Made by a program: the position numbers and the translations under genes. A DNA stretch of 64,000 nt, from assembly GCF_902459645.1 (NCBI RefSeq), contig NZ_CABPSK010000007.1:62001-126000 (forward strand). Direction: 5' to 3'. Under the pieces are notes generated by a model. The model saw nothing but the letters and a program-made list of their open reading frames with translations. It was not told where the DNA came from and searched no databases. This document shows positions 1 to 64,000 of the stretch, one piece after another. How positions within the stretch are numbered: the stretch's first letter is position 1; every line of letters starts with the position of its first letter. This DNA is from Pandoraea pneumonica. GTDB lineage: Bacteria > Pseudomonadota > Gammaproteobacteria > Burkholderiales > Burkholderiaceae.

Positions 1-1839
1 GGTTTTCCGTTTCTCCATCGCGACGCGCTGGCCGGTACGACCGTGCTGCCGCCGACGATGTCGCCGCTTCAGAACTATGCCGGGCGAAGCGCGTATGGCT
101 ATGGCACTGGGCACGTGGTATCGACGCAGGTCGCAAAGACTGCACCGATCGAACCCGAGAGCACCGTGCCATCCGTCGACACGGAGGCAATCGATGCGGC
201 GCTCGTCGATACGGCACTGCTAAGTGCGCCAAGTGAGACGTCGGTGGCACCGCCAGCGCTCGCTAGCCCGCCAGTCGCTCGGCGCGCAGCGAGTGCCGAC
301 GATGTCGAAGTCTTCGGCTCGTTTCATCTAGGCGACGTGGAGTTTGCGCTGCCGATCGCCGCGTTGCAGGAGGTGGTGAACTACCCGTCGCGCATCACGC
401 CGGTGCCGCTCTCGCCCCCGTTTCTGCTCGGGCTGTTCAACTTGCGCGGCACGCTGATTCCGATTGTCGATCTGAAGCCGTTGCTGGCGATGACTTCCGG
501 AGCCGAGTCAGGTGCCGTCGCCGGACTCGCCCATGCGAGCGAGAAGATCGCTATCGTCGACGTCGACGGGGTGCGCGTGGGACTGCTGTTCGACACCACC
601 GGCGAGATTCTGCGCGTGCGGGCTTCGCAACGCACCGGCTTCGAATACGATGCGGGGCACACCGCGCCCCCAGTGGTCTCGGGAGCGATCAAGCTCGATG
701 GGGGCGACCGCATTCTGCAAATTCTCGCGCCGGGCGCGCTCGTCCATATCGAAAACATGCCGCAGTTGCTCGCGCGGCAGTCGTTGAACGCGCCCCAGCG
801 CCGCCAGCAACGCCAGCGCTTGCAATGCGTTTCGTTCACCGTAGAGCACTCGCGACTCGCGCTGCCGATGAGCGCCATTCGCGAAATCATCCGCATTCCA
901 GAGTTGCAGAATTCGGCGCTGGCGAGCGTGTTCTGCGTCGGCATGCTCAACCTGCGTGGCACCGTGGTGCCTGTCATCGACTTCGCGCACTTTCTCGGCT
1001 TGCACGCCTGCCGCCCCGACGCCGACGTGGCGGGCACCGCCGCCGACCCGCGCCGCATTCTGATCGTGAAACAGGAAGACGTGCACTTCGGCCTGCTCGT
1101 CGACGCGGTGGACAGCATCGTGACGTACTACGCCGACGAGCTGCTGGCGATGCCGTCGTTCAGCACGTCGCACGCGCAACTCTTCGCTGGCTGCATCACG
1201 CGCGACGATGCCGACGACATCGTGCTGCTCAATGCCGACGAGCTCTTTACGCATGCGCAGGTGCTCGAACTCACCCGCGGGCACCGCGACTTGTACCGTG
1301 AAGGCGACGGTGCCGCGCTCGGCAAAAGCAGCGCGACGGCCAGCTTCGGTGCGAACAAGTCCTCGCGCGGTACGCGACACGCGTACGTGTCGTTCCGCTT
1401 GCAGCACATGCTGGCCGTACGGCTCGATCAGTTGCGCGAAATCATTCACGACTCGCCTGACGTCATCCCCGCGCCGGGGGCCCCGGCGTTTGTGCGCGGC
1501 ATGCTCAATCTTCGGCGCGAATTGGTGACGATCGTCGATCTGCGGGCGCTCTACGGCATGCCCGCGCAAGACGATACGCAGGCGCGCAAGATTCTGGTGA
1601 TCGAGCACGGCAAAGACAAATTCGGGCTGCTGGTGGACGCCATCGAAAACATCGTGACGCTGGACGAAGCCGACAAGTTGCCGGTGCCCGCGATGCTGCT
1701 GGGGCGCGCTACACACGAGATGCGCAACGACATGCGTGATGCGGTGGAATTGCCGACATCGGATGGCGTCGCGCGCACGGCCATGCTGCTGGACCTGCAA
1801 CCGCTCAAATTGCGGTTGGAGACGGCGCTCGCGCTGTAA
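1..1839 (+). CDS. Triple CheW-domain chemotaxis adaptor-like protein (5' end outside window)
   Basis: The reading frame is open to the left edge. The first possible starts are GTG at 43 and ATG at 58, and neither has a convincing ribosome binding site, so the gene probably begins upstream. The product carries three consecutive CheW-like domains, each with the signature of a hydrophobic strand followed by a G-x-x-N-L-R-G/R turn and 'IVDL': roughly residues 90-235 (LFNLRG), 262-405 (MLNLRG) and 440-590 (MLNLRR), counted from 43. Single-domain CheW couples chemoreceptors to the CheA kinase. Multi-CheW proteins are known but less common, and may link larger receptor arrays or serve non-flagellar Che pathways. 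No CheA, CheY or receptor gene lies downstream; the partners may be upstream of the window. The family is certain, the array it serves is unknown. Confidence 0.85.
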   Translation, partial: GFPFLHRDALAGTTVLPPTMSPLQNYAGRSAYGYGTGHVVSTQVAKTAPIEPESTVPSVDTEAIDAALVDTALLSAPSETSVAPPALASPPVARRAASADDVEVFGSFHLGDVEFALPIAALQEVVNYPSRITPVPLSPPFLLGLFNLRGTLIPIVDLKPLLAMTSGAESGAVAGLAHASEKIAIVDVDGVRVGLLFDTTGEILRVRASQRTGFEYDAGHTAPPVVSGAIKLDGGDRILQILAPGALVHIENMPQLLARQSLNAPQRRQQRQRLQCVSFTVEHSRLALPMSAIREIIRIPELQNSALASVFCVGMLNLRGTVVPVIDFAHFLGLHACRPDADVAGTAADPRRILIVKQEDVHFGLLVDAVDSIVTYYADELLAMPSFSTSHAQLFAGCITRDDADDIVLLNADELFTHAQVLELTRGHRDLYREGDGAALGKSSATASFGANKSSRGTRHAYVSFRLQHMLAVRLDQLREIIHDSPDVIPAPGAPAFVRGMLNLRRELVTIVDLRALYGMPAQDDTQARKILVIEHGKDKFGLLVDAIENIVTLDEADKLPVPAMLLGRATHEMRNDMRDAVELPTSDGVARTAMLLDLQPLKLRLETALAL

Positions 1840-1950
1840 AAGTGGGTTCGACGCAGGGCCCTGCGGCGTGTCGGGGGGCACGCCGCAGGGGTAGTTCGCG
1901 AGACGGTAGGCGCTCGGCGAATCTCCCTGTGATTGTCCGTTGGTGCCGCG

Positions 1951-2616
1951 TTAGTGCAGGCCCAGTTCGCGGCGCACCTGCGCCAGAAAGCGGCGCATGA
2001 CATCGGTGCGTTCACGCCCGATGCGCTGCCCCGTCGGCGTACTCAATCCGTCGGTGAGATGCAGCAATTTGCGTTCGAAGTGATCGATGGCGTAGGTCGC
2101 GTCATCCAATTCACGGTGCTGCGCGAACGGATCGGCCGGGTCGTACAGACGGCTGCCCAAGCGCCCGGCCACATAAAACACACGCGCGATACCGAGCGCG
2201 CCCAGCGCGTCGAGCCGGTCGGCATCGCGCAGAATCTTGGCCTCGTCCGTCATCGGCGTGATGCCTGCCGAAAAGCTATGCGCCGCGATGGCGTGCGCTA
2301 CGACTTCGATGCGGGCCTCGGGCCATTCCATGCGGGTGAGCAGGTCTCGCGCGACGTTCGCTGCGAGCGTCGAAGCCCGCGCACGGTCGGGCGAGTTCTT
2401 CTCCACACTCACGCAATCGTGAAGCAAGGTCGCCACGGCCAGCGCTTCTTCATCGACGCCCGGCACGCTCGCAGCAATCTCCTTGGCAAGACACCAGACA
2501 CGCGACAGATGCGAGACATCGTGCGCGCCATCGTCGGTCGCGTGGCCGCCGTCGTAATGCGTCAGGACCTCGGCGATGGTCGCCGAGTAAGGGGCAAACA
2601 GGTCAGGCAGGGACAA
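1951..2616 (-). CDS. HD-domain phosphohydrolase
   Basis: A soluble metal-dependent phosphohydrolase of the HD superfamily, close in layout to E. coli YedJ (about 220-230 residues). Visible metal ligands in order: His in 'DGAHDVSHL', the His-Asp pair in 'TLLHDCV' and the distal Asp in 'DADRLDALG'. The frame is open back to TTG 2712, but that start would overlap the upstream patatin gene by 65 bases. The TTG at 2616 gives a 221-residue protein beginning just before 'LPDLFAPYS', which suits the family length, so I chose it; the start remains uncertain because neither site has a strong ribosome binding site. It follows the patatin gene on the same strand and may be co-transcribed. The substrate is unknown, possibly a nucleotide. 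Confidence 0.8.
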   Translation of the reverse strand: MSLPDLFAPYSATIAEVLTHYDGGHATDDGAHDVSHLSRVWCLAKEIAASVPGVDEEALAVATLLHDCVSVEKNSPDRARASTLAANVARDLLTRMEWPEARIEVVAHAIAAHSFSAGITPMTDEAKILRDADRLDALGALGIARVFYVAGRLGSRLYDPADPFAQHRELDDATYAIDHFERKLLHLTDGLSTPTGQRIGRERTDVMRRFLAQVRRELGLH

Positions 2617-2647
2617 GTGGCAAATCCGTAGAAAGACGCCCGCCGCG

Positions 2648-3829
2648 TCAGATGACTTCGTGACGGTGGACGTCGTGAGTAATAAAACCGGAGGCGTCGT
2701 TGGGCATGGCAAGCCATTCGGGATGCGCGAGCGTGCGGCGCATGTCGTCCAGCCCGCTCGTCCAGTGATCGAGCATCGTGGACAAGCCGAACTGGTAGTC
2801 CTTGTAGTGCCCCTCGTACTCCTTGTTGCGGTAGATCAGTTGCACGACGTTGTACCGCTTGCTGCACGCGATTTCCTGCGCGGCGTGGCACCACGGGTCG
2901 CGCGCACGCACCTCGGCCGGGACGCGCTCAAGCACTTCACGCAGTACGCGGCGGTAGTGCTGCGCACGTTGCAGGTTGTCGGTGACAAAGCGCGTGCGGC
3001 TCGAATACTGGATGTCTTTCTGGCGGTCGGCGACGTCGTTCAGATTGTCGGGCAGCGGCCCGCGGGCGCTCCACAAATCCACCTGAAAGGCGAGCGTGTC
3101 ACGACGCGGCGACGTGCCAAGCACTTCGGATAGCGGGGTGTTCGACACCAGTCCGCCATCCCAGAAATACTGCCCGTCGATTTCGACAGCCGGAAAACCC
3201 GGCGGCAACGCCCCCGACGCCATAAAGTGCTCGGGACGCAGCACTTCGCGCGTGTTGTCGAAGTAGACGAAATTGCCCGTGTGCACGTTGACCGCGCCGA
3301 CCGAGACGCGCGTCTCGCGCGAATTGATGCGGTCGAAGTCCACGAAGCGCTCCAGCGTGCCGCGCAATGCCGTGGTGTCGTAATAGCTCGCATGCGCCGG
3401 GTCGCCCATGGCCGTGGGCAACGGCTGCGGCCAACGCGGCGTGAAGAAGCCCTTTTGCCCTTCAACCATCGCGCGCCACGCTTGCCATGCGCTGTAGGCG
3501 ACGCGTCCCGATTCGGGGCCATTGAGAATGGCAGCTTCGAACGGTGCGGGCAGCGGCGGGAACACGGCCGGCTCGCAGATCGTGCGCCAAAAGGCTTCGA
3601 GTTGCGCCACGCGCTTCTCGGGCGGATTGCCCGCAATGACGGCCGTATTCAATGCGCCGATGGAGATTCCTGCGATCCAGTTCGGCGCGATGCCCGCCTC
3701 GTGAAGCCCGGCGTACACCCCGGCCTGATACGCCCCGAGCGCGCCGCCGCCCTGCAAAACAAGCGCAACCGTCTCGTACGGCGGCAGATCGATAGCGCGT
3801 TTGGGTACCTTGGGCGGGTTGGCCGTCAT
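2648..3829 (-). CDS. Patatin-like phospholipase family protein (DUF3734 type)
   Basis: A 393-residue member of the patatin-like family, whose enzymes are acyl hydrolases with a Ser-Asp dyad. The oxyanion-hole glycine motif 'GGGALGAYQAG' is near residue 27, the nucleophile elbow G-I-S-I-G near residue 56, and the catalytic Asp in 'WDGGLVSNTP' near residue 220, so the dyad is intact. The C-terminal third looks like the DUF3734 extension seen in beta-proteobacterial members. There is no signal peptide, so it should act in the cytosol. It lies 93 bases downstream of 3-hydroxybutyrate dehydrogenase on the same strand. That pairing suggests a role near lipid or polyhydroxybutyrate turnover, but the substrate cannot be read from the sequence. 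Confidence 0.88.
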   Translation of the reverse strand: MTANPPKVPKRAIDLPPYETVALVLQGGGALGAYQAGVYAGLHEAGIAPNWIAGISIGALNTAVIAGNPPEKRVAQLEAFWRTICEPAVFPPLPAPFEAAILNGPESGRVAYSAWQAWRAMVEGQKGFFTPRWPQPLPTAMGDPAHASYYDTTALRGTLERFVDFDRINSRETRVSVGAVNVHTGNFVYFDNTREVLRPEHFMASGALPPGFPAVEIDGQYFWDGGLVSNTPLSEVLGTSPRRDTLAFQVDLWSARGPLPDNLNDVADRQKDIQYSSRTRFVTDNLQRAQHYRRVLREVLERVPAEVRARDPWCHAAQEIACSKRYNVVQLIYRNKEYEGHYKDYQFGLSTMLDHWTSGLDDMRRTLAHPEWLAMPNDASGFITHDVHRHEVI

Positions 3830-3922
3830 GACCGTTCTCCTGAAGCTGTCGCGTGATGCAATGCGCCGGTGATCCGCGCGTGCCGATCACCGGCTAACTG
3901 CCGAGTGCTTACTGCCGAGTGC

Positions 3923-4726
3923 TTACTGCATAAACCAGCCGTGGCTCACGACGAACGACTGGCCCGTGAAGGCCGCCGTCGGGAACGTGGCGAGGAAAAG
4001 CGCCGTTTGTGCGACGTCGTCCACCGTCGTAAAGACGCCATCGACGGTGCCGCCGAGCATCACCTTCTTGATGACTTCGTCTTCCGAGATGCCCAGCTCT
4101 TTCGCCTGCTCGGGAATCTGCTTGTCGACGAGCGGCGTGCGCACGAAGCCCGGGCAAATCACATGCGAGCGCACGTTGTGCTTCGCGCCTTCCTTGGCGA
4201 GCACGCGGGCCAGACCCAACAGCGCGTGTTTGGCGGCCACGTAGGCCGACTTGAGCGGAGAAGCCTCATGCGAGTGCACCGAGCCCATGTAGATCACGAT
4301 GCCGCCGCGATCGTCCTTGTACATGTGCTTGAGCGCCGCCTTGGTCGTGAGGAACGCGCCGTCGACGTGAATTGCCTGCATCTTCTTCCAGTCGGAGAAC
4401 GCGTAGTTCTCGATCGGATTGACGATCTGAATGCCGGCGTTGGAGATCAGGATATCGATGGAGCCGAAGGCCTGCGCCACCTTGTCGATGCCGCTATTGA
4501 CCGCCTCCTCGTTGGTCACGTCCATGGCCACGCCCATCGCGCGCCCGCCTGCCGCTTTGATTTCTTCAGCCACGGCATCGGCGCCCTGCTGGTTCAAGTC
4601 GGCAATCGCAATCGCGGCGCCCGCTTTGGCCAGCGTCAACGCGATTTCCTTGCCAATACCACTGGCAGCTCCCGTGACTACGGCGACTTTTCCGTTCAAC
4701 TGATTCACTGACTGGCTCATTTGCAC
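3923..4726 (-). CDS. bdhA: 3-hydroxybutyrate dehydrogenase (SDR family)
   Basis: A classical short-chain dehydrogenase that interconverts (R)-3-hydroxybutyrate and acetoacetate with NAD, the last step of polyhydroxybutyrate breakdown. It shows the cofactor-binding 'TGAASGIG' near residue 17, 'NAG' of the central strand ('ILISNAGIQ'), the catalytic Ser in '[11 protein letters not shown]' and the catalytic Tyr/Lys pair in '[10 protein letters not shown]'. The C-terminal 'SHGWFMQ' is typical of bacterial 3-HBDH. There are two closely spaced Met codons at the start; the second ('MSQSVN') is equally possible. The patatin-like gene follows on the same strand. Assignment beyond the SDR family rests on overall resemblance to known 3-HBDH sequences. 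Confidence 0.9.
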
Positions 4727-4816
4727 ACTCCTGATTCGTCAAAAGGGCGGGCTGTGCGACGCAGCGCACGGCACGTCGGATACTTGCGTCAATACGTCAT
4801 CGGTCCGTTCAAACAG

Positions 4817-4840
4817 AAAAGGCGCCTTGCGGCGCCTTTT
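4817..4840 (-). terminator. Intrinsic terminator of ettA, symmetric
   Basis: Arms AAAAGGCGCC (4817-4826) and GGCGCCTTTT (4831-4840) enclose a 4-base loop. It starts seven bases beyond the ettA stop on the minus strand, where the transcript would read G/C stem then TTTT. Because the arms carry A and T runs on both sides it could work in both directions. Confidence 0.85.
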
Positions 4841-4846
4841 CCTGCA

Positions 4847-6514
4847 TTACCGCGCGATCGGCTTGTAGCGGATTCGCTTCGGTTTAGCTGCCTCCTCGCC
4901 GAGGCGTTTCTTCTTGTCCGCCTCATACTCCTGATAGTTGCCCGGGAAGAACTCGACGTGCGAGTCGCCTTCGAAAGCCAGAATATGGGTGGCAATACGA
5001 TCGAGGAACCAGCGATCGTGCGAGATCACCATCACGCAGCCAGCGAACTCGAGCAGCGCGTCCTCGAGTGCACGCAGGGTTTCGACGTCCAGATCGTTCG
5101 ACGGTTCATCGAGCAGCAACACATTGCCGCCGGAAATCAGCGTCTTGGCCATGTGCAAACGGCCACGTTCACCGCCGGAGAGCGAACCCACCTGCTTTTG
5201 CTGGTCTGAACCCTTGAAGTTGAAGCGGCCGATGTAGGCACGCGACGGCGTTTCGTACTTGCCCACGGTCAGCACGTCAGCGCCGCCCGAAATTTCTTCG
5301 AACACGGTCTTCGTGCCATCGAGCGCGTCGCGGCTCTGGTCGACGTAAGCCATCTTGACCGTCGGGCCGACCTTGATCTCGCCGCTATCCGGCTGCTCAC
5401 GGCCGGTGAGCATCTTGAAGAACGTCGATTTACCGGCACCGTTCGGGCCGATGATGCCGACGATGGCGCCCGGCGGCACGGTGAAGCTCAGGTCGTCGAT
5501 CAGTAGACGATCGCCGAAGGCCTTCGACACGTTCTTGAATTCGACGACTTCGTTACCCAGACGCTCACCCACCGGGATGAAGATTTCCTGGGTTTCGTTG
5601 CGCTTTTGGTATTCCTGGCTATTCAGCTCGTCGAAACGGGCAAGACGCGCCTTCGACTTGGCTTGGCGGCCCTTCGGGTTCTGGCGCACCCACTCCAGTT
5701 CCTTCTTCAGCGCCTTCTGGCGGGCCGACTCGCTCGCCTCTTCCTGCTTCAGGCGTTGCTCCTTCTGGTCGAGCCACGAGCTGTAGTTGCCCTTCCAAGG
5801 AATGCCGTGACCGCGGTCGAGTTCGAGAATCCACTCCGCGGCGTTGTCGAGGAAGTAGCGATCGTGGGTTACGGCCACCACGGTGCCCGGGAAGCGCGTG
5901 AGGAACTGTTCGAGCCAGTCGACGGATTCGGCGTCCAAGTGGTTGGTCGGCTCGTCGAGCAGCAGCATGTCCGGCTTGGAGAGCAGCAGACGGGCGAGCG
6001 CGACGCGGCGCTTTTCACCGCCCGAGAGCACGCCGATCTTGGCATCCCATGCGGGCAGACGCAGCGCGTCGGCGGCGACTTCCAGCGTTTGCTCGATGTT
6101 GTTGCCGTCGCTTGCCGCGAGAATGGCTTCGTACTTGGCTTGCTCGGCGGCCAGCGCGTCGAAGTCGGCGTCCGGTTCGGCGTAAGCGGCGTAAATCTCT
6201 TCGAGCTTGGTGCGTGCCTCGAAAATTTCGCCCATGCCGCTCTCGATCGATTCGCGCACCGTTTGCTCGGGATCGAGCTGCGGCTCTTGCGGCAGATAAC
6301 CGATGTTCAGGTTCGGCATCGGGATGGCTTCACCCTCGATCTCTTTGTCCACGCCGGCCATGATCTTGAGCACGGTCGACTTACCTGAGCCGTTCAGACC
6401 CAGCACGCCGATCTTGGCGCCGGGGAAGAACGACAGGGAGATGTCTTTGAGGATGTGACGCTTGGGCGGCACGATCTTGCCCACGCGGTTCATGCTGAAT
6501 ACGTACTGTGCCAT
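4847..6514 (-). CDS. ettA: Energy-dependent translational throttle protein EttA (ABC-F)
   Basis: A 555-residue cytosolic ABC-F ATPase with no membrane segments, which binds the ribosomal E site and gates entry into elongation according to the ATP/ADP ratio. Two ATP cassettes are visible: Walker A 'GLNGSGKST' near residue 40 and 'GPNGAGKST' near residue 358, signature motifs '[13 protein letters not shown]' and '[13 protein letters not shown]', and Walker B '[11 protein letters not shown]' and '[11 protein letters not shown]'. The charged linker between cassettes ('[18 protein letters not shown]') is the EttA P-site tRNA interaction motif region. The length matches E. coli EttA (555). It is a single-gene unit with its own terminator at 4817-4840. 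Confidence 0.96.
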
Positions 6515-6575
6515 TCGGCTTTCCTGATCCTGAAAACGGTTATGCCGCTCTTAGCGAGCAACAGACTCGGCAAGT

Positions 6576-6887
6576 TTAACAAAGCGCGGCGTCGGGCGCG
6601 TCGATGGTGAGATCGGCCCGCGCATAAGCGCAGCAAGGCAACAGCCAGCCCTCGGCCTTTTCGTCGCGCGACAAGCCCGGCCATTCGATGCGATAGGCCA
6701 CTGGCGCAGGCGCGGGCTCGCTCGCCGCCTGCACGCAGCACAGGCACGCGCGGCAGGTGCCATTGCGGCACAGGCTTGGCAGTTTGATACCGGCTGCTTG
6801 CGCCGCGAGCAGCAACGGCATGTCGTCCGGGGCGTCGAACTGCCAGCCGGATGGGGCGAGCGTAACTCGGTGAACGCGGCGGGGCAT
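6576..6887 (-). CDS. 2Fe-2S ferredoxin-like protein
   Basis: A small (103-residue) plant-type ferredoxin fold. Cluster ligands are visible as C-x4-C-x2-C in 'LCRNGTCRACLCC' and a distal Cys in 'LLPCCAYA'. The Arg-Asn-Gly between the first two Cys and the C-terminal 'GWLLPCCAYARADLTI' fit small stand-alone electron carriers. I chose ATG 6887 ('MPRRVHRVTL') because the fold begins there. The frame is open further upstream to 7163, but the extra part is low-complexity and poorly protein-like. It lies 61 bases upstream of ettA on the same strand with no functional link visible. Its redox partner is unknown. Confidence 0.78.
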   Translation of the reverse strand: MPRRVHRVTLAPSGWQFDAPDDMPLLLAAQAAGIKLPSLCRNGTCRACLCCVQAASEPAPAPVAYRIEWPGLSRDEKAEGWLLPCCAYARADLTIDAPDAALC

Positions 6888-7193
6888 GGTGTGATCGGCG
6901 TGCGGCGTCGGTTGGCTGGGCACGGAAGGCAAGCTGTCCACGATGTGAGAGTTGGTGAAAATTCGACGGCGGGGCGTGCGCGGCACGGCTGACGCCGACG
7001 CGCTACCATACCCCGATATTGCGCGATGCTGCGTCCGATATTGCGTCCAGCCTCCCGGCTTTTTTGGCGCGCATACGATGACAAGCGCCATCGTCATTCC
7101 TGCGGCAGCCCCATTGACCTTCGTGCTGGCGCCCCAATATCGAAATCTCGCGGCCTCCCGCATTCACGATTCCGTCATTTTTTTCATCCGCCC
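6888..7193. other. Divergent intergenic region with three CGATATTG words
   Basis: This 306-base stretch between the ferredoxin-like gene (minus) and the pyrophosphohydrolase gene (plus) has no convincing gene. It holds CGATATTGCG as direct repeats at 7014-7023 and 7036-7045 and the inverted word CAATATCG at 7135-7142. These could be operator sites shared by the divergent genes. Confidence 0.5.
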
Positions 7194-7547
7194 ATGAGCC
7201 AAGCGTCGCCCTCCCCGGAAGCCCGTCTGATCGATACTGCGGGGCTGGAAGCCGCCCTGCACGCGTTTGCAGACGCGCGCGATTGGCACCGGCATCACAC
7301 GCCGAAGAACCTTGCGATGGCGTTGTCCGTCGAAGTGGCAGAACTGGTCGAGATTTTTCAGTGGCATACCGAGGCTGAAGCCGGGGCCGTCATGGCATCG
7401 AGCGAGGCCCGGCATGTGGAGCAGGAACTGGCTGACATCGCCATGTATCTCGTGCGCTTGTCGTCGGTACTGGGCGTGGATTTGAACCGCGCCGTGACCG
7501 AAAAGCTCGTCATGAACGCAAAGAAGTATCCGGCCCCGCCGGCGTAG
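7194..7547 (+). CDS. MazG-like nucleotide pyrophosphohydrolase
   Basis: A 117-residue all-alpha NTP pyrophosphohydrolase of the MazG/DCTPP1 (RS21-C6) type, which hydrolyses (d)NTPs to the monophosphate and pyrophosphate and so cleans the nucleotide pool. The metal-binding pattern is visible as E-x-x-E in 'SVEVAELVEIFQW' and E-x-x-D in 'VEQELADIAMYLVRL'. The frame is open upstream to 7026, but ATG 7194 ('MSQASPSPEAR') gives the family length and the upstream peptide is not protein-like. The metallophosphoesterase gene begins 30 bases downstream, so the two may be co-transcribed. Substrate preference (perhaps dCTP-like) is inference from the family. Confidence 0.88.
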   Translation: MSQASPSPEARLIDTAGLEAALHAFADARDWHRHHTPKNLAMALSVEVAELVEIFQWHTEAEAGAVMASSEARHVEQELADIAMYLVRLSSVLGVDLNRAVTEKLVMNAKKYPAPPA

Positions 7548-7577
7548 TCTTCCCCCTATTTCGTTACAGACACCGAT

Positions 7578-8801
7578 ATGTCGCAAACTTCACAAGCGTC
7601 TCGCGCCCCGTCAGAGGCCACCGACGGCCCGGCGCACCGCCACGGCAAGTCGTCGCGCCGTACGTTGCCCGCACGCCCGCGCTGGCTGATGCTCGCCATC
7701 ATTGCGCTGCTGCACGCGTATATCGGCTGGCGTCTGCTCACGCCGCTGCCTGTGGCCATCGGCTGGAAAGTAGCAGGCGCGCTGTGGCTCGTGGCCTCGA
7801 CCATTTTGATTCCGCTCGGGCTGATGAGCCGGGCGCTTCAGCGGGAGCCGCTGGCCACACTGCTGAATTGGACCGGCATGATGGCGGTCGGCGTCTTCTC
7901 GTCGCTCTTCGTGCTGACGTTGCTGCGCGATGTGGTGCTGGGCGTCGCGATGGCGTTCTCCGTGCTCGACGCCCAACTCGTCACGCGCTCGGCCGTGATC
8001 GTGCTGATCATGACGGCCGCCGCGACCGTGCTCGGTTTCTACAACGCGCGACGGCTTGCGCGCGTGGTCGACGTGGATATCCCGATTGCCAATCTGCCGC
8101 CTGAACTCAAAGGGTTCACCATCGTGCAGTTGAGCGATATTCACGTGAGTTCGACGATTCGCCGCCGCTATATCGAGGCCATCGTCGACGCGGCGAACGA
8201 ATTGAAGCCCGACCTCATCGCCATCACCGGCGATCTGGTCGATGGCAGCGTACCGGCCCTGCGCGACCATATCGCGCCGCTTGGGCGTCTGACCTCGCGC
8301 CACGGCACCTACGTGTGCACCGGCAATCACGAGTACTATTCGGGCGCGCCCGCGTGGGTGGAAGAGCTCCGCCGTCTCGGCCTGACGGTGCTCGAAAATC
8401 AGCACGTCGTGCTCGATCACGAAGGCGCAGCGCTGACGGTCGCTGGCGTGACCGATTTTGGTGCCCATCATTTCGATGAGGAAAAACGCAGCGATCCGCA
8501 AGCGGCCGCTGCCGGCTCGCCGGATGGCGTGCCGCGCGTACTGCTGGCTCACCAGCCGCGCAGCGCCCCGGCGGCGGCGGAAGCCGGATTCGATTTGCAA
8601 CTCTCCGGTCACACACATGGTGGACAGTTCTGGCCATGGATGTATTTCGTGCCGCTGCAACAGCCGTTCGTTCACGGGCTGCACCGGCTGGATCGTCTGG
8701 CGGTGTATGTGAGCCGTGGCACCGGTTACTGGGGGCCGCCCAAGCGTTTCGGCGCGCCGTCCGAAATCACACGCATCCGGCTCATGCCGGGTAAGGCTTG
8801 A
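7578..8801 (+). CDS. Membrane-anchored metallophosphoesterase
   Basis: A 407-residue protein with an N-terminal membrane part of about four hydrophobic segments (residues 35-55, 60-80, 92-115 and 125-150) followed by a calcineurin-like phosphoesterase domain. Di-metal centre motifs in order are 'LSDIHVSS', 'AITGDLVDG', 'CTGNHEYYSG' and 'LSGHTHGGQFWPW', all complete. The arrangement matches the YkuE/YaeI-type metallophosphoesterases, some of which act on UDP-diacylglucosamine or phospholipids, but the substrate here is unknown. It sits between the pyrophosphohydrolase and the acylphosphatase-like gene on the same strand with short gaps, suggesting one transcript through to the GNAT gene. Confidence 0.9.
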   Translation: MSQTSQASRAPSEATDGPAHRHGKSSRRTLPARPRWLMLAIIALLHAYIGWRLLTPLPVAIGWKVAGALWLVASTILIPLGLMSRALQREPLATLLNWTGMMAVGVFSSLFVLTLLRDVVLGVAMAFSVLDAQLVTRSAVIVLIMTAAATVLGFYNARRLARVVDVDIPIANLPPELKGFTIVQLSDIHVSSTIRRRYIEAIVDAANELKPDLIAITGDLVDGSVPALRDHIAPLGRLTSRHGTYVCTGNHEYYSGAPAWVEELRRLGLTVLENQHVVLDHEGAALTVAGVTDFGAHHFDEEKRSDPQAAAAGSPDGVPRVLLAHQPRSAPAAAEAGFDLQLSGHTHGGQFWPWMYFVPLQQPFVHGLHRLDRLAVYVSRGTGYWGPPKRFGAPSEITRIRLMPGKA

Positions 8802-8851
8802 ATGTCCAACGCCATTCAAGCCACTCATTCTCCGTATTCGTCTTTGCTGCC

Positions 8852-9148
8852 ATGAAGTCATTGCATCCCGCCTCCGCGCTTGAAACCGTTGCCGTGCGCC
8901 TGCGCGGCAAGATCCAGGGCGTGGGATACCGCCATGCGGCCGTGCGCGAAGGACATTTGATCGGCGTGCGCGGCTGGGTGCAGGCGCTGCCCGAGGGCGA
9001 CATCGTCGCCATGGTGCAAGGCACGCCCGAACAGGTCGACAAGATGCTGGAATGGATGCGGCGCGGCCCGCCCGCCGCACGTGTCACTGAGTTCGAGAGC
9101 GAAGTCGAATACACGGGCCGCCGCTTCGACCGGTTCGAACAACTCTGA
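8852..9148 (+). CDS. Acylphosphatase-like protein lacking the usual catalytic Asn
   Basis: A 98-residue protein of the acylphosphatase fold. Known enzymes hydrolyse acyl-phosphate anhydrides using an Arg in the phosphate loop and an Asn in the next strand. The loop is present ('GKIQGVGYR', with the Arg), but the place normally read G-W-V-R-N is G-W-V-Q-A here, so Asn is replaced by Ala. The remainder ('GDIVAMVQGTPEQVDKMLEWMRRGPPAARV', fold-conserved) is typical. I chose ATG 8852 because the frame upstream overlaps the previous stop and the domain begins after it. The GNAT gene starts one base after its stop, which suggests translational coupling. Either a low-activity enzyme or a non-catalytic binding protein. 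Confidence 0.85.
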   Translation: MKSLHPASALETVAVRLRGKIQGVGYRHAAVREGHLIGVRGWVQALPEGDIVAMVQGTPEQVDKMLEWMRRGPPAARVTEFESEVEYTGRRFDRFEQL

Positions 9149-9149
9149 C

Positions 9150-9611
9150 ATGACCTCCCCGACACCGGCGATGGCTGCACCGCTGACCCGCCGCGCCGTC
9201 GATGGCGACGCGCCACCCATTGTCGCGCTGTTGGCGCAATTGGGCTACGACACCTCGATCGAGATTGTCCGGCGCAACATCGCCCTATCGAACGCGAATG
9301 GCGATGACGCGGCGTACGTCGCGATCGACGAGCTCGGCAATATCGTGGGATGTATGGGGTTGCACGCGCTCACCATGTTTCATCTGGCGGGGCGGCTGGG
9401 GCGCATTACGGCGCTGGTGGTGGAGGAGAAAGCGAGAGGCTCGGGCATCGGGCACGCGCTGATGGCGGCCGCACATGCGTGGTTTATCGAGCGAGGATGC
9501 GAGAAATTCGAAGTGACGAGCAGCGACCATCGGGTCGCCGCGCATCGCTTCTATGCGCGCCATGGCTATGCCCGTGACGGGCAGCGTCTGGCGCGCTGGA
9601 GCCAGACTTAA
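9150..9611 (+). CDS. GNAT-family N-acetyltransferase
   Basis: A 153-residue GNAT fold enzyme, expected to move an acetyl group from acetyl-CoA to an amine. The acetyl-CoA pyrophosphate loop is seen as 'ALVVEEKARGSGIGHALM' (R-G-x-G-I-G), and the C-terminal 'HRFYARHGYARDG' is the usual last strand-helix unit. ATG 9150 begins one base after the acylphosphatase stop. The substrate is not evident. Its stop codon lies within a perfect hairpin shared with the convergent infA gene. Confidence 0.88.
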   Translation: MTSPTPAMAAPLTRRAVDGDAPPIVALLAQLGYDTSIEIVRRNIALSNANGDDAAYVAIDELGNIVGCMGLHALTMFHLAGRLGRITALVVEEKARGSGIGHALMAAAHAWFIERGCEKFEVTSSDHRVAAHRFYARHGYARDGQRLARWSQT

Positions 9612-9624
9612 GTCGCTGACTTAA
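9608..9624. terminator. Hairpin holding both convergent stop codons
   Basis: A perfect inverted repeat, TTAAGTC (9608-9614), GCT loop, GACTTAA (9618-9624). It contains the stop codons of the plus-strand GNAT gene and the minus-strand infA gene. The stem is A/T-rich and short, so it is a weak terminator at best. Confidence 0.4.
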
Positions 9625-9842
9625 TTCTTGTGACGGTAGTTGATGCGGCCCTTGCTCAAATCGTAGGGCGACATTTCCAGCGTCACACGGTCACCCGCGA
9701 GAATGCGGATGCGATTCTTCTGCATGCGGCCGCTCGCATATGCCACCACTTCCACGCCGTTTTCGAGCGTGACGCGAAAGCGATTGTCCGGCAATACATC
9801 CGAGACGTGTCCGCTGAATTCGATCAGTTCTTCCTTGGCCAA
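9621..9842 (-). CDS. infA: Translation initiation factor IF-1
   Basis: A 73-residue single S1/OB-fold protein that occupies the ribosomal A site during initiation. It has the family framework '[20 protein letters not shown]', '[18 protein letters not shown]' and a basic C-terminus. Some positions differ from the common 'IRILPGDKVTVELTPYDL' form, reading '[19 protein letters not shown]', and the gene stands alone rather than in a ribosomal protein operon. Many Burkholderiales carry a second infA outside the rpl/rps operon, and this looks like that paralogue. A strong ribosome binding site (AAGAGGAC in the transcript) precedes the start. Confidence 0.93.
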
Positions 9843-10428
9843 TATCGTGTCCTCTTGAGGGTGCCGCTCGCGATGAGCGCAGCACCGGTGTTACTGAAGG
9901 TTCGTTCGCCAATACCGTCGCCGCGCCCTGTGGGTTGCAGGGCACACATCGAACGCCAAAAGGAGCCTACCCGGTGGACCGGCCATGTTGTCATGACGGC
10001 GCACCGAAACGCGGCGATGGTTCGAAGGAGCAAGGCACATTGCGGCAGTGCCGCAATGACGAGCAGTGCGTGTCGGGAGGGCGGAGACCGTTCGGTCTGC
10101 GTCATCGGCACAGCGAGTGATTCGGCTCGCAGGACAAGGCTGTCAGCGGCGCCGATAAAGCATTTCGCGATCGTCAGGCGATGATCGGCGAATTTTCGCC
10201 GATCCCGCAAGGATACGCCTATATACGTCGCCCGTGGGAAAAAGTTGCCCGGATTGTGCCATTTTGGGGGCTTTTGTCGTCAATTTGTGGCGCATTGCAT
10301 CATTCCGGACCTGACGCGCACTCGGCTGCGTCGAGTCACAACCCGGGTTTCTGCGGGACAACGCGAGCATGACGCGCGACGCGGTCTCAACTATTCTGTA
10401 AGTACCCGTAGCCCGCAGGAGGATGACC
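9843..10428. other. Hairpin-rich intergenic region
   Basis: A 586-base gap between divergent infA and the CBS gene. No frame in it looks like a protein. It holds a series of inverted repeats: GCCCTG/CAGGGC 9925-9943; CATTGCGGCA/TGCCGCAATG 10038-10058 (10-base perfect arms, 1-base loop); AGACCG/CGGTCT 10085-10098; GCGAG/CTCGC 10113-10130; GATCGGCGAA/TTCGCCGATC 10183-10204 (10-base perfect arms). None is followed by a clear T run. It could encode a structured RNA or hold operator sites. Confidence 0.5.
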
Positions 10429-10902
10429 ATGAAAACAGTCGCTCAGATCCTGAAGTCCAAGTCGGCCGACACGGTGTACAAAGTGCGCCCCACCGATTCG
10501 GTACTCGATGCGTTGACGTTGATGGCCGAGGCGCGCATCGGCGCGGTGCTCGTCAGCGAAGACGACCGGACGATCATCGGCATCTTCACCGAGCGCGATT
10601 ACGCGCGAAAGGTCGCGCTCATGGGGCGAACCTCGGTCAACACCCCCGTGCGCGACGTCATGACTTCTGCCGTACGCTACGTGAGCCCGGACCAGACCAA
10701 CGAAGAGTGCATGTCGCTCATGACCGAGCACCGCATTCGTCACCTGCCAGTCATGAAAGACGGCGAGCTGGTCGGCCTGCTGTCGATCGGCGACTTGGTC
10801 AAAGCGATCATCTCCGAGCAGCAATTCACCATCGACCAACTCGAGAACTACATCATGGGCGGCGGGGCCGCGCTTGCGAGCCGCACACCGCGCCCTAGCT
10901 AA
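10429..10902 (+). CDS. Tandem CBS-domain protein
   Basis: A 157-residue protein made almost entirely of two CBS motifs (residues about 8-63 and 75-132), which together form a Bateman module that usually binds adenosine nucleotides such as AMP, ATP or NAD. Typical 'GIFTERDYARKVAL' and 'GLLSIGDLVKAII' strands end each motif. ATG 10423 overlaps the AGGAGG ribosome binding site, so I chose ATG 10429, six bases after it. No catalytic domain is attached, so it may sense energy state and act through another protein. It converges with the MFS gene at 10912. Confidence 0.9.
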   Translation: MKTVAQILKSKSADTVYKVRPTDSVLDALTLMAEARIGAVLVSEDDRTIIGIFTERDYARKVALMGRTSVNTPVRDVMTSAVRYVSPDQTNEECMSLMTEHRIRHLPVMKDGELVGLLSIGDLVKAIISEQQFTIDQLENYIMGGGAALASRTPRPS

Positions 10903-10911
10903 CCCAGCAAA

Positions 10912-12390
10912 TCAATAATCTTCCGCATCGACGTCGTAATTCGACGGTTCCCAGCGAAGCACCAGCAGCGCGAGCAGACCGATGGCCGGCGCGATGGCGA
11001 TCACCCAGAACACCTTGGTCGCCAGCGCCGCCGCGAGCACCGGGAACAGGAACAGCGACACGGTGGAGCTGGCGCGCATCAGCGTCTGGTTGAAGCCCAC
11101 GCCCACACCGCGCAACGACGTCGGATAGCTCAACGACGCATACGTCATTGTGTGCGCGCCGGGACCGAACCCCTGCCCCAGCAGGAACAGTGCGAGGAAG
11201 CCCAGCGCCCACGCCACCTGCACCCCGCCAGCGGGCTTGCCGACCAGCGCCAAACCGATAAGCGCCGTCAGTTGGAATGCGTAACCGACGACCGTCAATT
11301 TCCACGCACCGAACTTCGGCACGAGGCGCACGCCGAGCAAACCACCGGTGAACGCGAACAGCAGATTGAGCGCCAGCGACATCAGAATGGTCGTGAGCAT
11401 CGACTGCGCGAGAAAGCTCGCAATGATCACCGGCAAACCGAACGCCACCGCGTTGTAGGCGAACGACGATGCCACCGAAATGATGGTCGCCAGCGTCGTG
11501 CGCTTCAGATACACACCGCGCAGCAGTGCCGCATAGTTGCTCCACGCCGCCGGGCGCTTGGCTTGCACGCGCTCGGCGTCGGCCGCCACCACGGCATCGA
11601 TCCCGTACGACCGCTTCAGAATCTTCGCGGCTCCTTCCAGATCGCCCTGATTCGCCGCCCACACCGGCGACTCGCTCATGTACTTGCTGCGCACGGCGAT
11701 GATCGCCAGCGCCGGAATCGCGCCGAAGCCCAGAATAATGCGCCACAGCAACGCGCTATGCGACGACGGCAGCACCGAGTAGCAGAGCAGCACCAGCAAA
11801 TACGAAGCGCAAATGGCCGCGTACCACGTTGGACACCACATCGCCACGCGCGCCGCCTTATTGCCGCGCCCCTTGAGCTTCGAGAACTCGGCGAGGAACG
11901 CCATCGCCACCGGCAAATCGATCCCTACGCCCAGCCCCATCACGAAGCGCGCGCCCGCGAGCACATACTCGTTCGGGGCGAACGCACAGGCGATGGCGGC
12001 AATCACAAAGCACAGCATGTCGGCCATGAACACGCGATAGCGGCCGATGCGATCGGTGAAGTACCCACCGAGGAACGCCCCGACGATCGCGCCGAATGTG
12101 ATGGCCGACGCCACCATGCCGGTCCCGGCAGGCGTGAGATTGAATTCGCGGGCCACGTCCTTCAAACCGAAGGCGAGCGCGCCCAGATCGTAGGCGTCGA
12201 GGAACACACCGCCAAGCGCGATGGCCACGATCCAGCGTGCATTGGAAACCCGCGCGCCGCCCTCGTTGACGAGTTGGGCCACGTCGCCCGCCGAACGAAT
12301 GACCGCCGGGCCTGAAGTGCGCGCAGCGGCAGCGGCTGCGGAGGCCGCGCGTGCAGACGCGGCAGGAGACAAGGAAACGTCGACAGACAT
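10912..12390 (-). CDS. MFS transporter, sugar/aromatic-acid porter-like
   Basis: A 492-residue major facilitator with about twelve membrane segments after a 50-residue Ala-rich N-terminal tail. The loop 2-3 motif 'GGYFTDRIGRYRVF' and the loop 8-9 region 'GGLLGVRLVPKFGAWKL' are the usual MFS signatures. The segment 'GVGIDLPVAMAFLAEF' resembles the substrate region of the sugar porter and aromatic acid:H+ symporter groups. It should lie in the inner membrane. No metabolic gene sits beside it, so the substrate cannot be assigned. Confidence 0.88.
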   Translation of the reverse strand: MSVDVSLSPAASARAASAAAAAARTSGPAVIRSAGDVAQLVNEGGARVSNARWIVAIALGGVFLDAYDLGALAFGLKDVAREFNLTPAGTGMVASAITFGAIVGAFLGGYFTDRIGRYRVFMADMLCFVIAAIACAFAPNEYVLAGARFVMGLGVGIDLPVAMAFLAEFSKLKGRGNKAARVAMWCPTWYAAICASYLLVLLCYSVLPSSHSALLWRIILGFGAIPALAIIAVRSKYMSESPVWAANQGDLEGAAKILKRSYGIDAVVAADAERVQAKRPAAWSNYAALLRGVYLKRTTLATIISVASSFAYNAVAFGLPVIIASFLAQSMLTTILMSLALNLLFAFTGGLLGVRLVPKFGAWKLTVVGYAFQLTALIGLALVGKPAGGVQVAWALGFLALFLLGQGFGPGAHTMTYASLSYPTSLRGVGVGFNQTLMRASSTVSLFLFPVLAAALATKVFWVIAIAPAIGLLALLVLRWEPSNYDVDAEDY

Positions 12391-12845
12391 GAGGCTGAAC
12401 CGGGAAAGCGGGGGATCGAAAGGTCGCGATGTTACCGCTTGGTACCGTCACATCCAAGTGCTTTCTGGTTATATGTTTAGATGATTCCCGCGCTAGCAAG
12501 CGCATTTTCATGACTTACCAGCGTCATCGACCAAACAAAACCCATCGCACGAGTGGATTCCACCTGCCCTGTAAGCATTTACAGGGCATGACCCCACGTC
12601 TCATCTAGCGAGAATATGATCGAGGAATGCTTCGGAAACGGCAGCCCCCGCGTGAAACCCAACAGCAGCGGCCAGTTCGACGGGGGTCCGGCATTAACAA
12701 ATGCTTACCGTTTCTTACAGCAGGAATATCTGCGGAACCCTACATTCCGCGTCGTGGTCGCAATACATGTGCCACAAAGTGCGCGAAGTCATCGACCTCG
12801 ATGGTGACGGCGCATTTACCTCACGCTCACGAGGAACGACTGAAA
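12391..12845. other. Divergent intergenic region with a perfect hairpin
   Basis: A 455-base gap between the MFS gene (minus) and the glycine-zipper lipoprotein gene (plus). The frame of the lipoprotein runs upstream to 12627 but that part is not protein-like. The clear element is the inverted repeat TGCCCTGTAA/TTACAGGGCA at 12565-12588 with a 4-base loop. Promoters for both flanking genes must lie here but I cannot place them with confidence. Confidence 0.5.
12565..12588. promoter_or_regulatory. Perfect 10-base inverted repeat, candidate operator
   Basis: TGCCCTGTAA (12565-12574), GCAT, TTACAGGGCA (12579-12588). There is no T run after it and it is far from any stop codon, so an operator or a 5' leader hairpin is more likely than a terminator. 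Confidence 0.4.
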
Positions 12846-13373
12846 ATGAAGATCAAAGCACTTACGGGAATCAGCGCGGCATTGGCCGCTGTCATGCTCG
12901 CCGGTTGCGTCGCACCGGGCCCGCAATACGGTGGTGGTTACCAACAGGGATATCAGCAACCGGGTTACCAGCAGCCGGGCTATCAACAGGGTTACCAGCA
13001 GGGCTACCAGCAACCGCCGCAAGGCGCACCGCAGGGAGCGTTGTATGGCCGCGTTGAATCGATCGAGCAAATGAACGGCGCGAACAACAGCCCGAACATT
13101 CTCGGTACGGTGCTGGGCGGCGCAGCCGGCGGTTTGCTCGGCAACACGATGGGCGGCGGTCGCGGTCGCACGGCCACCACGATCGGTGGTGCTGTGGTTG
13201 GCGCCATTGCGGGCAACCGTATCGAAAACAGCATGGGTCAACCGAACGTGCTGTATCGCATCACGGTGCGCCTGGACGATGGCCGCGTCGCCACGGTGAC
13301 GCAAGCGCCGCCGCTGCGCGTGCAGCAAGGCCAACGTGCTGCCGTCGCGAACGACACTGTGTATCCGTACTAA
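12846..13373 (+). CDS. Glycine-zipper 2TM-type outer membrane lipoprotein
   Basis: A 175-residue predicted lipoprotein with a lipobox 'VMLAGC' (Cys21). A repeat-rich Gln/Tyr/Pro/Gly stretch follows (residues about 27-60, units of QQ-x-GYQQ) and then a glycine-zipper pair: 'GTVLGGAAGGLLGNTMGGG' and 'IGGAVVGAIAGNRIEN'. This is the Rick_17kDa/SlyB-like family, thought to sit in the outer membrane and support envelope integrity. ATG 12846 was chosen because the signal peptide begins there. It is followed by a strong terminator, so it is a single-gene unit. Confidence 0.9.
   Translation: MKIKALTGISAALAAVMLAGCVAPGPQYGGGYQQGYQQPGYQQPGYQQGYQQGYQQPPQGAPQGALYGRVESIEQMNGANNSPNILGTVLGGAAGGLLGNTMGGGRGRTATTIGGAVVGAIAGNRIENSMGQPNVLYRITVRLDDGRVATVTQAPPLRVQQGQRAAVANDTVYPY
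12928..13018 (+). repeat. Short in-frame tandem repeat coding QQ-x-GYQQ units
   Basis: Repeated near-identical 12-15 base units (caacagggatatcag, caaccgggttac and variants) in the lipoprotein gene encode Gln-Gln-Pro/Gly-Gly-Tyr steps. Such repeats are prone to length change by slippage. Confidence 0.7.
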
Positions 13374-13390
13374 GCACGTCTCGCGCCACA

Positions 13391-13430
13391 GAAAACGCCC
13401 GCCGGTTTTGCCCGGCGGGCGTTTTCTTTT
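13391..13430 (+). terminator. Strong intrinsic terminator after the lipoprotein gene
   Basis: Arms GAAAACGCCCGCCGG (13391-13405) and CCGGCGGGCGTTTTC (13412-13426) with a 6-base loop, followed by TTTT. The 15-base perfect stem makes it one of the clearest terminators in the window. It may also work in the reverse direction. Confidence 0.93.
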
Positions 13431-13591
13431 TGGCGCGTGTCAATCGAAAAAGGGCGTGGTGATCAAGGGTCGAACCGCCATACGCAAAAACTATTTGGCC
13501 TGATAAGATACGCGCGACCATCGGAGGGCCGCACGCCGTTCCGGAACTTTGTCGAATCCGTCAGTTACCGTTACCCCTTCGAATCTCCGTC

Positions 13592-15007
13592 ATGTCGACC
13601 CAGACGACGTACCACCATCGCCTTCTCATGGCGGTGGTCGGCGGCATCAGTGCAGTGCTTAATGCCGGCGCCCTCTTTGCAGTCCTGCTCATCAACGGAC
13701 AGAATCCCTATTCTCCATACGGCCTGACACTCGTTAGTGCACTGGGCGTCGCTGCCTTCATCGTCTTTGCCCGTTTTCATCTGGTGGCGAGCGCCCGCAA
13801 TGCGCGCTGGATGCTCGGACGAGGCGCCATGCGCTGGTGCCGCTTGCTCGTCACGATGATCGTTCTGTTGTTTTTGACTTACGACCGTCTGGCCGACGTG
13901 CGCGAATTGCTCGCCGAGTGGGCGCTGCTGGCACTGCCGTTGCAGATGCTCGGTCTGGCCGCGCTGCGCGGCGCCGCGCACAGCATCAACAATGCGCCCG
14001 GCAATCAGCGGCGCGCGGCGTTTTTCGGCTTCGGCCCGGAGGCGCGCAAACTGAACCTGCGCCTGCGCCGCTCGCCGATTCTCGGCATTCAGGTCACCGG
14101 CTACTACAACGACGTGCCGGTCGTGGCGCAAGACGACGAGGTGCTGCCGCCCTATCTCGGCCCCTATGCCGAAGCCGCCGCGCACATCCAGGCCAACGAC
14201 TACGAGATCGTCTTCATCGCCATCGGGCAGCAAGACAACAAAGACCTCACCGACGACATCGTCCACCGCTTGTACGATTCGACGGCGGCGATCTATCTGC
14301 TGCCGGAATTCCGCTTTGCGGGCGACATGCCGCTGACCGGCACAGACCTCGCAGGGGTTCCGCTGCTGGCGCTTCACGACATCACCGTGCAGGGCGTCTT
14401 GCGCATGATCAAACGCGGCATCGACATCGTCGGGGCCTCGTTGATTTTGTTGCTGCTCTGGCCAGTGATGATCGGCGTCGCCATCGCCGTGCGCCTCGAT
14501 TCGCCGGGACCGATCTTGTTCCGTCAGCGACGCTATGGCGAGCGCGGCCAACCGATCATCGTGCGTAAATTCCGCTCGATGCGTGTCGAGCAGGAAATCG
14601 ATGACGCAGCAGCCGCGACGGGAGGATTACGTCAGGCCCATGCGGGCGACAGCCGCATTACGCCCATTGGCAAGGTATTGCGCCGCACGTCGCTCGATGA
14701 ACTGCCACAACTCTTCGACGTGCTGGGCGGGGCGATGAGTCTGGTTGGCCCGCGTCCGCATGCGGAGGAGCACAACGAGGTGTATCGCCGGTTGATTCCG
14801 GGCTACATGCTGCGTCACAGCGTGAAGCCCGGCATTACGGGATGGGCGCAGATCAACGGTCTGCGCGGCGAGACCGACACGCCTGACAAGATGCAGCGCC
14901 GCGTCGAATTCGATCGCTACTACATCACCAACTGGTCGCTGTGGCTCGACATCAAGATTCTGCTGAAAACAATTCCAGTCATGATCACGGGGCATAACGC
15001 GCTGTAA
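13592..15007 (+). CDS. Undecaprenyl-phosphate sugar-1-phosphate transferase (GumD/WcaJ-like)
   Basis: A 471-residue polyisoprenyl-phosphate hexose-1-phosphate transferase that starts an exopolysaccharide repeat unit on the lipid carrier in the inner membrane. Four N-terminal membrane segments (within residues 10-125) are followed by a CoA-binding-like central domain ('RRAAFFGFGPEARKL'). The catalytic bacterial sugar transferase domain begins near residue 272 with 'KRGIDIVGASLILLLLWP', then 'GPILFRQRRYGERG', 'VRKFRSM', 'RRTSLDELPQLFDVL' and 'SLVGPRPHAEEHN'. The full-length layout matches GumD and WcaJ, which use UDP-glucose. Glucose as first sugar is therefore probable but not proven. It is the first gene of the polysaccharide locus and converges with the WecG-like gene. 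Confidence 0.9.
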   Translation: MSTQTTYHHRLLMAVVGGISAVLNAGALFAVLLINGQNPYSPYGLTLVSALGVAAFIVFARFHLVASARNARWMLGRGAMRWCRLLVTMIVLLFLTYDRLADVRELLAEWALLALPLQMLGLAALRGAAHSINNAPGNQRRAAFFGFGPEARKLNLRLRRSPILGIQVTGYYNDVPVVAQDDEVLPPYLGPYAEAAAHIQANDYEIVFIAIGQQDNKDLTDDIVHRLYDSTAAIYLLPEFRFAGDMPLTGTDLAGVPLLALHDITVQGVLRMIKRGIDIVGASLILLLLWPVMIGVAIAVRLDSPGPILFRQRRYGERGQPIIVRKFRSMRVEQEIDDAAAATGGLRQAHAGDSRITPIGKVLRRTSLDELPQLFDVLGGAMSLVGPRPHAEEHNEVYRRLIPGYMLRHSVKPGITGWAQINGLRGETDTPDKMQRRVEFDRYYITNWSLWLDIKILLKTIPVMITGHNAL

Positions 15008-15014
15008 GCGCGTT
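14996..15014. terminator. Weak hairpin between convergent polysaccharide genes
   Basis: AACGCGC (14996-15002), TGTAA, GCGCGTT (15008-15014), spanning the stop codon of the plus-strand gene. There is no T run on either side, so termination activity is doubtful. Confidence 0.35.
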
Positions 15015-15030
15015 AGCCCGACGTGACAAC

Positions 15031-15852
15031 TTACCGGCCATTGCGCGACATGCTGCGCCATTGCCGCCAGCAGATGCCGATAAAGCGCCGGTCGTCGACG
15101 AGATAGCGCCGCCACATGCGGCCCGGGTCCTGCATGATGCGGTAGACCCACTCGAGGCCGGTGCGCTGCATCCACTTCGGCGCGCGATTCTGCATCCCCG
15201 TGGCGAACTCGATGGCCGCGCCCACACACAGCATCAAACCGCCCGGCATATTGGCCGCATTCGCCATCGCCCAGCGCTCCTGCTTGGGCATGCCGAGGCA
15301 AACAAAGATCAGATCGGCGTCCAGATCCCGAACGCGCTGTGCCACGGCGTCCCCTTCAGGGCCAGTGGGATCGAACGTCATCGACGGCACGATCAGGGTG
15401 AAGTCCAAACCGGGGAAGCGCCGATTCAGCCCTTCGGTGATCTGCGCCTCCTGTCCCGGGCGGCCGCCGACGAAGACGGCCTTGCCACCAGAGGCCCGTG
15501 CGCGATCGCACAGTGCGGGCAGCAAATCGGCGCCCGTCACACGCCCCGGTAGCGGCATGCCGAACAACCGGCTTGCCCAGATAATCGGCATCCCGTCGGC
15601 AAACAGATAGTCGGACGTCGCGTACAGGCGCTTGAATTCCGGCAGCACGTCGAGCCGCACGATGTGATCGACGTTCGGTGTCACCACGATGCGAGCGCGT
15701 CCGTCGCGTTGTGTACTCGCCTGCGAGAGCACGTCGACGGCGGTATCGAAAGGCACGGCGGCGATATCTAATCCGAACAGAGAAATACTCGGTTGAAAGA
15801 CTTCGCGCGTGCGCGTGACGGCTGCTGTGTTCAGATCCGTGTCACTGGTCAT
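15031..15852 (-). CDS. WecG/TagA/CpsF-family glycosyltransferase (GT26)
   Basis: A 273-residue transferase of family GT26, which includes WecG, TagA and GumM; these add a sugar to a lipid-linked acceptor on the cytosolic membrane face. Family motifs are visible: 'TPNVDHIVRL', 'DGMPIIWASRLFGMPLPGRVTGADLLP', split in the chain as usual, then 'VFVGGRPGQE', 'DLIFVCLGMPKQERW' and 'GAAIEFATGMQNRAPKWMQ'. ATG 15852 is used because residues before it are not conserved. The C-terminal basic tail typical for membrane attachment is present. It is the only unmistakable sugar transferase besides the initiating enzyme in this locus. The acceptor is probably the GumD-like product. Confidence 0.88.
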   Translation of the reverse strand: MTSDTDLNTAAVTRTREVFQPSISLFGLDIAAVPFDTAVDVLSQASTQRDGRARIVVTPNVDHIVRLDVLPEFKRLYATSDYLFADGMPIIWASRLFGMPLPGRVTGADLLPALCDRARASGGKAVFVGGRPGQEAQITEGLNRRFPGLDFTLIVPSMTFDPTGPEGDAVAQRVRDLDADLIFVCLGMPKQERWAMANAANMPGGLMLCVGAAIEFATGMQNRAPKWMQRTGLEWVYRIMQDPGRMWRRYLVDDRRFIGICWRQWRSMSRNGR

Positions 15853-16120
15853 GACGTATCGTTTTCCTGTCGTCCGGCAAGGCCGGGTTATCTTGCCACC
15901 GCCGCGTGTCACTCATGTTCATCACCCACGCGTGCCACCCTCGCGCGGCAGGCACGATAGTAGCAGCGGGCCTGACGCGTCAGTAACACTTTTCGCCACA
16001 CGTGCGGGGCAGATTTTGGAAAGTCATCGTCTTGGGGACGTGGATCGGCTACCATCGCAGCGGCTGTCCGTCCTGCCCCTTCCCTCATTGCCGTTAGCCC
16101 ACCGCTAATTGCCGCAGACG

Positions 16121-17833
16121 ATGATTCTCGACGCACACGACATTCCTTCCGGTACCCGCCTGCAAGCCGACATATGCATTGCAGGCGCGGGTGCCGCTGG
16201 CATCTCCCTCGCGCTGGCCCTTGAGGCGAGCGGACTCGACGTCATTCTGCTCGAGAGCGGCGGTGACACCCCCGAACCTGCCACGCAAAAACTCTACGAA
16301 GGCACCGTCGCCGACACGCGCCTCCACCCGCCGACCGAAAGCTACCGCGTGCGCACCTTCGGCGGCTCGACCACGCTGTGGGGCGGGCGCTGCATGCCGC
16401 TCGATGCGATCGATTTCGAAGCGCGCGACTACATGCCGCATAGCGGCTGGCCCATCACGCTCGACGACTTGATGCCGTGGTACGCGCAGGCCAATGCGTT
16501 ATGCGAAGCAGGCGAGTTCGCCTACACAGCAGAACAGGCGTTCGTCCCACCGGCGTCCCCCTCGCCGCCGATGATCGGTGGCTTCGAGAGCGACGTGTTC
16601 ACCACGAACACGCTCGAAAGATTCAGTTGTCCGACCGATTTCGGCGCGCGCTACCGTGCACGCTTGGCCACAGGTCGTGTTCGCGTCATCAAGCACGCGA
16701 ACCTGTGCCGGCTGCCGATGGCCGACGGCAGTACCCGCCTCGTCGGCCCGGCCGAAGTGCGCACGCTCGACGGCAAGACATTCACCGTGGCGGCACGCGC
16801 CTACGTACTCGCGACCGGCGGCCTGGAAGTCCCTCGCCTCTTGCTCGACAGCCCCGGTGTGAGCGGTCGCGGCTTGGGCAATGCCCACGATCTCGTGGGC
16901 CGGTATTACATGTGTCATATCGCCGGGACCATCGGCACGATGGACCTCTCGGGCGCGGCCTCCGTGCATCACGGCTACGACGTTTCGGAAGAAGGCATTT
17001 ACTGCCGCCGACGCATTGCGTTGCGTCCGCAGTCCCAACGTGCCATGCAAGCGGGCAATTTCATCGCACGGCTACATCACCCGCGTATTCCCGATGCGGG
17101 CCACGGCAGCGGCATTTTGTCGGCGCTCTATCTCGCGCGCCCCATCGTGCCGTATGAGTACGCCAAGCGTCTCTATGGCGACTCGCCCGACAATTCGCTC
17201 GCCAATTGGCTGGCGCACTTCCGTAACGTCATCGTCGACGCGCCTAATACCGTGCGCTTCCTGACGCATTGGACGCTCAAGCGCACGCTAGCCGCGCGCA
17301 AATTCCCCTCGGTGATCGTGCGCCCCGCCAACCTGCGCTTCAGTCTCGACTTCCACGCGGAGCAGGCCCCCAATCCGGACAGCCGCATCACGTTGGGTAA
17401 CGAACGCGACGCCTTGGGGCAACGCCGCATCCACATCGATTGGCGCTATGTCGACGAAGACGTGGCGACCGTGACCCGCGCGTTGGCAGCCCTCGCGCAG
17501 GAAGTGGAGCGCACGGGCGTGGGCCGCTTCACGTACGATCCAGCCGAAGTGGAAGCCGAGATGACGCGCTACGGCGCCTACGGCGGCCACCATATTGGCA
17601 CTGCGCGCATGGGCCACGACCCGCAGACCAGCGTCGTGAACGCCGATGGCCGCTTGCATGAAGCCGACAACGTCTTTATCGCGAGCGCCGCGGTGTTCCC
17701 AACGTCCGGCCAGGCGAACCCAACGCTGAGCATCGTGGCGCTCGCGCTGCGTCTTGCCGATCACCTCAAACGCGCGGCGAACGTGACCGCCCTGCCCATT
17801 CCGGCTCCCGTCAGCCATTCCAACCTCACTTGA
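16121..17833 (+). CDS. GMC-family FAD-dependent oxidoreductase
   Basis: A 570-residue flavoprotein of the glucose-methanol-choline family. The FAD-binding 'AGAGAAGISLALALEASG' lies near residue 21, 'GGSTTLWGGRCMPLD' near residue 85, and the C-terminal signature 'GGHHIGTARMG' and 'ASAAVFPTSGQANPTLSIVALALRLADHL', read as the usual active-site His region, near residue 490-550. The TTG at 16109 is possible, but ATG 16121 is preferred. Its stop is 10 bases before the epimerase start, so both are probably one unit. Such oxidoreductases occur in polysaccharide loci, where they may oxidise a nucleotide sugar or lipid-linked sugar; the substrate is not known. Confidence 0.87.
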   Translation: MILDAHDIPSGTRLQADICIAGAGAAGISLALALEASGLDVILLESGGDTPEPATQKLYEGTVADTRLHPPTESYRVRTFGGSTTLWGGRCMPLDAIDFEARDYMPHSGWPITLDDLMPWYAQANALCEAGEFAYTAEQAFVPPASPSPPMIGGFESDVFTTNTLERFSCPTDFGARYRARLATGRVRVIKHANLCRLPMADGSTRLVGPAEVRTLDGKTFTVAARAYVLATGGLEVPRLLLDSPGVSGRGLGNAHDLVGRYYMCHIAGTIGTMDLSGAASVHHGYDVSEEGIYCRRRIALRPQSQRAMQAGNFIARLHHPRIPDAGHGSGILSALYLARPIVPYEYAKRLYGDSPDNSLANWLAHFRNVIVDAPNTVRFLTHWTLKRTLAARKFPSVIVRPANLRFSLDFHAEQAPNPDSRITLGNERDALGQRRIHIDWRYVDEDVATVTRALAALAQEVERTGVGRFTYDPAEVEAEMTRYGAYGGHHIGTARMGHDPQTSVVNADGRLHEADNVFIASAAVFPTSGQANPTLSIVALALRLADHLKRAANVTALPIPAPVSHSNLT

Positions 17834-17842
17834 GCCTGCCCC

Positions 17843-18772
17843 ATGAAAGCCCGCATTCTCGTCACCGGTGCCACCGGCTTTATCGGCCGTCACGTCGTCC
17901 AAGCGCTGGCTGCCTCCGATTGGGCCGAACCGGTCGCCGCATCGCGCCGTGCCGGTGACGGCCTGCGCGCTGTCGACGCGCTCTCCCCGGCCTCGCTGGG
18001 TGCGGCGCTCGCCGACGTCGACGGCTTGGTGAACTGCGTTGCCGGGTCGCCGGAGACGATCGTCGCCAATGCCAATGCGTTGCGCGATGCGCTGAACGCA
18101 CTCGGCAAGCCCGTGCCGGTGGTGTATTTCAGCTCGATGGCCGTGTACGGCGCGGTGCAGGGGCCGATCGACGAAGGCGCTGCGCTCGCGGGTGAGAGCG
18201 CGTATGGGATCGCGAAAGTGCAGGCTGAGCAGGCGCTCGCTGGCCTGCCGTCAGTGGTAGTGTTGCGCCCGGGCTGTGTCTACGGCGGAGGCAGCCCGCA
18301 ATGGTCGGAACGCATCGCGCAATTGCTGCGCACCGGCCGTCTTGGCGACCTCGGTGCCGCGGGCGATGCGCACAGCAATCTCGTGCATGTCGACGATGTG
18401 GTGAGCGCAGCGCTGAGCGCCTTGCGCATGCCTAGCGCAGGTGGCCGCGCATATAACCTCGCCATGGCCGACGCGCCGCGTTGGAACGAATACTTCATCG
18501 CCTACGCGATGGCATTACGCGCAACGCCGGTCAAACGCATTGGTGCACGCCAGTTGAAGCTGGAAACCAAGCTGTTGGGCCCGGCGCTCAAGATCGCCGA
18601 GATCGCGGGCCGCAAGATCGGCTGGAAAACCTTGCCGCCGCCGATTCCGCCGTCGCTCGCGCGTCTGTGGCAGCAAGACATCAGCCTCGACGCACGGCTG
18701 GCAGAGCAAACCTTCGGCATTGCCTGGACACCATGGCGCGACGCCGTGCAAGCCGAGGCCGCCCGATCGTAA
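17843..18772 (+). CDS. NAD-dependent epimerase/dehydratase (extended SDR)
   Basis: A 309-residue extended short-chain dehydrogenase-type enzyme. The NAD-binding 'GATGFIGRHV' is at residues 8-17 and the active-site Tyr-Lys pair lies in 'SAYGIAKVQAE'; 'VVVLRPGCVYGGG' is the usual substrate-site strand. It should modify a nucleotide-activated sugar, or reduce a keto intermediate made by the GMC enzyme encoded just upstream (10-base gap). It ends 22 bases before the convergent flippase gene. The exact reaction is unassigned. Confidence 0.87.
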   Translation: MKARILVTGATGFIGRHVVQALAASDWAEPVAASRRAGDGLRAVDALSPASLGAALADVDGLVNCVAGSPETIVANANALRDALNALGKPVPVVYFSSMAVYGAVQGPIDEGAALAGESAYGIAKVQAEQALAGLPSVVVLRPGCVYGGGSPQWSERIAQLLRTGRLGDLGAAGDAHSNLVHVDDVVSAALSALRMPSAGGRAYNLAMADAPRWNEYFIAYAMALRATPVKRIGARQLKLETKLLGPALKIAEIAGRKIGWKTLPPPIPPSLARLWQQDISLDARLAEQTFGIAWTPWRDAVQAEAARS

Positions 18773-18794
18773 TCAGCGGCAGGGCCCGTTCACG

Positions 18795-20171
18795 CTAAGC
18801 CTGACGGGCCATCAGCCCTCGAATCCAGCGCCGCAGCGCCGCCAGCGGCGACACCCCAAGCAGTCGACGCGCGGCCCACGTGGCGGCTGCGCCGTTGACG
18901 GCAATCGCCAGCGACGCCGCGACCGACGCACCGACACTGCCCCACGGCGGCGCCAGCAACGCCAGCCCTGCGAGCAGCACCCCGACCGACACCACGTTGA
19001 TGCGCATCAGCGCCCGCGTATGCGCCGTCATGCCCAGCAATTCCGGCATGGCGGTAAAGCAGGCGGCGGCAATTTGCCCGAGCGCCAACACGCGCAGCGC
19101 CGTCGCGCCGTCGTCGTAGCCGTGCCCGAACAAGCCCAGCAGATGCTGCGGTATCACGAGCATGGCAACGGTGACCGGCAGCGCCAAACACAGCACCAGC
19201 CCGATGGCCTGCGCCGCGCTGCGCTCCAACCCTGCGATATCTTGACGCGCGTACAGGCTGGCAAAGCGCGGTGCCGCCATGCCCGTCACGCCGCTGATCA
19301 GCAAATTAACGACCAGCGCCAGACGCCATGCCAGCGCAAAGAGCCCGGTCTCGCGCGACGAGGCCACGATGCCAAGCACAATGGCCGGTGCCGACGTAAT
19401 CAGAAGCTTGGTGAGTTCCAGCGAGAACAACGACAGGCCGGGCTTGAGCAGCCCGGTTGCCGCATGATGCACTTCCCCTCGCGCCACCCCCTGCGCCGTC
19501 GTCTGCAACGGCACCTCGCGCAGAAACCGTTTGAGCAGCACGGCCCCGGCAATCGCCGTGAGCGTGAAGCTGGCGGCAATGAGCACTAGCGCGTTGATCA
19601 CCGTCAGATGCCCGGTGACGACCAGCGGAATCACGGCCACGCAGAAGATCGCAGGCCAGAGCCACGAATAGATCATCTGGCTGAAGCCCACGCGCTGCAA
19701 ACCGGCGAGCGCCCCGGCCACGGCAGCGCCGAGGTTCTGCGGCACGAACGAGAGAGCGCCCAGCATGAGCGGCAACGCCAAGCCCGGCTTCTTGAGCACA
19801 TCGTCGGCAAAGAGTGCGGCACCGCCAGCGAGCAGCGCCGACACGGCCAGCGACGCGAGCGCGACCTGCCAAAGTGCGCGGCGAATCGTCGGGCGAACGG
19901 CACCGAATTGCCCCGACGCCACGTCCATGGCGAGTTGTCGTGTGAGCGCCTGATCCATACCGAGGCGGCCGAATCCGGCGAGCGCCACCATGGTGCTGAA
20001 CACGATATAGAAATTGCCCGTCTCGACGACGCCGAGCGCCGCCGCAATCAGCAGGTGAAACCCGTAACGGCTGGGCAGATCGAGCAGACGCACGCCGAGA
20101 CTGATCACGCTGCCGCGAATCATCGACGCGCCGGACTTCGCCGGCGGAGTGCGCGTATCGGTATCGGTCAT
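18795..20171 (-). CDS. Wzx-like lipid-linked oligosaccharide flippase
   Basis: A 458-residue integral membrane protein with about 12-14 hydrophobic segments, in the polysaccharide-transport branch of the MOP superfamily. The N-terminal 'SLGVRLLDLPSRYGFHLLIAA' and the central 'LFALAWRLALVVNLLISGV' resemble O-antigen flippases. It should move the undecaprenyl-linked repeat unit across the inner membrane for polymerisation. The gene begins one base after the GH44-like gene ends, so the two are translationally close and in one operon with the polymerase and export protein genes. Confidence 0.85.
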   Translation of the reverse strand: MTDTDTRTPPAKSGASMIRGSVISLGVRLLDLPSRYGFHLLIAAALGVVETGNFYIVFSTMVALAGFGRLGMDQALTRQLAMDVASGQFGAVRPTIRRALWQVALASLAVSALLAGGAALFADDVLKKPGLALPLMLGALSFVPQNLGAAVAGALAGLQRVGFSQMIYSWLWPAIFCVAVIPLVVTGHLTVINALVLIAASFTLTAIAGAVLLKRFLREVPLQTTAQGVARGEVHHAATGLLKPGLSLFSLELTKLLITSAPAIVLGIVASSRETGLFALAWRLALVVNLLISGVTGMAAPRFASLYARQDIAGLERSAAQAIGLVLCLALPVTVAMLVIPQHLLGLFGHGYDDGATALRVLALGQIAAACFTAMPELLGMTAHTRALMRINVVSVGVLLAGLALLAPPWGSVGASVAASLAIAVNGAAATWAARRLLGVSPLAALRRWIRGLMARQA

Positions 20172-20172
20172 G

Positions 20173-21903
20173 TCAGTTCACCGGCTTTACGGCGGATTTC
20201 GCGGCGGGTTTTGCGCCTGCCGCTGCCGGCGGCAACGGGGGCTGCGCCGTGCCGCGCAACACCAACAACTTGATGCTCTGCGGTGGCAGTTCGACTTGCA
20301 GCGTGTTGCCGGAATAAGTCACGTCCGGGCCGCGCGTCAGTTCGTTGTTTACCAACTGCCACACCTCGCCCGAACCCGCGCCGGTGAAATTCGCCAGCGA
20401 GACATTGGCCTTCGCTGCGCTATCGAGTTGTTTGTTGATGACCACGACGGTCATCGCGCCATCGGTATCGCGCAACGCCGCGAACGCCGAAACGGTATCG
20501 GGGTCGGGCACGGTGGCCGCCACGCTGGTCGAGCCGAATGCCCCGCCGTGGCCGTCGTAGTTCCGGTAGAGCTTGATCGCCTTGTAGACCGGCATGGCCG
20601 GATCGAGCGTGCCCCAACGGGTGGCCATATCGAGCTTCTCTCGGCCGAAGATGCCCAGCACATCGGCCTGCGCCGTCGCCCCGTTCATGCGCGTGTCGGC
20701 ACCCCAGTTGTATTCGGTGATGGCGATCGGCGTGCCGGGATAGTAGTAAGTGTCCACCCACTGCCGCATCATCGGAATCAGCGCGACGACGCTGTTGATC
20801 CACGTCGGATCTTTGTAATTCGTGTCCCACAGGTTACGCGTCGAGCGGTTTCGCATGAGCGCGATCTTCTGCGAATTGCCGTTGGCCGCTTCCTCGTACT
20901 CACCGCTTTGCGGGTAGAAGTGCAGGCTAAAGATATCGACGGGACGGCCCGCCTTTTTCCACTGCGTCAGCAACCACGGCACGTAGGCCATGCCGCCCGT
21001 CTCGCGGGCACGGTCCGGCGCTTGCGCGTAGCCGTGCTTGATGGAGTGCTGCTGATCGAAGCCGCTGTACTGATAGCCGTTCCAGCCCCATTCCTCCGGC
21101 GCGAGTACCTGCGCGCCTGGGTCTGCCGCTTTCACCGCGCGTGAGTAGGCGATCACCTTCGCCGCTATCTCGCTGGCGTGCGGGCCGATCGGATGCACGT
21201 CGTTGTGAATCAACTGCCAGAGACTCGGCTCGTTATCCATGGCGTAGTAACGCACGCCGCCCGAGCGCGCCGGGCCGAACTGCTGCACCAGTGCGGCGAC
21301 ACGCGCTTGCTGACTGGCCGGATCGTCGGGCACCGTGGCGTCGTTCGGATCGTTCACGACTTGGGTGCCGTCGCGCAGAATGCCGTTGCCCGCGTCCGCC
21401 AGCCCATCCACGTCGTAGTTCTGTTGCAGACCGTACTTGGCAATCGAAAAGCTGGCGAGCCGCTCACGAGCGCGCGACAACGTGGCGACCCGGCCCAGCA
21501 TCGAGATCGTAATGATCGGCGTGGCCCCTGCCGCTTGCGTGAGCGCAACGAAGCGATCGCCGAACTGGTCGTTGATATCGGCCGGATTGACCGGCAGGCT
21601 CTCGTAATACCAGTCGCGCCCGGCATTGCGCGCATCGAGCCGCCAGTTGTAGGCCGACGCACTGTTACCGCCCGAGCGGTTGAGCGGCACGCGCAAGTCT
21701 TGCAACATCGCCGTCGTGCCGAAGTTAATGCCGTAGATGTACGGATTGATCGCGTGGCGGTTGGCTGCGGCATCGACGGCAATCGCGACCGGGCCCAACT
21801 CGCCGGGCGTGGCCTTCGTGCAGGCTGCGGCCGACAGAAGCAACGCCACCCCGACCAGTTGAATCAAACGGGAACGAGGGCTACGGTGCCGCAGTACGCG
21901 CAT
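20173..21903 (-). CDS. GH44-like glycoside hydrolase lipoprotein
   Basis: A 576-residue predicted lipoprotein (lipobox ending at Cys28, 'LLLSAAAC') with a TIM-barrel domain like glycoside hydrolase family 44, whose members are endo-acting on beta-1,4-glucan and xyloglucan. The start of the fold 'NPYIYGINFG' and 'RSGGNSASAYNW' matches GH44. Likely acid/base Glu225 sits in 'AMDNEPSLW' and nucleophile Glu397 in 'AITEYNWGAD', both intact. A beta-sandwich tail follows. It overlaps the polymerase gene by 23 bases and lies inside the export operon, so it probably trims or releases the exported polymer in the periplasm, as AlgL or PslG do for theirs. Confidence 0.85.
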   Translation of the reverse strand: MRVLRHRSPRSRLIQLVGVALLLSAAACTKATPGELGPVAIAVDAAANRHAINPYIYGINFGTTAMLQDLRVPLNRSGGNSASAYNWRLDARNAGRDWYYESLPVNPADINDQFGDRFVALTQAAGATPIITISMLGRVATLSRARERLASFSIAKYGLQQNYDVDGLADAGNGILRDGTQVVNDPNDATVPDDPASQQARVAALVQQFGPARSGGVRYYAMDNEPSLWQLIHNDVHPIGPHASEIAAKVIAYSRAVKAADPGAQVLAPEEWGWNGYQYSGFDQQHSIKHGYAQAPDRARETGGMAYVPWLLTQWKKAGRPVDIFSLHFYPQSGEYEEAANGNSQKIALMRNRSTRNLWDTNYKDPTWINSVVALIPMMRQWVDTYYYPGTPIAITEYNWGADTRMNGATAQADVLGIFGREKLDMATRWGTLDPAMPVYKAIKLYRNYDGHGGAFGSTSVAATVPDPDTVSAFAALRDTDGAMTVVVINKQLDSAAKANVSLANFTGAGSGEVWQLVNNELTRGPDVTYSGNTLQVELPPQSIKLLVLRGTAQPPLPPAAAGAKPAAKSAVKPVN

Positions 21904-23233
21904 GGAAACTCCGGGGATCGGCTCGGCGATCGAAGCCGCCGGCGCGCCAAACGTAGGCGAAGACCGCCAGAATCACGGCAGTCTCACCGGGCGCAAGCGT
22001 CGGCGGATAGAAGAACGAGGCCAGCAGGACAAATTTCAGATAGTCGAACAACGCACCGAGGAAATCGTCCTCGACTTCCGCGCGCAGGCGCCGGTAGAAA
22101 AAGAGTCCGCGCAGTTGCAGGCCGAGAATGATGAGCGCGCCAATTAGGCCGAACTCAAACACGATCCCCAGCCACGTGATGTCCGCCAAGAAGAAAAAGT
22201 GGTGGAAATAGGTCGTCAGGGTGTCGCCGCTAGACGGACTGATCGTGCCCACCCCGAAGAGCCACCGCAGGGGGTCGTTGCCGAGAAAGCGCGTGGCGAG
22301 TTGGGCAGAAATTCTGCGCGTATCGAAGCCGGTCTCTGCGCCCGCACTGAAAATGGTCGCCAGATAGCCCATCGAGAACACCGACACCAGCAAGATCGGC
22401 ATCAGCAGCAAGAACCCGAGGCGCGCTCGCGGACGGGCCCACACAAACGTGTTGATGACCAGCACGCCCACAATACCGATGGCCAGCGCGCGCGACTTCA
22501 CGATCAGGAGGGCGACGGCCAGTCCGACCAGCACGCCGATGAAATACCCGACATGCCGCTCGAAAAAAGCCCGGCGATAACAGAAGAACAGCAGGATGAA
22601 CGGGAAATACATCGACATCCGGATGCGGTGCCCGCGGCTGTCAGCGGTGAAGAACGGCGCCTGACCGAAGACGTAAGTCTCCTTGTACCAACTGGCGGGC
22701 ACCAACAACCACATCAGGATCAGCGCCCCGACGACGACGGCCCCTAAAATCACGAAGCTCCGGCCTAGCTCGGAGAGCGTCGGCTTGAGCATGAGCAGTA
22801 GCGCCAGAAAGGAAAAGAAATACAAAATCGGCAGCAATTTCACCTGCGCGGTGATGCTGACGAAGAAACTCTCGTGAAAATAAATGACGGCCGCGAAACT
22901 CGGCACGATCAGCAGCCACGCGAAGCTCAGCAGCATCTGCCGCGTCATGGGAAAGCGCGGCTGGCTGCCCAGGCGCAGCACCAGCGGCAGCGTGAGCACC
23001 GGGAATGCCTTAGACAGCGCCCACAGCGGGTACAGCGCGGTGATGTAGTGAAAGGTTTGCCCGAACATCGGCAGCACCAGCATCAAGCACCACAGCACAT
23101 ACGGGCGCGAGGCCCCCTGCGCGAAGACGGGCGGCAGCGCACCCGCCGGTGCATGGGCGCTGGCGGCTGTCGATTCGAGAGAGGGCGACCCGGCTGTCAC
23201 GAAGCAGTTGGATTCGGTGAGTAGACTTGGCAT
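21881..23233 (-). CDS. Wzy-like polysaccharide polymerase
   Basis: A 450-residue membrane protein with about 11 hydrophobic segments and a large periplasmic loop near residues 310-350 ('GVGTISPSSGDTLTTYFHHF'), the layout of O-antigen polymerase/ligase family proteins. It is weakly conserved, as usual for Wzy. The position between the Wza-like gene and the hydrolase gene, in the same direction, supports a polymerase that joins repeat units at the periplasmic face. A ligase function cannot be excluded from sequence, but no lipid A core genes are near. Confidence 0.78.
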   Translation of the reverse strand: MPSLLTESNCFVTAGSPSLESTAASAHAPAGALPPVFAQGASRPYVLWCLMLVLPMFGQTFHYITALYPLWALSKAFPVLTLPLVLRLGSQPRFPMTRQMLLSFAWLLIVPSFAAVIYFHESFFVSITAQVKLLPILYFFSFLALLLMLKPTLSELGRSFVILGAVVVGALILMWLLVPASWYKETYVFGQAPFFTADSRGHRIRMSMYFPFILLFFCYRRAFFERHVGYFIGVLVGLAVALLIVKSRALAIGIVGVLVINTFVWARPRARLGFLLLMPILLVSVFSMGYLATIFSAGAETGFDTRRISAQLATRFLGNDPLRWLFGVGTISPSSGDTLTTYFHHFFFLADITWLGIVFEFGLIGALIILGLQLRGLFFYRRLRAEVEDDFLGALFDYLKFVLLASFFYPPTLAPGETAVILAVFAYVWRAGGFDRRADPRSFHARTAAP

Positions 23234-23279
23234 CCGACCGGGGCAGCGCGCTGCTCCGGCCGGTCGAAGGCGGCGGCAA

Positions 23280-23996
23280 TCAGTACGGACGGGCGCCGTT
23301 GATGTCGTAGTTCACGTTCTTGTTGAACGGGATGGCCTTGTTGATGTACTGGTCGACCCAGAGATCCACTTCGGCGATGGACGACTTCGGCACGAAGATC
23401 GTGTCGTTGGAGAGCAGCACGATGTCCTGCGCCGGGTCGCCTTGTTGCGTGAGCGCCTTCACGTCGATCGTACGCAGCATCGGACGCCCGTCGGGGCTGC
23501 GGCGGATCAACACGATTTCGCCGGTGCGCGCCGTGTCGAGCATGCCTTGCGCAGTGATGATCGCCTGCATCACACTCATGCCCGGCGTGAGCGCCAGTTC
23601 GCCCGGCTTGCCGACCTCGCCGCCCACGAAGATGTGCCCGGCGGTTTGTGTGAGCGCGACCAGCGCGTGCGCATTGGCAGTCATGCCACCGGTGGCCAGC
23701 GCGCGATTGACGGTCTCACCGAACTGCGCGAGCGTCTGGCCCGCAGCAGGCAGGTTACCGGCGAACGGCATCGCAACAGTACCGTCGGGGGCCACGCGGC
23801 CCTTGTAATTGAGCTCGATGTTGAACGGCAGGACGACCGAGATATCGTCACCCGGCAACAGGCGGTAAGGGGATGGCGGTGCATCGACCCACGTCGCGAA
23901 ATTGGCCGGTTGCTGGTATTTCGTGTCGACCCAAGTATGGGAACAGGCTGTCAGCGTCATCAGTGCGAGAACGCAGGCCGGGCGGAGGATGTTCAT
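23280..23996 (-). CDS. Wza/GumB-like polysaccharide export lipoprotein
   Basis: A 238-residue outer-membrane auxiliary lipoprotein, with lipobox Cys18 in 'MTLTACSH'. The export domain starts at 'YRLLPGDDISVVLPFN', followed by 'GRVAPDGTVAMPFAGNLPAAG' (split SLBB-like strands) and 'HIFVGGEVGKPGELALTPGMSV'. It should form the oligomeric channel for exopolysaccharide. It is shorter than E. coli Wza (379) and closer to GumB. It is divergent from the Wzc-like gene, with 215 bases between them likely holding both promoters. Confidence 0.9.
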   Translation of the reverse strand: MNILRPACVLALMTLTACSHTWVDTKYQQPANFATWVDAPPSPYRLLPGDDISVVLPFNIELNYKGRVAPDGTVAMPFAGNLPAAGQTLAQFGETVNRALATGGMTANAHALVALTQTAGHIFVGGEVGKPGELALTPGMSVMQAIITAQGMLDTARTGEIVLIRRSPDGRPMLRTIDVKALTQQGDPAQDIVLLSNDTIFVPKSSIAEVDLWVDQYINKAIPFNKNVNYDINGARPY

Positions 23997-24097
23997 CGGT
24001 ATTGATGGCGAGGGGCCAAAAATGGCCCGGATTAGTCGGTTTGGACCGTACTCTAGTGCACTTGGGCGTTCTCGCCAAGCGCGAAGAAAGAATGTCG

Positions 24098-24125
24098 GAT
24101 TTAGGGGAAAAAAGTCGATTTAGGG
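24098..24125. promoter_or_regulatory. Direct repeat GATTTAGGG in the divergent export-gene promoter region
   Basis: GATTTAGGG occurs at 24098-24106 and again at 24117-24125, with start points 19 bases apart, between the divergent Wza-like and Wzc-like genes. It may be a regulator binding site for the exopolysaccharide locus. Confidence 0.35.
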
Positions 24126-24211
24126 AGACTTTCGGGGGACGATCTTCCGTAAGATATGCGCCTTGAAGCCACACTTGATGGCCCGGCAACGCTACCGCTA
24201 CTTGCATCCTT

Positions 24212-26392
24212 ATGGCAATTACGACCAGAACAAGGCCTGACCGGCACGCCGCTGTCGTCGATTTGACGATCCGGGACTATCTCAACACCTTCTTCTATTA
24301 CCGAAAGATTGCGACGGCAATATTTCTGGGGATCGTCGCACTCGGCATTCTGATTGCGCTGCTGGTGCCCATTCCGTACCGGGCACAAGCCACGCTGCTG
24401 GTGCTCAACGCGGGCTACTACGATCAGACCAACAACGCCAACGTGGGCGTGGCACTCCAGCCACCGGTCGGCCAGTTGAACGGTGTGGAAGCGCAAATTC
24501 TCGCCAGCCCCGAGCTGCACCGCGATGTCGTCCTGTCCAAACTCGGACCCGGCGCCACCGAGCGTGACATCGACCGCGAGTTGCAGAGCTTCGAGCGCAA
24601 GCTGCATATCGAGCAAAACGACCTTGCCAACACCATCACGCTGACCTATTCGGATACCGATCCGAAGGTTGCCGCCGATGCGTTGGCCCGTCTGCTCGAC
24701 AAATACTTCCGCCAGCGCGCATCGATTTTCACGTCGGGCCGGGTCAGCATGCTCGTGAGTCAGCGCGACGACGTGGGCAAGCAACTCGACAAAGCCGACG
24801 CCGATCTGCTCGCATTCCAAAAGAAACACGGCATCGTCAAGATCGACGATCAGACCTCGCGCGCCGTGCAGTTGGAAAGCCAACTGGTGCAGCGCAAGCT
24901 CGAGACCGACGCCAAGCTGCTGGCAGACCGCAGCGAACTCCAGTCGATGCAAGCCTCGACGAAGGACGTGCGCTCGACCATTCCGATCTATACCGACGAT
25001 TCGGAAGCTAGCCGCGCCCTGAACGGCATGCAGGTCACGCTGTCGGAACTCGAAACCAAGCGCGCCGACTTCGCCTCGCGTTATCTGCCCACCTCGCCGT
25101 TCGTGCAAAACATCGACAAGCAAATTGCCGATATGCGCGCGAATATCGCGAGCCAGAAGCAGCAGATGATGACGGCGACGCGTCTGGGTCATAACAACTA
25201 CTACGACGTGGTGCAAGAACGCCTGTCCGTGCTGAACGCCAGCATTGCGGGCGGCCTCGCACAACAGAAGGCGCTAGACGAACAGATCAAGGACACGCGC
25301 GCGAAGCTGCAAGGGCTGAGCGACGTTTCCAGCCAATTGAGCCAGTTGCAGGCCCGCCGCGACATCCTCGCCGAGAGCTTCAAGGAGCGCTCGCGCCAGG
25401 TCGAACTCGCCCGTGTGCAGCAGGGTCAGGCCAGCCAGATCAACGGCACGAACGTGCGCGTGATTCAAGCCCCGTTCCCGCCGTCGCAGCGCAGCGTTGC
25501 CGCGAGTCTGGTGATTGCGGCAGCCATTGCGGCCGGTTTGCTCATCTCGGCCCTGACGGTGTTGATTCTCGCCAGCCTGCGCGAAACGTTCCTGAGCCCG
25601 GAGCAAGTCGAACGCGCTTTGCTGCTGCCGGTGGTGAATGCGCCGGTGATGCTTGGCGCTGAGCGGCGCGCCGGGGCGGCGGGAAGTACGTCTGGAGGCA
25701 CGGCTGGAGGGACTGCAACGGGAGGCGCCGAGCCAGCCGTCAGCCGACCGGCATACATGGCGTATGGCCGCATGATCGCAGCGATCAACAGCAGCACCGA
25801 CGCGCACGCCAAGGTGGTGATGGTGCTTGCCGCTGGCCAGAACGACGGCCAGTCATCGGTCATTCAGGGGCTCGCCGTCGAGCTTGAGCACCGTTCTGCG
25901 AAGCCGATCGTCGTCCTCGATATTGCATCGACGCCCGACGCCCCGCTGTACGGCAAACCCAATGCACAGGGCCTGCTCACGTGGCCCGGCATCGGTGGAA
26001 GTGGCACGGCCAGCACCGACGCGATCACGGGCACCGGCGTCCTCGAATCGCTGGTATTTACCCGTGTCGAGGGTCACAACATCGTGACGGCGCAACCGCG
26101 TAGCGGGGCCATTCCGTCCTCGTGGCAGCAGGTGACCCAGTTGTTCGACGCGCTGCGCGAGTCGCACGATTACATCGTCGTGCACGCGCCGCCGTCGAGC
26201 CAGTCCTTTACCGGCATCGAGAACGCCTCGCTGGCCGACGCTACGGTCCTCGTGGTGCGCGCCGAATCGACGCGCAAGCCGGTGATCGCCGGGCTGAAGT
26301 CGCAAGTCGAAGATGCGGGCGGTCATCTGATCGGGGTAGCTCTCACGCACCGCCGCGGGTATATTCCGGCAGCGATCTACCGCTTCTTCTAG
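24212..26392 (+). CDS. Wzc/GumC-like chain-length protein with a degenerate kinase domain
   Basis: A 726-residue polysaccharide co-polymerase. A Wzz domain has membrane segment 1 at residues 33-54, a long coiled-coil periplasmic part (about 180-400) and membrane segment 2 at about 430-455 after a Pro-rich 'QAPFPPSQRS'. A cytosolic P-loop-like domain follows from about residue 510. Where tyrosine autokinases have a Walker A lysine (GKT/S) this protein has 'AAGQNDGQSS' (about 537-550), so the lysine is missing. There is also no C-terminal Tyr cluster. It should control chain length and connect to the Wza-like channel without kinase activity. The next gene begins 38 bases after it. Confidence 0.9.
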   Translation: MAITTRTRPDRHAAVVDLTIRDYLNTFFYYRKIATAIFLGIVALGILIALLVPIPYRAQATLLVLNAGYYDQTNNANVGVALQPPVGQLNGVEAQILASPELHRDVVLSKLGPGATERDIDRELQSFERKLHIEQNDLANTITLTYSDTDPKVAADALARLLDKYFRQRASIFTSGRVSMLVSQRDDVGKQLDKADADLLAFQKKHGIVKIDDQTSRAVQLESQLVQRKLETDAKLLADRSELQSMQASTKDVRSTIPIYTDDSEASRALNGMQVTLSELETKRADFASRYLPTSPFVQNIDKQIADMRANIASQKQQMMTATRLGHNNYYDVVQERLSVLNASIAGGLAQQKALDEQIKDTRAKLQGLSDVSSQLSQLQARRDILAESFKERSRQVELARVQQGQASQINGTNVRVIQAPFPPSQRSVAASLVIAAAIAAGLLISALTVLILASLRETFLSPEQVERALLLPVVNAPVMLGAERRAGAAGSTSGGTAGGTATGGAEPAVSRPAYMAYGRMIAAINSSTDAHAKVVMVLAAGQNDGQSSVIQGLAVELEHRSAKPIVVLDIASTPDAPLYGKPNAQGLLTWPGIGGSGTASTDAITGTGVLESLVFTRVEGHNIVTAQPRSGAIPSSWQQVTQLFDALRESHDYIVVHAPPSSQSFTGIENASLADATVLVVRAESTRKPVIAGLKSQVEDAGGHLIGVALTHRRGYIPAAIYRFF

Positions 26393-26430
26393 CCTTCTAG
26401 CCGCCGTCCTCGATTCAGACACTGACGACC

Positions 26431-27402
26431 ATGCAACAAATCAGCGCGATCCTGCCGATCAAGACCCGGGGACGTCACTACGCCGACAACATCGGCCGTT
26501 GCGACATTCTGTTTTCGTCGTTGCGCCACTTCACGACGCCGGATCTGTTCCACAAGTTCGTGATCATCGTGCCGCACGACGAGGTCGACGAAGTCAAAGG
26601 TTATGCCAAGGCGTGGTCTGATTTTCCGATCGAGGTGATCGACGAATCGCTGTACATGGGCGCGTTCGCCGAGTTCTCGCAACGCCACCAGATTCGCAAC
26701 TGGCATCGCCAGCAGATCATCAAGATCAATGCGCCGGAGTGGATCGAGACTGAGTACTTCCTGATCTTCGATCCCGATTGCTTCGCGACCCATGCGTTCG
26801 ATATCAATTCGCTTATCGTCGACGGCCGTGCGGTCACCCACCTCAAGTCGCGCAACGTCGAGCCGTACTACTGGGAAGCATCGGCCAAATTGCTCGACGT
26901 CGATCCGCATCTGACGCGCGACGGTGTCTGGTGGACGCCTGCAACGCTCTCGCGCACGCTCTGTCTGTCGTTGCAGAAGCGGCTTGAGGCGGTGAATGGC
27001 ACCGACTGGAAGCGCGTGCTGCTCGCGAACTATGCCGTCGACTGGACGGAATACACGCTGTACTGGCTCAACGCCGAGAACGAAGGCCTGCTCGAGCGCT
27101 ATCACACGCAGGCCGTGCCGCCGCAGCGCACACTGCACGCCGACGAGAGCGTGTGGTTTGCCGACAAGATGCAGGAATGGGACGCCGCGCATTACTTCGC
27201 GCCCGAGAGCGATGGCCTGTTCGCGGTCGTGCAAAGCAACACGCAGATTCCGCTCGATCAGGTGGTTGCCAAGCTCTCGCCCTACTTCCCGATTACCATT
27301 CAGCCTTACGAGCGCCACATCGATCCGGTGCTCAAGGGCGCCGAGCTGTACTCCGCCGTCGTGCGGCGCGGACTGAAGATGTTGAAAAAGCTGCGAGGCT
27401 GA
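26431..27402 (+). CDS. DUF6492-type protein, putative glycosyltransferase
   Basis: A 323-residue soluble protein. I recognise it only as resembling the DUF6492 group found in polysaccharide loci. The N-terminal half looks like a GT-A nucleotide-sugar fold: an opening strand 'ISAILPIKTRG', alternating strand-helix segments and a D-x-D-type motif in 'YFLIFDPDCFATHAF' near residue 118. A later conserved-looking acidic segment is 'LHADESVWF'. It lies between the Wzc-like and acyltransferase genes with short gaps (38 and 5 bases). The locus otherwise lacks enough transferases, so it is a good candidate to add a sugar. Function is inference. Confidence 0.7.
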   Translation: MQQISAILPIKTRGRHYADNIGRCDILFSSLRHFTTPDLFHKFVIIVPHDEVDEVKGYAKAWSDFPIEVIDESLYMGAFAEFSQRHQIRNWHRQQIIKINAPEWIETEYFLIFDPDCFATHAFDINSLIVDGRAVTHLKSRNVEPYYWEASAKLLDVDPHLTRDGVWWTPATLSRTLCLSLQKRLEAVNGTDWKRVLLANYAVDWTEYTLYWLNAENEGLLERYHTQAVPPQRTLHADESVWFADKMQEWDAAHYFAPESDGLFAVVQSNTQIPLDQVVAKLSPYFPITIQPYERHIDPVLKGAELYSAVVRRGLKMLKKLRG

Positions 27403-27407
27403 GGTTG

Positions 27408-28541
27408 ATGGGCAGTAGCAAGAACAAGCTGGTCGGTATCGAGATTCTGAGATTTGTCAGCGCCTTCGCGGTACTGATCTGGCATTACCAGCACTTTTTC
27501 TTTCAGCCGGCGACGGCCTCGATCGCCGTGGTGCACGACGCCCAGCCGCTCTACGGGCTGCTGCACCCGTTCTACGATTTCGGATGGCTCGGGGTCAATG
27601 TCTTCTGGACGATCTCGGGCTTCATCTTCTTCAATCGCTATCTCGACAGAATTGTCGAACGCGGCGTGTCCGGCGGCCTGTTCTTCCTGAACCGGTTCTC
27701 GCGGCTATATCCCCTGCATATCGTCACGCTGATCGCCGTTGCGGCGCTTCAGGCGATCTATTTGCGCGGGAATCACGCGTATTTCGTGTATCCGTACAAC
27801 ACGCCTTACGATTTCTTCGTGAACGTGATCTTCGCATCGGGCTGGCTCACGCCTTATACCGACTCGTTCAACGGGCCGGTCTGGAGCGTGTCGACGGAGA
27901 TCGTCATCTATGTCGCGTTTTTCCTGCTCGCGCGCTTTTGCCGCATCGGGCTGGTCTCGACGCTGTTGCTCATCGGCCTGTCGGCTGCCGCAGGCGGCTG
28001 GCTGATTCACCAGCAGATCAAAGGCAGCGAGTCGAACATCGTCTTCTGCGCCTTCTATTTCTTCATGGGCGGCGCCGTCCACCTGATCTACCAGCGATTG
28101 CGCGCGACGATTGAACAGCACCGTCTAGCGACCGTCGCACTGTGTTGCGTCGCCTATGCGGCGTTGATTGGGTTTTGCGCCGTCTTCGGCGGCACGAAGT
28201 ATCTCGCGGCCACGGTCATCGCGCCGGTGTCGATCGTGCTGTTGCAAGTGATCGAACCGTGGATTCCCGATTGGCTGGCCGCGCCCGTCGTCCATCTGGG
28301 CAACACGACCTATTCGAGCTATCTGATCCACTTCCCGTTGCAACTCACGACCGTGATCGTGCTGCAACAGTGGGGCATCGCCAGCGCATCGGTGGCGATG
28401 CATACCGGGTTTCTCGCGGCCTACCTGACGGTGGTGTTCGTGCTGTCGCACTGGGTCTATCGCGGCTTTGAAGCCCCCGCGCAGGCGTGGATCCGGCGCC
28501 GCATGGCATGGCTGGGCGGCGTTCGTCCGTCAGCCCGGTGA
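27408..28541 (+). CDS. Acyltransferase 3 family membrane protein
   Basis: A 377-residue inner-membrane O-acyltransferase of the OafA/WecH/ExoZ type, with about ten hydrophobic segments. The catalytic His region is visible in 'SAFAVLIWHYQHFF' (residue about 27) and the family Arg-containing segment in 'FFLNRFSRLYPLHIVTL'. These enzymes add acetyl or succinyl groups to exported glycans. ATG 27408 follows the DUF6492 stop by 5 bases with GAGG just before it, so the two genes are coupled. It likely decorates the Wzx/Wzy polysaccharide. Confidence 0.9.
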   Translation: MGSSKNKLVGIEILRFVSAFAVLIWHYQHFFFQPATASIAVVHDAQPLYGLLHPFYDFGWLGVNVFWTISGFIFFNRYLDRIVERGVSGGLFFLNRFSRLYPLHIVTLIAVAALQAIYLRGNHAYFVYPYNTPYDFFVNVIFASGWLTPYTDSFNGPVWSVSTEIVIYVAFFLLARFCRIGLVSTLLLIGLSAAAGGWLIHQQIKGSESNIVFCAFYFFMGGAVHLIYQRLRATIEQHRLATVALCCVAYAALIGFCAVFGGTKYLAATVIAPVSIVLLQVIEPWIPDWLAAPVVHLGNTTYSSYLIHFPLQLTTVIVLQQWGIASASVAMHTGFLAAYLTVVFVLSHWVYRGFEAPAQAWIRRRMAWLGGVRPSAR

Positions 28542-28612
28542 GCCTGATGAGCCCGGTGAGTCGAAGGGGACGCACCGGGGACGCGTCGCAGGCACGATGC
28601 GCGTTTTAGCGA

Positions 28613-28831
28613 TCAATGATGGTGGTGATGCGACCACAGCGGGTCCATCGAGTCGACGAACGAGGCCACTGCCGCTTTGTCGCCGGTGGCATGGCGCATC
28701 AACTGACCGCACTTGCACCAACCCTGATACGGCGTGATGTGGGAGCAGGCGGACGTCTTCTGCAAATACAGCGTGACGGGTTTGGCGCACTTCGTGCACT
28801 TGAACTTGAGAGTGAGGGCGAGTTTGCTCAT
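28613..28831 (-). CDS. Small Cys-rich, His-tailed protein
   Basis: A 72-residue protein that I do not recognise by name. It has Cys pairs in 'FKCTKCAKP' and 'WCKCG', a single Cys in 'SACSHITP', and ends with five His. The pairs suggest a zinc ribbon and the tail another metal site. ATG 28831 is chosen because the charged hydrophobic start 'MSKLALTLKFKCTKC' fits. It lies between two plus-strand genes and overlaps neither coding region. A small metal-binding or chaperone-like role is possible but not shown. Confidence 0.6.
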   Translation of the reverse strand: MSKLALTLKFKCTKCAKPVTLYLQKTSACSHITPYQGWCKCGQLMRHATGDKAAVASFVDSMDPLWSHHHHH

Positions 28832-28910
28832 GATGAATTCGCGACAGCACGCACGGCCTGACGCCACGCGTAAAAGTGCCATTGTACCGGGAGTGTCTGC
28901 TCACTCGCCG

Positions 28911-29873
28911 ATGCGCCGGCGCCTGCTGCAAGCCGCCGCCTTGGCCGCTTGCCTGCCGCTCGCCGCCTGCACATCACCGCCCAACATCGGCGGCAGCTTC
29001 GTCCAACTCTGGCGCAGCCATCTGGAATGGACACGCGATCAATGGCGCGAGCGCCTCACCGCCACGCACGCACTGGGCTGCAAAGAAATCTTCGTACAGT
29101 GGACCGGGATCGACGGCGAGCCGGATAACACATGGCTGGCCCCCGATGCCTTGATCCGCACGCTCCTCGATGAAAGCGCTGCGCTCGGCATGGGAGTGCA
29201 TCTGGGCGTGCCGTACGACGAGCGCTGGTGGACCGCCATCGGCACCCCCGACGACGCATCGCTCGGCGCGTTTTTGCAACGCACCGGGCAAAACGCCGCG
29301 AGCTATATGCAACGCGCTACGTGGCCGAAGCATGCGGCCTTTCGCGGCTGGTATCTGCCTTACGAGCTGGAACAATACGATTGGGCCGCACCGGCGCGAT
29401 TGGACGCGCTGGCCGCATGGCTCGGCGGCATGTCGGCCGTCGCCAAAGCGACCAGCGGCCAGACCCCGACGATTTCCACTTACTACAGCCGCCTGCCGAC
29501 CCCTGGCACGCTTGCGGGCATGTGGAGCACGCTGCTGGACCGCGTCTCTCTGCACCCGATGATTCAAGACGGCGTAGGCGTCGCCGGCATGTCGAACTAT
29601 GCCGCCCTCGCGCCCTTGCACGACATGCTCGTGGCCAGAGGCGCGCCCTTCGATCTGATTCTCGAATTATTCGAAGAGCTGCCGTCGGAAAAAAACGACG
29701 GCACCACGTTCGACGCCAAGGCGGCAGAGTTCTCGCGCGTCAAACGACAGTGGGAAGTTGCCAAGGACTATGGCGCGACACGGGTGGTCGCGTTCGCTAT
29801 CGATCCTTGGGTGCTCGATGACACGCCCGGCTCGAAGGCGCTGCTGCGCGAGTGGCGCGCCGCGTTGTCCTGA
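28911..29873 (+). CDS. DUF4434-type lipoprotein, putative glycoside hydrolase
   Basis: A 320-residue predicted lipoprotein with lipobox 'LPLAAC' (Cys20) after an Arg-rich start. The body resembles DUF4434, a TIM-barrel family related to glycoside hydrolases: 'GSFVQLWRSHLEWTRDQW', 'LGCKEIFVQWTGIDGE', 'FRGWYLPYELEQYDW' and 'LILELFEELPSEK' supply aromatic residues and candidate catalytic acids. GTG 28893 is an alternative start. It ends 64 bases before the convergent AlgF-like gene of the NfrB operon, so it might act on that glycan or on the Wzx/Wzy product in the periplasm. Enzyme activity is inference. Confidence 0.75.
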   Translation: MRRRLLQAAALAACLPLAACTSPPNIGGSFVQLWRSHLEWTRDQWRERLTATHALGCKEIFVQWTGIDGEPDNTWLAPDALIRTLLDESAALGMGVHLGVPYDERWWTAIGTPDDASLGAFLQRTGQNAASYMQRATWPKHAAFRGWYLPYELEQYDWAAPARLDALAAWLGGMSAVAKATSGQTPTISTYYSRLPTPGTLAGMWSTLLDRVSLHPMIQDGVGVAGMSNYAALAPLHDMLVARGAPFDLILELFEELPSEKNDGTTFDAKAAEFSRVKRQWEVAKDYGATRVVAFAIDPWVLDDTPGSKALLREWRAALS

Positions 29874-29937
29874 AACGACGCCGCGACGCCACAACAGGTA
29901 ACGCCGGACGTCCGGATCAACGCTCAGCGCTCACCTC

Positions 29938-30612
29938 TCAGCGCTGATATGGATCAGTTGCGCTCAACTGTCCGCGCAGGACCGGGGCACTGGGCGTGCC
30001 GACCAGAAACAAGCTGTAGTGATCGCCCGGGGCCAGTGCGGGCAGCGCCAGCGTTTTCGACGCCACCGTGCCGCACGCGGACACCAGCGTCGCTTTGACC
30101 GGATTGATGGCCCGCGCCACCGATGGCCCCTGCCCCACGTTCTCGAACAACGCCGGGCCTGACGGACTCACGCTGAGTTGCCCGCCCGCGCATTGCGGGC
30201 TCAGGTTATAGAACCGAAGCTCCGCTTTGAGCCCGTCCTCGGTGCCGCCAGCGTCGGTCAGCACGGTGAACGTGACCTTGCTGCCATCGCGTCGCGGCAC
30301 CAGCGTGTTGAACGTGTCGGGCGCGACCTGAAGCGTGCCTGCGGGCTTTCCGTCGATCACGATGGGGAACGCCTCGTTGCCCTTGACGATGGCATACGTG
30401 CTCGCCACTTTCTCGCCCGAGAGTGTCTGAACGGGCCCTTTGGCCACCTGCGCACGCAGCGCCGTGCCGCCCGGGTTGACCACACGCACGAACGACGAGC
30501 CCGCCGGGGGCCGAGCAGCATAGAGTTGGGCGAAGATGCCCTCCGCATTCGCCACACCAATACCTGCAACGCTCATCGCACACGCGAGCACAAGATTTCG
30601 CAACGTTTTCAT
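29938..30612 (-). CDS. algF: AlgF-like polysaccharide O-acetylation protein
   Basis: A 224-residue secreted protein with a signal peptide (cleavage after 'GVANA', about residue 23) followed by the AlgF-family opening 'GIFAQLYAARPPAGSSFVRVVNPGG'. AlgF is a periplasmic adaptor required to pass acetyl groups to alginate together with AlgI and AlgJ. ATG 30612 was chosen for the signal peptide; it starts two bases after the ligase stop, so it is the last gene of the minus-strand operon. The second half is a beta-rich domain with Cys pairs ('LSPQCAGG', 'SACGTVAS'). Confidence 0.82.
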   Translation of the reverse strand: MKTLRNLVLACAMSVAGIGVANAEGIFAQLYAARPPAGSSFVRVVNPGGTALRAQVAKGPVQTLSGEKVASTYAIVKGNEAFPIVIDGKPAGTLQVAPDTFNTLVPRRDGSKVTFTVLTDAGGTEDGLKAELRFYNLSPQCAGGQLSVSPSGPALFENVGQGPSVARAINPVKATLVSACGTVASKTLALPALAPGDHYSLFLVGTPSAPVLRGQLSATDPYQR

Positions 30613-30614
30613 GC

Positions 30615-32096
30615 TTACGACTCCGAAGCCGCCGTAGTGCCGGGGCGCATGCGCGCCTCCAGATACATGCGTTCCAATTGTTTTCGATCTGCCTTGTCGC
30701 TGCTCGTGGTCGGAAAGCCATGACACACGAGCAACTCCGTCGGGATCATGTAGGGGGGCAAGCGCTGGCCCAGCAACGCTTTCCAATCGGCCAGCGCGTC
30801 CGGAATCGCATGCAGACCCGCGGGCCCGCTCGTTTCCGGCTCGACGAAGCCGATCATGCGCACGATCACACCGTCCGGACGGCGTAACGCTACCGCAGCC
30901 CCCGCGCGAATGCCGGGCAGCGTGGCGAGCGACGCGTCTACCTCCGCCAACTCAATCCGATAGCCGTGCATCTTGATCTGATCGTCGCGGCGGCCACGGA
31001 AAGTCACGAGCCCCTGCGCATCGATCTCACCGAGATCGCCACTGCGGTAGGCCCGTTTGCCGTTGTGCAAGAACAGCCGTGTCTCGTTGAGATCGGGCCG
31101 GTTCAGATAACCGCGCATGACGTGATCGCCTGCCATGCAAATTTCACCGTCATCGATGAACACGTCGGCATACGGTTTGGCGCGTCCGATGGGAAATGGC
31201 AGCGGTGCCGCCGCGCGCAGTGCCGGGTCGATCTCCACCCATGTGGTTGAGCAAGTGGCTTCGGTCGGCCCGTACGAATTGACGATGCGAACGTCAGGAA
31301 ACCGCTGCCAAAGCGCTTCGGCAACCGTCGGTGTGAGCGACTCGGCACCAAAGACGAACATCCGCAAATCCGGCAGATGCGCCGCATCGAACTCGGGATT
31401 GAGCAACTGCTGACGCACGAACGACGGCGTCGACGCCCAGACGTTCACACGTGTGTCTGCGAGATAACGCGCAAACGCCCCTTTGTCGGCAATGATTTCG
31501 CGCGGACACAACACACAGCAGCCGCCCGTGATCAACGCACCGGCCCAGTTGAACAACGAGAAGTCGAAGCTGAACAGCATCTGGTCCATGAAGGCAGGCG
31601 CGGGGCCCGGCTTCACGTCGTCACGAATCCATCGCGCGAACAGCGCCACGCTCTCACGCCCGATCTGCACGCCCTTGGGGTCGCCCGTGCTGCCCGAGGT
31701 GAACATGATGTAGGCGAGCTCGCGCTGCGCGAGCGCCGCCCCGGGCAGGCCCGTCGCCGAGAAGGCACGCGTCTGGGCATCGAACCGCAAGGGCGCTTGC
31801 ACCAGTTCACCGATACGCACAATGCGCGCTTCCGGATTGACGACGTCGACCGGCACGAACGGCACGCCTAGGCGCAGGCATCCCAGAATCGCCACGAGAA
31901 AGGCCGATTCCTTATGCCCTGAAATCACCAGCGGCACGTCGGCCGCCGCACCGGCCGCCGTGGCCTGCGCCATCCATTGCTCGGTCTCGGCAAGCAGTTG
32001 TGCCCAAGTGAGCGTGCCCTGCGGGTCGGTCACCGCCGGCGCGTCGGGGGCGTGATCGGTGTCGGCAAATGCCAGCCGTTCGAAATCGAAATACAT
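30615..32096 (-). CDS. DltA-like AMP-forming acyl/aminoacyl ligase
   Basis: A 493-residue stand-alone adenylation enzyme like D-alanine--carrier protein ligase. Core motifs are all present: 'IMFTSGSTGDPKGV', 'NSYGPTEATCSTTW', 'YRSGDLGEID', 'FRGRRDDQIKMHGYRIE' and the catalytic Lys in 'SSDKADRKQLER' near the end. It should activate a small carboxylic or amino acid with ATP and load it onto the carrier protein encoded directly upstream (gap 31 bases). The DltA resemblance suggests D-Ala, but the substrate pocket has not been decoded. Finding it in an Alg-type acylation operon is unusual. Confidence 0.88.
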   Translation of the reverse strand: MYFDFERLAFADTDHAPDAPAVTDPQGTLTWAQLLAETEQWMAQATAAGAAADVPLVISGHKESAFLVAILGCLRLGVPFVPVDVVNPEARIVRIGELVQAPLRFDAQTRAFSATGLPGAALAQRELAYIMFTSGSTGDPKGVQIGRESVALFARWIRDDVKPGPAPAFMDQMLFSFDFSLFNWAGALITGGCCVLCPREIIADKGAFARYLADTRVNVWASTPSFVRQQLLNPEFDAAHLPDLRMFVFGAESLTPTVAEALWQRFPDVRIVNSYGPTEATCSTTWVEIDPALRAAAPLPFPIGRAKPYADVFIDDGEICMAGDHVMRGYLNRPDLNETRLFLHNGKRAYRSGDLGEIDAQGLVTFRGRRDDQIKMHGYRIELAEVDASLATLPGIRAGAAVALRRPDGVIVRMIGFVEPETSGPAGLHAIPDALADWKALLGQRLPPYMIPTELLVCHGFPTTSSDKADRKQLERMYLEARMRPGTTAASES

Positions 32097-32127
32097 GGTT
32101 CAAACCCTCCGGCGAAGCGGCCGGCGC

Positions 32128-32367
32128 TCAGGCGCCCTTTTGCTCGGCAATGAATGCGGCGAGCGTCTGCACGGACTGCAGGTACACGTCGATTTCCGAC
32201 GGCGGCACCTTCACGCCGAATTCGCGCTCGACAGCCAGCACCACGTCGACGGCCGAGAGTGAATCGACCAGCCCCGAGTCGATCAGGAGCGTGTCGGGCT
32301 CGACCTGCGTCAGCACGATGTTGCCGACGATGTCGGTGAGTTTGCTTTCGATGTCATTGATGTTCAT
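32128..32367 (-). CDS. DltC-like acyl carrier protein
   Basis: A 79-residue carrier protein, the same size as DltC. The phosphopantetheine Ser is in the D-S-L motif of 'DSGLVDSLSAVDVV' (Ser about residue 36), in a small acidic helical protein. It sits between the DltA-like ligase and the MBOAT gene in the same order as dlt genes (ligase, carrier, MBOAT are adjacent). It should carry the activated group as a thioester to the membrane transferase. Confidence 0.9.
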   Translation of the reverse strand: MNINDIESKLTDIVGNIVLTQVEPDTLLIDSGLVDSLSAVDVVLAVEREFGVKVPPSEIDVYLQSVQTLAAFIAEQKGA

Positions 32368-32394
32368 GAAACGGCTCCCGCGAATGACGCGAAA

Positions 32395-33972
32395 TCAGAA
32401 TTGAAAATAAAGGAAACGCGTTTCCTTATGGAGATTCACCAGGCAAAGAAACAGCAGCACGAGCGTCACAGACAGCCATGCCGGGTTGGGTTGCCAACGC
32501 ATGAAACGGCGTGCCGCTTCCTGCACTTTGAATAGCGCGGGGGAATAACGCCCCAGAATCTGGTGAGCATTCGGCGTGAACCAGACGATGCCGAGCAGCA
32601 CGACGACATAGGACAGTTGCAGGTGATGGCCGATGAGCAGACGCCACGCGTCGCCGAAGCTCGCGCCGTCGAGATACCCGAGCGACGGCCATGCCTCGAA
32701 GCCCCGCAGACCGGTCATACCGCCAAGCAACGACAGCGCGTCGTGCACGCCGTTGGCGCGGAAGAACGCCTGCGCGACCAGCACCGCGACGAACGTCAAA
32801 CCGACCGATGCTACGTGTGCCTGCCAGCGAACCTTCTGCGACTTAGGACGACGGCCGACGACGAAGATACGCCAGGCATGATTGATCGACAGATAGGCGG
32901 CGTGCAGCAACCCGAACACCAGAAACTGAAAACCGGCACCGTGCCACACCCCGGCCAGCCCCATCGTGAAAATCGTCGGCACCGCAATCGTGCTCAGGAA
33001 GCCCGCGGGAGTCCGTGCCCCCTCCGAGCCCACCGGCAAACCGCGCGCAGTGCGATATCGCGAAATGGCCATCGCCACCGGGTAATACAAATAAGACGTC
33101 AGATAGCGCGTCAGCGTGATGTGCCACCGCGCCCAGAAATCGATGACGCTCGTCGCCTTATACGGCGAATTGAAGTTCAGCGGAAAGCGGATACCGAACA
33201 TCTTCGCCAGCCCCAGCGCCATATCGGAATAGCCGGAGAAATCGAAATACACCTGTAGCGCGTAGCAAAGACTGGTGCCCCACGCGGCCCAGAACTGTAG
33301 ATCGCTCGGCGATGCAAACCCCGCATCGGCATACGGCGCAATCGCATCGGCCAGCAGCACTTTCTTCGCCAGCCCAATCGCGAACAGCATGCCGCCGATC
33401 GACAAGTTCTCGGCCTTAAAGCGGTAATTTTCGCGCTGCGCGAACTGCGGCATCATCTCTTTGTGATGCAGAATCGGCCCGGCAATCAAGTGCGGGAAGA
33501 ACGTCACAAACAGCACATAACTCAGCAGACTGCGCTCTTTCACGAGCCCAGCACGGCAATCCAGGAGGAAGCCGATTTGCGTGAACGTGAAGAACGAGAT
33601 GCCGAGCGGCAGGATCAACGTATCGACGCTCGAATGCGTGAGCCCGAGATCGTGCAGAAACCCGAACAGCGCCGCGAAGTACTTGTAGTGGAACAGCACG
33701 ATCAGATCGACGCCCACACCGACGGTAACGATCGCGTTCTGCACGCGAGCGCGCCCCGCGTTGCGCAATACGCCCTGGCTGATCGCGTAGTTGAACGCGA
33801 TGGAGAGCGCCAGCAAGGCCACAAATTGCGGATTCCACCAACCATAGAACACGAACGACGTCAGGCAGAGCCAGAACGCTGCGAGACGCAGATTGATGGC
33901 GCCGCTGAGGTAGTGTCCCGCCAGCGCTACCGGCAGGAACAGCAACAGGAACAGGTAAGAGTTAAACAGCAT
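32395..33972 (-). CDS. algI: AlgI/DltB-like MBOAT O-acyltransferase
   Basis: A 525-residue membrane-bound O-acyltransferase with about eleven hydrophobic segments. It opens 'MLFNSYLFLLLFLPVALAGHYL' (as AlgI does) and carries 'FHYKYFAALFG', 'PLGISFFTFTQIGFLLDC', 'HKEMMPQF' and the catalytic His region 'GLAGVWHGAGFQFLVFG' near residue 343. AlgI moves an acyl group through the inner membrane for transfer to alginate; DltB does this from a carrier protein. This protein is AlgI-like in length and opening but is next to a carrier protein gene, so it probably takes its acyl group from that carrier. Confidence 0.92.
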   Translation of the reverse strand: MLFNSYLFLLLFLPVALAGHYLSGAINLRLAAFWLCLTSFVFYGWWNPQFVALLALSIAFNYAISQGVLRNAGRARVQNAIVTVGVGVDLIVLFHYKYFAALFGFLHDLGLTHSSVDTLILPLGISFFTFTQIGFLLDCRAGLVKERSLLSYVLFVTFFPHLIAGPILHHKEMMPQFAQRENYRFKAENLSIGGMLFAIGLAKKVLLADAIAPYADAGFASPSDLQFWAAWGTSLCYALQVYFDFSGYSDMALGLAKMFGIRFPLNFNSPYKATSVIDFWARWHITLTRYLTSYLYYPVAMAISRYRTARGLPVGSEGARTPAGFLSTIAVPTIFTMGLAGVWHGAGFQFLVFGLLHAAYLSINHAWRIFVVGRRPKSQKVRWQAHVASVGLTFVAVLVAQAFFRANGVHDALSLLGGMTGLRGFEAWPSLGYLDGASFGDAWRLLIGHHLQLSYVVVLLGIVWFTPNAHQILGRYSPALFKVQEAARRFMRWQPNPAWLSVTLVLLFLCLVNLHKETRFLYFQF

Positions 33973-34007
33973 CGGATGTCGCGTTTCGTATCGTCAGACG
34001 TTGCCCA

Positions 34008-35108
34008 TCAGGGCAAACGGGCCAGCACGGACTTCTCGTCGTCGCTAAGCGGCAGCGACAACGCGTTCTCCGAGAATTCCCAGATCACCAGCTTCAGGCT
34101 CTTGGGCCACTGCGCGCGCTGTTTGAGTGCGACGGTCAGTGCCCCGGCAAAATCGCCGCCGTCCATGCTCAGATTCCAGACCTCGCGCCCCAGATCGACG
34201 CCCAGCCATTCGGCAAAGTTGCTGCGCCGCCCATGCGAACTACCCGCCAGCATCACTTCGACAGGCGGGGTTTCATCAAGCAGGCCGCCGCTGCGCAGCG
34301 GAGCGATGAGTTGCGTCGCTGCCTGATCGGGTCGCGGGCGCCAACCGTCGTGCGCCTGCGCCAGCCCAGAGAGCGAAAGCAGATCGCCCACCCGCGGTTC
34401 GGCAGGCGCGGGCGTACCGACATCAAACGCTTGTGCGCCTTTGCCGGGCAGCAACGCCAAACCGGCCTGCGCAACCGTTGCCGCAGCGGCCTTCGCGCCT
34501 TCGGCATTCATGTGCACGTCGGTACGGAAGAACATCGGCCGGTTGCGATCGACCAGCGTCGGGCGCAAATCGACGAACGGCACGCCGTCGCGGTGCAATG
34601 CCGTCTTCACGATATCCATGCGGGCAAGCATCGCCGCCGACACCGGCTGGCCGCACAAATGCGACGACTCGATGCGAGCCTTGTCGGGCACCGCCACCAC
34701 CAGCACGTTGACGCCTTGCGCGCGAACCTGCGCGAGCCAGTAATGCATAAGCCGCAGACGATCTTCGAACACGGCATCGGTCGTACCGGGCTTCGGGCGC
34801 ATGCCGTCCCGATAGAACATCCACTGCGGGCATCCCATCGCGACCTGCTCGCCGACGTCGCCCAGCGCCCGATAGCGCACTGCCGCGTTCCATGTTTCGA
34901 CCGTCTCTTGCTCAGGCAGACGCAACGACTTGTTGAGCGCAACACCCGCCGTCCCGTCGAGCCACGCCGACAGACGCAGTTGATCGCGATCGAGTTGCGC
35001 GTGGGCGAGCGTCCACACGCCCCACGCGAGGCCCATGCCGAGCAATACCGCCATGACGACGGCGTTCAGGCGGTGCGATGGCGGCGAGGAGGTATCCATA
35101 TCCGGCAC
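34008..35108 (-). CDS. AlgJ/AlgX-like SGNH-type acyltransferase (membrane-anchored)
   Basis: A 366-residue protein with one N-terminal membrane segment (about residues 15-35) and a periplasmic domain of the AlgJ/AlgX type. The catalytic pattern is visible: Asp-His in 'MFFRTDVHMNAEG' and the Ser motif in 'MLAGSSHGRRSNF'; 'VVAVPDKARIESSHLCG' is the fold's early strand. AlgJ and AlgX carry out acetyl transfer in the periplasm. It is the second of two such genes, 4 bases after the first, and 35 bases before algI. The two may act in sequence, as AlgJ and AlgX do. Confidence 0.87.
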   Translation of the reverse strand: MPDMDTSSPPSHRLNAVVMAVLLGMGLAWGVWTLAHAQLDRDQLRLSAWLDGTAGVALNKSLRLPEQETVETWNAAVRYRALGDVGEQVAMGCPQWMFYRDGMRPKPGTTDAVFEDRLRLMHYWLAQVRAQGVNVLVVAVPDKARIESSHLCGQPVSAAMLARMDIVKTALHRDGVPFVDLRPTLVDRNRPMFFRTDVHMNAEGAKAAAATVAQAGLALLPGKGAQAFDVGTPAPAEPRVGDLLSLSGLAQAHDGWRPRPDQAATQLIAPLRSGGLLDETPPVEVMLAGSSHGRRSNFAEWLGVDLGREVWNLSMDGGDFAGALTVALKQRAQWPKSLKLVIWEFSENALSLPLSDDEKSVLARLP

Positions 35109-35112
35109 GTGC

Positions 35113-36123
35113 TCAGTTCCCCAATGCGGCCTTCAGGCGCTTGCGCCAGGCATCGGGCGTCATGATCGAGGCGTTGTCCCACAGTCCAGAGGCATCCGGG
35201 CCTTGTGAATAGGCGGGCTCGAAAATCTGCCAGACGAGCACTTGCGGCTTGGTCTGCTTGAACGCGGGCGATTCGACGTATTCGAGCAGCATCACCCACT
35301 GCCCGACGTTGCCCGGTTTCCAATTCACCGAGACGGGACGATCGAGCACGTTCGACAACTTTTGCGGGAACCCGAAATACGGCTGCATCATGCTGTGGCC
35401 AGTGATATGCACCGGCGCCGGGGCGTCATCGAGCAGGTTCTGGCCGTCGGACGGACGGCGCACCGTGAACACCTCGCGCCCGATTTTCTTGCGCTCCTCC
35501 GGCGTCAGAAAGAGTTCGGCCAAATCGCCATAGCGGCGATCGTTGACCATGCCGCCCAGCGGCATGCCCGTGCCCGGCTTGCCCGACAGTTCCGGCACGT
35601 CCTTGTGAATCATGTCGGCTGTCGCTTGCGCGGTGGCGTCGGCGGCAACCTGCGTCCAGTGCTGATCGGTGCGGTAGTACACGTCCTGACCGCCATCCTT
35701 GATCCGGCGCAGAATCACTTCGTCGTCGAACGTCGTAATGCCAGCGGCTTGCAGCTTGTTCAGAATCGTCTTGTAGCGTGCCTTCACTTCCGGGCTCATC
35801 ACTTTGCCGTCGGGCAGCTTGTCCTGATAGAACAGCGACTTGTCCGGCAACAGCAGCACTTCGAGCTTGATATTGCGCGCCGCGAGCGCGTCACGCGCTT
35901 CGACCACCAGCGCCGTGTTCGCATCGATCCCGCGCGTATCGACCTGCGTGAGACTGCCCCAGCCGGGAAACAGCCAGTTGTCCTTGCCACGCAAGATGAG
36001 CGTCGAGGCGTCTTGTGCCTGTGCCGCCCCCAAGGCAAACGTCAGTAGACATGCGCTCAGGCGACGTACGAAGCCCGCGTGAAAACGTCGCGCTGCGCGA
36101 GGTTCGAAAGCGTACGGCGTCAT
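35113..36123 (-). CDS. AlgX/AlgJ-like secreted SGNH-type acyltransferase
   Basis: A 336-residue secreted protein with a signal peptide (to about residue 36, 'GAAQAQDAS') followed by 'LRGKDNWLFPGWGSLTQ', the usual AlgX/J opening. The Asp-x-His-Trp motif is in 'YYRTDQHWTQVAAD' and the Ser is in 'HITGHSMMQPYFG'. ATG 36123 is chosen because the signal peptide starts there and the longer frame overlaps nfrA. It should transfer the acyl group to the polymer in the periplasm. It begins 38 bases after nfrA ends. Differences from its neighbour suggest the two are not a recent duplication. Confidence 0.87.
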   Translation of the reverse strand: MTPYAFEPRAARRFHAGFVRRLSACLLTFALGAAQAQDASTLILRGKDNWLFPGWGSLTQVDTRGIDANTALVVEARDALAARNIKLEVLLLPDKSLFYQDKLPDGKVMSPEVKARYKTILNKLQAAGITTFDDEVILRRIKDGGQDVYYRTDQHWTQVAADATAQATADMIHKDVPELSGKPGTGMPLGGMVNDRRYGDLAELFLTPEERKKIGREVFTVRRPSDGQNLLDDAPAPVHITGHSMMQPYFGFPQKLSNVLDRPVSVNWKPGNVGQWVMLLEYVESPAFKQTKPQVLVWQIFEPAYSQGPDASGLWDNASIMTPDAWRKRLKAALGN

Positions 36124-36161
36124 GTTGCAACTCCTCGATAGCAATTGAAATCTGTCATGTG

Positions 36162-38891
36162 TCAGTACGACAGCGTGAAGGTCATGAATAGGCCCTTGGC
36201 CCGATCCGCCTGTCCGCCGCCGATGTTGAAGCGATACTGCGTGGCAAAGTCGACATACGAGCGCGCCGTGTTGTAGTGGTCGGAGCGGAAGTAGTAGCGG
36301 ATGTTGAAACCCACGCCCGCCCCCAGCGACCATGAACTGCTGTTGCCGAGCAGTTCATAGTCGTCCACGCCATTGATCGGCAGTCCCTCGACCCGGTCGG
36401 CATTCTTGAGCCAGTCGCCGCCCAGCACCACATAGGGGAACAGCACGAGATGTTCGTCGATCTGGTCCATCCGGAAGCTCTGACCGGCACGAACTTCGAA
36501 GGCGGCGAAGTACTGACGCCGCTTAACCTTGCCGGAGGTCCGTTCGTCGGTCGCGCCCGTCGCGTTGTTCGTGAGCCAGAGGTCGGACGGCAGGTCTTGC
36601 CACGAGTAACCGGCCTGCACGTAGCTCTCGAGCGTGAACCAGCTCGGCTGGTCCATGCGCAACTCGCTGCCGATGTAGTGCCCATAGGTGGCGTACGCCT
36701 GCCAGCCGCCGTTGCCCGCATTGGCGTGATAGTTGGCCGTCTGGTTACGCTGATTGAGCGCGCACTGAAGGTCCTGTCGCAGCGGCTGGAAGGTGCCCGA
36801 GCGCGTTGCCGATCCGAGCAAGAACTGACGCTCCAGACCGAACGTCAGGCCGAGATCGGTCGACGGCGTGAAGCGCATGCCGAGAATGCCCACCGTCGTC
36901 GGAAACCCCGAACTGCCCCGGTTCGACGTCGGATCGATGTTGATGGGTGCCTGACTGCACGGATCGAGACCCGTTTGCGCGAGGGTGTTGCCGCCCGCGT
37001 CGTACAACGTGTTCGTCAACTGGCCATAGACTTCGAACGCGTGATTGTTGGCGTTCAACCAGCCGCGCGGACGCCAGAACACTTCGGCCGTACTGAAGAC
37101 CGCATTGCCCGGCACCGAGATCGCCGCCCCGCCCAAGCTCCCCCCGGCGGGACGTGCACCGCGATAGCCGACGGAGACCGTCGCACCCCACTGGCGCGAC
37201 ACATCGGCGATGGCGCTACGCGTGTCGAGCAGTTGCTCGGGCGTTAGCGATAGCCGTTTGGCGTCGTAGTCGTCGATGGCCTGACGGAACGTGCTCTCGG
37301 CTTCCGCCTTTTGTCCGGCCGCCGACAGCGCATACCCTTCTGCCAGCACCACATCCGGCGATGCCTTTCCGGTGGCCCGCGCTGCGCGAAAATCTTCGAC
37401 GGCCAGCGCCGGTTCGTTGATACGTTGGCGCAGATAACCGCGCTGAATCAACAGATCGGGGTCGCCCGGCTTCTCCGCCAGCGCCTTCTCGATACGCTCG
37501 CCCGCTTCCTTCGTCTGTGCCGAATCTCCGGCAGCGAGCGTCGTGGTCAACAGGCTCTGATAAATCGGGCTCTTCGGATCGAGCTCGACGGCACGGCGCG
37601 CTTGCTTGATCGCCTCTTGATAGTCCTCACGATCGTACGCGGCGTACGCTTGCGCCGACGGACCGCCGTAGCCGACCGTGTCGTAAGGCAACAACTCGTA
37701 GACGGTACCGTAAGGGGTTTCGCGCGGGTCCTGAATCGGCGCCGGGAAATTGATCTGCGTGAGTGCCTTAGGCGCGCGTGCGCCGGAACGGGCGAGCTTC
37801 AGCCGCTTCTTGACGGCGTCGTCCTTCGGGTCGAGCGGTGTCACCAGTTCGATCGCACGCGGATGATCGCCCGCCGCAAGCGCGGCATCGGCGGCAATGA
37901 GGCGAACGTTGCGCACCTGCCCTTCGTCGAGCCAATCTTGCTTGATGGCTTCGTCGAAGTCGGCATCGGCCAGTGCTTTCTTGCCTTGAAGCTGACGCAG
38001 ATAGCCGCGCATCTCGAGCGCGACGGTGTTCTCATCGTTCTGCGTGAGCGCCTGACTCGCCGCCTCTTCCGCCTCGGGCAACTGATTGTCGAGCATGTAC
38101 GCGGAGATCAGCAGCAGACGATAGCTGTCGTCCTCGGGCGCCAGACGCACCGCCTCCAGCGCGAACGGAATCGCATCCTTCGGCTTGTTGTCGATGATGG
38201 CCTGATACCCGTTGCTCGCCGGGTCCACCGCCATGCGCGCGCGCAACACCTGAATGCGCGCTTTCAAATCCGAGGTATTCGGTGCCCCCAGCGAAATCGC
38301 AGTTTCTGCGGCACTGACACCGGCATCGAACTTCTCCTGCGCTTCCAGTCCGGCGATCCAGAGCAATGCCCATTCACCGCGCGACGGATCGATACGGAAC
38401 GCTTGCTCCGCGTGTGTCGAAGCTTCCACGTATTGCTGCGCGTTGTACTCCGAGTACGCCTGCGTCGCGATAGGAAAGCCGCGGCGATACGCCTCCGTGG
38501 GCGGCGGCCCGCCCGCCTGCGCACCGCTCAGGTTCGTATTCGCGTCGCGCAATGCGGGGGTGTCGAAGCCGTACTTGAGGGCGCTGTCGACCGCTTTGCG
38601 AGCGTCGTCGATCTTGCCCGCGCGTTGCAGCGAGTAGACAAGCAGCATGCGCAGGCGCAACACATCGGGGCGCATGCGCACCGCAGCGGCGGCCGCGGTC
38701 GCCGCCTGTTCGAAGCGTCCTGCCTGATAGTGCTTGTAGGCTTGATCGGCAAACTTCCACGCCTGTCCGGACAGCGGCGCGTCGCCGTTCTGCCGCACGG
38801 CGTGCGTTGTGGCTTGTGCCATGACCGGCGACGCCGACCAGCAGCAAGCCATAGCCGTGACGAGAAGAAGAGTTCGGAATGGCGGCATCAT
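36162..38891 (-). CDS. nfrA: NfrA-like TPR and outer-membrane barrel protein
   Basis: A 909-residue secreted protein (signal peptide to about residue 27, 'SPVMAQA'). Residues about 40-600 are helical repeats of TPR type ('AWKFADQAYKHYQAGRFEQAAT', split over units, and many similar). The last 300 residues look like a beta-barrel, ending with the aromatic C-terminus 'FMTFTLSY' needed for outer-membrane insertion. This is the layout of E. coli NfrA (N4 adsorption protein A) and of BcsC/PgaA-like glycan exporters. It overlaps nfrB by 4 bases (ATGA). It should lead the glycan made by NfrB through the periplasm and outer membrane. Confidence 0.9.
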   Translation of the reverse strand: MMPPFRTLLLVTAMACCWSASPVMAQATTHAVRQNGDAPLSGQAWKFADQAYKHYQAGRFEQAATAAAAAVRMRPDVLRLRMLLVYSLQRAGKIDDARKAVDSALKYGFDTPALRDANTNLSGAQAGGPPPTEAYRRGFPIATQAYSEYNAQQYVEASTHAEQAFRIDPSRGEWALLWIAGLEAQEKFDAGVSAAETAISLGAPNTSDLKARIQVLRARMAVDPASNGYQAIIDNKPKDAIPFALEAVRLAPEDDSYRLLLISAYMLDNQLPEAEEAASQALTQNDENTVALEMRGYLRQLQGKKALADADFDEAIKQDWLDEGQVRNVRLIAADAALAAGDHPRAIELVTPLDPKDDAVKKRLKLARSGARAPKALTQINFPAPIQDPRETPYGTVYELLPYDTVGYGGPSAQAYAAYDREDYQEAIKQARRAVELDPKSPIYQSLLTTTLAAGDSAQTKEAGERIEKALAEKPGDPDLLIQRGYLRQRINEPALAVEDFRAARATGKASPDVVLAEGYALSAAGQKAEAESTFRQAIDDYDAKRLSLTPEQLLDTRSAIADVSRQWGATVSVGYRGARPAGGSLGGAAISVPGNAVFSTAEVFWRPRGWLNANNHAFEVYGQLTNTLYDAGGNTLAQTGLDPCSQAPINIDPTSNRGSSGFPTTVGILGMRFTPSTDLGLTFGLERQFLLGSATRSGTFQPLRQDLQCALNQRNQTANYHANAGNGGWQAYATYGHYIGSELRMDQPSWFTLESYVQAGYSWQDLPSDLWLTNNATGATDERTSGKVKRRQYFAAFEVRAGQSFRMDQIDEHLVLFPYVVLGGDWLKNADRVEGLPINGVDDYELLGNSSSWSLGAGVGFNIRYYFRSDHYNTARSYVDFATQYRFNIGGGQADRAKGLFMTFTLSY

Positions 38892-40585
38892 GTCGCGGCA
38901 GTGGAAACGTCGTTAGGCGGCAGCGGCGGCGCGATCACGCCCTGCTGGAACGAGATGGCTTCATGAAGCGTGGCTTCGTCGAGCCAGCCCAATTGCATGA
39001 GAATTTCGCCGAGGGGACGTTTCTCGCGCTCCTGCGTTTCCAAAGCAAAGGCCAGCTTGGTTTCGTCGATGGCCTGCCACGACAGCAACAACTCGCCCAG
39101 TCGCTGACGCTGCGCGGTGATCTGGTCGGTCGACGGGAAATCGTGCATCGTCTTATCCCACACGAGGCGCTTGCCCGTGACGAGATGCACGATGAACAAT
39201 CGCCACGCGCGCGCGGCGGCCATCGCGTTGATGAAGTTGCCGATCACCATGCGCGGTGCGGCAAGCAGCGAATGTTCCCAGCCGTACATGTGGTACACGA
39301 AGAAGCTGCGCTGGCACACGCGCAGCGCCAGCGCCACGGCGTTCACGCTCATGAGCGTCATGACCCAGCCACCCGGTGGGAAAACTGACGGGTAATACAC
39401 CTTCCACCAGCCCATGCGGTCGGCAAACAGGAACAGCAGGAAATTGAGCAACAGCACGTAAGCGATGATGGCGATGAACGACGTCGCCAGCCCCTTGCGG
39501 TCGCGGAACAGCAGATATTTCGTCGCAAGCGACCCCGCCCAACCGACCTGCGCCCAGCCCTGAAGCCCGATGCCCAGTGTCCAGCGCGCCTTTTGCCGGT
39601 AAGCGGTTCTGAAGGTGTTGGGGAAATACTCGCGAATGCCGAGTGGCATGCGGATTGTCGAGATTTTCTCCTGACCGAAGCCGAACATCCGCTTACGCTT
39701 AATCACATACTCGACTGGAAACTTGCCGAAGATCTGCTTCATGCCGCGCCGCGCCAGACGCGCACCGATGTCGTAGTCTTCCGTCAGCGTGTCGGTATTG
39801 AACGGCTGGTTGTCGGTCTCGGCCGCAAGCTCCTCGAGCGCCCGGCGCGAAAAGCAAGTGCCCACACCCGCCGACGGCACCATCTTCGACAGACTCTCGC
39901 GCACCACCAAGTCCTTGGTGTGCCATTCGGCAAACTCGTCCATGTACGTGCCTGCGACGAGTTCGTACCATTCGCGCTCGAGCGACGTCACAGGCAACTG
40001 GATGAAGTCGATGCGCGGCAGCAGATAGTTGTAATACTTCAGCTCCAGCGGGTGAAGCACGTCTTCGCTGTCGTGAAGAATCACGCCTGCGAACGGCTCC
40101 GGCTGCTGCTGGTTCTGCTTGAAAATCGCCTGCACGATCCAGTTCAGACAATCGGCCTTGCACGTCGGCCCATCGTGCGGCACCTCGACGCGCACCAGCT
40201 GCCGGTAGCGGCGGCGCATACGCTCGACTTCCGTCTTGGTGCGCTCGTCGTTCTGATAAGTGCCGACGAAAATCATGTAGTTCTTGTATTCGAGCGTGCC
40301 CACCATGCTCTCTAGCATGGCGGCGATCACGTCGAATTCGAGCCAGGCCGGCACCATGATCGCGAGCGGCTGTTCTCTCACGGCGCGCAACTGCGACGCC
40401 TGCAACGGCGTGTAGCGGCGTTTGATGAACAGCGAGCGATAGATCTGGCGCCCCCAGTACCAGGCATCGACGAACAGATCGTCGATGCTCGATAGCAGGA
40501 TGAGGATGCCGACTACCGCGCTGGCAATTTCCAGCGCGTGGTAGTAGTCGGCCACCAGATACGGCCAATAGAGCGAGGAGATCAC
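38888..40585 (-). CDS. nfrB: NfrB-like GT2 glycan synthase with C-terminal MshEN motif pair
   Basis: A 565-residue inner-membrane glycan synthase of the NfrB family. One N-terminal hydrophobic segment precedes a cytosolic GT2 domain with 'HDSEDVLHP' (D-x-D region), 'TEDYDIGARL' (catalytic Asp) and 'YRQKARWTLGI' (the Q-x-x-R-W motif of processive synthases). About three membrane segments follow. Residues 495-547 form two 24-residue motifs with a 5-residue spacer that fit the MshEN c-di-GMP binding consensus. E. coli NfrB is known to make a ManNAc-containing phage N4 receptor glycan under c-di-GMP control. The 4-base overlap with nfrA and the position after a BcsB-like gene support a synthase complex. 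Confidence 0.9.
   Translation of the reverse strand: MISSLYWPYLVADYYHALEIASAVVGILILLSSIDDLFVDAWYWGRQIYRSLFIKRRYTPLQASQLRAVREQPLAIMVPAWLEFDVIAAMLESMVGTLEYKNYMIFVGTYQNDERTKTEVERMRRRYRQLVRVEVPHDGPTCKADCLNWIVQAIFKQNQQQPEPFAGVILHDSEDVLHPLELKYYNYLLPRIDFIQLPVTSLEREWYELVAGTYMDEFAEWHTKDLVVRESLSKMVPSAGVGTCFSRRALEELAAETDNQPFNTDTLTEDYDIGARLARRGMKQIFGKFPVEYVIKRKRMFGFGQEKISTIRMPLGIREYFPNTFRTAYRQKARWTLGIGLQGWAQVGWAGSLATKYLLFRDRKGLATSFIAIIAYVLLLNFLLFLFADRMGWWKVYYPSVFPPGGWVMTLMSVNAVALALRVCQRSFFVYHMYGWEHSLLAAPRMVIGNFINAMAAARAWRLFIVHLVTGKRLVWDKTMHDFPSTDQITAQRQRLGELLLSWQAIDETKLAFALETQEREKRPLGEILMQLGWLDEATLHEAISFQQGVIAPPLPPNDVSTAAT
38945..39103 (-). other. Tandem MshEN c-di-GMP-binding motif in NfrB
   Basis: Coding for NfrB residues 495-547. 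Motif 1 begins R-L-G-E-L-L and ends A-L-E-T-Q; motif 2 begins P-L-G-E-I-L and ends A-I-S-F-Q. Each is 24 residues and they are 5 apart. Conserved positions L2, G3, L6, L/I12, L17, L/I21 and Q24 are kept in both; Arg1 only in the first and Gly10 only in the second. Confidence 0.8.
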
Positions 40586-40604
40586 GGCGGCGTGTCTCTA
40601 CCGA

Positions 40605-42980
40605 TCAATGGCTGTCTTGTTTCTTGCGCCCAGCGCGCAGCGCCAGCACGAGAATCAGCAGCAGCACCAGCAGTGCGATGGCAATCGCGGGCACGCCCCA
40701 CGACACGTAGCGGCGCCATTCGTAGAAAGCGCTCTCCCCGGCCCCCGGCGGCAAGCTGGCGTCGGGGTTGCTGCTGTCGACCCATGCGACCGGCCCTGCC
40801 GGTCCGATGATCGCGAGATTGCCGCGATTGAGCAGGAACGGCTCACCGACTTCGGCCTGCGGCTCGCCAACGGCGTACCACAGCAGGCCGTCTTCACCGC
40901 CACCACGCACCACTTCTGCGGTCGACAAGTTCTCCAGTCCGGTGATGTCGAGCCACTTGGCATCTTTACCGCCGATCTCCAGCCGCTTGCGATCCGACAC
41001 GGTGACCGTGGGCTTGGCACCATCGACCTGCACTTCCATGGCGACGAACGGTTTGCTCGGCTTCACGCTCTTGCCATCGGCGGCAACCGTCAGTTCGGTG
41101 CGCGACGGGGCCAGTCCGCTGGCGGCGGCAATGCCGATCACGCGGCGGATATTGGCCGGGGCGTCTTTGAGATAGCGATCGGGCACGATCAGTTGCGGAT
41201 TGCCAGCCATGAGCGGCAGCAAGCCAACGAACGTGCCGTCCGGTTCCGCCTTGCCCGGGCGGATGTAGCTCGCGGCGGGCAACACATTGACCGGATAGGC
41301 CTGCGGAATCTCATCGCAGTTCGCCGAATACGGCTGGCGCTGCACCGACACGCGCAAGTTGTTGTTCACGCCGAGGACATAGCCCGGCACACGGGCCTTG
41401 AGTTGCTCGGGACGCCCGTTGGCGTCGAGTTGCTTGGCGGCCAGCAGAATGCCGTTCCAGAACACTGTGGCGACCGGCTTGGACGATGCCGGTCCTGGCG
41501 CAGCCGCGAGATACAGCGAAATTTCGCCCGGCATGCGGCCGTCGGATGCCACGGCACCCAACGGGAAACTCACCGTCCAGTCGCCGCGCGCGAGCACGTC
41601 GAAGCTGTCCGACGACCCGCCCAGGCTGGAGAGCCGCACCACTTGTTTGTCGGCGATGTCCGGCGTGTGAGCCACCGGTGCGGTCACGTTGTTCGAGAGC
41701 AGCAAGCGGCGCAACGAGTTGTCGAAAAGCCCTGCGGCCTGCGCACCGGCGTCGCCCGCGATGGCGATCACCGACTGACTGCCCATCGACAGCAGACGAA
41801 TTTGTTTCGCCCCCAGTGCATCGGCGGCGAGCGGTGCACGCTGATCACGCCACGTCTTGAAGGCTGCTGCGGCGTCGGTATCGGACGCCAACTGGCCTTG
41901 CAGCGCATCGAACGCTGCGGCGAGACGCGCACGCATCGCCGCATCAGCCACGACCACCTCGCCGCTCACCGACGGTGCGTTCACCGCCAGCAACGCGCCC
42001 AGTTCAGCGTCATTGGCCAGCTTGTGCGTGGCGCTGTTGTCACGCAGCGCAGCAAAGGCAGGCACGCCCGCCAGCGCTGCGGGCACGTTGACACCGCGCG
42101 TATCGACAACGTCGCCCACGGCGGGCAATGCGCGCACCTGCACGCGCTTGCCGCTACGCTCGAGCGCCACGCCGATGCGCCAGGCGCTGTCGAAGGCTTC
42201 TTGACTCAGGGTCTTCGACGCGACGAGCAGCGCCGGGGCCCCAGGCAACGTGCCCCATGCGTCATCGAGACTCGAAACCGACTTCTGATCGATGCGATAC
42301 GTCAAACGTGTCTGCGGGGTGATCGTCACCGAGTTCGCGAGCGAACGATCGGGCTCGCAGCGGTACGTGCCCGTGCGGGAATGCCAGTTGACCGAAAAGC
42401 GCACGAAGCCGGTGTCGCGAGGCCGCGACGAGACCGCGAGATTGCGTTGCAGCGGACCGTCGCCGTCAGGCAACGACTGGGACGTCATCGGCTGTCCGTC
42501 GATGGACAGCACCACCGACGCGGCACCGGGTTCGCCTTTCAAATAGCGGCCGTCGAATGCAATCGAGGCGTCGGCGAGCGGCAGCCCTTTGGGCACCGGC
42601 AGATAGAAGTCTTGACTGGCGTCGCCCGAGAGCACGATCGGTGCCGTGATCCCCAGATCGGCCAGTGCGATGCTGCGTTGCAGGTTGACGCCAGACCCCA
42701 GCGCACGCACGCCATCGCCCAGCGCGCTAGCGTGCGACGCGAGCGGCGCGAACATGCCGAGCAAGGCGAACACACCCATCGTCGCTGCACACAGTTGGCG
42801 CAGTGGCGCGGCGGCCGACGGGGGCACATCCGAAACCGAACGGGAAAGGTCGCGGGCCATTCGGCGACGCATGGGCAAAGTGTTGAGCAACGGCATGGAA
42901 GATCCGTGAATGGACGCAGCTTCCGCGTGAGCGGTCGATGCGGGGTTGGACGGAATGGGGTGCGGCAAGGTGGTGGTCAT
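40605..42980 (-). CDS. BcsB-like periplasmic glycan-synthase subunit
   Basis: A 791-residue protein with a hydrophobic export segment near residues 65-85 ('ATMGVFALLGMFAPLASHASA'), a large periplasmic beta-rich part and one C-terminal membrane segment ('AIAIALLVLLLILVLAL') with a basic tail. This is the layout of BcsB, the periplasmic guide of cellulose synthase. Typical pieces are 'LRVSVQRQPYSANCDE', 'LPAASYIRPGKAEPDG' and 'FDGRYLKGEPGAASVVLSIDG' (split). E. coli nfrAB lack such a partner, so this operon seems to merge NfrB- and cellulose-type parts. It lies between wecB (19-base gap) and nfrB (19-base gap). Confidence 0.85.
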   Translation of the reverse strand: MTTTLPHPIPSNPASTAHAEAASIHGSSMPLLNTLPMRRRMARDLSRSVSDVPPSAAAPLRQLCAATMGVFALLGMFAPLASHASALGDGVRALGSGVNLQRSIALADLGITAPIVLSGDASQDFYLPVPKGLPLADASIAFDGRYLKGEPGAASVVLSIDGQPMTSQSLPDGDGPLQRNLAVSSRPRDTGFVRFSVNWHSRTGTYRCEPDRSLANSVTITPQTRLTYRIDQKSVSSLDDAWGTLPGAPALLVASKTLSQEAFDSAWRIGVALERSGKRVQVRALPAVGDVVDTRGVNVPAALAGVPAFAALRDNSATHKLANDAELGALLAVNAPSVSGEVVVADAAMRARLAAAFDALQGQLASDTDAAAAFKTWRDQRAPLAADALGAKQIRLLSMGSQSVIAIAGDAGAQAAGLFDNSLRRLLLSNNVTAPVAHTPDIADKQVVRLSSLGGSSDSFDVLARGDWTVSFPLGAVASDGRMPGEISLYLAAAPGPASSKPVATVFWNGILLAAKQLDANGRPEQLKARVPGYVLGVNNNLRVSVQRQPYSANCDEIPQAYPVNVLPAASYIRPGKAEPDGTFVGLLPLMAGNPQLIVPDRYLKDAPANIRRVIGIAAASGLAPSRTELTVAADGKSVKPSKPFVAMEVQVDGAKPTVTVSDRKRLEIGGKDAKWLDITGLENLSTAEVVRGGGEDGLLWYAVGEPQAEVGEPFLLNRGNLAIIGPAGPVAWVDSSNPDASLPPGAGESAFYEWRRYVSWGVPAIAIALLVLLLILVLALRAGRKKQDSH

Positions 42981-42999
42981 CGCTGGCGTCCCCGTCGTG

Positions 43000-44160
43000 T
43001 CAGGGCGCGCGGCGAATAGCCGAGGCGTCGGGATCGAACTCGCTCACCGTGCGCCCGCAAAGCGCGGCGACGATGCGTTGTGAGGCGTGGCCATCGCCGT
43101 ACGGATTCACGCGGCGCGAGAACGACGCGTGATAAGCCAAGTCATCGAGCAATCGGGTCACCGCTTCGACGATGCGCTCGCGGTTCGCGCCCACGAGTGC
43201 CACCGTTCCCGCTGCCACTGCCTCCGGGCGTTCCGTAACGTCGCGCATGACCAGCACCGGTTTGCCGAGATACGGCGCTTCTTCCTGCACGCCTCCCGAG
43301 TCGGTGAGAATCACGTACGCGCGCCGCATGAACCAGACGAAGTCGACGTAATCGAGCGGCTCGATCAGATGCACGTTGTCGAAACCCGCCAGCGTGGTCA
43401 TCACCACATCGCGAACCGCCGGATTCAGGTGCACGGGGTAGACGATCTGCACATCGTCGCGCTTTGCGATATCGGCCAGCGCCGCGCAGATATTGCGAAA
43501 TCCGTCGCCGAAGCTCTCGCGGCGATGCCCGGTCACCAGCAGCAGGCGACGCGAACTATCGAGCCACGGGTAACGTGCCGCCACCTCGGTCGCCAGCGGC
43601 GAATCGTCGCGCAGTCGTTCCATGAGCGTGGCGAGCGCATCGATCACGGTGTTGCCGGTGACGGCAATGCGCCCGTGCAGGTTCTCGCTCAGCAGGTTCG
43701 CCCGCGACGTGGCCGTGGGGGCGAACAGCCAATTGCCGACCGCATCGACCACACGGCGATTCATCTCTTCGGGGAAGGGTTTGGACAGGTCGCCAGTGCG
43801 CAGGCCCGCTTCGACGTGCCCGATGGGAATGCGGCGGTGAAACGCAGCGAGTGCACAGGCCGACGCCGTACTCGTGTCGCCGTGCACCAGCACGTAATCC
43901 GGCTGCTCGGCTTCCAGCACAGCGTCTACCCGAGAGATAGCGCGGGAGAACAGGCCGTTGAGCGTCTGATTCGGCACCATGACTTCGAGGTCGTACTTGG
44001 CCGAAAGATCGAAAATCGACATCACCTGATCGAGCATTTGGCGATGCTGACCCGTCACGCAAACCACGCTGTCGATACCAGGCTCACGATCGAGCGCCGT
44101 CACGAGCGGCGCCATCTTTATCGCCTCAGGACGTGTACCGAAGATAGACAGGACTTTCAT
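43000..44160 (-). CDS. wecB: UDP-N-acetylglucosamine 2-epimerase (non-hydrolysing)
   Basis: A 386-residue cytosolic enzyme that interconverts UDP-GlcNAc and UDP-ManNAc. It has 'MKVLSIFGTRPEAIKMAPLV' at the start, 'VHGDTSTASACALAAF', 'HVEAGLRTGDLSKPFPEEMNR' (split), 'ATSRANLLSEN' and 'LTDSGGVQEEAPYLGKPVLVMRDVTERPEA' regions, all diagnostic. ATG 44160 is taken because the conserved start is there; the frame continues upstream without protein character. It is the first gene of the minus-strand synthase operon. No UDP-ManNAc dehydrogenase is present in the window, so UDP-ManNAc itself is the likely synthase substrate. Confidence 0.95.
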   Translation of the reverse strand: MKVLSIFGTRPEAIKMAPLVTALDREPGIDSVVCVTGQHRQMLDQVMSIFDLSAKYDLEVMVPNQTLNGLFSRAISRVDAVLEAEQPDYVLVHGDTSTASACALAAFHRRIPIGHVEAGLRTGDLSKPFPEEMNRRVVDAVGNWLFAPTATSRANLLSENLHGRIAVTGNTVIDALATLMERLRDDSPLATEVAARYPWLDSSRRLLLVTGHRRESFGDGFRNICAALADIAKRDDVQIVYPVHLNPAVRDVVMTTLAGFDNVHLIEPLDYVDFVWFMRRAYVILTDSGGVQEEAPYLGKPVLVMRDVTERPEAVAAGTVALVGANRERIVEAVTRLLDDLAYHASFSRRVNPYGDGHASQRIVAALCGRTVSEFDPDASAIRRAP

Positions 44161-44296
44161 CGTTATGTATTCCGGTCGTTGCCTGCCGACGCCATACGGC
44201 GGGCAGGCTTTATCTCGCCCCGGAGACTTCGGACATGGGGCGCTCAGACATGAGGTCGGAATGGTGACGGCGACGCTATGACACTTACTTCGTTGT

Positions 44297-44312
44297 CCGA
44301 TATATATATCGG
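44297..44312. promoter_or_regulatory. 16-base perfect palindrome upstream of wecB
   Basis: CCGATATATATATCGG lies about 137 bases before the wecB start. It is an A/T-core palindrome in an otherwise GC-rich genome, a good candidate operator for the synthase operon. Confidence 0.4.
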
Positions 44313-44547
44313 CTGCCTGCGCGGCGAAGACCAACAGACGACGCCGACCTGAGCGGTCAGGGTCGCAATACCTCCTCTTGCCACTTTTCTCGCGCCGAAA
44401 AGCACTTTTTACTCATCGGCACGAACTTAGTTTTCCGGATGGTAGCGAGGCATCGTCCCCATACAGTCCCCCCGATTTGTGCTGTCGCACATGCACAACA
44501 GCACTTTTCTCCTTGAAATCAAGGGTTGACGGGCGTTAAAACCAACG

Positions 44548-44590
44548 AAAAAGCCCCGTGCCGACGCCGCAAAACGGCATCGCACGGGGC
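44548..44590 (-). terminator. Intrinsic terminator of the TonB-system operon
   Basis: On the minus strand the stem GCCCCGTGC/GCACGGGGC (44582-44590 with 44553-44561) has an inner GCCG/CGGC stem, followed by TTTTT (44552-44548). It lies about 66 bases after exbB ends. Confidence 0.88.
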
Positions 44591-44655
44591 CAACGTCAAT
44601 ACAACTGAGGCAGTTCGGCAGCCGAGCTTATCGGGCCGCCGTCATACGCGTGAAA

Positions 44656-45285
44656 TCACGCTTGCCGCTGCAACCGCACCACCTTGTCTTGCGAACCCGG
44701 CGCAATGCCGGCACGCAGGAGCAAGATCTTCAGATGATCGCCAATACGTTCGATGCGATCGTTGAAGTGGTTGAGGAACACGAGCACGAACAACGCCGTC
44801 GAGATACCGAGTGCGGTGGCGTACAGCGCCGTCCCGATACCGGCCGACACGCCCTTGGCATCCGAAATCCCCGACGCGGCGAGCGACGAGAACGTATCGA
44901 TAATGCCGAGAATCGTACCGAGCAGACCGATCAGCGGTGCCGCCGTCACGATCGTGTCGAGCATCCACAGACGCTGCTTGAGCTTGGACTTCATCGCGAG
45001 ATACAGCGCAGCGGAGAGCTGCTCCATGTCTTCGCGCGAGTGAGCGTCGGCACGCGCCTTGGCCAGTGCACGCAGCGCGTCGGCCGGCACACTGTCATTG
45101 CTCTCGAGATGTTGCGTGAGATCGTCGAGCGTACGGCCTTCGCCGAGCAGCATCGCGTCAAGCTCACGAGCATGTTTGTTCGTGTAGCGATAGAAAATCA
45201 GACGTTCGATGCTGATGAACAACGCCACGACCAGGCACGCGTACATCAGGAAAAACGACAGATCATGTAGCACCTGAGTGTTCAT
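44656..45285 (-). CDS. exbB: ExbB/TolQ-family proton channel protein
   Basis: A 209-residue MotA/TolQ/ExbB protein with three membrane segments (about residues 10-28, 110-135 and 150-175). The family core is in 'LDTIVTAAPLIGLLGTILGIIDTF', split over segment 2, and 'IGTALYATALGISTALFVLVFL' in segment 3. Together with ExbD it uses the proton gradient to drive TonB. It is the last gene of the minus-strand operon exbD-tonB-receptor-exbB, an order in which the receptor gene separates ExbB from its partners. Confidence 0.92.
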   Translation of the reverse strand: MNTQVLHDLSFFLMYACLVVALFISIERLIFYRYTNKHARELDAMLLGEGRTLDDLTQHLESNDSVPADALRALAKARADAHSREDMEQLSAALYLAMKSKLKQRLWMLDTIVTAAPLIGLLGTILGIIDTFSSLAASGISDAKGVSAGIGTALYATALGISTALFVLVFLNHFNDRIERIGDHLKILLLRAGIAPGSQDKVVRLQRQA

Positions 45286-45333
45286 ACGAAGGTTCCTCTT
45301 TCAAATTCGTGAGTGCGAATGCAGCGGCTCGCC

Positions 45334-47748
45334 TCACTGGAAGTCGGCGGACAGCGACACAGACAGCAGTCGCGGAGCGCCCAGGTAGTAATAAACCGTG
45401 CCGCTGCCGCCGCCGACTTGCACGCTCGACGGGTTGCGGTACTGGCGGTTGAACAAGTTGCTCACGTTCACACGCACGGTCGGGTTCTTGAAGAAGAACG
45501 TGTTGCCGAAGCGATAGCCCGCGTCCAAATCGACCGTGGTGTACGACGGTGCGACTTCGTCGTTCATGAGCGTGGCGTACTGACGCGCCGTGAACTTCGT
45601 TTGCGCGCGCACGTACCACTTCGGTTGTGCGTACTGAATCGACAGACCGAGCAGCCACGACGGATCGAGCGGGTAATCCTTGCCCGAGGTCTGCATCGTG
45701 GTCGTCGCCGACGTGCGCAGGTTGTCGAGCTGGCGGCTATGGTTGTTCGTCACCGAGAAGTACGCCGACCAGCCGTGGAACGGCACCGTGCCGAACTCCA
45801 ACTGGAAGCCGTAGTTACGCACGCGACCGGCGTTCGTGTAGACCGAGTTGTTCAGGTTCGGGTCGTACGCGGTGGCCTGACGATTCTTGTAGTCCACGTA
45901 GAACAGCGAGCCCGAGAACACGCCCAGGCCGCTTTCGTTGCGATAGCCGAGGTCGTACACGTTCGACGTTTCAGCCTGCACGTTGCCCGTCACGGTCGCC
46001 TGACCGTTCACGAACGTCACGTTGCCGTTGGTCGGCGAGAACGCGAAGTTGGGCGGTGCGCGGAAGTTCTTCGCGTAGCTGCCGTAGACCTGATTCGAAT
46101 CGTCGATCGAATAACGCAAGCCTGCTTGCGGCAGGAACGCGTTGTAGTCCTTCACCACGTTGTACGTCGTGCCCGAGTTGCTGCCCTCGTTGGCGAAGTT
46201 CGTGAAGTCGCGGCGCACGTGCGGCGTGCGGAAGCCAGCCGTCAGGTTCAGCTTGTCGGCGAGCATCGAGATCGAGTCGGCGGCGAAGAACTGCCACGAC
46301 GTCGACACCGTCTTCCAGTTACGCGACTCGTACGGCTGACCCGTCGGGCCGGTGATCTGGTTGTCTTGCAACCAGATATCGCTGGCGGTGCCGTCGGCGT
46401 TCACGAGCACGGCCGGGCCGGTTTGACGGTGCACGGCACGCTCGAACCACACACCCGCTTGAATCTGGTGGTTGCCGAGCTGTTGCGTCACGGTCGTGGT
46501 GATACCCGGGCGGTCGGTGCGCGTCACGCTGCTGTTCGCCACGATGATCTTGTCGAGCGTATCGCCGTCGCCGTTCAGGTCTTTACCCAGGCCGGTCTTG
46601 CCGGTGGCCGGGTTCAGGAAGCCCGTTTCCGAGAGCACGTACTGCTGCGTGCCGCCCGTGCCGAAGCCATACCAGTAGTACGGCTGAATCTTCACTTGCG
46701 TGGTCGGCGTCAGACGGAACACACCGGTAACCGACGCGATGACGTTCTCGAACGGGTTCTGTGCGAGCTTGTAGTACGCCGGGCTTTGCGAGGCTTCGTT
46801 CTGTGCTGTGCCCTTGCCCGGGGGCAGGTGACCCACGAACTGCGACGCGTAATCGCCGTAGTAACCGTTCTGATTGAGCTGCGCGAGCGACGGGTTGTAG
46901 ATGTTGTTGTTGATCGCACGGTTGTAGTTCAACGTACCCGTGACGTAGTTTTCCTTGTTGATGTCGAGGCGGAAGCCGAAGTCGACGTGATCGCGCTTGG
47001 CCTTGCCTTCGCCCTTCCACTTATCGATCTCGGCGTGCGAGTACGACACGAAGAGCTTGGCCATGTCGTTGGCGAAGCGGCCCGAGTCGAGACGCACGAA
47101 CGAGTTCGTGAGGTTCAGGCCACCGACCGTTTGCGAAATGCGCACACGCTTCTGGTCTTCCGGTTCGCACGTCACGATGCTGACGTTGCCGCCGGTCGAG
47201 CCGACGTGCGGGGCATCGAGGTCGGTGGCGCCCTGCGTCACCGACATACCGCAGGTGTTCGAGTTATCGAGGAATTCCTGCGGGTACACGGCGAAGCTGC
47301 CCGAGTCGTTGACCGGCACGCCGTTGATCGTGAAGCCGATCTGGTCGGAGTTGAAGCCGCGAATCGACAGGCCGCCACCGAACAGACCCGAGGCGTCGTA
47401 GCTGTACGTCGACACGCCCGGGAGCAGGCCGATCGACTGGAACACGTTGCCGGTCGCACGTTCTTTCTCAATCTCGGCGCGCGTCACCGTGCTGCGGGTC
47501 TTCGGTTCGTCTTCGCGAACCATGAGGCCCGTGCCAAGGTTGTCGCCGTCGCCGGTGATGGTCACCGTGCCGATGTTCGACGTGCTGCTGGCGGCAGCGG
47601 CGGGGGCCGCAGCCGGAGCTGCGTTGTTATCGGTGCTTTGCGCATGTGCGACGCCAGCCTGAAGCAGCAGCACGTGAACAGCGATCATGGACAGACGCAA
47701 TGCGGGATGCTTGAACGGCTTTCGGGCCGTTGTAGGTAGATCGTTCAT
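45334..47748 (-). CDS. TonB-dependent outer-membrane receptor
   Basis: An 804-residue TonB-dependent receptor with a signal peptide (to about 'GVAHAQS', residue 37), an Ala-rich linker, the plug domain ('TRSTVTRAEIEKERATGNVF', 'LPGVSTYSYDASGLFGGGLS' and 'IRGFNSDQIGFTINGVPVND') and a 22-strand barrel ending 'LLSVSLSADFQ'. The plug has a Cys pair ('SNTCGMS' and 'SIVTCEPE'). The ligand is not clear. It sits within one operon with its own TonB, ExbB and ExbD, so it is likely energised by these. Divergent phospholipase D and PhoD genes hint at a phosphorus-containing substrate. Confidence 0.92.
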   Translation of the reverse strand: MNDLPTTARKPFKHPALRLSMIAVHVLLLQAGVAHAQSTDNNAAPAAAPAAAASSTSNIGTVTITGDGDNLGTGLMVREDEPKTRSTVTRAEIEKERATGNVFQSIGLLPGVSTYSYDASGLFGGGLSIRGFNSDQIGFTINGVPVNDSGSFAVYPQEFLDNSNTCGMSVTQGATDLDAPHVGSTGGNVSIVTCEPEDQKRVRISQTVGGLNLTNSFVRLDSGRFANDMAKLFVSYSHAEIDKWKGEGKAKRDHVDFGFRLDINKENYVTGTLNYNRAINNNIYNPSLAQLNQNGYYGDYASQFVGHLPPGKGTAQNEASQSPAYYKLAQNPFENVIASVTGVFRLTPTTQVKIQPYYWYGFGTGGTQQYVLSETGFLNPATGKTGLGKDLNGDGDTLDKIIVANSSVTRTDRPGITTTVTQQLGNHQIQAGVWFERAVHRQTGPAVLVNADGTASDIWLQDNQITGPTGQPYESRNWKTVSTSWQFFAADSISMLADKLNLTAGFRTPHVRRDFTNFANEGSNSGTTYNVVKDYNAFLPQAGLRYSIDDSNQVYGSYAKNFRAPPNFAFSPTNGNVTFVNGQATVTGNVQAETSNVYDLGYRNESGLGVFSGSLFYVDYKNRQATAYDPNLNNSVYTNAGRVRNYGFQLEFGTVPFHGWSAYFSVTNNHSRQLDNLRTSATTTMQTSGKDYPLDPSWLLGLSIQYAQPKWYVRAQTKFTARQYATLMNDEVAPSYTTVDLDAGYRFGNTFFFKNPTVRVNVSNLFNRQYRNPSSVQVGGGSGTVYYYLGAPRLLSVSLSADFQ

Positions 47749-47880
47749 CTCGGTCTATTCGTTATGGTTACGGGTGCCTGGATTGCTGCGGCAAAGCGCC
47801 GCCGCGGTTTCATCCACGTGGCGCAGGGCCGCGTGGTTAGCGTGTGTGCAACGGGACTGCTGTGTTGCCTGGGTCGCTCC

Positions 47881-48690
47881 TTAGCTGTTGCCCGGGAGCT
47901 GGTAATCGAGCTTCATGCAGAACCGGTGCTGCCCTTGGCCTGCGAAATGCGTGTCTTGGAATGCCGGGTACGTGGTGCCTTCGACGAGTCGCGTGGCCGT
48001 GTTGTCGAGCAGCAGCGAGCCCGAACTGTTGGTCACGTTGACGTCTTTCACCTTGCCGCCGCGATCGAGCATCACGCACAACTCGACAGCGCCCGTGGGC
48101 TTCTCGATCATGGCTTGACGGCTCGTCGGATATTTCTTGCGCGACTCGACCAGCGCGCGCAGCGAGCGCTCGTATTCGCGGTCGGGGTCGCCCTTGCTCG
48201 GTGCCGCCGCCTTCTGCACGGGCTTCGCATCGGCCGTCGGCGCAGCACTCGCCGTGTTCGTCGCCGTGTTCGCTGTCGGCGCGGCGTTCGACGTCGCCGG
48301 TGCGCTATCCGCGACGGGTTGCGGCGAAGGCGTGGGCGTCGGTGCCGGTTGCGGCGTGGGCTGCGGCGTAGGACGCGGTTGCGGCTGAGGCTGCGGCTTG
48401 GGCTCGGGTTTCGGTTCTGGCTTCGGCTCGGGCTTGGGTTGCGGCTTCGGTTCTGGCTTCGGCTGCGGGAGCGGCTCGGCCTTGGGCTGCGGTTGCGGCT
48501 CGGGCGGCGGCGGTGCGAGGTCGATTTCGGTCAGCACTTCGGCTTGCTTCTCGCCAGGCGGCGGCGTCATCGCACGGAAGCCCGGGCCTACCGTGGCCGC
48601 GAGTGCGAGCAGCAGCGTCAATCCGCCCGCCACCCAATCGCGGCGGCGATAGACCGGCGTGGGCATCCAGAAGGCGTTCATTGCACTCAT
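47881..48690 (-). CDS. tonB: TonB energy transducer
   Basis: A 269-residue TonB protein with one N-terminal membrane segment (about residues 18-38). The long Pro/Glu/Gln/Lys-rich periplasmic spacer (about 55-115, repeats of PKPEP/PQP) leads to a C-terminal TonB domain ('YPTSRQAMIEKPTGAVELCVM' in part, 'GGKVKDVNVTNSSGSLLLD'). It links the ExbB-ExbD motor to the receptor. It overlaps exbD by 4 bases (ATGA). Confidence 0.93.
   Translation of the reverse strand: MSAMNAFWMPTPVYRRRDWVAGGLTLLLALAATVGPGFRAMTPPPGEKQAEVLTEIDLAPPPPEPQPQPKAEPLPQPKPEPKPQPKPEPKPEPKPEPKPQPQPQPRPTPQPTPQPAPTPTPSPQPVADSAPATSNAAPTANTATNTASAAPTADAKPVQKAAAPSKGDPDREYERSLRALVESRKKYPTSRQAMIEKPTGAVELCVMLDRGGKVKDVNVTNSSGSLLLDNTATRLVEGTTYPAFQDTHFAGQGQHRFCMKLDYQLPGNS
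48330..48520 (-). repeat. Low-complexity repeat coding the TonB proline-rich spacer
   Basis: Short repeats of ggcttcggctcgg/ggttgcggctt type encode alternating Pro with Lys, Glu or Gln on the minus strand. It is a coding microsatellite typical of TonB and not an array of another kind. Confidence 0.75.
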
Positions 48691-49100
48691 GACGACTTGG
48701 CTCGCGTAGCGATCGAGATCTTGCTGATCGATGCGGCCTTCAACGCATCCATGACGTCGATCACACGTTGCATCAACGTGCCTTCATCGGTCTTGAGCGT
48801 GACTTGCGCCTTTTCGACGTCGCCGGCTTTTTCCTTCACACGTGCGCCGAGCGCTTCGAGCGTGGTGTCGACGCCGTCGACTTGCAGCGCGCCGTCGCGG
48901 GTGATCGTCACGACGACGGGCTTCTCGGGGTTGACTTGGGCTGCGCTCGACGATTGCGGCAACGTGGTCGACAGGCCGCGCGACGGAATCACGTTGATGC
49001 TGAGCAGCACGAAGAACACGAGCAGGAACATCATCACGTCGATCATCGGAATGATCTCGATGCGCGCGTGCCGTTTGGGGGGATCTTCGAAGTGAATCAT
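48687..49100 (-). CDS. exbD: ExbD/TolR-family protein
   Basis: A 137-residue ExbD-type protein with one membrane segment (residues about 15-35), 'IEIIPMIDVMMFLLVFFVLLS', containing the conserved proton-carrying Asp (MIDVM). A small periplasmic domain follows. It is the first gene of the operon and overlaps tonB by 4 bases. It is the ExbB partner for driving TonB. Confidence 0.93.
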   Translation of the reverse strand: MIHFEDPPKRHARIEIIPMIDVMMFLLVFFVLLSINVIPSRGLSTTLPQSSSAAQVNPEKPVVVTITRDGALQVDGVDTTLEALGARVKEKAGDVEKAQVTLKTDEGTLMQRVIDVMDALKAASISKISIATRAKSS

Positions 49101-49472
49101 GGCGACGTCCGGAAAAAAGAACCCGGATTATTTTGGACGTCGATGAAATTTGCGTGACGAAACGGAACAATGACAATACGAAAGCGGTCGAGCGTTGCGT
49201 TTACCCCGTCATCGCAAAATATATTTCTCGCGTGTAATAAAGTTTAACAATTGGCGAATATCCTGCCGTGTAAACCACAGGAAGCCATTGCGCTCTACGC
49301 TGCGAAAACCGCTTGAAATAAGGTGTTTTCGCGAGCCTTCGCACGACGAGAACGCGCGCACATATGTTTCTGCATATGTTAGGTATACGATGCCATCGCG
49401 AAACTGTCACAAAGACTTCCGTGAATAAAACGTTACTCCGCACACAACATCGACACGTCATTCGAGGAATTC
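49101..49472. other. Divergent promoter region, exbD and phospholipase D-like genes
   Basis: A 372-base A/T-richer stretch. It holds a near direct repeat of ACATATGTT/GCATATGTT (around 49359-49380), the word TTAGGTATACGA (49379-49390), which recurs near the porin gene, and CTGTCACAAAG (49404-49414), which resembles half of a Pho box. No gene is seen. It probably holds both divergent promoters. Confidence 0.5.
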
Positions 49473-50705
49473 ATGCGTCACAAGTTTGCTGCGCTCGTGG
49501 TTGCGTTGAGCGCAATTGCACCGTTGGCACCGCTAAGTGCTGCCCCCGCTCCATTCACCATTCCCGGCTTTGAACTCGTCCACACCGCTCCCGTCGGGGC
49601 CGGTGCCGATAGCGACGATCTTCGCGACTCCGTCACGGTGTGGAACGACATGTTCGATCACGCGAAGACGTCGATCGACTTCGGTCAGTTCTACGTGTCT
49701 GGTGAGTGTGGCAGCCGCATGGACGCGGTGCTCGATCATCTCGAAGCGGCGGGCAAGCGCGGTGTGAAGATTCGTTTTCTGATGGAAGCCAAGGGCGAGC
49801 GCATGTCGGACGAACCGACGCTCACGCGCCTGAAGCAGATTCCGAACCTCGAATTCCGCATGCTGGACTTCTCGAAAGTCGGCGGTGGCATCATTCATGC
49901 GAAGTACTTCATCGTGGATCGACGCGAAAGTTTCGTCGGTAGTCAGAACTTCGACTGGCGCGCGCTCGAACACATCGACGAGACCGGTGTGCGCGTGAGC
50001 GAGCCGAAGATTGTCGCGCAGATGCAAGGCATCTTCGAGCAGGACTGGCAGGCGCAAGCGGCAATCGCAAGCGGTGGACAACCGACGGTGCGCAATCGTG
50101 ATGTGGTCGCGGCCGATCTCGCGCAATCGTCGTTTCTCGTGGCGAGCCCGAACGCTTATAACCCGCCGGGCGTCGGTGATTCGCAGACGGCACTGCCCGC
50201 GTTGATTGGGCAAGCCAAGCAGAGCGTGCAAGTTCAGTTGATGGATTACGCACCGTTGTCTTATGGCGAAAAGGGGAAGCGCCCCTACTACGCCGTGATC
50301 GACACGGCGTTGCGCACGGCGGCGGCGCGTGGCGTGAAGGTGCAGTTGCTGATCTCGAACTGGAATCTCAAGCGTCCCGACGTGGCGTACTTGAAGAGTC
50401 TTGCGCTGGTGCCCAACGTCGAATTACGTGTGGTGACGGTGCCGCCCGCCTCGACCGGCTTCATTCCGTATGCGCGCGTCGTGCATAGCAAGACGATGGT
50501 CATCGATGGCGAAGTCGCGTGGGTCGGCACGAGCAATTGGACGGGCGGCTACTTCGATAACTCGCGCAATTTGGAAGTGGTGATGCGCGACGCGAAGATG
50601 GCGCAACGCATTGCGCAGTTGCAGCGCACGTGGTGGAATTCGCCGAACACTGCGCCAATCGATGTGTCGCGCGATTATCCGGTGCCGCATCCGGGCACCC
50701 CTTGA
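49473..50705 (+). CDS. Secreted phospholipase D-family protein
   Basis: A 410-residue exported protein with a signal peptide (to about 'PLSAAPAP', residue 27) and two phospholipase D HKD motifs: 'HAKYFIVDRRESFVGSQN' (about residue 147) and 'HSKTMVIDGEVAWVGTSN' (about residue 337), both complete. It should cleave or transfer phosphodiester bonds, for example in phospholipids, outside the cytosol. A GAGGAATTC spacing precedes the ATG. The PhoD gene starts 10 bases after it, so both form one unit, consistent with phosphorus release from lipids. Confidence 0.92.
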   Translation: MRHKFAALVVALSAIAPLAPLSAAPAPFTIPGFELVHTAPVGAGADSDDLRDSVTVWNDMFDHAKTSIDFGQFYVSGECGSRMDAVLDHLEAAGKRGVKIRFLMEAKGERMSDEPTLTRLKQIPNLEFRMLDFSKVGGGIIHAKYFIVDRRESFVGSQNFDWRALEHIDETGVRVSEPKIVAQMQGIFEQDWQAQAAIASGGQPTVRNRDVVAADLAQSSFLVASPNAYNPPGVGDSQTALPALIGQAKQSVQVQLMDYAPLSYGEKGKRPYYAVIDTALRTAAARGVKVQLLISNWNLKRPDVAYLKSLALVPNVELRVVTVPPASTGFIPYARVVHSKTMVIDGEVAWVGTSNWTGGYFDNSRNLEVVMRDAKMAQRIAQLQRTWWNSPNTAPIDVSRDYPVPHPGTP

Positions 50706-50715
50706 GTTGTCTAGT

Positions 50716-52323
50716 ATGAAGCCGACAGAACACGCCGGACCTGACCACACGCGCCGCACCTTGCTCAAGGGCGCTGGCGCGCTCGTGGTCGTGCCGCTGC
50801 TCAGTCCTTTCTCTCGCGCGCTTGCGGCCAATGCGAGCGATCCGTTCACGCTGGGCGTGGCATCCGGCGATCCCGCCGCTGACGGCTTCGTGCTGTGGAC
50901 GCGTCTCGCACCCTCGCCGATTTCGCCCGACGGATTGGGCGGCATGGCCGGTATGCCCGCACAGGTGCCAGTGCAATGGGAGATCGCCAGCGACGAGACC
51001 ATGCGCAACGTAGTGCAACGCGGCGTCGCTTATGCGCCAGCGGTGTTTGCTTACAGCGTGCATGTGGAGGTGAGCGGTCTGGCGCCGCATCGCCCGTACT
51101 GGTATCGCTTCACGGCGATGGGTGCGCAGAGTCCTGTTGGACGCGCCGTCACGGCCCCGCTCGCCAACGCGCCGGTCGATCGACTGCGCTTCTCGTTTGC
51201 GTCGTGTTCGCATTGGGAATTGGGATACTTCAGCGCTTATCGTCACATGGCGCAGGAGAACCCGGATCTCGTCATCTTCCTCGGCGATTACATCTACGAG
51301 TATTCGAACGATCAGAAGAAGAAGGACGCCAAGCCGATCGTGCGCGCGCATGACGGCCCGGATGCGAAGAATCTCACCGGCTATCGCAATCGCTACGCGT
51401 TGTACCGCACGGACCCCGATCTGCAAATGCTTCACGCGGCAGCGCCGAGTCTGATGACGTGGGACGACCACGAAGTCGAAAACGACTACGCCAACGCGTG
51501 GTCGCAGAAAGTCGACGTCTCCGCGACGGACTTCCTGAAGCGGCGCGCGGCGGCCTATCAGGCGTACTACGAGCACATGCCGCTGCGCGCGATGTCGATG
51601 CCGCATGGGCCGGATATGCGCATCTACGATCGCATTGGCTATGGTGCGCTCGTCGATTTCCATGTGCTCGACGGGCGGCAGTACCGCACTCCGCAGCCTT
51701 GTGCGCTACCGAATAATCGGGGCGGCCATGTGGTGCAAGACAGTTGCACCGAGCGTACCGAGGCACGCCGCACGATGCTTGGCTTCGAGCAAGAAGCTTG
51801 GCTGGCGGAGGGGCTCCGAACGTCTCGTGCGCAGTGGAACGTGATCGCGCAGGATCTGCTTTTCGTGCCGCTCACGCAGAAGGATCGCAAGACCGGCGTC
51901 GTCGGCCATTGGACGGACGGATGGGACGGTTATCCCGCCACACGCGAGCGCATGCTGGACGCGATGGTGCAGGCACGGCCGAACAATCCGGTGCTGATCG
52001 GTGGCGATATTCACTCGTACTGGACGAACGACGTGCATGCGACGGAGCGCCCCGATTCACCGGTGATTGCGACGGAGTTCGTCGGCACGTCGATCACGGC
52101 GAATCCGCCGCCATACGAGGCGTTCGCTGAGATGCTGCCGGAGAATCCGCACGTGAAGTTCTTCGAGAGTCGGCATCGCGGGTATGTGTCCGTCGATGTG
52201 ACGCCGAAGCAGATGGACACCCGCTTTCAGGTGATTTCGGATCGCGCCGACATACAGGCGACCGTATCGACGCTCAAGCACTTTGTGGTCGAGTCTGGGG
52301 TGCCGGGGGCGAAGGTGGTTTAA
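50716..52323 (+). CDS. phoD: PhoD-type alkaline phosphatase (Tat-exported)
   Basis: A 535-residue PhoD family phosphodiesterase/phosphomonoesterase. The Tat-like signal 'HTRRTLLKGAGALVVVPLL' has twin Arg and the usual N-terminal domain follows ('TLGVASGDPAADGFVLWTRL'). Metal-site motifs: 'FASCSHWELGYF', 'IFLGDYIYEY', 'MTWDDHEVENDYAN', 'PVLIGGDIHSYW' and 'EFVGTSIT'. ATG 50716 was selected because the Tat signal starts there. PhoD is a Ca/Fe enzyme, usually induced by phosphate starvation. It is followed by a terminator. Confidence 0.94.
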   Translation: MKPTEHAGPDHTRRTLLKGAGALVVVPLLSPFSRALAANASDPFTLGVASGDPAADGFVLWTRLAPSPISPDGLGGMAGMPAQVPVQWEIASDETMRNVVQRGVAYAPAVFAYSVHVEVSGLAPHRPYWYRFTAMGAQSPVGRAVTAPLANAPVDRLRFSFASCSHWELGYFSAYRHMAQENPDLVIFLGDYIYEYSNDQKKKDAKPIVRAHDGPDAKNLTGYRNRYALYRTDPDLQMLHAAAPSLMTWDDHEVENDYANAWSQKVDVSATDFLKRRAAAYQAYYEHMPLRAMSMPHGPDMRIYDRIGYGALVDFHVLDGRQYRTPQPCALPNNRGGHVVQDSCTERTEARRTMLGFEQEAWLAEGLRTSRAQWNVIAQDLLFVPLTQKDRKTGVVGHWTDGWDGYPATRERMLDAMVQARPNNPVLIGGDIHSYWTNDVHATERPDSPVIATEFVGTSITANPPPYEAFAEMLPENPHVKFFESRHRGYVSVDVTPKQMDTRFQVISDRADIQATVSTLKHFVVESGVPGAKVV

Positions 52324-52366
52324 CGGCGTTGCGCGGTAGCGGACGCGATAACGGAAGCGTTAACGC

Positions 52367-52404
52367 AAAAGGCCGGATGTCGTTGAAGACATCCGGCCTT
52401 TTTT
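52367..52404 (+). terminator. Strong terminator after phoD, also serves the opposite strand
   Basis: AAAAGGCCGGATGTC (52367-52381), GTTGAA loop and GACATCCGGCCTTTT (52388-52402), then TT. The A run on the other side lets it also stop transcripts coming from the tRNA genes on the minus strand. Confidence 0.93.
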
Positions 52405-52471
52405 CATGCGATTCGTCGCATCTGACGCCGACGCGGTTTCGATGTTCGACTGCAACATCGATGCCGTTAGA

Positions 52472-52547
52472 TGGCGTCCCCTAGGGGATTCGAACCCCTG
52501 TACTCACCGTGAAAGGGTGATGTCCTAGGCCTCTAGACGAAGGGGAC
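52472..52547 (-). tRNA. tRNA-Glu (UUC)
   Basis: A 76-base tRNA on the minus strand with GUCCCC acceptor arm, encoded CCA end (52474-52472), T-loop GTTCGAATC and anticodon loop CTTTCAC with anticodon TTC. Directly downstream of tRNA-Ala with 17 bases between, so likely co-transcribed. Confidence 0.96.
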
Positions 52548-52564
52548 AAAAACAGTCATTCGGT

Positions 52565-52640
<76 letters not shown>

Positions 52641-52656
52641 GCGCGAAGAGGCGTGA

Positions 52657-54606
52657 CTATAGCGTGTTTGGCGACGACGGGCAACTGGTTTTGGCGGGTT
52701 CGCGCAGCAAACCAAATCGCTTCAGCTTCCGATACAGCGTGTTTCGACTCACGCCGAGCTTGCGTGCGGCTGCGCTCACTTGCCCCTGACAGGCGTCCAG
52801 TGTCTCGCGCAGCGCTTGGCGCTCCGCGGCTTCCAGAGGTGCTTCGGTAGGCACATCGCACGCGATGGCTTTCGCTTCGCGCACTTCGTCAGGCAAATCG
52901 TCCGGCGTGATGACACCGTCTTCGCTCAGCGCCACGAGCGTGCGTATCACGCTGCGCATCTGGCGCACGTTGCCGGGCCACGCGAAGGCGCACAGGGCTT
53001 CGCGCGCGGCATCCGTCACCACGACGCTGCTGCCCGCCTGCGCCTGCCCCAGCAAGCGCTGTATCAGATCCACTTTGTCGTCGCGCTCGCGCAGTGGCGG
53101 CACCACCACTGCCAATCCGCTCAAGCGATAGAACAGATCCTCGCGGAATTGCCGCTCGGCAATGCGTTGCTCCAAATTCTGATGCGTCGCGCTCAGCACG
53201 CGAATGTCGAGCGCCACCGGCTCGCCACCGCCCAGCGGCGATACCGCACGGTCTTCCAGCACCCGCAACAAGCGCGTCTGCATCGCGAACGGCATGTCGC
53301 CAATTTCATCGAGGAACAGCGTGCCGCGGTTGGCCTGCCAAAGCTTGCCGCTCATGCCCTCTTTGCGCGCGCCGGTAAAACTGCCGCCCACGTAGCCGAA
53401 CAACTCGCTCTCGATCAACGCCTCGGGAATCGCCGCGCAGTTCAGTGCGACGAACGGGCCATTGGCGCGCGCACTGGCGGCATGCACCGCACGCGCGAAG
53501 ACTTCTTTTCCGCTACCGGTTTCGCCACGAATCAGCACGGGCACGTCATGCGCGAAAACGCGGCACGCACGGGAGAATTCGCGCGCCAGATGCGCATCGG
53601 CAAACGGCGCAGCCGGAGCTTCCACAGGCTGTGCGGCCGGTACGGGTATGCGAGCCGTCGCGCGCCCCGCGCGTGCAGGTGCGCGCAACATCGCCAGCAA
53701 AGGTTCGCCCGCGAGCGTGCGAATCGGCCAGCAAGTCTGCGGTTGCGGATGTGCGCGATCCAGTAAGGCATCCAGCGTTTGGGCAAACCACCGGTCGATG
53801 CGCGTGCCGACGATCTCTTCGCGCATGACACCCAGCCGGTTCAATGCACTTTGGTTGGCAGCCAGCACGCGGCCGCTGTCGTCGAAGGCAAGCAATGCCT
53901 GCGCAAACCCGCCCAAGTGGTCCGCTTGCTCCTGCAATTGCAGCAGCCATTCGTCGCGGTAGTGCTGAAAGAAATACTCGCTCTCCACCACCTTCGCGCT
54001 GAGATTCACCAGCGCCAGCGTGTGGAACTGGCTTTGCCTTGTGACGTCGGCACTCGTGGACGAGACATCGATCACTGCCAGCAACTCGCCTTGCGGCGCA
54101 AAGACCGGGCTGGCCGTGCATGTGAGTGGGGTGTGCAGCGCACGGAAATGATCCTGTTGGCAAATGATGACCGGCGCCCGCTCGACCACGCACGTGCCGA
54201 TGCCGTTCGTGCCCTCGCACGCTTCGCTCCAGTCGGCCCCCGGGCGCAACCCTGCGCGTAGGAAGTCGTCGCGCGTGCCGTCATGCAATTGGCAATCAAC
54301 GATCACGCCTTCGGGGTCGGTCAGCAATACCGCCTGACGCGGATTCATCAACTGACGTTGCAATCGATCGAGCACGTGCGACGACACGCGGCGCAGTTGT
54401 TCCATCGCGTTGCGCCGCTCGCTCAATTGCGACGAGCCGATGACGTGCGGTGCCATGGACGCGCCCGGGTCGAGATCGTGCGTGTCGAGACAGCGCCGCC
54501 ATGAACTAGCGATGTTCGGGTCCGTCGCTGCGGCGACGGCTGGCAGATGACCTTGTACGACATTCAGCACACGTTGTGCGTGCGCCGATTCTGTATTGGC
54601 TGGCAT
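52657..54606 (-). CDS. AcoR-like sigma-54-dependent activator
   Basis: A 649-residue enhancer-binding protein. An N-terminal GAF-type sensor (about residues 60-200) and a PAS-like segment ('[21 protein letters not shown]') precede the AAA+ domain with Walker A '[15 protein letters not shown]' (about residue 360), '[10 protein letters not shown]' (the sigma-54 contact loop, with Ser in place of the first Ala) and Walker B '[12 protein letters not shown]'. A Fis-type HTH ends the protein ('[23 protein letters not shown]', in part). ATG 54606 gives a conserved AcoR-like start. It is divergent from the ALDH gene, which has a sigma-54 promoter, so that is the probable target. Confidence 0.92.
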
Positions 54607-54771
54607 TGGTTGTCTCCCCCGTGCCGGATGACCTGAAGTCGTCCCCGAAGCATGTCGCAAGCGACAGGCGATTGCAATGAGGGATGTCAATCGCATCCGC
54701 CGCGCCATTCATGTGCGCCGCCCTTACCGGAAGGGCAATGCCGGTGATTGGGGCGTGGATGGCGAGCCGCG

Positions 54772-54810
54772 CTGTCCCGTCCCCGAGACAGGGTGTGACA
54801 GCCGTGTCAC
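54772..54810 (+). promoter_or_regulatory. Candidate upstream activator sites for the AcoR-like protein
   Basis: CTGTC-N10-GACAG (54772-54791) and GTGACA-N4-TGTCAC (54795-54810) are two dyads in a row, related by a shared TGTC/GACA core. Position upstream of a -24/-12 promoter is typical for enhancer-binding proteins. Confidence 0.5.
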
Positions 54811-54875
54811 GGATTCGGCACACCGCGTGACCGGCCGGGCAAGCGAGATGCCCGTGCAGCAACGGCCTACCCCGC

Positions 54876-54892
54876 TGGCCCGCGATTTGCTT
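54876..54892 (+). promoter_or_regulatory. Sigma-54 (-24/-12) promoter of the ALDH gene
   Basis: TGGCCCGCGATTTGCTT fits the TGGCAC-N5-TTGC consensus with the key GG (54877-54878) and GC (54889-54890) exactly 10 bases apart. It is 54 bases before the ALDH start. Confidence 0.8.
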
Positions 54893-54945
54893 ACCGACGT
54901 TCGTGGCCTAGATGCCACCGACACGACAATATCCGGAGACACAAC

Positions 54946-56466
54946 ATGCGTTACGCCCCGCCCGGCACCCCCGGTGCCTTGCTGACTTTGCAGCCTCGTT
55001 ATGAGAACTACATTGGCGGCAAGTTCGTCCCGCCCGTCGAAGGACGCTACTTCACCAACACGTCGCCGGTGACCGGCGGTGTCATCGGCGAGTTTCCGCG
55101 CTCCAGCGGTGCCGATATCGAACTCGCCCTCGATGCGGCGCACGCCGCCGCGGCCAAGTGGGGCAAAACGTCGGTGCAGGCGCGCTCGCGCATTCTTCTG
55201 CAAATTGCCGACCGGCTCGAAGCCAATCTCGAGAAGTTTGCCGTCGCCGAAACGTGGGACAACGGCAAGCCGGTGCGAGAAACCCTCGCCGCCGACATGC
55301 CGCTGGCCGTCGACCACTTCCGGTATTTCGCCGGATGCATTCGCGCGCAGGAAGGCACGAGCGCCGAGATCGACGAACATACGGCGGCCTATCACTTTCA
55401 CGAACCGTTAGGCGTGGTCGGACAAATCATTCCGTGGAATTTCCCGCTGCTGATGGCCGCGTGGAAGCTCGCGCCCGCCCTCGCCGCAGGTAACTGCGTC
55501 GTACTCAAACCGGCCGAGCAGACGCCGCTCACGATCACGCTGTTCGCTGAGCTCGTCGGCGACCTGCTGCCAGCGGGCGTGCTCAACATCGTGCAGGGCT
55601 TTGGGAAGGAAGCGGGCGAAGCGTTGGCCTCCAGCCGTCGCATTGCCAAGATCGCCTTCACCGGATCGACACCGGTCGGCGGACACATTCTGTCGCGCGC
55701 TGCTGCGAATCTCATCCCCAGCACCGTCGAACTGGGCGGCAAGTCGCCGAACATTTTCTTCGACGACATCATGCGCGGCGAGCCGGAGTTCATCGAGAAG
55801 GCCGCTGAGGGGCTCGTGCTCGGATTCCTGAATCAAGGGGAGGTCTGCACCTGCCCGTCGCGTGCGCTCGTTCAGGAATCGATTTACGAGCCGTTTATGG
55901 AGGTCGTGATGGCCAAGGTCGCCCGCATCAAGCGCGGCGACCCGCTCGATACCGAGACGGCCGTGGGCGCGCAGGCGTCGGAGCAGCAGTTCGACAAGAT
56001 CCTCACGTATCTGGACCTGGCCCGTAAGGAAGGGGCGACGGTGCTAACCGGCGGCGGTATCGAGATGCTCGAAGGGCCGCTCGCGTCGGGGTTCTATATT
56101 CAGCCGACGCTGCTCAAGGGCGAGAACCGCATGCGCGTGTTTCAGGAGGAAATCTTTGGGCCGGTGGTCGGTATCACCACGTTCAAGGATGAAGCCGAAG
56201 CGCTTGCCATCGCCAACGACACCGAGTTCGGGCTGGGTGCCGGGGTGTGGACGCGCGACATCAACCGCGCGTATCGCATGGGCCGCGCCATTCAGGCCGG
56301 GCGCGTGTGGACGAACTGCTATCACCTCTATCCCGCGCACGCGGCGTTCGGCGGCTACAAGAAGTCGGGGATCGGCCGCGAGACCCACAAGATGATGCTC
56401 GATCACTATCAGCAGACGAAGAATCTGCTGGTGAGTTACGACATCAACCCGCTGGGGTTCTTCTGA
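54946..56466 (+). CDS. Acetaldehyde-type NAD-dependent aldehyde dehydrogenase (AcoD/ExaC-like)
   Basis: A 506-residue aldehyde dehydrogenase that oxidises aldehydes to acids with NAD. '[28 protein letters not shown]' (in parts), '[11 protein letters not shown]', Glu263 in '[11 protein letters not shown]' and catalytic Cys301 in '[12 protein letters not shown]' are all present. The length and the start '[18 protein letters not shown]' match the acetaldehyde dehydrogenases AcoD and ExaC. It is under a sigma-54 promoter next to an AcoR-like gene and 218 bases upstream of an Fe-ADH, so ethanol to acetaldehyde to acetate is the likely route. Confidence 0.93.
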
Positions 56467-56684
56467 ACGCGATTTGAAGATTCATTCGACATTTCCCGCG
56501 TTTGTGTCGTTGTTTGCCGCAGATCAAAGACGCATCTCGCCCATCGGCAGATGCTGTCTTTAATGCCTGCGAAAGCCTGCGAAAGATCCTGGACACCCTC
56601 TGTGACTACGCGACCGGCATTTCAGCAATGCCGGCCGCGTGGTTGTGGTGCTCCCCCCACAGAACAGATAAAAGGAGCATGACC

Positions 56685-57833
56685 ATGAGCACAACTTTCT
56701 TCATCCCTGCCGTCAACATGATGGGCATCGGCAGCCTCGACGAAGCGATTGCCGCCCTGCCCCAATACCATTTCCGCCGCGCGTTGATCGTGACCGACGC
56801 CGGACTCGCCAAAGCCGGTGTCGCCGCCAAGGTGGCGAAGCTGCTCACGCAGCAAGATATTCAATCGGTGATTTTTGACGGTGCGAAACCGAACCCGACG
56901 GTCTCGAACGTAGAAGCCGGGCTCGCACTGCTCAAGCAAAACCAATGCGATTTTGTGATCTCGTTGGGTGGCGGCTCACCGCACGATTGCGCGAAAGGTA
57001 TCGCGCTGTGCGCATCCAACGGCGGCAAGATCGCTGATTACGAAGGCGTGGACCGTTCGGCCAAGCCGCAATTGCCGCTCATCGCGATCAACACCACGGC
57101 AGGCACTGCGAGCGAAATGACGCGGTTCTGCATCATCACGGACGAGACGCGTCATGTGAAGATGGCCATTGTCGATCGCAACGTCACGCCGCTGCTGTCG
57201 GTGAATGACCCCGCGTTGATGGCCGCAATGCCGAAGGGACTCACCGCCGCCACGGGTATGGATGCACTGACGCATGCCACCGAAGCCTATGTGTCGACGG
57301 CCGCCACGCCGATCACCGATGCGTGCGCGCTCAAGGCCGTGACGCTGATCTCCGAGAACCTGCGCCGCGCGGTATCGCACGGCGACGACATGACTGCGCG
57401 CGAGAACATGGCTTATGCGCAGTTCCTCGCAGGGATGGCGTTTAACAACGCGTCGCTCGGCTACGTGCACGCGATGGCGCACCAACTGGGTGGGTTCTAC
57501 GATCTGCCGCACGGCGTGTGCAACGCGATTCTGCTGCCGCACGTAGAAGAGTTCAATGCGAGCGTGAGTGCTGCACGACTGAAAGACATCGCACACGCCA
57601 TGGGCGAGAAGGTCGATGGCCTGAGCGATGCCGAAGGCGCAAAAGTGGCGATTGCCGCGATTCGTAAGTTGTCGAAAGACATCGGCATTCCTGCCGGGCT
57701 GACGGAGTTGGGCGCGAAGAAGGAAGATATTCCGACGCTGGCCGCGAATGCCATGCAAGATGCGTGCGGTTTTACAAACCCGCGACGTGCAGAGCAAAAG
57801 GAGATTGAAGAGATCTTTGCGCGGGCGTTTTAA
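56685..57833 (+). CDS. Iron-containing alcohol dehydrogenase (group III)
   Basis: A 382-residue Fe-dependent alcohol dehydrogenase. Cofactor region '[18 protein letters not shown]' and metal ligands Asp/His in '[15 protein letters not shown]' and His/His in '[21 protein letters not shown]' are intact. AGGAG (56673-56677) is seven bases before ATG 56685, so that start is chosen over ATG 56679. The family oxidises primary alcohols with NAD. Position after the ALDH gene suggests supply of its aldehyde substrate. Confidence 0.93.
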
Positions 57834-57873
57834 CGACTTTCATTTGCCCGGAAACGCTATGTCGTGATGCGAT

Positions 57874-57905
57874 CGTGCCGTTCAGTGGTTTCACTGGGCG
57901 GCACG
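57874..57905 (+). terminator. Hairpin downstream of the Fe-ADH gene
   Basis: CGTGCCG, TT, CAGTG, GTTT loop, CACTG, GG, CGGCACG: a long stem with a 2-base internal mismatch, 41 bases after the stop codon. A T run is absent, so termination is only possible, not sure. Confidence 0.45.
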
Positions 57906-58289
57906 GTCGTTGCGCCTGAAATCCCCAGATGACTCCCCTCCTTCGCTGACCCTGCCGACGTTGTTGCGGCACGCGGTCGCCCATCGCTAGACACCCTACG
58001 CACGCTAAGTAGTAACGCTAATATTCCAATCCATAACACGCATATAGTATGGTCGTTATGGTGGCTAGCAAGCCTATTACTACGGGCAAGCAAGCATACC
58101 CGATTCCCCTGAGCAGGATTGGCTCCGCAGTGCAGCGCCGGCGTGATTCTTAGTCGACCGGCCGCATTCCCCCCGGAGCGCGCAGTCGGCCGGCTCGGCG
58201 GGTGACGTTTCACGAGAAGACAAGAACCCGGCGTTACGACGGCGCAAGACCGTCGGGCTCGCCCCGGAATTCGCGCTTAAGGAGACATC

Positions 58290-58316
58290 ATGCGGTCCTC
58301 TGGCCACTCGCCCTGA
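58290..58316 (+). CDS. Eight-codon leader-like open frame
   Basis: ATG 58290 follows AAGGAG (58279-58284) at good spacing and encodes M-R-S-S-G-H-S-P before TGA. In the next frame the same bases read as a hydrophobic peptide (V-L-W-P-L-A-L-S-L-L-T-I-P-L-F-V-R) to a stop at about 58348. It may be a leader peptide, or a short membrane gene broken by a one-base change. Neither is shown. Confidence 0.25.
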   Translation: MRSSGHSP

Positions 58317-58465
58317 GCCTTCTCACCATCCCCCTTTTTGTTCGCTGAGGCGCGGTATGCGCTTGCTGGTTGCGCTCGTCCGTAAGGTCGTGGCGCGCCC
58401 TCGCACATCAGGCGCACGGCGTTGGCATTCGCGACAGGTTGCATCATCCAAGAGTGAGGAGAGTC

Positions 58466-60109
58466 ATGTCAGACGCGCAACAAACCACGGGTAAGTCGTT
58501 CGGTTCGATGGATTCGATCGCAGAGGCGAGCGTACAGGGAGGCGGAAGCCCTCTGCGGCGTCGGGATTTCCTGATGCGCACGCTAGCGATTGGCGGCAGT
58601 GGTCTCATGCTGGCCACCATGAAGGCATGGGGCGTCGATCTTGCTTCGGTACGGACGTCGCCGCCGCGATTGTCCGGCAGCGGACGCGGCAAGCGCGTCG
58701 TCATTCTCGGTGCGGGCTTGGCCGGCATGACCGCCGCCTACGAACTCTCGAAGCTCGGCTATCAGTGCGAGATCATCGAAGCGCGTGGCTTTGCCGGTGG
58801 CCGTTGTCAGACCGCACGCCGAGGCTTCGAGTTGACCGAACTGGGCGGTGAGCGCCAAGTCTGTAATTTCGACGAAGGCCAGTACATCAACCACGGCCCG
58901 TGGCGCATTCCGTTTTGCCAGCAGTCCACACTGCACTACACGCGCGAATTCGGCGTGGCGCTCGAACTGTTCAATAACGACAACGATGCCGCCTACGTCT
59001 ATAAGGAAAACATCGACGGTCCGCTCGCAGGCAAGCGTCTGCGTCAGTTCGAAATCAAAGCGGACATGCGCGGCTACACCGATGAGCTCTTCGCCAAAAC
59101 GCTGCGCGCGGGCAAGCTCAACGATCAGATCAGCGAAGGCGACAAGGCGCTGCTGCTCGACTACCTCGTGCACGAAGGCTATCTGAACAAGAAAGACCTC
59201 GACTACAAAGGCACGTCGGCACGCGGTTACAAGACGTATCCCGGCGTACAGGCGGGCGAGTTGACCGATCCGTTGCAGTTCGGCGATCTGCTCAAGTCGA
59301 AGCTCGGCAATATCTACCGCTCCGCCAACGACATCGAACAGCAAAAGACGATGCTTCAGGCCGTGGGCGGCATGGACCACGTGGCGAAGGCCTTCGAAGC
59401 CCGCACGAAGAAGATGATTCGCTACAACACCGAGGTGGTGAGCCTGCGTAATACCGATAGCGGCGTGACCTTGCAGTGCAAGGACACGCGCACTGGCGCA
59501 GCGCGCACGGTCACGGGCGACTTCTGCCTGTGCACGATCCCGCTGTCGGTACTCAAACAAATCGATACCGACTTCTCCGACGGTTTCAAGGACGCCATGC
59601 AGGTTGCCTACGAGCCGGTCGGCAAGCTCGGCGTGCAGATGAAGCGCCGCTTCTGGGAAGAAGATCACTTCATCTACGGCGGGCACATCCAGACCGATAT
59701 CAAGGGCGCCACGCTGATCTCGCTGCCGTCGACCAACTGGCAAGGCAAGAAAGGCACGCTGCTGTCCTACTACAACTTCGGTGCGACGGCCGCGCAGATC
59801 AGTGCGATGTCTCAGAAGGAGCGCACGGAGTTCGGTCTGGCGGCTGGCGAGAAAGTGTTCCCGGGACAGTATCGCGACTCGGCCGAATCATCGTTCTCCG
59901 TGGCCTGGCATCGCGTGAAATACAACCTTGGCGGCTGGGCCGACTGGAGCGAGGCCGGACGCCGCACCGCGTATCCCCGTCTGCTCAAGGGCGAAGGCCG
60001 CACGCTGCTCGCCGGTGAACACATGAGCCACTTGAATGGCTGGCAGGCAGGCGCCATCGAATCGGCTTGGTATCAGATCGAGCAGTTGCATGCGCGTCTG
60101 AGTGCGTGA
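58466..60109 (+). CDS. Tat-exported flavin amine oxidase family protein
   Basis: A 547-residue FAD-dependent amine oxidase-type enzyme. A Tat-type signal is visible near residues 30-55 ('LRRRDFLMRTLAIGGSG'). The FAD Rossmann motif 'VVILGAGLAGMTAAYELSKLG' begins near residue 77, with 'EARGFAGGRCQTARRG' after it. The C-terminal 'LLAGEHMSHLNGWQAGAIESA' is the usual FAD-contact end. ATG 58466 has GAGGAG before it. Followed by a cytochrome c gene and an exported RidA-like gene, it probably oxidises an amine or amino acid in the periplasm, passing electrons to the cytochrome instead of oxygen. Confidence 0.9.
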   Translation: MSDAQQTTGKSFGSMDSIAEASVQGGGSPLRRRDFLMRTLAIGGSGLMLATMKAWGVDLASVRTSPPRLSGSGRGKRVVILGAGLAGMTAAYELSKLGYQCEIIEARGFAGGRCQTARRGFELTELGGERQVCNFDEGQYINHGPWRIPFCQQSTLHYTREFGVALELFNNDNDAAYVYKENIDGPLAGKRLRQFEIKADMRGYTDELFAKTLRAGKLNDQISEGDKALLLDYLVHEGYLNKKDLDYKGTSARGYKTYPGVQAGELTDPLQFGDLLKSKLGNIYRSANDIEQQKTMLQAVGGMDHVAKAFEARTKKMIRYNTEVVSLRNTDSGVTLQCKDTRTGAARTVTGDFCLCTIPLSVLKQIDTDFSDGFKDAMQVAYEPVGKLGVQMKRRFWEEDHFIYGGHIQTDIKGATLISLPSTNWQGKKGTLLSYYNFGATAAQISAMSQKERTEFGLAAGEKVFPGQYRDSAESSFSVAWHRVKYNLGGWADWSEAGRRTAYPRLLKGEGRTLLAGEHMSHLNGWQAGAIESAWYQIEQLHARLSA

Positions 60110-60192
60110 GCTCGCGGCAACGCCAAGCATCAGCAGCAAAGCTTCAGTAGCAAAGTCAGTGGCAGTCAGAAGAAAAGTACAGGAGTGAGGCA

Positions 60193-60579
60193 ATGAAAAA
60201 GTTGTGGTCGATCGCGTTCTTCGGTCTGGTGGCGGGTGTTTCTCACGCGCAGACACCGTCGGGCAAAACCCTCTTCGGTAACAACTGTGCAGCGTGCCAT
60301 CAGGCAGGCGGCCAAGGCATCCCCGGCGCGTTTCCCGCTCTTAAGGGCGACAAGTTCGTGCTGGGCGATCCCACCAAGGTCGTCGAGACCGTGATCGGTG
60401 GCCGTGGCGGCATGCCGACGTTCAATTCGTCGCTCAACGACGCGCAGATCGCTTCGGTGGTCAGCTTCATTCGCGGCGAATGGGGCAACAACGCGACGCC
60501 GGTGTCCGTCGAGCAGGTCGCAGCGGTGCGCAAGACCGTGGCAGCGAAGGAAGCGGAAGGCGGCTCCAAGGGCAACTGA
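60193..60579 (+). CDS. Periplasmic class I c-type cytochrome
   Basis: A 128-residue exported cytochrome with a signal peptide (to 'GVSHAQ', about residue 20), one haem site 'NNCAACHQAGGQG' and a distal Met ligand candidate in 'GRGGMPTFNSSL'. It lies 83 bases after the amine oxidase and should accept electrons from it and pass them to a terminal oxidase. The extra C-terminal 35 residues are charged. Confidence 0.92.
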   Translation: MKKLWSIAFFGLVAGVSHAQTPSGKTLFGNNCAACHQAGGQGIPGAFPALKGDKFVLGDPTKVVETVIGGRGGMPTFNSSLNDAQIASVVSFIRGEWGNNATPVSVEQVAAVRKTVAAKEAEGGSKGN

Positions 60580-60709
60580 TGCCCGCCGACGTGCTGCGCC
60601 TTTGCGCGGCACGTCGGCCGTAATTCGCAGAAACGACAGTCACGCGTCGGGAATTCCGGCGCGCGTGGAGACGTGCGCGCCATTCATTCAACAACTTTCA
60701 GGAACCCAT

Positions 60710-61204
60710 ATGACGATGTCAACGAAACGATGGTGGAGCGTGGCAGCGCTTAGCGCTGGCCTGTGTATTGCACACGCCGCCGGTGCACAGGAAGTCGTGC
60801 GCCATCTACCGAAAACACCCGGGCCGCTCGCGCTCGCTGTCGAGGTACCGGCGAGCGCCACTACCGTGTACCTGAGCGGTCAGGTGCCCGAGAAACTCGA
60901 GAACGGCGGATACGGCAACACCGAGCAGCAGACGGTAAGTGTGCTCAAGCGAATTCAGGCACTGCTCGCGACCATGAATCTCGGCATGAAGGACGTGGTG
61001 AAGATGCAGGTGTTCCTCGTGGGTGACCCTGCGAAGAACAACGTGATGGACTTCGGCGGCTTCATGAACGGTTACTACCAGTTCTTCGACAAGAACGGTC
61101 CGAACTTGCCTGCGCGCTCAGTGCTGCAAGCGGCGCGTCTGGTCGATCCGGGCTGGATGGTGGAAATCGAAGTGATCGCTGTAAAACCGGTCGGCGCAAA
61201 GTAA
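60710..61204 (+). CDS. Exported RidA-family protein
   Basis: A 164-residue YjgF/YER057c/RidA-type protein with an N-terminal signal peptide (to 'GLCIAHAAGAQ', about residue 28). RidA deaminates reactive enamine/imine intermediates; the fold motifs 'VYLSGQVPEK', 'LATMNLGMKDVVKMQVFLVGD' (in parts) and 'PARSVLQAARLVDPGWMVEIEVIAV' are present, with the substrate-carboxylate Arg in 'LPARSVLQ'. Cytosolic RidA has no signal, so export is unusual and fits a periplasmic amine oxidase whose imine product it could hydrolyse. Confidence 0.88.
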   Translation: MTMSTKRWWSVAALSAGLCIAHAAGAQEVVRHLPKTPGPLALAVEVPASATTVYLSGQVPEKLENGGYGNTEQQTVSVLKRIQALLATMNLGMKDVVKMQVFLVGDPAKNNVMDFGGFMNGYYQFFDKNGPNLPARSVLQAARLVDPGWMVEIEVIAVKPVGAK

Positions 61205-61616
61205 GGCGACAAGCATTAGCGAATTTGGAAGTTCGGGAAATTGCGACGCTCCGGACAGGGAGCGTCGCGCCTCCGGACCACTTTAACGGCGTGTGCAACG
61301 CGTGCCATTCAGGAGGTGACTACGACGGAAAGCATACAACAAAATAATTAGGTATACAAATTTATAGTCGCGGCAAGGGAGATCACCGGCAGTATTTCCG
61401 CCGGGCGGATTGGGTATCGTCATTGTCCGAGTTTGGCTTCGCCAAAGCTTTGGAGGCCGGCGAGGTAGAGGTGTGTGCTAATTCTCACGGCAATTAATTA
61501 GTTATACGAACTATATTGCCAAAATATGCACGAACTGACGACAGTGGCGAATGCTGCGGCGGTGCTACTATGGCCGACCGCTTGCAGGGCGGTTGGCGCA
61601 TTGGGGAAGGCATTAA
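61205..61616. other. Intergenic region upstream of the porin gene
   Basis: 412 bases. It holds a hairpin GCGACGCTCC/GGAGCGTCGC (61243-61268), the related words TTAGGTATACAAA (61348-61360) and TTAGTTATACGAA (61498-61510), and the small inverted repeat TTTGGC/GCCAAA (61432-61446). It is A/T-rich near 61340-61370 and 61490-61530, as for a promoter. No gene is seen. Confidence 0.5.
61348..61510 (+). promoter_or_regulatory. Two copies of TTAG-K-TATAC-R-AA, candidate operator pair
   Basis: TTAGGTATACAAA (61348-61360) and TTAGTTATACGAA (61498-61510), 150 bases apart in the same direction, upstream of the porin gene. A related TTAGGTATACGA lies at 49379-49390. They may bind one regulator. Confidence 0.4.
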
Positions 61617-62687
61617 ATGAAAAAGTGGGCATTTCCTCTGGCCGCCGGGGCGTTGATCGCCTCGCCGGCGTTCGCGCAATCGAGCGTGACGATGTTCGGC
61701 GTGGCGGATGCGAGCCTTCGCTATCTGTCGGGCACAACCGCTGACAACAAGAGCACTTTCGCGCTCACCGACGGCGCCATCTCGCAAAGCCGTTGGGGCA
61801 TCTATGGCAAGGAAGACCTCGGCCAAGGCATGAAGGCACTGTTCATGCTCGAGGGCGGCTATCACCTGAATAACGGTGCGTCGCAACGAAGCGGGAAAAT
61901 CTTCAACCGCAAAGCCTATGTCGGCCTCGAGGGCGACTTCGGCAAGCTCACCATCGGTACGCAAGACAATCCGACTTGGGAACTGCTGATCGACGGCTGG
62001 GACCCGCTCACGGTGGGCAACTACGACCAGAACGAGTGGATGCCTGTCGTGTTCGGCACCAACGGTCCGAACGGTGCCAACAACGCAGTCAAATACACCA
62101 AGCGGTATCAAGACATCCAGGTTGGCTTGGAGTACATCGTCGGCGGCGTTGCCGGTAGCACGGCACGCAATTCGGGCTACGTTCTCTCTGTCGCGTACAT
62201 GGGCAAGCCGTTCGGCGTTGCCGCGAACGTGTTGCAAAACCGGGATATTCAGGCCAACACGCAGATGGTCTACAACCTGGACCTCAAGTACGAATGGGGC
62301 CCCGCAACGTTCACCCTCGGCTATTACAACAGTAACGACAAGACCGGCTTCGTCGACGGCTTCCTCTCGGGCCGCGGCGTGACAGGCGGACCGAATCCGC
62401 GTAAGGACAACGCGTTCTTCGCAGGTGTGGCGTATCAGGTGTCGAAACCGCTGACGTTGACGGCCGCCGTGTACTACGACCGTGCTTCCAATGTGAACGG
62501 TGTTACCGGAGACGCGGGCGACGGCTCGCGAGAGACCTATGTGTTGCTGGCGGAGTATGGCTTCTCGCGCCGTACCACGCTATACGGCACGGTGGACTAC
62601 AGCGTCGGTCACGGGGCACAACGTGCCGAGTTTCCGAACGGGCATGATCAGACCGGCGTAGGTATCGGCTTGCGGCATCGCTTCTAA
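61617..62687 (+). CDS. Gram-negative porin (Burkholderiales type)
   Basis: A 356-residue trimeric general porin. The signal peptide (cleavage after 'IASPAFA', residue 20) is followed by 'QSSVTMFGVADASLRYLSG', the typical start of beta-proteobacterial porins, strands with 'SRWGIYGKEDLGQGMKALFMLEGGY' (in parts), 'RKAYVGLEGDFGKLTIGTQDN' and the C-terminal 'VGIGLRHRF' with the terminal Phe. It forms a 16-strand outer-membrane barrel for small hydrophilic solutes. It has a single-gene layout with a terminator after it. Confidence 0.94.
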   Translation: MKKWAFPLAAGALIASPAFAQSSVTMFGVADASLRYLSGTTADNKSTFALTDGAISQSRWGIYGKEDLGQGMKALFMLEGGYHLNNGASQRSGKIFNRKAYVGLEGDFGKLTIGTQDNPTWELLIDGWDPLTVGNYDQNEWMPVVFGTNGPNGANNAVKYTKRYQDIQVGLEYIVGGVAGSTARNSGYVLSVAYMGKPFGVAANVLQNRDIQANTQMVYNLDLKYEWGPATFTLGYYNSNDKTGFVDGFLSGRGVTGGPNPRKDNAFFAGVAYQVSKPLTLTAAVYYDRASNVNGVTGDAGDGSRETYVLLAEYGFSRRTTLYGTVDYSVGHGAQRAEFPNGHDQTGVGIGLRHRF

Positions 62688-62736
62688 GTCGCGTCGCAGA
62701 TTCGCATCCCCTGAAGGCTTCATCGTCGTACCCCTT

Positions 62737-62766
62737 AACCACCGCGATTCTTGCGGTGGTTTTTTT
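62737..62766 (+). terminator. Intrinsic terminator after the porin gene
   Basis: AACCACCGC (62737-62745), 7-base loop and GCGGTGGTT (62753-62761), followed by a T run. A second, altered copy follows 36 bases later (62773-62802). Confidence 0.92.
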
Positions 62767-62772
62767 ATGGCG

Positions 62773-62802
62773 AATCACTGCGATCGTTGCGGTGGTTTCT
62801 TT
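62773..62802 (+). terminator. Second, altered copy of the porin terminator
   Basis: AATCACTGC (62773-62781) and GCGGTGGTT (62789-62797), then TCTTT. Compared with the first copy the left arm has two C-to-T changes, which still pair with G in RNA, so the stem is kept. Confidence 0.7.
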
Positions 62803-62845
62803 AGGGGCGGGAGGTGATCGACTCGATCGACGGGGTGCAGCAGAT

Positions 62846-62887
62846 AAAAAAATACGCGCCGTCGCATGGAAGCCGACGGCGCGTATT
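62846..62887 (-). terminator. Intrinsic terminator of the MFS gene
   Basis: Arms AATACGCGCCGTCG (62851-62864) and CGACGGCGCGTATT (62874-62887), with a 9-base loop. On the minus strand it is followed by a T run (from A at 62852-62846). It lies 24 bases after the MFS stop. Confidence 0.93.
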
Positions 62888-62910
62888 TGCCGGGGATACC
62901 GGCAGACGTG

Positions 62911-64000
62911 TTACTCGAAGTTGCGGCGGCGCACTTGCGCAGCGACCAGCGCGTACATGATGCCTGCGATTGCCGTGCATCCACAGAACGTCGTGACGAT
63001 GGCGTATCCCATTGCCATCGGGCCGCTAAAGAACAGATGCGAGATCGTGGCGGCTACCGTCGGCCCCAGCGCAAGGCCGAGCAGGTTCTGCACGAGGAAG
63101 AACAGCGACGAGAGCTTGCCCATCATGCGTCCCGGCGTGATCTGCGCCATCGTGGCCCCGGCGGACGACGGGATCGGGCTGGCAAAGAACGTGTGGCACA
63201 CGTACAGCACGACGGCCAACAGATGGTTATCCGTGAAGGCAAGAAAGAACGTGGCCAGACAAGAAAGGAACGTCGAGACCATGGCCACTTCGAGCGGCGC
63301 TGCACGGCGCCCACGGCGCGACAGCCGGTCCATGACCGCGCCGAGCAGCACCAGCCCCGCAGGGACCGACACCATCATGAGCGGCCCGAGCATGCGGCCA
63401 ATGCTCGGCAGCGGCAACTGCCAAGCGCGTGCGATCACCGTCGGCAGCCAAGCGTTGAAGCCCGAAATCGCCATGGCATAGAGCGTGGCAGCCGTCCACA
63501 GCGGCACGTAGAGACGCCATTCGCTGCGCATGAAGCGCAGGGCATCGCGATAGCCCGCTGCGTCAGCGGCTTGTTGCTTCACCGCGCGTTTCGGTTCACG
63601 CAACGTCAGCATCAGCAGCGCAAGCGGAATGCCCAACAACCCTGGCACCACAATCACAAACTGCCACGGGCGGAGCGAACCGAGGATCGGCCAGTGCGCG
63701 ACATCGCCGCTCTGCGACAAGCTGAGCAGCGTGCCGCCGACAAACAGCGAGAAGCCCACACCGAGCATCGGCCCCATGTGATAGATGCCGAACGCGCGGC
63801 CACGCCGGTCCGGTGGAAAGGTGTCGCGAATCATCGAGTAGGCCGCCGGTTGCAACGCGCCCTCCCCGATACCGATGCCCGTACGGCCAAGAAAGAGCTG
63901 AACGTAGTTCGACGCAAAGCCGCACAGCACCGTCATCGACGACCAAACGAACACGGCCCAACCGATGATGCCGCGACGGCTGAAGCGGTCGGCAAGATAC
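62911..64000 (-). CDS. MFS transporter (5' end outside window)
   Basis: The frame is open to the right edge, so the start lies beyond 64000. The visible part has about ten membrane segments and the loop motif 'YLADRFSRRGI' at the edge (from the last bases), which is the MFS loop 2-3 signature, then 'GRTGIGIGEGALQPAAYSMIRDTFPPDRRGRAFG' in parts. The pattern resembles the Spinster-like/hexuronate MFS group in proteobacteria. The C-terminus 'LVAAQVRRRNFE' ends 24 bases before its terminator. The substrate is not known. Confidence 0.88.
   Translation of the reverse strand, partial: YLADRFSRRGIIGWAVFVWSSMTVLCGFASNYVQLFLGRTGIGIGEGALQPAAYSMIRDTFPPDRRGRAFGIYHMGPMLGVGFSLFVGGTLLSLSQSGDVAHWPILGSLRPWQFVIVVPGLLGIPLALLMLTLREPKRAVKQQAADAAGYRDALRFMRSEWRLYVPLWTAATLYAMAISGFNAWLPTVIARAWQLPLPSIGRMLGPLMMVSVPAGLVLLGAVMDRLSRRGRRAAPLEVAMVSTFLSCLATFFLAFTDNHLLAVVLYVCHTFFASPIPSSAGATMAQITPGRMMGKLSSLFFLVQNLLGLALGPTVAATISHLFFSGPMAMGYAIVTTFCGCTAIAGIMYALVAAQVRRRNFE

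Follow-up and report, generated by a model that had tools for sequence, protein, structure and literature searches.

The NfrBA-YbcH system of Escherichia coli makes the N4 glycan receptor (NGR), still called enigmatic in 2025 (PMC11990801). According to the accessible parts of two 2021 papers, E. coli nfr phenotypes require wecB (PMC8669469, PMC8669472), while YbcH is dispensable for N4 infection (PMC8669469). The same excerpts place nfrA, nfrB and wecB of Achromobacter xylosoxidans with a BcsB homologue and periplasmic O-acetyltransferase homologues (PMC8669472), and an alginate-type acetyltransferase set in the nfr cluster of Simplicispira suum (PMC8669469). We analyzed a 64,000-nucleotide stretch of Pandoraea pneumonica DNA (the window) whose locus shares nfr genes and alginate-type acyltransferases with both clusters, and wecB and the BcsB homologue with A. 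xylosoxidans. Those clusters are described as acetylation, and the accessible text mentions no carrier, adenylating enzyme, FkbH variant or module exchange. The claim in a preliminary description that no described pathway joins all the parts is in view of these papers correct only in part. We propose that the locus probably encodes an Nfr-type exopolysaccharide machine under c-di-GMP control, equipped with an acylation module that is fed by a carrier protein. The model is supported by protein families and folds, by motifs and their conservation, and by an exchange pattern; its substrates and products are predicted. The features are as follows.

43000..44160, minus strand: wecB, non-hydrolysing UDP-GlcNAc 2-epimerase (makes UDP-ManNAc); TIGR00236, 475 bits (cut-off 210).
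40605..42980, minus strand: bcsB-like, periplasmic BcsB-fold subunit with a C-terminal helix; fold match.
38888..40585, minus strand: nfrB, NfrB-type GT2 synthase with MshEN-type c-di-GMP motif; NF012033, 933 bits (cut-off 537); NF053729 (MshE-type motif), 54.7 bits (cut-off 38).
36162..38891, minus strand: nfrA, TPR and outer-membrane barrel exporter; PF13283 NfrA_C, 86.5 bits; TPR families.
35113..36123, minus strand: algX1, SGNH acyltransferase, DQH and GHS motifs; PF16822, 223 bits; PDB AlgJ 4o8v, E 1.2e-15.
34008..35108, minus strand: algX2, second SGNH acyltransferase, DVH and GSS motifs; PF16822, 205 bits; AlgJ 4o8v, E 2e-11.
32395..33972, minus strand: MBOAT acyl shuttle, DltB/AlgI-like, C-terminal hexapeptide FLYFQF; PF03062, 75.9 bits; TIGR04091, 171 bits (cut-off 375).
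32128..32367, minus strand: acyl carrier protein (ACP), DSL serine; PF00550, 37.3 bits.
30615..32096, minus strand: DltA-like amino-acid:carrier ligase, pocket code DFFAVGSCSK, unlike D-Ala ligases; AMP-binding family, 175.5 bits; TIGR01734, 336 bits (cut-off 560).
29938..30612, minus strand: algF-like periplasmic acylation protein; PF11182, 42.2 bits (cut-off 34.4).
28911..29873 (start by eye), plus strand: ybcH homologue, DUF4434, lipoprotein-like N-terminus, glycosidase-like TIM barrel; PF14488, 212 bits; fold.
28832..52360, unstranded: accessory block containing the nfr locus; blastn against empty sites L159-L162.

All ten minus-strand reading frames previously reported at 29938-44160 were found, and the reported spacing of 2-40 bases with a 4-base nfrB/nfrA overlap agrees with coordinate gaps of 19, 19, -4, 38, 4, 35, 27, 31 and 2, figures that depend on by-eye starts for algX1 (36123) and algF (30612). 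The order wecB-bcsB-nfrB-nfrA-algJ/X-algI-dltC/A-algF, which had been put forward for a genome search, recurs in many genomes, and the arrangement is therefore more than chance. The proposed families were also recovered (the NfrB/NfrA/WecB glycan system, the BcsB-fold subunit and the acylation set), and neither NfrB, assigned by profile, nor the BcsB-like protein, assigned by fold, moved to another family. The earlier reading overlooked the YbcH homologue, a convergent plus-strand gene at about 28911-29873 that belongs with the nfr system, as well as the accessory block and the fact that the module is exchangeable. An exact-pattern search for the sigma-70 consensus, which says little, found no match in the window. 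A second polysaccharide cluster, of Wzx/Wzy type, adjoins the nfr locus at 13.6-28.5 kb.

The backbone core resembles E. coli NfrBA-YbcH in its NfrB-type GT2 with an MshEN motif, NfrA, YbcH/DUF4434 and the link to WecB. The E. coli system lacks the BcsB-fold subunit and acylation module, whereas the window has wecB inside the operon, ybcH convergent and outside it, and an NfrB of 565 aa against 745 aa. TED and QxxRW motifs are present in all 86 NfrB rows, the window's included. The Pfam MshEN model PF05157 matches E. coli NfrB but not that of the window, which also scores 571 bits, short of the 1170 cut-off, with NF008411, the profile that carries the name of the E. coli protein; by that model we class it as NfrB-like and not as an equivalog. 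The BcsB-like protein had no match in Pfam, NCBIfam or PDB sequences, and because sequence profiles gave nothing its assignment rests on a fold search, in which BcsB chains were the top matches to its AlphaFold model (pLDDT 79.8). The cellulose synthase complex shares this fold, but its PilZ-bearing BcsA is not matched by the window NfrB, for which the profile scan gave GT2 families alone and no PilZ domain.

In the model, WecB would make UDP-ManNAc, NfrB would polymerize under a c-di-GMP switch acting through the MshEN motif, the BcsB-fold protein would guide the chain through the periplasm, and NfrA, which carries both TPR families and NfrA_C, would export it. We infer the ManNAc backbone from wecB linkage, and UDP-ManNAc as the NfrB substrate from that linkage together with E. 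coli genetics (PMC8669469, PMC8669472, in the parts available). It is unlikely that the polymer is not ManNAc-based, with WecB feeding the adjoining Wzx/Wzy-type cluster and NfrB using UDP-GlcNAc or another sugar. The proximity of that cluster would fit such an arrangement, as would the lack of any in vitro NfrB specificity in the accessible Nfr literature, but wecB is the first gene of the operon here, it occurs in 82 of 86 nfrB loci (none was detected in the other four), and the E. coli phenotypes depend on it. A Pseudomonas putida locus of the window's type (L096) has no wecB in its stretch.

The acylation set shares ALGX domains, AlgF and an MBOAT with an FXYXXF-type end with alginate (AlgIJFX) and cellulose (Wss) acetylation. 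The pairing that marks alginate-type O-acetylation, AlgF together with ALGX-family SGNH proteins that carry catalytic motifs, is present, and the algX1 motifs (DQH, GHS) occur in 64/64 rows. The MBOAT matches DltB in the PDB (8jem/6bug, E about 1e-25), though it scores below the DltB-type equivalog cut-off, and FLYFQF forms the C-terminal end in 61 of 63 MBOAT rows. FXYXXF is the acyl-shuttle motif, and the absence of a carrier from other MBOAT/SGNH pathways is attributed to their use of acyl-CoA (PMC12148441). In the window the donor instead appears carrier-bound, with ACP and DltA-like genes in the operon. The preliminary description was right that an Alg-type acylation set accompanies the glycan genes, but plain alginate-type acetylation is unlikely, given that this set comes with a DltA-like ligase and a carrier protein. 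Acetylation as in alginate or cellulose, with DltA and carrier serving another purpose, would accord with the families of ALGX, AlgF and MBOAT, with the reading published for similar loci (as far as the available excerpts go), and with the existence of a carrier-less version, seen in two Herbaspirillum loci whose MBOAT has no carrier beside it. Against this, ACP and a donor enzyme occur in 59 of the 61 typed loci with an MBOAT, and unrelated donors, DltA-like and FkbH, each stand with their own ACP beside the same kind of MBOAT/ALGX/AlgF set.

We instead favor carrier-fed acylation, in which the carrier-loading enzymes seem to attach a small acid to the chain, here probably an amino acid. The DltA-like enzyme would activate an alpha-amino acid and load the carrier, the MBOAT would transfer the acyl group to the Tyr of its own FLYFQF, and the two AlgX/J-type SGNH proteins with AlgF would place it on the chain as an ester. 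Like the Dlt pathway of teichoic acid D-alanylation, the locus has an adenylating ligase, a carrier with the phosphopantetheine serine (DS[LVMA] in 59/59 carrier-type loci), an MBOAT, an SGNH transferase and a Tyr shuttle hexapeptide. It differs in having the shuttle fused to the MBOAT, AlgX/J and AlgF in place of DltD, a changed ligase pocket and a predicted exopolysaccharide acceptor. At the positions that we take to form the DltA pocket code, 36 of 53 DltA rows, from several genera, read DFF[AT][VLM]GSCSK (the window class), and the other 17, one of them cut before the last position, read D[VL]Y[VT][LV]CTVAK (the D-Ala class). Bacillus subtilis DltA (3e7w) reads DLMTMCTVAK. No code known to us fits the window pocket, and the pocket reading does not name its amino acid.

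A Dlt-type D-alanylation pathway moved to an exopolysaccharide would explain the DltA, DltC-like and DltB-like parts, and the D-Ala-type pocket with its Cys is found in those 17 relatives and in all five separate ligases read out, of eight, from a Bordetella-type genus. We nevertheless consider it doubtful for the window, whose class departs from 3e7w at 8/10 pocket positions, with Gly for Cys, whose ligase falls far under the DltA equivalog cut-off, and where AlgX-type proteins replace DltD. In the Bordetella-type genus, window-class DltA occurs in 2/15 genomes (70-72% identity) and the separate DltA, at 51-53%, in 8/15, one of which also has the window class. These separate enzymes are candidate ligases for the dra locus of Bordetella, by which D-Ala is added to an outer-membrane component yet to be identified (PMC9410548, PMC4448142). 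We rejected dra as the same locus: in the five read out, the putative dra ligase has a D-Ala-type pocket, and the adjoining MBOAT is only 28-31% identical to that of the window.

The relatives can be grouped by their decoration genes. The named loci represent the best 80 out of 363 relatives, which biases the counts toward close kin, and 79 of 86 loci were typed (L058, L085, L089, L103, L105, L108 and L123 are contig ends or remnants). They comprise 36 with window-class DltA and ACP, 17 with D-Ala-class DltA and ACP, six with FkbH and ACP, the two carrier-less MBOAT loci, and 18 with no acyl module in the stretch; the core therefore manages without one. FkbH of the type B loci (TIGR01686, 309.5 bits, cut-off 147) is accompanied by a free ACP, as in polyketide glyceryl-carrier systems, but it lies next to MBOAT and SGNH genes where those systems have a polyketide synthase, and is found in relatives rather than the window. 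Across 14 Pandoraea loci, mean identity between types A and B is 86, 81 and 89% for WecB, BcsB and NfrB, within 4 points of the within-type values, against 37% for NfrA, 45 and 50% for the ALGX proteins, 61% for MBOAT and 41% for AlgF. DUF4434 stands at 56% (full-length sequences). Some related bacteria carry another decorating set, together with another export pore, at the same place.

We tentatively read this as one backbone machine, wecB-bcsB-nfrB, fitted with exchangeable decorating modules for a non-D-Ala amino acid (window), D-Ala, glycerate via FkbH or acyl-CoA-fed groups, or with none, some modules bringing their own NfrA and YbcH. The nfrA-to-ybcH module is probably swapped as a unit between lineages, with wecB-bcsB-nfrB retained. 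On trees of the 77 of 79 typed loci with NfrA > 650 aa (74 for WecB), the FkbH label needs one change on NfrA against 5, 6 and 5 on NfrB, BcsB and WecB. The no-module (8 against 8, 9 and 7) and D-Ala-class (3 against 3, 4 and 5) labels fit the NfrA tree no better than the core trees. Old divergence of two paralogous loci with no exchange could account for the lack of preference of the no-module label, and module proteins of both types are still homologous (37-61%), but it is very improbable given the near absence of an A-B gap in core genes of the same operon, the left flank (zinc-ribbon gene) common to nine A and two B loci, and the FkbH tree result.

The window DUF4434 protein and E. coli YbcH both match PF14488 (212 and 235 bits), and fold comparison found the glycosidase-like fold, so this protein may cleave or trim the chain. 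DUF4434 is absent in 6/6 nfrB-less same-genus genomes and present in 2/2 with nfrB. It was seen in 24/86 loci, a low count partly because stretches often end near algF: 9/36 window-class, 0/17 D-Ala-class, 6/6 FkbH and 9/18 no-module. Its alignment comprised the window and 17 of 18 named loci, with L049 left out. The accessory block is absent from 4/4 nfrB-less same-genus regions.

Open-access searches found no paper treating NfrB together with DltA, and none in titles and abstract openings joining FkbH or DltA to exopolysaccharide acylation. If correct, the model would describe carrier-protein-fed acylation of a synthase-type exopolysaccharide, for which we found no description in the open-access literature searched. 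It also suggests that amino acids or glycerate may be what is added by some of the loci so far taken for acetyltransferase sets. The machine is predicted to make and export, and probably trim, a surface glycan that is related to the phage N4 receptor of E. coli. For a decorated glycan of that kind, the locus offers a structure open to testing, with YbcH/DUF4434 as the likely trimming enzyme and donor enzymes that predict the substituent class. Module exchange, if true, would make this a system for switching the cell surface, with phages that bind the glycan or NfrA as a plausible driving force, and the natural exchanges could help relate genes to the chemistry of the glycan and to the binding of phages.

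The window covers positions 62001-126000 of contig 7 in a genome of 5.85 Mb. Its nearest named relatives are Pandoraea (NfrB identity 87-96%), and we therefore treat the same-genus genomes of comparison as Pandoraea; nfrB is present over its full length in 14 of 32 of these, the window's own genome counted. We compared 86 nfrB loci: the window, five loci from its own genus, and 80 others that were the best among 363 relatives. The proposed Nfr-type glycan locus is real, and this variant of the Nfr system is widespread. The E. coli system was described in two 2021 papers (PMC8669472, PMC8669469). Among its relatives they mention one in A. xylosoxidans that has periplasmic O-acetyltransferases as well as a homologue of BcsB (PMC8669472) and one in Simplicispira suum that has an alginate-type acetyltransferase set (PMC8669469). 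The combination of nfr, bcsB and acyltransferases is thus already known, and the preliminary description, which knew of no described pathway joining all the parts, is only partly right. The text on these relatives (section 9 of PMC8669472 and section 11 of PMC8669469) makes no mention of a carrier, DltA or FkbH. In the literature searched, we found no description of donors fed by a carrier, of the altered pocket of the ligase, of FkbH as an alternative donor or of the exchange of the nfrA-to-ybcH module.

The C-terminal end of the window MBOAT, FLYFQF, fits the acyl-shuttle motif FXYXXF, which occurs in DltX and is fused to the MBOAT in other systems; other MBOAT/SGNH systems are described as lacking a carrier (PMC12148441), evidently because they use acyl-CoA. 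The window's MBOAT has the shuttle fused to it as well, but the operon also encodes a carrier and a DltA-like ligase; the acylation module looks carrier-fed. Among the 79 loci that could be typed (seven of the 86 were left out as untypable), an ACP is paired with a window-class DltA in 36, with a D-Ala-class DltA in 17 and with an FkbH enzyme in six; two, both Herbaspirillum, encode an MBOAT without carrier, and in 18 the acyl module is absent from the stretch. FLYFQF is terminal in 61 of 63 MBOATs (of the two exceptions, one is a broken ORF and the other lies at a contig end), the carrier serine motif is kept in 59/59 carriers, and D-x-H plus serine are kept in 64/64 first and 63/63 second SGNH proteins, the serine motif being GTS in six of the latter. 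After the carrier-less version in Herbaspirillum come a weak DUF4434-like gene (44 bits, against a cut-off of 344) and, read by eye, an apparent HD-GYP c-di-GMP phosphodiesterase (L114:18981-21261).

Pockets of 53 ligases were mapped onto B. subtilis DltA (3e7w, reading DLMTMCTVAK) at positions that we take to be those of the NRPS code. They fall into DFF[AT][VLM]GSCSK (36 ligases; exactly DFFAVGSCSK in 32, a single change in four) and D[VL]Y[VT][LV]CTVAK (17 ligases). Since the amino-group aspartate is present in both, both classes should take alpha-amino acids. The Cys in the DltA pocket sets its D-Ala preference; the window class, found in Pandoraea, Achromobacter, Delftia, Bordetella and Pseudomonas among others, has Gly in that place, and we read its substrate as an amino acid different from D-Ala, probably neutral. 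A separate dlt-like locus with a D-Ala-type ligase pocket (DLYVLCTVAK) occurs in genomes L131, L133, L134, L137 and L140 of a Bordetella-type genus. Next to algF, the Simplicispira relative L093 has a carrier and a ligase of the D-Ala class; this suggests that D-Ala may be what the published acetyltransferase set adds. The module is absent from the stretch of the A. xylosoxidans locus L071, so strains differ. The window locus is likely a c-di-GMP-regulated Nfr-type exopolysaccharide machine with a carrier-fed acylation module, a confidence slightly lowered because its NfrB falls below the cut-off of the model named for E. coli NfrB; the backbone, substituent and phage role of the glycan are putative assignments from sequence.

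The locus sits in a block of about 23.5 kb that is absent from all four nfrB-less same-genus regions compared (two more genomes, without the left marker gene, were left out). Similarity from the left ends at about 28,831 and restarts near 52,360, shortly ahead of the tRNA-Glu and tRNA-Ala genes; in the nfrB-less regions no more than about 170 bases separate the two edges. Features in and beside the block are:

13592-28541, second polysaccharide cluster, Wzx/Wzy-type, adjoining the nfr locus: initiating sugar transferase, MatE-like, GH44, Poly_export, DUF6492 and acyltransferase-3 genes, with a weak Wzy_C-like match below its cut-off; right end (from about 23.4 kb) retained in 4/4 nfrB-less regions compared
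28613-28882, minus strand, left-edge marker: small protein, zinc-ribbon-like as judged by eye, with five histidines at its end; 91-100% identity in 11/14 Pandoraea loci
44656-52323, same block as the nfr locus: ExbB (in 4/14 Pandoraea stretches, found in 0/6 nfrB-less genomes), TonB-dependent receptor, phospholipase-D-like and PhoD-like phosphatase genes

Ten of the 14 nfrB-bearing same-genus genomes carry the window's module; the other four have nfrA-algF-algX-algX-fkbH-ACP-MBOAT-glyoxalase in its place (FkbH 309.5 bits, above the curated cut-off of 146.7). The glyoxalase-fold (VOC) gene follows the MBOAT in 6/6 FkbH-type loci (e.g. L037:17447-17851), beside the putative glyceryl donor. Between the window's type and the FkbH type, mean identity of the core (WecB 86.1%, BcsB 80.5%, NfrB 88.8%) is at most 4 points from within-type values, whereas module proteins, 75.6-92.7% identical within types, fall to 36.7% (NfrA), 45.3 and 50.0% (ALGX), 60.7% (MBOAT), 40.5% (AlgF) and 55.9% (DUF4434). 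In L051, a Pandoraea locus of the window's type, NfrA is 75.9% identical to Trinickia versus 60.6% to other Pandoraea, and NfrB 88.2% to Pandoraea versus 82.7% to Trinickia; this is probably a second import. Between module-bearing and module-less Achromobacter loci the gap is larger for NfrA (60.7% between, 77.0 and 86.8% within) than for NfrB (89.0%; 91.9 and 92.3%) or BcsB (78.6%; 84.0 and 83.6%).

Trees for one set of 77 loci (74 for WecB), built by a quick method without bootstrap, required one change of the FkbH type on NfrA versus five, six and five on NfrB, BcsB and WecB, and five changes of the window type versus 10, 12 and 10. The no-module label (eight versus eight, nine and seven) and the D-Ala class (three versus three, four and five) show little or no preference for NfrA. 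The FkbH label is distributed nearly at random over the NfrB tree of 86 rows (five changes versus a shuffled mean of 5.9; 56 of 500 shuffles as low), with at least three changes forced by well-supported branches. The identity gaps, tree changes, and L051 and Achromobacter comparisons argue that, at least where the two carrier types are concerned, NfrA moves together with the decoration, which would fit an exporter having to pass the decorated chain.
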